16,168 bases of DNA from CBDUXP01 sp965371225 [NCBI: uncultured bacterium] (GTDB lineage: Bacteria > Abyssobacteria > SURF-5 > CBDUXP01): contig CBDUXP010000080.1 of assembly GCA_965371225.1 (NCBI GenBank), positions 1 to 16,168 of the forward strand, given 5' to 3'. The translations under genes and the position numbers were made by a program. The stretch's first letter is position 1; every line of letters begins with the position of its first letter. Below, in pieces: positions 1 to 16,168 of the stretch. The notes under the pieces are model-generated. The model ran no database searches. It was not told the DNA's origin and saw only the letters and a program-made list of their open reading frames with translations.

Positions 1-1785
1 TGCAGGCGATGGTGGAGAACTCGCCGACGAACGTGCTCATGGCCGACGCGGACCTGAACATCACGTACGCGAACCCGGCGTCCGTCGAGACGTTGACGTT
101 CCTGAAAGAGTACCTGCCGGTGCCGGTGGACCAGGTGGTGGGATCGAACATTGACATCTTCCACAAGGACCCGGCGTACCAGCGGAAGATCTTGGCGGAC
201 CCGAAGAACTTCCCGATCTCGGCGAAGATTCAGATCGGGCCGGAGATCGCCGATCTGCTGGTAAGCCGGATCACGGATTCGAACGGGAACTACCTCGGGC
301 CCATGGTCACCTGGTCGGTCATCACGGAGAAGGAGCAACTGGAGACGGAGCAGGCCCGGGTGCAGGCGATGGTGGAGAACTCGCCGACGAACGTGATCAT
401 GGCCGACACGGACCTGAACATCATGTACATGAACCCGGCGTCCCTGGCCACCCTGAAGACGTTGCAAGAGTACCTGCCGGTGTCGGTGGACCAGGTGGTG
501 GGGTCGAACATCGACATCTTCCACAAGGACCCGGCGTACCAGCGGAAGCTGCTGGCGGATCCGAAGAACTTCCCGATCCAGGCGAACATTCAGATCGGCC
601 CGGAGGTGGCTAACCTGCTCGTGAGCCGGATCGAGGATCTGAAAGGGAACTACCTCGGGCCCATGGTCACCTGGGAGGTGATCACGGAGAAGCTCAAGCT
701 GCAGACGGAACAGGCCCGGGTGCAGGCGATGGTGGAGAACTCGCCGACGAACGTGCTCATGGCCGACGCGGACCTGAACATCACGTACGCGAACCCGGCG
801 TCCGTCGAGACGTTGAAGTTCCTGCAGGAGTACCTGCCGGTGCCGGTAGACCAGGTGGTGGGGTCGAATATCGACATCTTCCACAAGGACCCGGCGTACC
901 AGCGGAAGATCTTGGCGGACCCGTCGAACTTCCCGATCCAGGCGAACATTCAGATCGGCCCGGAAGTGGCGGAACTGCTCGTCAGCCGGATCAACGACGA
1001 CAAGGGTAATTACCTCGGGCCCATGGTCACCTGGTCGGTCATCACGGAGAAGCTCAAGCTGCAGAGCGAACAGGAACGGCTGCAGGCGATGGTGGAGAAT
1101 TCGCCGACGAACGTGATGATGGCCGACACGGACCTGAACATCACGTACGCGAACCCCGCCTCCATGGCCACGCTCCGGACCTTGCAGGAGTACCTGCCGA
1201 TCCCCGTGGACCAAGTGCTGGGCGCCAACATTGACATCTTCCACAAGGACCCGGCGTACCAGCGGAAGATCTTGGCGGACCCGAAGAACTTCCCGATCCA
1301 GGCGAACATTCAGATCGGCCCGGAGGTGGCCGACCTGCTCGTGAGCCGGATCAGCGATAACGAAGGGAACTACCTCGGGCCCATGGTCACGTGGACGGTC
1401 ATCACGGAAAAGCTGAAGATGGAGACGGAGCAGGCGCGGATCACCGCCATGGTGGAGAATTCGCCGACGAACGTGTTGATGGCCGACATCGACCTGAACA
1501 TCACGTACGCGAACCCCGCCTCCGTGGCCACGCTCCGGACCTTGCAGGAGTACCTGCCGATCCCCGTGGCCCAGGTCGTTGGTTCCAGCATCGACATCTT
1601 CCACAAGGATCCGGCGTACCAGCGGCGGATCCTGGCGGACGCGTCGAACTTCCCGATCTCGGCGCAGATTCAGATCGGGCCGGAGACGGCCGACCTCCTG
1701 GTCAGCCGGATCAACGACCAGCACGGGAACTATCTCGGGCCCATGGTCACGTGGACGGTCATCACGGCGAAGCTCTCTCTGGAAC
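1..1785 (+). repeat. Five tandem 360-bp repeats encoding PAS domains
   Basis: Units begin at 1, 361, 721, 1081 and 1441, with an exact 360-bp period and no length change, so the reading frame is kept. Identity is very high: bases 1-60 of unit 1 and 721-780 of unit 3 are identical, and units 4 and 5 share nearly identical blocks at 1141-1200 and 1501-1560. The pattern is mosaic. Units 1 and 3 resemble each other in the first half, while the block ATCCAGGCGAACATTCAGAT is shared by units 2, 3 and 4. This fits recent duplication with exchange between units. The fifth unit diverges after about 1780, where the signalling helix begins. The array runs off the left edge. Confidence 0.97.
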
Positions 1786-2576
1786 GGCAGGTCGGCCAGG
1801 CGGCCGAGACCTTGGCCTCCTCGTCTGAGGAACTGACGGCCGTCAATACGCAGATGAGTTCGAATGCGGAAGAGACGGCTACGCAGGCTAATGCGGTCTC
1901 CGCGGCGGCCGAGCAAATGAGCAAGAACGTGGAAACGGTGGCCACGGGCGCAGAGGAGTTGAGCGCCAGCATCAAGGAGATCGCGGCCAACGCGACGGAA
2001 GCGGCCAAGGTGGCTCAGGAAGCGGTGGACATGGCCGAGTCCACGAATGCGACCATGAGCAGCCTGGACCAAAGCAGCGCGGAGGTCGGCAAAGTGATCA
2101 AGGTGATTACCTCGATCGCCGAGCAGACGAATCTCCTGGCCCTCAACGCCACGATCGAAGCGGCCCGCGCCGGGGAAGCCGGCAAGGGGTTCGCGGTGGT
2201 GGCCAATGAGGTGAAGGAGCTGGCCAAGGAAACCGCCAAGGCCACGGAGGATATCGGTGAGAAGATCGAATCCATCCAGGCCGACACCCGGGGCGCGGTC
2301 GATGCGATCGGCGCCATCGGGGGCATCATTAACCAGATCAACGACATCCAGAACACCATCGCGGGTGCGGTGGAGGAGCAGACCGCCACTACGGGTGAGA
2401 TCGGCAGGAACATCAGCGAAGCGGCCAAGGGTGCCGCCGATATTGCCGAGAACATCACCTCCGTCGCGACCGCGGCCCAGAACACGACCGAGGGCGTGAC
2501 GCAGGCCATGAGCGCGACCACCACGCTGGCCAAGCTGGCCGCGGAACTGACGGCGCTGCTCGCCAAGTCCGAATAA
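3..2576 (+). CDS. Soluble methyl-accepting chemotaxis protein with five or more tandem PAS domains (5' partial)
   Basis: Cytoplasmic chemoreceptor that would sense a ligand or redox signal through PAS domains and control a CheA kinase. The visible 857 residues hold five PAS units of exactly 120 residues each (about residues 1-590). Each opens with MVENSPTNV and contains [18 protein letters not shown] and YLGPMVTW, and they are joined by short charged helices. A coiled-coil signalling domain follows (about 600-855), with the conserved hairpin tip [19 protein letters not shown] near residues 705-725. I see no transmembrane segment and no HAMP domain, so the receptor is probably soluble. There is no CheR-docking pentapeptide at the C-terminus, which ends LLAKSE. 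The frame is open through the window start (codons RVQAM precede the equivalent ATG in later repeats), so the ATG at 9 is not the true start and more PAS copies may lie upstream. The ligand is unknown. Confidence 0.95.
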
Positions 2577-2904
2577 CCGGCACCGCTCGGGAAAGGACAG
2601 CGACACGATGGTTGACACAGACGCCCGGTCACCACCGGAAGGATAAGAGTGGTCCCCTGGCTCGTGCGGCGGCAGGTACGCTTGGCCACGCGCGCCAGGG
2701 GTCCACACCGCGATCTGCCGGAGGCGGGGGCTCCATGCATGCCGGGACGTGATAGTGGCAAGAGTAGCGTGCGGCGCGGAGGTTAATGTCGCGTGCAACG
2801 ACATCGAACGTTAAACAAGACGGGCCCAGTCGCGGGCGGGTGTAGCGCGTGGTCGCTCCACCGTGCGGCGGCGGTGCGCTCGTCACCCCAGAGGAGCCCA
2901 CGCC
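2577..2904. other. 328-bp intergenic region with no convincing gene
   Basis: I see no gene here. A 12-codon ORF starts at the ATG at 2608 (MVDTDARSPPEG), preceded by a Shine-Dalgarno-like GGAAAGGA, and stops at 2644-2646. It is too short to call, but could be a leader peptide or the remnant of a decayed gene. A TTGACA box lies at 2612-2617, but no matching -10 sits at normal spacing. A 6-bp inverted repeat, ATGTCG/CGACAT, occurs at 2786-2791 and 2799-2804 with a 7-nt loop. No terminator with a T-run was seen after the receptor gene. Confidence 0.5.
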
Positions 2905-3174
2905 ATGGATGACACCCGCACCGTGATTATCAAGTCCACCCATCTCCGGATCCGGGTCACGGAGTTCGAGCGCGTGAAGGCGGACGTGACCTTACGCGCG
3001 GAACTCGCCGCAAATCTGGCCAACCTGCTCCCGCCGGATCTCGAGCCCAAGCTCGAGGCCCGCGAGATTGACGTCCAGGCGATCGCCGCGGCGGCGGTCG
3101 AGAACGATTTTGAACCCGGCGAACTGTTTCGCTTGGATGAAGGCCCCAAGAGTGTCTGCGTGTGGTTGGAATGA
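2905..3174 (+). CDS. Small uncharacterised protein (89 aa) in the chemotaxis cluster
   Basis: I do not recognise this family. The ATG at 2905 is chosen because a GAGGAG Shine-Dalgarno sits at 2891-2896 with good spacing; the in-frame start at 2863 lacks one and would add an Arg-rich, non-coding-looking stretch. The protein is soluble, with no signal peptide or membrane segment. It starts MDDTRTVIIKSTHLRIRVTE, has an amphipathic and fairly acidic middle (LANLLPPDLEPKLEAREIDV) and ends GPKSVCVWLE. It lies between the receptor gene and cheY on the same strand, 98 bp before cheY, so a role in the chemosensory pathway is plausible but is only inferred from position. It lacks the CheW and CheX/CheC motifs I would expect in those families. 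Confidence 0.75.
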   Translation: MDDTRTVIIKSTHLRIRVTEFERVKADVTLRAELAANLANLLPPDLEPKLEAREIDVQAIAAAAVENDFEPGELFRLDEGPKSVCVWLE

Positions 3175-3177
3175 CCT

Positions 3178-3219
3178 GCGGGACGCTTGGGTGGGTGAAC
3201 ACCGAGAAAGTCGTCCCGC
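3178..3219 (+). other. Inverted repeat between the small gene and cheY
   Basis: GCGGGACG at 3178-3185 is perfectly complementary to CGTCCCGC at 3212-3219, with 26 nt between that contain a further short GGT/ACC stem. The repeat begins 4 bp after the stop codon of the small gene. It is not followed by a T-run, so it is not a classical intrinsic terminator. It could be an RNA structure that stabilises the upstream message or reduces read-through into cheY, or an operator. Confidence 0.4.
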
Positions 3220-3273
3220 GCGCGTGCCAGGGCAGAGGTGCGGCGGTGGGTCGGGCACACGAGGGAGGCGCAT

Positions 3274-3645
3274 ATGCGCACGTTAATTCTCGATGATTCC
3301 AGTACCGTCCGCAAAATGCTGCGGCGGATCATGGAAGAGGCAGGGTACGAAGTGACCGAGGCGGAGAATGGCCGCGAAGGGCTCGAACGGCTCCGCGAGA
3401 TGGGGCAGGTGGATGTGGCGCTGGTGGATTGGCATATGCCGGAGATGGACGGGTTGGAGTTCATCAAGACGGTGCGGACCGACCCGGCCTACAACGGCGT
3501 GCGCTTCATGATGGTCACCACCGAGGTGCACACCGAACAGGTCGTCGAAGCGCTCGAAGCCGGCGCGGACGAATATGTGATGAAACCGTTTCAGAAAGAC
3601 ACCATTCTGGAGAAGCTCACGATCTTGGGGCTCCGGACGGAATAG
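3274..3645 (+). CDS. cheY: Single-domain response regulator, CheY-like
   Basis: Receiver-only protein of 123 aa that would take phosphate from CheA and act on the flagellar motor or another output. The start is set by a strong GAGGGAGG Shine-Dalgarno at 3261-3268, five bases before the ATG at 3274. All receiver landmarks are present: acidic pair D7/D8, phospho-acceptor D52 in VDWHMPEMDG, the switch threonine T82 in MMVTTE, an aromatic Y101, and K104 in the KPF motif. No DNA-binding or enzymatic domain follows. The tyrosine at the CheY Tyr106-equivalent position and the chemotaxis neighbours favour CheY over a generic regulator. The stop is 9 bp before cheB, so the two are co-transcribed. Confidence 0.93.
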   Translation: MRTLILDDSSTVRKMLRRIMEEAGYEVTEAENGREGLERLREMGQVDVALVDWHMPEMDGLEFIKTVRTDPAYNGVRFMMVTTEVHTEQVVEALEAGADEYVMKPFQKDTILEKLTILGLRTE

Positions 3646-3654
3646 GGAATAGCA

Positions 3655-4770
3655 GTGCGTAAAATCCGAGTCCTAATTACCGACGATTCGGTAGGCATCC
3701 GCAAGATCTTGTCTGATGTGATCAAGTCGGATCCCGATCTGGAAGTGGTCGGCCTCGCGGCGAACGGCAAAATCGCCCTGGCGAAAATCGCGCAGGTCCA
3801 ACCCGACATCGTGACGCTGGACGTGGAAATGCCGGTGATGGACGGCTTGGAAGCCTTGGCGGAAATCCGGAAGACCAATCCCAAGTTGCCCGTCATCATG
3901 TTCAGCACGCTCACCGAGCGCGGCGCCGAAGCGACGCTGGACGCCTTGGCGCTAGGCGCCAACGACTACGTCACCAAACCGTCCAACGTAAGCGGGTTCG
4001 CCGAGGCCATGGAGCACGTCCGGGCTCATCTGATCCCCAGGATCAAGGCCTTCGTGACGATCGCTCCCACGCCGGAGGCCCCCGCGGCCGCAGCTCCCGC
4101 AGCCCCCGCTCCCGCCCCGGTCGCACCCCCGCCGGTCGCGCCCCGCCGCCGACCCGCCCAACGGCGCCGAATCGATATCGTGGCCATCGGCGTGTCCACT
4201 GGCGGCCCGAACGCTCTGGGGGACCTCATGCCCGCCTTTCCCCGGGACTTTCCGGTCCCCATCGTCATTGTGCAACACATGCCGCCCGTCTTCACCAAGT
4301 CCCTGGCCGATCGCCTCTCGGCCAAGAGCGCTATCGACGTGTACGAAGGCCAGGAGGGCGACGTCGTGAAGCCGGGCACGGCGTGGTTGGCCCCCGGAGG
4401 ATTCCACATGGTCCTCAACGCCGACGGTACGAAGACGACGATCGGCCTCCACGAGGGGCCTCAGGAAAATTCCTGCCGTCCCGCCGCCGACGTCCTCTTC
4501 CGGTCCGTGGCCGCGCGCTACGGTCCGCACGTCCTCGGCATTGTCATGACCGGCATGGGGAAAGATGGGCTGCTCGGCTCCGAACTGATCACCAATGGCG
4601 GAGGGATCATCTGGGTCCAAGACGAGGCGAGCAGTGTGGTCTGGGCGATGCCGGGCTTTATCGCGAACGCCGGTCTCGCCGAGCGCGTGCTGCCCCTGGA
4701 CAGCATCGGCCCCGAGGTGGCGCGGCGCGTGATGGAACAGCGCGACCGCGTTCAGGAATTGGCGGGGTAA
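3655..4770 (+). CDS. cheB: Chemotaxis protein-glutamate methylesterase/deamidase CheB
   Basis: CheB removes methyl groups from chemoreceptor glutamates when its receiver is phosphorylated by CheA. It is 371 aa, close to the usual family size. The start is GTG at 3655 with a weak AGGGA before it, overlapping the cheY stop. The receiver (residues 1-125) carries D10/D11, phospho-acceptor D56 in TLDVEMPVMDG, and K108 in VTKP. An Ala/Pro-rich linker (about 138-168) leads to the methylesterase domain (about 172-368) with the catalytic triad visible: S181 in GVSTGG, H208 in VQHMPP and D304 in TGMGKDG. The neighbours cheY and cheR fit the adaptation pathway. There is no obvious defect. Confidence 0.97.
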   Translation: MRKIRVLITDDSVGIRKILSDVIKSDPDLEVVGLAANGKIALAKIAQVQPDIVTLDVEMPVMDGLEALAEIRKTNPKLPVIMFSTLTERGAEATLDALALGANDYVTKPSNVSGFAEAMEHVRAHLIPRIKAFVTIAPTPEAPAAAAPAAPAPAPVAPPPVAPRRRPAQRRRIDIVAIGVSTGGPNALGDLMPAFPRDFPVPIVIVQHMPPVFTKSLADRLSAKSAIDVYEGQEGDVVKPGTAWLAPGGFHMVLNADGTKTTIGLHEGPQENSCRPAADVLFRSVAARYGPHVLGIVMTGMGKDGLLGSELITNGGGIIWVQDEASSVVWAMPGFIANAGLAERVLPLDSIGPEVARRVMEQRDRVQELAG

Positions 4771-4782
4771 CGGCCCCGAACA

Positions 4783-5676
4783 ATGCCCGATCCTTCCGAG
4801 AGCGTCCTGGGTACTGCCGACCTGGAGTTCGTGTGCGACTTCGTGCGCAACGGCGCCGCGATTGATCTGAACCTCGACAAGGCTTATCTGATCAACACGC
4901 GCCTGGAACCCCTCGTGCGGAAGCATGGCTTCGGGTCCCTGGAGAACCTGGTGGCTGAGCTGAGGAAGTCCACCCCGGCGGGGGGCTTGGGCGAGGAAGC
5001 CATCGACGCGATCACCACGAACGAGACATCGTTCTTCCGCGACTTCCATCCGTTCGAGGCGATGCGGGAACACATCATCCCCAAGATCATGGAGAAGCGG
5101 CGCGCCCAGCAGGCCCTGAATCTGTGGTGCGCCGCCAGTTCCAGCGGCCAGGAACCGTACAGCATCGCCATGCTCCTGCGGGAACACTTCCCCGCCCTCG
5201 AGAGCTGGAACTTGACCTTCATTGCCAGCGACATCTCCCGAACCATGCTGAGCCGCTGCCGGGAAGGCCGCTACACCAAACTGGAAGTCAACCGCGGCCT
5301 GCCGGTGCCGATGCTCATCAAGTATTTCGAAGAAGAGGACGGGGGATGGCGGATCAAGAAAGAGCTGCGGGACATGGTCCGCTTCCAGCACGTGAATCTG
5401 ATCCAGCCGTGGTCCCTGCTGCCCCGGATGGACATTATCTTCATGCGCAACGTCCTCATTTACTTCGATATTGATACCCGGAAGGGCATCCTGACCAAAA
5501 TCCAGACCCTGCTGCGGTCCGATGGCTACGTCTTCCTGGGCAGTACCGAAACGCCCCTCACCCTGGACGCGGGCCTGGAGTCCGCCTCTGTGCCAAAGTC
5601 CTCCTGCTACTGCTTGGTCGATCAGACCGCGAACGCCCCTGGCGGCGCCGCCAGCTCAGAGGTTGCGAGCGGATAG
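4783..5676 (+). CDS. cheR: Chemotaxis protein methyltransferase CheR
   Basis: CheR uses S-adenosylmethionine to methylate receptor glutamates, opposing CheB. It is 297 aa, normal for the family. The N-terminal helical domain spans about 1-75. The conserved NETSFFRD motif at 80-87 follows, then the SAM-binding region WCAASSSGQEPYS at 115-127, the acidic D150 of IASDIS, and the C-terminal RNVLIYFD at 222-229. The gene starts at the ATG at 4783, 12 bp after cheB, with no strong Shine-Dalgarno, so translation may be coupled to cheB. The receptor in this window lacks the C-terminal pentapeptide that tethers CheR in enterobacteria, so binding is probably direct to the methylation helices. Confidence 0.97.
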   Translation: MPDPSESVLGTADLEFVCDFVRNGAAIDLNLDKAYLINTRLEPLVRKHGFGSLENLVAELRKSTPAGGLGEEAIDAITTNETSFFRDFHPFEAMREHIIPKIMEKRRAQQALNLWCAASSSGQEPYSIAMLLREHFPALESWNLTFIASDISRTMLSRCREGRYTKLEVNRGLPVPMLIKYFEEEDGGWRIKKELRDMVRFQHVNLIQPWSLLPRMDIIFMRNVLIYFDIDTRKGILTKIQTLLRSDGYVFLGSTETPLTLDAGLESASVPKSSCYCLVDQTANAPGGAASSEVASG

Positions 5677-5693
5677 CGCAAGGACGGACACCC

Positions 5694-6086
5694 GTGCCAG
5701 AGGCCGATAACCAACGCGAGTTCACCCGGGCGCCCGTCCATATTCAGGCCCAAGTCGTCGCGCCCAATCAGTCGGTCCGCACGGGTTCCGTCTCCGATGT
5801 CAGCCTGAACGGCGTCTTCATCTCCTGTCCCGATCCCCTCCCGGTAGAGACGGCGTGTGAGGTCACGCTCTGGCTCGAAGCCTCCGCCCAGACGCTATCC
5901 ATCACCGCCAGCGGGAAGGTCGTGCGCGCCGATGACAGCGGCATGGCCCTGCAGTTCGACGTGATCGCCGGCGACGAGAGCTTCCACCATTTGCGGAACC
6001 TGGTCTTGCACAACGCTGCCGAGCCCGACCAGGTGGAAGCCGAGTTCGACAGCCACCAGGGCATCCAGCGCCGCCCTCCCCACTGA
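5694..6086 (+). CDS. PilZ-domain protein (predicted c-di-GMP receptor)
   Basis: PilZ domains bind the second messenger cyclic di-GMP. This 130-aa protein carries both signature motifs: RxxxR at R8-R12 (REFTR) and DxSxxG at D35-G40 (DVSLNG). The rest is a single PilZ beta-barrel with no added output domain. The start is GTG at 5694, preceded by AAGGACGG at 5680-5687, and lies 17 bp after the cheR stop. It is therefore the last gene of the che operon and would link chemosensory signalling to c-di-GMP control of motility, pili or surface behaviour. The target is not shown by the sequence. Confidence 0.9.
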   Translation: MPEADNQREFTRAPVHIQAQVVAPNQSVRTGSVSDVSLNGVFISCPDPLPVETACEVTLWLEASAQTLSITASGKVVRADDSGMALQFDVIAGDESFHHLRNLVLHNAAEPDQVEAEFDSHQGIQRRPPH

Positions 6087-6095
6087 CGTAGATGG

Positions 6096-6113
6096 TGCCA
6101 CGTCGACGTGGCA
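6096..6113. promoter_or_regulatory. Perfect 18-bp palindrome after the che operon
   Basis: TGCCACGTCGACGTGGCA is a perfect inverted repeat with no spacer, 9 bp downstream of the PilZ stop codon. As RNA it could fold into a short hairpin with a TCGA loop, extended outward by wobble pairs (G6095/T6114, T6093/G6116) and one G-C pair. No T-run follows, so an intrinsic terminator is doubtful. The position, some 50 bp upstream of a predicted -35 box, also suits an operator for a dimeric regulator of the LLM gene. Confidence 0.45.
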
Positions 6114-6165
6114 TCGCCGAGTTCCGGTTCGCAACGAGAACGTGGGTCCGGGTGCCTCCCGCGTT

Positions 6166-6194
6166 TTTACACGGGGCCCTGGCCCGGGTATGGT
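6166..6194 (+). promoter_or_regulatory. Predicted sigma70-type promoter for the LLM oxidoreductase gene
   Basis: A -35-like TTTACA (6166-6171) and a -10-like TATGGT (6189-6194) are separated by exactly 17 bp of GC-rich spacer. The predicted start of transcription is near 6201, which leaves a leader of about 60 nt before the ATG at 6264. The -35 matches consensus at 5 of 6 positions and the -10 at 4 of 6. Confidence 0.45.
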
Positions 6195-6263
6195 ATGCGC
6201 ACGTGGACCCCGCGCTTGGCCGCGCGGGAACCGAGCGGGTGACGGCACGTGAAGGGGGAGGCC

Positions 6264-7343
6264 ATGACGCTGCGACTGTGGTCCATGACGCCGGCGTCGC
6301 CGCGACACATCGCGCAGATCGCGGAACGCGCGGAGCAGGCGGGGTGGGCCGGGCTGGCGGTGGTCGATTCGCAGAACTTGTCGGGGGACGTCTACGTTGC
6401 CTTGACGGTGGCGGCGGGTGCGACGGAGCGCTTGGAACTGAGTACCGGGGTTACGAACTCGGTGACGCGACACCCCGCGGTCACCGCGTCCGCCATCGCG
6501 AGTATCCAATCCCTCTCCGGCGGGCGGGCGACGCTGGGCATCGGGCGGGGCGATTCCGCCCTGGCCCACTTGGGCCGTTCTCCGGCCCGCGTGCACGCAT
6601 TCGAGCGGTATCTCGAGATTCTCCAGCGCTATCTGCGCGGAGAAGCGGTGCCGTTCGAGGCGCTCGAATTTCAGGAGCAGATGGCCCCACAGGTCGCGGG
6701 ACTGGGGCTGGCGGACGGGCCCGACGCCAGCCGCATCACCTGGCTGCCCCATCGCCACCCCAAGGTGCCCGTAGAGGTCGCCGCGACGGGGCCGAAGGTG
6801 ATCGCCGCGGCCGCGCGTCACGCGGAGCGTGTGACCCTTGCGGTGGGCGCCGATCGCGACCGGCTGCAGTGGGGTATCGATCGGGCGCGCCAAGCCCGGA
6901 CGGATGCCGGGCTTGATCCCGACGGGATCGCGTTCGGCGCGTACATCAATTTGGTCTGCCACCCGGACCTGGCCACGGCGCGGCAACTCGTCAGTGGCGG
7001 ATTGGCCACCTTCGCGCGATTCTCCGTGATGCACGGGGTGGTGCGGGGTCCGGTTTCGGCCGCCCAACGCCAGGTGCTCACGAACCTGCACGGCGCCTAC
7101 GACATGCGCGAACACACACGCGTGGGTTCGCGACAAACCGCGACGCTCACGCCGGAGTTCGTGGACACGTACGCGATCGTCGGCCCGCCCGACACGTGCG
7201 TGCGGCGGCTCGAAGCGCTCGCCGCGCTGGGCCTCGACAAGGTGATCCTCATCGGTCCCACGGCCGGCGCAGATCGCACCGCGGCGCAACAGGCCACGGA
7301 CCTTTTGCATCGCGAGGTCCTCCCGCACTTCCCGTGCGCCTAG
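6264..7343 (+). CDS. LLM-class flavin-dependent oxidoreductase (bacterial luciferase-like)
   Basis: TIM-barrel flavoenzyme of the luciferase-like monooxygenase superfamily, whose members use FMN or F420 to oxidise or reduce small organic substrates. It is 359 aa. Family landmarks are visible: TGVTNSVTRHP at 61-71, the LSGGR.TLGIGRGDS segment at 84-98, the VEVAATGPKV strand in the middle, and the C-terminal YAIVGPPDTCVRRL region that closes the barrel. The ATG at 6264 is preferred over the in-frame GTG at 6249 because the purine-rich AAGGGGGAGG lies between them (6252-6261) and MTLRLWSM starts the first strand. The substrate and cofactor cannot be told from sequence. The downstream crotonase suggests a catabolic setting. 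Confidence 0.88.
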   Translation: MTLRLWSMTPASPRHIAQIAERAEQAGWAGLAVVDSQNLSGDVYVALTVAAGATERLELSTGVTNSVTRHPAVTASAIASIQSLSGGRATLGIGRGDSALAHLGRSPARVHAFERYLEILQRYLRGEAVPFEALEFQEQMAPQVAGLGLADGPDASRITWLPHRHPKVPVEVAATGPKVIAAAARHAERVTLAVGADRDRLQWGIDRARQARTDAGLDPDGIAFGAYINLVCHPDLATARQLVSGGLATFARFSVMHGVVRGPVSAAQRQVLTNLHGAYDMREHTRVGSRQTATLTPEFVDTYAIVGPPDTCVRRLEALAALGLDKVILIGPTAGADRTAAQQATDLLHREVLPHFPCA

Positions 7344-7460
7344 CGCCGATGGGAGCGGTTCAGGGCCGTTGCAGCCGCCGGCCGTCCCTGCCGCCCCGGT
7401 GTCCGAGGCGTCGCCCACCGCGTGGTGACGGGCGATTCACGGCCACGGCGGGTGCAATCC
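7344..7460. other. Intergenic segment with no gene seen
   Basis: GC-rich spacer between the LLM gene and the crotonase promoter. I see no T-run terminator and no reading frame that looks coding. The upstream in-frame extension of the crotonase ORF to 7422 has no supporting ribosome binding site. Confidence 0.5.
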
Positions 7461-7490
7461 TTGACGCCGGCTCGCATACCCGAGAATAAT
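7461..7490 (+). promoter_or_regulatory. Strong sigma70-like promoter giving a predicted leaderless transcript
   Basis: TTGACG at 7461-7466 (5 of 6 to consensus) and AATAAT at 7485-7490 (5 of 6) are 18 bp apart. The -10 box ends only 6 nt before the ATG at 7497, so the predicted transcription start falls on or next to the start codon. No Shine-Dalgarno is present in the short gap. Confidence 0.6.
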
Positions 7491-7496
7491 TCCGTC

Positions 7497-8297
7497 ATGG
7501 CATACGAACAGATTCAGTACGAAACGCGGGACGACGTGGCGCTCATCACGTTGAACCGGCCGGCCCGGCTCAATGCGTGGACGCCGCAGATGGCGGCTGA
7601 ATTGGCCGACGCTATCGAGGACGCCAACGGGAACAACGGCATTGGTGCGATCATCCTCACCGGCGCCGGGCGGGGGTTCTGTGCGGGCGCGGACATGGAA
7701 GTTACCTTTAAGAAGCGCATCGACGGGGTCGACCCCGGTGACAACACCGCGGAAGGGGACGGCGGGATGCCCGCGGGGTTGGATTGGGTGGCGCTCATGC
7801 GGCGTTCCAAGCCCATGGTCGCGGCGGTGAACGGCGCGGCGGTGGGCGTGGGCCTGACCATGATCCTGCCGTGCGACGTGATCGTCGCCTCCGAGAAAGC
7901 GCGCTTCGGCATGCTCTTCATCAAGGTGGGGCTGGTGCCAGAGCTGGCCAGTACGCATTTCCTCGTGCAGCGCATGGGCTTCGGGCGCGCGAGTGAAATG
8001 TGTCTCTCCGGCCGCCTCTACCCCGCAGACGAGGCATTGGCGGCGGGGCTCGTTGAACGGGTGGCGCCACCCGACGGCCTGCTGGATTGCGCGCTGGACA
8101 TCGCGCGCGGGATCGCCGGCAACGCGCCGCCGCAACTGCGCATGATCAAGGACCTGCTCACGCGCAACGGGTCGGCCACGGACCTCAGCGAAGTGCAGCG
8201 CCGGGAAACCGAATTGCTGCGCGTGTGCTGGGAGACGCCGGAGCACGCCGAAGCGGTGAACGCGTTCATGGAGAAGCGGCCGCCCCGCTTCCGCTAA
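7497..8297 (+). CDS. Crotonase-fold enoyl-CoA hydratase/isomerase family protein
   Basis: A 266-aa enzyme of the enoyl-CoA hydratase/isomerase superfamily, acting on acyl-CoA thioesters. The oxyanion-hole regions are present: NRPARLNAW at 20-28, GRGFCAGADM at 58-67, and AAVNGAAVGVG at 109-119. The residues matching the two hydratase glutamates (rat Glu144 and Glu164) are T121 and F141 by my hand alignment. A glutamate instead sits at E149 in GLVPELAST, the place used by the peroxisomal-type delta3,delta2-enoyl-CoA isomerases (PEGCSS in human ECI2). An isomerase-type reaction is therefore more likely than hydration. The ATG at 7497 begins MAYEQIQYE, the natural family N-terminus. It converges with the dehydrogenase-fold gene 6 bp downstream. 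Confidence 0.9.
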   Translation: MAYEQIQYETRDDVALITLNRPARLNAWTPQMAAELADAIEDANGNNGIGAIILTGAGRGFCAGADMEVTFKKRIDGVDPGDNTAEGDGGMPAGLDWVALMRRSKPMVAAVNGAAVGVGLTMILPCDVIVASEKARFGMLFIKVGLVPELASTHFLVQRMGFGRASEMCLSGRLYPADEALAAGLVERVAPPDGLLDCALDIARGIAGNAPPQLRMIKDLLTRNGSATDLSEVQRRETELLRVCWETPEHAEAVNAFMEKRPPRFR

Positions 8298-8303
8298 GGG
8301 CGT

Positions 8304-9449
8304 TCAGGAGAGCCAGGCGACGGCGTTCAGTTGGTCGAACGCCAATCCCCAGGGCGGCCGCAGGAATCCGAGCGCCCGCACGTCCTGGGCCCAGCCACTG
8401 AAGGGCGCGCTCCGCGAGAACGTCCCGCCGCCGAGCACCTTGCAGATGCGCCCGAGCAGCGCCTCGGCCAGCTCCGCGATCACAGTCTTCGCCCGCAGAG
8501 AGGTGGGCAGGAGAAACGCCTCTGTTTCCGTAGCGCGCAGCATGCCCGCGTAGGCCTGCTGGATGAGCCAGGCATCGTTCTGCGCGCGGATCCACTCCAC
8601 CTGTTCGTACGGGCGGAGCGCGTCGCTGCGCGGGGCGAGCTTCGCCTGCGCCGCCGCGACCGCATTCTCCACGACGCCGACGATCACCGCGGTGAAGAGA
8701 CAGTTCGCAAAGGCGCCGCATTGGGGTGCGAGTTGCGCCACCTGGCCGGGCCACGCGATGCGCGTGGCGGGAAACCCCTCAAACCGGAACGCGTGGCTTT
8801 GCGTCGCGCACATCCCGTGCCCGTCCCATTCCCGCAGGAGCGTGACGCCGGTCGACCCGTCCCAGGGTGCGCCGCGCATCTCGACGAAAAAGAGGTCCGG
8901 TACCTGTTCCTCCTCCACGACCGCCGTGGTGGTCATGAACGCGGACACGCCCGACCCGCTGCCAAAGTGCTTCTCGCCCGTCAAGCGGTAGGGGCCGTCT
9001 GCCCCGTCCCGCCGCGCGACGGCGCGGGTTTTCATGATGTCCCCGCCGCTGCCCGGTTCACTCGTGATCGTGCCCCAGAGGGCGCCCTCGCGGACACTGT
9101 CGAATACCTGCGTGCGCTGTGCGCGCCAGGCCGCCGTATCGGGTTCGGGCACCTCCTCCGTGCACAGCCAGAAGCTCAGCACCGCCGGATGCATGGCGCA
9201 GACGAGCGCGACGGATGGATCGCCGTGCGCGAGGGTCCGGAGGATTTCGCACGTGGGGCGCGTGGAGGCGGCGAAGCTTTCGAACAGGCCGCCCTCCGCA
9301 ACCGGCAGGCCGACTCCCAGGTAGCCTGCGTCGCGCACGCGCGCGAAATCCGCTTCTTCTAAGTGCCGGCGCTGTTGGCGCTCCACGTGCTGCGTGGCGA
9401 ACTCGGCGGCCACGGTGTGAATCCGGTCGAGAACAGTCGGTGCGTCCAT
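8304..9449 (-). CDS. Acyl-CoA dehydrogenase-fold flavoprotein without the usual catalytic glutamate
   Basis: A 381-aa protein of the acyl-CoA dehydrogenase superfamily. Family landmarks: an N-terminal helical domain (about 1-120), the flavin/substrate segment ITSEPGSGGD at 128-137, LTGEKHFGSGSG at 156-167 in the beta domain, and a C-terminal four-helix domain with GRICKVLGGGTFSR. At the place where medium-chain enzymes carry the catalytic base in YEGT, this protein has PPWGL, with W367 in the glutamate position. I also see no glutamate at the isovaleryl-CoA dehydrogenase alternative site. It may be a class D flavin monooxygenase of this fold or a non-classical dehydrogenase. The ATG at 9449 has no clear Shine-Dalgarno. 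The neighbouring LLM and crotonase genes fit a small catabolic locus. Confidence 0.88.
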   Translation of the reverse strand: MDAPTVLDRIHTVAAEFATQHVERQQRRHLEEADFARVRDAGYLGVGLPVAEGGLFESFAASTRPTCEILRTLAHGDPSVALVCAMHPAVLSFWLCTEEVPEPDTAAWRAQRTQVFDSVREGALWGTITSEPGSGGDIMKTRAVARRDGADGPYRLTGEKHFGSGSGVSAFMTTTAVVEEEQVPDLFFVEMRGAPWDGSTGVTLLREWDGHGMCATQSHAFRFEGFPATRIAWPGQVAQLAPQCGAFANCLFTAVIVGVVENAVAAAQAKLAPRSDALRPYEQVEWIRAQNDAWLIQQAYAGMLRATETEAFLLPTSLRAKTVIAELAEALLGRICKVLGGGTFSRSAPFSGWAQDVRALGFLRPPWGLAFDQLNAVAWLS

Positions 9450-9464
9450 AGGGCTTCGCCACCA

Positions 9465-9470
9465 GTTATA
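9465..9470 (-). promoter_or_regulatory. Candidate -10 box upstream of the acyl-CoA dehydrogenase-fold gene
   Basis: On the - strand the sequence reads TATAAC (5 of 6 to consensus) 15 nt before the ATG at 9449. No good -35 box is found at 17-18 bp (TGAACG/CTGAAC, 3 of 6). If it is used, the 5' leader would be only about 7-10 nt, too short for a Shine-Dalgarno. Confidence 0.3.
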
Positions 9471-9569
9471 CAGGGTGGCCGAACCTCCGTTCAGGTGCGC
9501 GGAACGCCCGGCGGGGCCACGGTGGATCGAGCAGGCGCTGGCGGGCGAGACGGCAGCGGCCGGGCCGGC

Positions 9570-10700
9570 CTAGCGCTGGTACACCTGTCCCTTGACGCTG
9601 GTGGGGATGAGTGAGTCGATGCCGCCCAACCCCGAACCGTCATACTTCTGCACGAACGTCTGGGATGCCGCGCCCAACTGATTCGCCAGGCCGGCGCTGA
9701 TGGAGGTGGACGTGTCGACGCTGGCGGGGACGGCGTTCACCGCGGCCGACAGTTCCGGCACGTTCACGGCTCCCAGGGCCTGGGTGAGGTTCCCGCGCGC
9801 GCGGTTGACCCGCTCGATCATGGCCTGATGGAAGGTGCCGCCCGTCTCCTTCACGCCCGCGATGTTGCGCAGGCTGTACTCCAGATCGACCATCTGGCCG
9901 ACGAGATAGAGGCGGCGGCGCTGGTTGGCCGTCGCCGGGCGGTTGGTCGGCGCATCCGGCGCACCGGCCGACGTGGCGAAGCTATGGCGGATTTCGCCCT
10001 GGCTCCAGGAGACCAGCTCGAACTCCTGGCTGCTGGCCAAATGCTGCCCCGTGTTCACGATCTGCTCGTTGGGAACGGTGTGGCACCCGAAGCAGTTCGT
10101 CGCGATATCGTAAATCCGGCTGGAGTGGATCATGCCTTTGGCTTCGGCCACTTTCAGCCGCGCGCCCCGCGCCGCCGGGCTGCCCTTCTTCCCTTCGCCC
10201 CACTGGATGGTCTGGCCGTTGGGATCGCCCCCCACCTTGTTGTGTATATCGTTCCAGTCCTTCGCGGGGCCGTGGCAAGATTCGCAGGACGCGCCCCACG
10301 TAGCCGACAGTTTCCCGTTGGGTTTCACGATGTTCGTATAGTGGCATTGGCGGCATTGGCCGGCGCGCTTCATGCTGCGCTGCCCCATGTTCGCCAGCAC
10401 CGTCTTCGCTTTCGGCGAGCGATGGCGGTCCTTGAAGGTGGCGTAATGCCGCGTATGGAGCCAGGCTTCGTGTTCCAGCGCGTGACAGGTGGCGCAGTTG
10501 TTGTCGAACTTCTCCGGCCCGACGATCTTCGCGGCCCGCGCCATCTCTTGCGCTTCGGTCAGCCCGGCGACCGCCTCCGCAGACGCCGTCCGCTGCGTCA
10601 CGAGGCCCAGGCCGCCCAGCACCAGACCCGCGACCAGCGTGCGCCCGAGGACCGAGCCGGGACGCCGTCCGCCCGTCCTCGCCATACCTTGCTGTTTCAT
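9570..10700 (-). CDS. Tetrahaem c-type cytochrome, cytochrome c554-like, exported
   Basis: A 376-aa periplasmic or outer-surface electron carrier. A signal peptide (about 16-42, hydrophobic core TLVAGLVLGGLGLV, likely cleavage at ASA-EA) precedes four haem-binding CXXCH motifs: CATCH 69-73, CRQCH 116-120, CESCH 139-143 and CFGCH 203-207. Extra histidines in the same half (for example HTRHY after the first motif) are likely distal ligands. The arrangement resembles the cytochrome c554 family, with a haem-free C-terminal helical part (about 230-376, including LYLVGQMVDLEYSLR) that I have seen in other multihaem proteins. The ATG at 10700 is chosen because GAAGGG lies just upstream. Longer in-frame extensions are antisense to the beta-barrel gene and look non-coding. 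It is the last gene of the cytochrome/beta-barrel cluster, 61 bp after the porin. Confidence 0.9.
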   Translation of the reverse strand: MKQQGMARTGGRRPGSVLGRTLVAGLVLGGLGLVTQRTASAEAVAGLTEAQEMARAAKIVGPEKFDNNCATCHALEHEAWLHTRHYATFKDRHRSPKAKTVLANMGQRSMKRAGQCRQCHYTNIVKPNGKLSATWGASCESCHGPAKDWNDIHNKVGGDPNGQTIQWGEGKKGSPAARGARLKVAEAKGMIHSSRIYDIATNCFGCHTVPNEQIVNTGQHLASSQEFELVSWSQGEIRHSFATSAGAPDAPTNRPATANQRRRLYLVGQMVDLEYSLRNIAGVKETGGTFHQAMIERVNRARGNLTQALGAVNVPELSAAVNAVPASVDTSTSISAGLANQLGAASQTFVQKYDGSGLGGIDSLIPTSVKGQVYQR

Positions 10701-10761
10701 CGCACCCTTCTTTCCCAGTATCGTGCCCAGGTCGCGCAGCGGCCCGGCCGGCGTCGGCTGC

Positions 10762-12339
10762 TTAGAACGCGTACCGCAGTTCCACGCGCGAGCCCCAGCC
10801 CTCATCGCGCGCCTCGGCGACGGAGCCGTGCAAATCCAACTGCAGCAGCACGCGTTGGCCGAACGCCTGCTGATAGCGCAGGGACAGCGCGCCCACGCCC
10901 GCGTTGATATCGTTCGTGTCCTTCCGCCAGCCCAACTCGGCGAGGAGACTCTTGCGGAATCCATGGTCCAGGAACCACTGGTAGCCCACTGCGCCGCCGA
11001 CCACATCCTGGGCGAAGTTCGGCACGGGCGCGGCGAACCGGCCGAGCCCCTGCCCGGCGAAGTTGATCCCCGCACGGCCCATGGGGCCGCCCGTGCCCGG
11101 CATGCGCGCCGCGGGCGTGTAATTGTCGATGGCCCAGAACAGGGTCCCGTACAGCAGGTTCTCGGTCCAGGCCGGCGTGTACGACGCTTCCGCGAAGAGC
11201 ACGACCCCGTCGTCCAGCACGGAGGACGGCGCCATGCCTTTCGGGATGCGGTCATCCAAGGCGTGCGACATGACGGCGCGGAAGGCCGTCTGGACCTTGC
11301 CGATGCGCTGCACAAAGCTCAACCCCGCGTAGATCCCGTCCGTATCCGGATCCTCCATTGCGAAATCGTTGTCCCCTTCGTCGTACACGTACACCACGTC
11401 GAAATTCACCGTCGTCGCGGTAAAGTCCGCGATGACCGACCAGAGGAACAGGTGGGTGTCATCCACCTCCATGTTGTTGCCCCGGTTGATCTCGTCCCAG
11501 GCCCAGAGGAATGACAGTTGCAGGTTCTGGCCGTACGGAAACGCGATCTGGTTCTTCGTGATGCCGAAAGCATCCATGGTGTCGAAAATGAGGATGCCTT
11601 CCTGGAAGAAGAGCGGCTGGCGGCCCACGACCACATGGATGTCCAGCGGCGACTGGTCGCGCATGTCCAGGTTCGGGATCAGCTCGGCGAGTTCGGCCTC
11701 GAAGAACAGCGACGTGATGTCCGCATTGAAGTGGTTGGTGGAATCGGTATCGAACCCCCGGTTGTCGGGCCGGAAGTTGTATCCCGAGAACTGCCCCGTA
11801 GTGGGATTCGCGGAGGGAAAATTGTCGTCCAGCGGCCGCATGCCCACCACGATCCGCTCCGTCGAGTTCGTGAGCTTGATATTCGCGAAGATGTCCAGCC
11901 GATTGGCGTACTCCGAGAACACGATGTCCCCGTTGTCGAACGATTGCACCGCGGTGCGGTACAGGCCCGAGACGAGGATCGACGGCTGCAACACGCCGCC
12001 ACCCGGCAATTCCAACCCGCGTCGGATGTTCCCCGTCCCCACGAAGCGATCCCCGATCTCGAGGCGCAGCGGGCGGTCGGGCACGGCCTCCGGATCCACG
12101 GTGGGCACGAACTCATCGGAAATGCGGCTGGTCCGCGCGCCCGGCGGCCCGAAGGGGTAATACCCGAGCGTCTTGAACCACTCCCAGGGATGCCACTCCC
12201 CGTCCCCCTCCACCTCGCCGTGGTGCGCATCCTCCTCCGCAAAGGCCGGCAGCCCTGCCGGGCCAGCCAGGCAGATGGCGGCGGTCACGAGGGCGCAAAA
12301 CAGCCCCCCCCGTACGCGTGTGCTCCCCGTCTCCCTCAT
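10762..12339 (-). CDS. Outer-membrane beta-barrel (porin-like) protein in the cytochrome cluster
   Basis: A 525-aa predicted outer-membrane protein. A signal peptide (core GGLFCALVTAAICLAGPAG, likely cleavage at AFA-EED) is followed by a short His- and Trp-containing stretch (AHHGEVEGDGEWHPWEWF) and then many alternating-residue beta strands separated by Asn/Asp/Gly loops. The protein ends RVELRYAF with a terminal phenylalanine, the usual sorting signal of outer-membrane barrels. The ATG at 12339 is preferred to that at 12369: it has AGGA 8 nt upstream and gives a normal-length signal peptide, though a 535-aa form is possible. It carries no CXXCH motif. Lying between cytochrome genes, it is a candidate sheath for a haem chain across the outer membrane, or simply a co-expressed porin. 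It is shorter than MtrB/PioB-type barrels as I recall them. Confidence 0.85.
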   Translation of the reverse strand: MRETGSTRVRGGLFCALVTAAICLAGPAGLPAFAEEDAHHGEVEGDGEWHPWEWFKTLGYYPFGPPGARTSRISDEFVPTVDPEAVPDRPLRLEIGDRFVGTGNIRRGLELPGGGVLQPSILVSGLYRTAVQSFDNGDIVFSEYANRLDIFANIKLTNSTERIVVGMRPLDDNFPSANPTTGQFSGYNFRPDNRGFDTDSTNHFNADITSLFFEAELAELIPNLDMRDQSPLDIHVVVGRQPLFFQEGILIFDTMDAFGITKNQIAFPYGQNLQLSFLWAWDEINRGNNMEVDDTHLFLWSVIADFTATTVNFDVVYVYDEGDNDFAMEDPDTDGIYAGLSFVQRIGKVQTAFRAVMSHALDDRIPKGMAPSSVLDDGVVLFAEASYTPAWTENLLYGTLFWAIDNYTPAARMPGTGGPMGRAGINFAGQGLGRFAAPVPNFAQDVVGGAVGYQWFLDHGFRKSLLAELGWRKDTNDINAGVGALSLRYQQAFGQRVLLQLDLHGSVAEARDEGWGSRVELRYAF

Positions 12340-12440
12340 AATGCTCGTCCTACTCGGGTGCGGCGCCATACGGCTTCCAGGCCCCCCCGGCCCCGCGCCC
12401 GCGATTGTGGGAGTGCTCTCCCTAGTCCACAGCCATCCTC
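12340..12440. other. Spacer between the pentahaem and beta-barrel genes
   Basis: 101 bp without a gene. A weak hairpin, GGGAG/CTCCC with a 4-nt loop (12409-12422), lies just past the pentahaem stop, with no T-run. Read-through into the beta-barrel gene is therefore likely. Confidence 0.4.
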
Positions 12441-14321
12441 TTACTCACCGGACGCGGTGGGGGCCGCCTCGGCCTCGGCCCGCCCGCCGCCGGCATGCAC
12501 GTGGAAAAGCAGTTCCCGTTCCCACACCACCTGGTGCCCCGCCACGAGCGCCGTGGAGGCGGCGCGCGCGCTAATGCCGTAATCGAAGCCCACGTGCCGG
12601 ATGGCGTTCAGCAGGTTCACCGGCGCCATGGCGGCTTTGAGTTCGATGTGGGCGGTGTAGGGCCCCTTGCCCGTCAGATCGCGGCCGGGGATCTTGTACT
12701 TGCCCCACCGGGACGCGCCCGGCTGGAGCCCCTGCCGATGCTTGCGCGCGCCGAAGTGGCGCCCGATCAGGGCGCTCGACCGGCGCTCCGGCTGCAAGAA
12801 CCGCAGCGCCGTCAAGGTGATCGGCACGGCCAGCACGCGCTCCTGCTCGGGGCCGCGCACGCTGAAGGTCAGGAAGCGCCCCTGGAGGCTGAACAAACTC
12901 TTGTCCAGCGGCAGTTCGCCGTTGTGCACGTAGAGGGAATGCGTGTCGCGCAGGTCGCCGTTGGGATCCAGGTCGCCGGACTCGAAGATGGTGGTGCCCT
13001 CGGCGTCCGTCACCCACACGTGAATCCACACCAGCCGCTCCGCATCGAAGCCCGTGGGCACGTTATGCCCATCAGTGCCGCTGGCCAGCTTGATGCGCCA
13101 GGCCAGCCCCCGCTCGTCGGCCCGGTCGATCACCATGTCGTCGATGAGGTACGCCGTCCGGAAGAGCTTGATGCGCTCAGCCGCGATGAGGTCCAGCAGT
13201 TCCTGGTTTTCCTCGACGATCGCCCGCGCGTCGTACCGGTCGTCGATCGAGGCCCAGCGTTCCGGGAACTCGTCATCGTCGGGCTCCGTGTCTTCGAAAT
13301 CGTCCGTGCCCCAGCCGGCCGCCACGTCGAATTCCAGCCATTCGCGGATCGTGGCCAACCCCCGCGCCGTCGGGTCGTCCTTCTCGTCCTCCTCCTTGAT
13401 CGCCAGGATGTTCAGCGGGAACAAGGCCGGCGGCAACACGGAGTAGTCGGGCCCCACAAACATGTGGTTGGTGAGTTTGCGCGGCGCGGTCTTGATGCTG
13501 CCCACCACCGCGGCGGGCCCCCACGCGTAGTTCAACCGCTCGAAGTCCGGATGCAGCGGATGCGCCAGGGTCTTACCCGGCTCCTTGCCCATGTGGCAGT
13601 CCTGGCAGGAGACGTTGTTCCGGGCCGCCGGGGAGTTCTTCCATTCACTGAAGGCGTCCTCGAGCCGGAACCCGTTGAGTTCCACCACGTCGTGGCAGGA
13701 GCCGCAGAAGCCGCTGGTCCGCATGGCCGGCAATTCGCGCACTTCCCCGTGCACCTGCCGCCCCGCCTTGTTCGGGTCGGTGATCAGCCCCCCCTCCTTG
13801 ATGACGCGCTGCAGTTCCGCGTTGTTCCCTGTCGGGCCGTAGATGGGGGCGGTGAGGGGCCCTTCCACGAGCGCTAACCGGCCGGAAATCTTGCCGTACG
13901 TCTGGCTGACGCGGTGGCAGACCACGCAGGTGACCCCCTCGCGCGAGGTGGGGTACCGGTCGATGTTGCTCATGAACTCGCGTTCGCGCAGGTTCATGCC
14001 CACCGGCGTATGGCAGCGGATGCAGAAGTCGCCCAGGGTCCCGTTGGTCAGCTGGCTGAGGGTGCCCTGCATCGCATTGAACACGGGGCTCATCTGCGCG
14101 TAGGCGTGTTGGGAGATGGACCACTCGCGGTATTGCTGCGGGTGGCATTCGCCACAAGTGGTGGCCGACGGGTATCGGTCGGCGGGATCCACCGCCGGCG
14201 CATCCGCCGCCCCCGCGGCCGGCGCCCAACACAGCAGCGCGGCCACGAGCCCCAAGATCGAGATGTATCGAGTCCCGCGATCAGACGCGCAGGAAGTGCC
14301 CCACCGAATAGAGATACTCAC
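12441..14321 (-). CDS. Pentahaem c-type cytochrome with a large haem-free C-terminal domain
   Basis: A 626-aa exported multihaem protein. The signal peptide core is ISILGLVAALLCWAPAAGA, cleaved near GA-AD. Five CXXCH motifs follow in the N-terminal 245 residues: CGECH 56-60, CIRCH 100-104, CVVCH 132-136, CGSCH 206-210 and CQDCH 239-243. The first is followed by the c554-type EWSISQHAYAQM context, whose histidine is a likely distal ligand. The remaining ~380 residues have no CXXCH. They include a strongly acidic stretch (EEDEKDD; DDFEDTEPDDDEF) and a beta-rich domain beginning HNVPTGFDAERLVWIHVWV. The start is GTG at 14321, set by the very strong AGGAGGGGGG at 14328-14337; the longer in-frame start at 14342 would put this Shine-Dalgarno inside the gene. 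Expected to pass electrons within the periplasm or at the outer surface. I know no exact named homologue. Confidence 0.88.
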   Translation of the reverse strand: MSISIRWGTSCASDRGTRYISILGLVAALLCWAPAAGAADAPAVDPADRYPSATTCGECHPQQYREWSISQHAYAQMSPVFNAMQGTLSQLTNGTLGDFCIRCHTPVGMNLREREFMSNIDRYPTSREGVTCVVCHRVSQTYGKISGRLALVEGPLTAPIYGPTGNNAELQRVIKEGGLITDPNKAGRQVHGEVRELPAMRTSGFCGSCHDVVELNGFRLEDAFSEWKNSPAARNNVSCQDCHMGKEPGKTLAHPLHPDFERLNYAWGPAAVVGSIKTAPRKLTNHMFVGPDYSVLPPALFPLNILAIKEEDEKDDPTARGLATIREWLEFDVAAGWGTDDFEDTEPDDDEFPERWASIDDRYDARAIVEENQELLDLIAAERIKLFRTAYLIDDMVIDRADERGLAWRIKLASGTDGHNVPTGFDAERLVWIHVWVTDAEGTTIFESGDLDPNGDLRDTHSLYVHNGELPLDKSLFSLQGRFLTFSVRGPEQERVLAVPITLTALRFLQPERRSSALIGRHFGARKHRQGLQPGASRWGKYKIPGRDLTGKGPYTAHIELKAAMAPVNLLNAIRHVGFDYGISARAASTALVAGHQVVWERELLFHVHAGGGRAEAEAAPTASGE

Positions 14322-14327
14322 AAACTG

Positions 14328-14337
14328 CCCCCCTCCT
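14328..14337 (-). promoter_or_regulatory. Strong Shine-Dalgarno fixing the GTG start of the pentahaem cytochrome
   Basis: The - strand reads AGGAGGGGGG, then CAGTTT, then GTG at 14321. The spacing fits initiation at 14321 and excludes the upstream in-frame GTG at 14342. Confidence 0.7.
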
Positions 14338-14403
14338 GTCACTCAGCGCCGGTACTTTAGCCGAAGCGGGGCGCACCCGACAAGCAGCACGCTCCGCCAC
14401 CCC

Positions 14404-15813
14404 TCACGGCCTACGCGCCAGTTGGCTGGGACCGGCTTCGGGAGGCGGGCCGCCTTCGGGAGGCGGGCTGTGTTGCTCCCAGGCCAGGTGGTACTGGTGG
14501 CACGTCAAACAATCCTGCTTGATAAGGCCCGGGGTATGACAGCGCAGGCACTGCCCCTTGCGGTGGGGCATGAACGCCCGGCTGGCCTGCTCGCCGGCGG
14601 CCTCCGCCTCCGACGCCGCCATCTCATGGCATTCCATGCAGGCGCCCGGCTTCTGCAGCACCATTAAGTGGGGCCGATGCGTGAACGTGGCGTAGCCCGT
14701 GGCGCCGGTTGCGCGCCCTGCCGCCGCCCAGTTGACCCGGGCGCCCTGCGCCGTGCGCTCCATGCTGTGGCACCGCAGGCAGGTGGCGTGCACGTACCCG
14801 CCGGCTTCCTTGGAGGCCAGCACGTCGAAGACCTGCTGGCGCACCTGCGCGCGAAGCACGGTGGCCTCGTCTGCATTGTCCGGCGGGTCCGCCACATGCG
14901 CGGCCAGCGCATCGATCCACCGGCTGAGAAACGGATCCCCGTGGCCCGACGGCCGGTACACCACCGCCACGTCCTCGGGGCTCACGTGCCATCCGGGCGT
15001 GGCGGGGCTCGACTGGTCCGCGACACCCGTCTTGCCCAGGTGGGGCAACCAGCGCCGCTGATAGCCACGCATGGCGAAGCGCGACCAGCCCAACTGTTCC
15101 GCCAGCGCGAGCACCTCCGGCGCACTCGGCGAGGTTCCCAGCGCCGCGGCCAACCGCTGCCGCGTGGCCGCCGCATCGCCCCCCGCCATTTCGCGAACCA
15201 GGCGCAGAAGCGCCTCCTCGAACTGGGTCTCCAACTCTTCGTCGTCCGGCTCCCAGTCCGCGGGGTACCCGTCCGCGTCCTCCGCCAGGCTGCGCAGCGC
15301 CTCCAGGGCCGTGTCGTCTCCCGCGAGGAGCAGGTGCAGCAGCGGCGGCAGCTCTTCTTCGGCGACCCCCACCGTGTTGGCCCAGTGGTCGCTCCCGGTC
15401 CAGAGCAGGGTCGGGAGCTGCACCATGATGAGGGGTTCGGATGCGGTGATCTTCTCCCCGTGATGATCCCCGCGGCCTTGGTAGTGGCAGCCGGCGCACG
15501 ACGCGGCAAACGGCTTCAGGACCATCGCGCGGCCGATGGTGTCGGGCTGGTGGCACCGGGCGCAGGTGAACGCTTGGTCCCCGAAGTGGTCCGTCTTGTG
15601 TGCCCGGTGGTCGAATCGCATGCCCAGCCGTTGGCGCTGGACCCGGCCGAATTCCGGGTGCCCGTCGGGAAAGCCGGCGAACCGTACCCGGTGGCAGACC
15701 TGACAATTCGCGTCAGCCAACCGGGTGAGGTCGAATGACCGGCCCTGGTGCTCCCGGTGGCAGGTGGCGCAGGCTAACCCGCCCCGGGCCGACTGGGTGG
15801 GGGGGCCCGCCAT
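14404..15813 (-). CDS. Multihaem c-type cytochrome, at least eight haems, 5' end uncertain or truncated
   Basis: The part shown (469 aa from the first plausible ATG at 15813) has eight CXXCH motifs in two groups: CATCH 15-19, CQVCH 37-41, CARCH 84-88 and CAGCH 106-110, then CLRCH 345-349, CMECH 392-396, CLRCH 422-426 and CLTCH 435-439. Between them lie ~235 haem-free residues, largely acidic and helical. The C-terminus is Pro-rich. The first motif sits in CATCHREHQG, which in related proteins I recall follows more haems and a signal peptide or anchor. Here no signal peptide precedes it. The frame stays open to 16089, but beyond about 15,905 it is antisense to a convincing glycosyltransferase and looks non-coding. 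The gene therefore probably lacks its true 5' end. It lies 82 bp upstream of the pentahaem gene on the same strand. Confidence 0.82.
   Translation of the reverse strand: MAGPPTQSARGGLACATCHREHQGRSFDLTRLADANCQVCHRVRFAGFPDGHPEFGRVQRQRLGMRFDHRAHKTDHFGDQAFTCARCHQPDTIGRAMVLKPFAASCAGCHYQGRGDHHGEKITASEPLIMVQLPTLLWTGSDHWANTVGVAEEELPPLLHLLLAGDDTALEALRSLAEDADGYPADWEPDDEELETQFEEALLRLVREMAGGDAAATRQRLAAALGTSPSAPEVLALAEQLGWSRFAMRGYQRRWLPHLGKTGVADQSSPATPGWHVSPEDVAVVYRPSGHGDPFLSRWIDALAAHVADPPDNADEATVLRAQVRQQVFDVLASKEAGGYVHATCLRCHSMERTAQGARVNWAAAGRATGATGYATFTHRPHLMVLQKPGACMECHEMAASEAEAAGEQASRAFMPHRKGQCLRCHTPGLIKQDCLTCHQYHLAWEQHSPPPEGGPPPEAGPSQLARRP
14436..14468 (-). repeat. Two direct copies of a 15-bp motif, 18-bp period
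   Basis: CTTCGGGAGGCGGGC occurs at 14436-14450 and again at 14454-14468. On the coding (-) strand it makes the Pro-rich tail PPPEGGPPPEAG of the octahaem cytochrome. A small in-frame expansion at the C-terminus. Confidence 0.7.
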
Positions 15814-15918
15814 GGCCGCGAGGGTGAGCGCCGGCCGCGCGCGGCTCCCGACGCGCCCCGCCCGGGCGGGGGACAGCTCCCCCAACCGGGCCGGGTCCCC
15901 GCAAAGAGGGAGCCGCGC

Positions 15919-16168
15919 GTGCGCGCCCTCACACTCGAAGGCAGCGCGCGCACAGCGGCGTTGAAGGCGCTCGTGACGACGCCGCACCACGATCTCTACC
16001 AACCCCTCGCGAGCTTCTCGTGGGCGATCGACTACGCCCTCTTCGGGTGGGATCGATCCGGGTTTCACGCGCATTCGCTCGCACTTCACGTGGGGGTCGT
16101 CGTGACCCTCTTCTTTCTCGCGCTCCGTCTGTGCGATTCCGTTCTCGCGGCGTTTCTCGCCGCGCTTC
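15919..16168 (+). CDS. Partial GT-C/TPR-type membrane glycosyltransferase (cut by window end, 5' end unclear)
   Basis: The + strand frame beginning with the GTG at 15919 runs without a stop to the window end. It encodes LTLEGSARTAALKALVTTP, then HHDLYQPLASFSWAIDYALFG, then WDRSGFHAHSLALHVGVVV and a hydrophobic run LFFLALRL. The pattern YQPL...DYALFGWD..GFHAHSLALH matches the luminal loop and second membrane segment of TMTC/PMT-like glycosyltransferases with TPR repeats, which sit in the membrane and glycosylate proteins. In such proteins an N-terminal membrane segment and a DD-containing loop come before this point. Upstream in this frame the sequence is only Arg/Pro-rich, so the real start is missing or displaced. 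GTG 15919 is a placeholder. Confidence 0.6.
   Translation, partial: MRALTLEGSARTAALKALVTTPHHDLYQPLASFSWAIDYALFGWDRSGFHAHSLALHVGVVVTLFFLALRLCDSVLAAFLAAL

Follow-up and report, generated by a model that had tools for sequence, protein, structure and literature searches.

The window analysed here, a 16,168-nucleotide stretch of DNA from an uncultured bacterium, contains four genes that encode a truncated decahaem, a pentahaem and a tetrahaem cytochrome together with an outer-membrane barrel. We propose, with a probability of about one half, that it represents the outer part of a trans-envelope conduit, in which electrons from NAD(P)H would enter via a NOX-like module and leave through the pentahaem cytochrome and the barrel. 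No description of this gene cluster was found in the literature searched. It looks like a trans-envelope electron-export cluster that would add a new type of outlet to the few known ones. If this is true, electron export is predicted in further lineages, including that of an uncultured Nitrospinae MAG. Carrier lineages such as Nitrospinae are, to our knowledge, not usually counted as electroactive. The proposal also opens to testing a barrel family that has no Pfam name, and its pairing with a pentahaem cytochrome.

The four-gene cluster

The sequence-only reading had described four genes in the same direction with 17 visible haem motifs. These are real: the window has 17 CXXCH motifs on its minus strand, and none occurs anywhere on its plus strand. 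By comparison, codon-block shuffling of the interval gave a six-frame mean of 0.195 motifs (200 shuffles), and the maximum in another 200 shuffles was 2. The order pentahaem, barrel, tetrahaem also stands, with a haem-free barrel gene between the two cytochrome genes (Table 1). The intergenic gaps are 61, 71 and 61 bp. Besides the cut decahaem gene, no other inner-membrane gene of the module described below was found in the window; the organism presumably carries the remaining ones elsewhere in its genome. An acyl-CoA dehydrogenase gene is also present in the window; its product had matches in 3 of 12 genomes, with 28% identity at most.

Table 1 Positions of the cluster genes and of the junction in the window
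Feature	Position	Strand	Basis
C-terminal eight haems of membrane-anchored decahaem cytochrome	14404..15813	-	8 CXXCH; homology to relatives' decahaems
Pentahaem cytochrome, PHC (ExtKL / Tt c552) family, 633 aa from GTG, start codon uncertain	12441..14342	-	5 CXXCH; homology
Outer-membrane beta-barrel, 535 aa (525 from second ATG), ~16-20 strands, C-terminal Phe	10762..12369	-	Homology; strand estimate
c554-like exported tetrahaem cytochrome, 376 aa	9570..10700	-	4 CXXCH; PF13435 E=6e-11
Junction: decahaem homology ends, unrelated plus-strand ORF starts	15796..15885	.	Near 15.80-15.88 kb

The first protein had been read as at least octahaem. Eight motifs are indeed visible, but the protein is a cut-off decahaem: its uncut relatives have ten CXXCH in 19 out of 19 cases, a count that leaves out three relatives cut by contig ends (L001, L028 and L064). 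The window part shows 31% identity to residues 227-685 of the 708-residue decahaem of locus L015, and 47% identity over 116 residues to that of L028. Homology starts at about position 15795. Upstream of this point, the same frame is antisense to a partial plus-strand ORF, and the decahaem gene is therefore truncated or chimeric there. Judging from the relatives, what is missing is the 5' part, with the transmembrane helix and two haems. The junction is a deletion, a rearrangement or an assembly join. The plus-strand ORF beyond it, which may encode a TMTC-like membrane protein, has no Pfam match up to E=10.

The tetrahaem cytochrome had been called c554-like. This is confirmed by its Pfam match and by a profile match to cytochrome c554 (PDB 1BVB, E=1e-9). 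It shows 34-40% identity to the tetrahaems of eight relatives and 22% to that of L030. The same two matches are what would favour a role as a true cytochrome c554, serving a hydroxylamine oxidoreductase-like enzyme in nitrogen-compound oxidation, an alternative raised in the sequence-only reading. That alternative gained no support and we consider it very improbable: the protein scores 22 bits with the Nitrosomonas c554 (CycA) model NF043010, whose cut-off is 400, and, judged by CXXCH content, the locus gene lists examined contain no additional ORF with three or more motifs.

The pentahaem-barrel pair

On sequence grounds, the window pentahaem is a member of the PHC family (ExtKL, Tt c552), a family proposed, with cable bacteria included, in PMC11976967. 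It aligns with Thermochromatium tepidum c552 (PDB 5ZE8) over all five haem motifs, which are in register (E=4e-11 by sequence, E=2e-12 by profile), but it is longer (633 residues versus 435). With the ExtKL model NF040886 it scores 32 bits, below the curated cut-off of 250. A C-terminal immunoglobulin-like domain was sought, and residues 406-463 gave a sub-threshold alignment with 5ZE8; the AlphaFold2 model, obtained from a two-row alignment, has a pLDDT of 36. Identity is 47-58% to 15 of the 19 relatives compared and 32-35% to the other four. The five CXXCH motifs are invariant in the 36 sequences aligned (out of 38, two cut ones being left out).

The barrel length of 525 residues first reported holds from the second ATG but not from the first. 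Identity to relatives is 33-43% for 12 of the 16 compared, 23-27% for three and 48% for a fragment. Pfam holds an MtrB/PioB family, and a Pfam search with the window barrel returned only a chance match at 0.19; NCBIfam gave none at E<=1. Eight barrel relatives were also scanned and had no Pfam match. By these searches, neither Pfam nor NCBIfam has a family that accounts for the window barrel.

Pentahaem and barrel were found in the same 9 of 386 sampled genomes, in large searches that scored the top three or four candidates of each genome. Because the barrel profile (A7) included rows from the 9 positive genomes, the weight of this co-occurrence lies in the absence of the barrel from the other 377. 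The two genes adjoin in all 36 loci uncut by a contig end, 33 of which were found by the pentahaem query and not by the barrel. In these loci, every barrel homologue found lies beside a pentahaem gene. This sets the window pentahaem and its kin apart from c552 as described. The pair spans at least five phylum-level groups, and the uncultured Nitrospinae MAG is among the carriers. Searches of plasmids with tblastn gave 15 partial records below 60% identity for the pentahaem and no match for the barrel.

The constant neighbourhood of barrel and pentahaem agrees with the earlier idea of a porin-cytochrome conduit, which barrel homologues away from cytochromes would have spoken against. The sequence alone could not show that the octahaem is a cut decahaem, that the pentahaem falls in the ExtKL/c552 family, so that Geobacter already offers an example of a porin paired with a pentahaem, or that relatives also encode an inner-membrane module linked to NAD(P)H. 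The extHIJKL (to extS) cluster of Geobacter sulfurreducens likewise pairs an outer-membrane barrel (ExtI) with an exported member of this pentahaem family (ExtKL), the likeness of the barrels being one of gene pairing and description. The larger ext cluster also contains further multihaem proteins and a b-type cytochrome. In contrast to it, the window has no selenocysteine stop and a c554-like tetrahaem, no Rieske protein was noticed, and the relatives have an NAD(P)H-type flavoprotein and a cNMP/4Fe-4S protein. Rhodanese, ExtH in Geobacter, had no match in the four window genes and the next downstream gene, the upstream side being cut by the junction. No ExtKL locus above cut-off was found among 18 genomes, nor in a second set of 4, where the controls were silent too. 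The window cluster probably works like ExtI-ExtKL, but by the tests run it is not Mtr, Pio or ExtKL.

In the published accounts, the pentahaem ExtKL is located in the periplasm and its gene accompanies that of the porin ExtI; genetic data lend a conduit role some support (PMC6148476, PMC5877670). A Geobacter strain with only extHIJKL of five conduit clusters is reported at 52% on Fe(III) oxide, against 0.1% without any, and Fe(III) oxide reduction is still 96% when extHIJKL alone is lost (PMC6148476). The ExtI study describes the porin as not required for Fe(III) reduction and argues against a Pcc role there (PMC5877670).

These data also bear on a rather unlikely alternative, a reductase in the periplasm served by a dedicated porin. 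The barrel would let in an oxyanion, for example selenite or tellurite, and electrons from the inner-membrane module would allow the pentahaem to reduce it. Mutants without ExtI are described as impaired in the reduction of selenite and tellurite, though not of Fe(III), and ExtI has a weak resemblance to phosphate-selective porins (PMC5877670); the window barrel, however, matches no Pfam porin family, and the extHIJKL-only strain is reported to still reduce Fe(III) and Mn(IV) oxides (PMC6148476). Against five conserved haem motifs, only four non-motif histidines are invariant in the 36 pentahaems (H79, H198, H293 and H426), so that the distal side of one haem may have no fixed ligand and stand open. 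A non-conserved histidine or K151, invariant in the same alignment, could nevertheless be the fifth ligand.

The size of the barrel would suit a solute channel. Its strand count comes from a crude analysis of alternation, in which 29 raw peaks, including signal peptide, turns and loops, were read as 16-20 strands. With about 18 strands, a rough and low-confidence count, the ideal C-alpha radius is 16-18 A; the AlphaFold2 model from a two-row alignment has a pLDDT of 28. MtrB has 26 strands (PMC7198977), and a barrel of roughly 18 leaves less room; a folded multihaem protein may not fit into so narrow a pore, a point against the conduit. MtrCAB, PioAB and MtoAB also combine a barrel with multihaem cytochromes for extracellular electron transfer. 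They differ from the window cluster in strand number, by the rough count above, and in their MtrA/DmsE decahaem: with the corresponding model (TIGR03508, cut-off 192), the pentahaem scores 36 bits and the truncated decahaem 14. The earlier view that the cluster is neither Mtr nor Pio thus agrees with the lack of a model match above cut-off.

The inner-membrane module in relatives and the proposed electron route

At 18 loci, the pentahaem-barrel pair is linked with genes for a tetrahaem, a cNMP-binding 4Fe-4S protein, a cytochrome b, a decahaem and a 2Fe-2S flavoprotein, all seven genes running in the same direction at twelve of them. A flavoprotein with 2Fe-2S is present at every one of the 18 loci showing the whole module. 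Two unrelated kinds occur, as though one role had been filled on two occasions. At L030 and L069 the flavoprotein is fused to the cNMP/4Fe-4S protein; at four loci from two other phylum groups (L026, L027, L083 and L084), the genes after the decahaem instead encode an FHA protein and one with Pyr_redox, FHA and 2Fe-2S domains. The module with flavoprotein occurs in four of the at least five phylum-level groups having the pair. At seven loci (L029, L031, L047, L049, L050, L086 and L087) inner-membrane genes are not in line with the pair, and four of these show pentahaem and barrel only. A Sphingobium plasmid has the inner-membrane module, and the 15 kb of it that were read gave no pentahaem or barrel match. 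These loci weigh against the conduit, as does the fact that the cluster showed no surface cytochrome of the lipoprotein type.

The cytochrome b contains at least two HX13H pairs in 22 of 22 frames (the L028 fragment being left out). We take these pairs to bind two b haems in a stack, the arrangement of NOX and ferric reductases. Three of the proteins were scanned (L001, L016 and L084) and had no Pfam match; the NOX likeness is therefore one of motif and context. HX13H pairs in the membrane protein are common to both, and the FAD/NAD oxidoreductase encoded in the operon corresponds to the FAD-NAD(P)H domain of those enzymes. The module differs by its separate polypeptides, its 2Fe-2S, 4Fe-4S and cNMP domains and the adjoining decahaem.

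Known inner-membrane feeders of extracellular electron transfer are described as three families of quinone-linked multihaem proteins (PMC6295460, 2018). These feeders (CymA, CbcL, ImcH) likewise pass inner-membrane electrons to periplasmic cytochromes, whereas among the genes linked here are those for iron-sulfur proteins and a flavoprotein of the NAD(P)H type. CbcL and ImcH are set apart by description; the decahaems of L016 and L084 gave no match to the NapC/NirT domain found in CymA (PF03264). A flavoprotein of this type tied to an outer-membrane porin-cytochrome pair would, if the proposal is true, be an entry point unlike all three families.

In relatives with the full set, the cytoplasmic NAD(P)H-type flavoprotein, which has a 2Fe-2S domain, would give electrons to the cNMP-binding 4Fe-4S protein, which would hand them to the membrane cytochrome b. 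From there they would reach the membrane-anchored decahaem on the periplasmic side, and the c554-like tetrahaem would ferry them to the outer membrane. The pentahaem would dock with the barrel or in it, possibly with a chain of haems through the barrel, and pass the electrons to an acceptor outside. For electrons from NAD(P)H, the way out is energetically downhill. Run in reverse, the conduit would work inwards: with a partner cell, Fe(II) or Mn(II) as donor, electrons would enter via barrel and pentahaem and reduce NAD(P)+, and porin-cytochrome systems are proposed in metal oxidisers too (PMC9040806). We find this direction improbable, as the cytochrome b has no pump and such flow, opposed by the membrane potential as well as the redox potential, would need very low-potential donors.

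Outward export could, more tentatively, be a quinone-independent, signal-gated valve, a possibility we hold with considerable doubt. The split NOX-like complex would oxidise NAD(P)H under control of the iron-sulfur subunit that binds cyclic nucleotides, as a regulated redox-balancing outlet and not as energy-conserving respiration. In two lineages, FHA proteins are encoded beside the module.

Gene content of the window and the truncated decahaem

Four consecutive ORFs form the cluster, with spacers of 61, 71 and 61 bp. A first reading of the sequence alone had counted 17 CXXCH motifs. With both strands of the window counted, all 17 indeed fall in the frames of the haem proteins of the cluster, and codon shuffles of the cluster interval give 0.2 motifs on average. 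None of the downstream neighbours, from acyl-CoA dehydrogenase to enoyl-CoA hydratase, is indicative of conduit function. In the chemotaxis receptor, a PAS unit of some 120 aa is repeated about five times with near-identical sequence. Located 3' of it are genes for CheY-like, CheB and CheR proteins and one that looks PilZ-like by eye.

Features of the window
Feature	Position	Strand	Remark
8-haem ORF	3' end at 14404	minus	first of the four consecutive ORFs
Pentahaem	12441-14342	minus	
Barrel	10762-12369	minus	
Tetrahaem	9570-10700	minus	
Acyl-CoA dehydrogenase	8304-9449		downstream of tetrahaem; weak Pfam match
PAS-repeat chemotaxis receptor	9-2576	plus	beyond acyl-CoA dehydrogenase
CheY-like, CheB, CheR, luciferase-like monooxygenase, enoyl-CoA hydratase genes		plus	beyond acyl-CoA dehydrogenase
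Very GC-rich stretch	~15796-15885		leads into plus-strand ORF running off the window end
Missing 5' third of decahaem gene	15796-16167		unrelated partial plus-strand ORF here, in very GC-rich sequence

The first ORF had been described as at least octahaem. Eight haems are present, but the protein is not whole: all relatives whose decahaem is uninterrupted by a contig end have 10 CXXCH motifs (19 of 19). The ORF corresponds to residues 227-685 of the 708-residue decahaem of the relatives' locus L015, a span with the last eight haems; it lacks the TM helix and the first two haems. The junction may be a rearrangement or genomic break, or an assembly join. In one lineage (L015 6379-8505, L016 8849-10975, L001 16895-17461), a cysteine-rich stretch, probably cytoplasmic, lies ahead of the decahaem TM helix. 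It was not seen in the decahaems of L026, L027, L028 and L030.

Relatives and gene order

A scan of genome contigs returned one relative, locus L001 of an uncultured Nitrospinae MAG, with 51% (pentahaem), 42-43% (barrel) and 37% (tetrahaem) identity to the window. The barrel is present in 3 of 18 genomes of this phylum. Pentahaem matches were found in 24 of 386 relatives' genomes at E<=1e-12: 9 cover the protein in full or almost in full (E<1e-60, with one of them split in two pieces) and the other 15 are partial. With at most the best four candidates scored per genome, the barrel profile retrieved exactly these 9 genomes, and none else at E<=1e-5. The pentahaem also occurs in 24 of 77 genomes of the phylum of G310 (E<=1e-30) and, at E<=1e-60, in 6 of 297 sampled genomes of the phylum of G101, 1 of 2 of that of G305 and 3 of 82 of that of G208. 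The phyla of G001, G310, G305 and G208, listed whole, share no carrier genomes and do not include G101. Thus, five phylum-level groups carry the pentahaem, G291 and G154 being unplaced.

Outside the window, 39 loci were read and 36 judged for pentahaem-barrel adjacency; the other three (L057, L060, L068) are cut off by a contig end at the pentahaem or shortly after it. The barrel directly follows the pentahaem in 36/36 loci (as a mere fragment before the contig end in L085). Among the loci read, the decahaem comes first in the window alone. A pentahaem query yielded 33 of these 36 loci, 27 of which postdate the barrel profile.

Many of the relatives also encode a putative inner-membrane module composed of a flavoprotein with 2Fe-2S, a cNMP/4Fe-4S protein, a cytochrome b and the decahaem. 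All seven genes are co-directional in 12 loci (L015, L016, L051-L055, L058, L061-L063, L065). In L030 and L069 the flavoprotein and the cNMP/4Fe-4S protein form a single fusion, which brings the gene count to six (Pfam scan in L030). In L026, L027, L083 and L084 the usual flavoprotein is absent, and the genes after the decahaem encode an FHA protein and a Pyr_redox-FHA-2Fe-2S protein (4/4). This pair was observed at L084 16178-19562, L092 2362-5819, L093 1712-4676 and L094 1965-5097. In the same four loci, the tetrahaem gene is lengthened to 7-8 haems with a second c554-like stretch. Contig ends cut the clusters of L001, L028, L048, L056, L059, L064, L066 and L067, and L085, L090 and L091 are too short to judge module linkage. 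Several loci are not in line: the tetrahaem and cNMP protein are on the opposite strand in L047, the tetrahaem is convergent and the module absent from the stretch read in L049, the tetrahaem is present without module within 9.6 kb downstream in L050, and pentahaem and barrel stand alone in L029, L031, L086 and L087. Upstream of the L001 cluster (3-6407), molybdopterin oxidoreductase and NapG/NapH-like ferredoxin genes were recognized by eye and partly by Pfam; this set was not noticed at other loci.

Barrel and cytochromes

No NCBIfam model matches the window barrel at E<=1, and Pfam gives nothing beyond a chance match (E=0.19). Eight relatives lack Pfam matches (P0004 at E<=0.01, seven others at E<=0.05). 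The C-terminal residue is Phe in 25 of 27 barrels compared and Leu in two. A rough alternation count over 33 aligned barrels suggests 16-20 strands. The computed ideal C-alpha radius is 16-18 A for 18 strands versus 23-26 A for 26 strands, the number described for MtrB in PMC7198977. An 18-strand barrel could therefore admit a cytochrome domain only partway, or need contacts from both sides.

The first haem region of the window pentahaem matches Cytochrome_C554 (PF13435, E=4e-10), and its long C-terminal part has no Pfam match. Its sole strong PDB relative is the Thermochromatium tepidum pentahaem c552 (5ZE8; profile, E=2e-12), aligned over all five haem motifs. According to PMC11976967 (2025, cable bacteria), Geobacter ExtKL, GSU2801 and cable-bacteria proteins belong to one PHC family, structurally homologous to c552; earlier work cited there draws a relationship between c552 and a cytochrome nanowire of archaea. 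The tetrahaem had been called c554-like, in agreement with its Pfam and PDB profile matches.

Across 36 aligned pentahaems, the five haem motifs and four further histidines never vary. Because just four non-motif histidines are invariant, one haem site may be open or variable. This speaks for the rival, less likely reading of the pentahaem as a terminal reductase. A lysine, K151 (in YGKISGR), is kept in 36/36 pentahaems and is a possible axial ligand or substrate contact.

The nearest characterized system is Geobacter extHIJKL, but the window pentahaem falls short of the ExtKL model cut-off. PMC6148476 assigns ExtI, with 21 transmembrane domains, to the outer membrane and ExtKL, a pentahaem, to the periplasm. 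There, relative to wild type, a strain with extHIJKL only attains 52% on Fe(III) oxide (24% on Fe(III) citrate), versus 0.1% without any conduit cluster; loss of extHIJKL alone leaves 96% and 66%, respectively. Another group (PMC5877670) implicated ExtI in the reduction of selenite and tellurite but found it dispensable for that of Fe(III). A literature search found no description of the cluster, which the supplement of PMC11475568, a source of many multihaem neighbourhoods without names, may hold unnamed.

Proposed electron path

Flavoprotein P0007 contains FAD_binding_6, NAD_binding_1 and Fer2 domains, and P0008 contains cNMP_binding repeats and 4Fe-4S (Pfam). No Pfam match was obtained for the cytochrome b of L001, L016 or L084. 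At least two HX13H pairs are found in 22/22 cytochrome b frames, the L028 fragment being left out. Ferric reductases and NOX share this spacing. Matches of the decahaem to the QrcA and GSU2203 models are weak.

From domain content and gene linkage, we propose a relay in which electrons would pass from NAD(P)H via 2Fe-2S, 4Fe-4S, b haems, decahaem and tetrahaem to the pentahaem/barrel. The strongest hint of NAD(P)H as cytoplasmic partner is that two unrelated flavoproteins, each with a 2Fe-2S domain, occupy the same place. Outward flow is the favoured direction, since electrons would then run downhill from NAD(P)H and along the membrane potential.

A similar trio (cNMP/4Fe-4S, hypothetical [cytochrome b], cytochrome c3) is encoded on the Sphingobium herbicidovorans plasmid pMSHV (L088 5705-10880). 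In the 15 kb read, tblastn at E<=1e-3 detected neither pentahaem nor barrel nor tetrahaem; the neighbours of the trio are other multihaem genes and TpsB-like genes.
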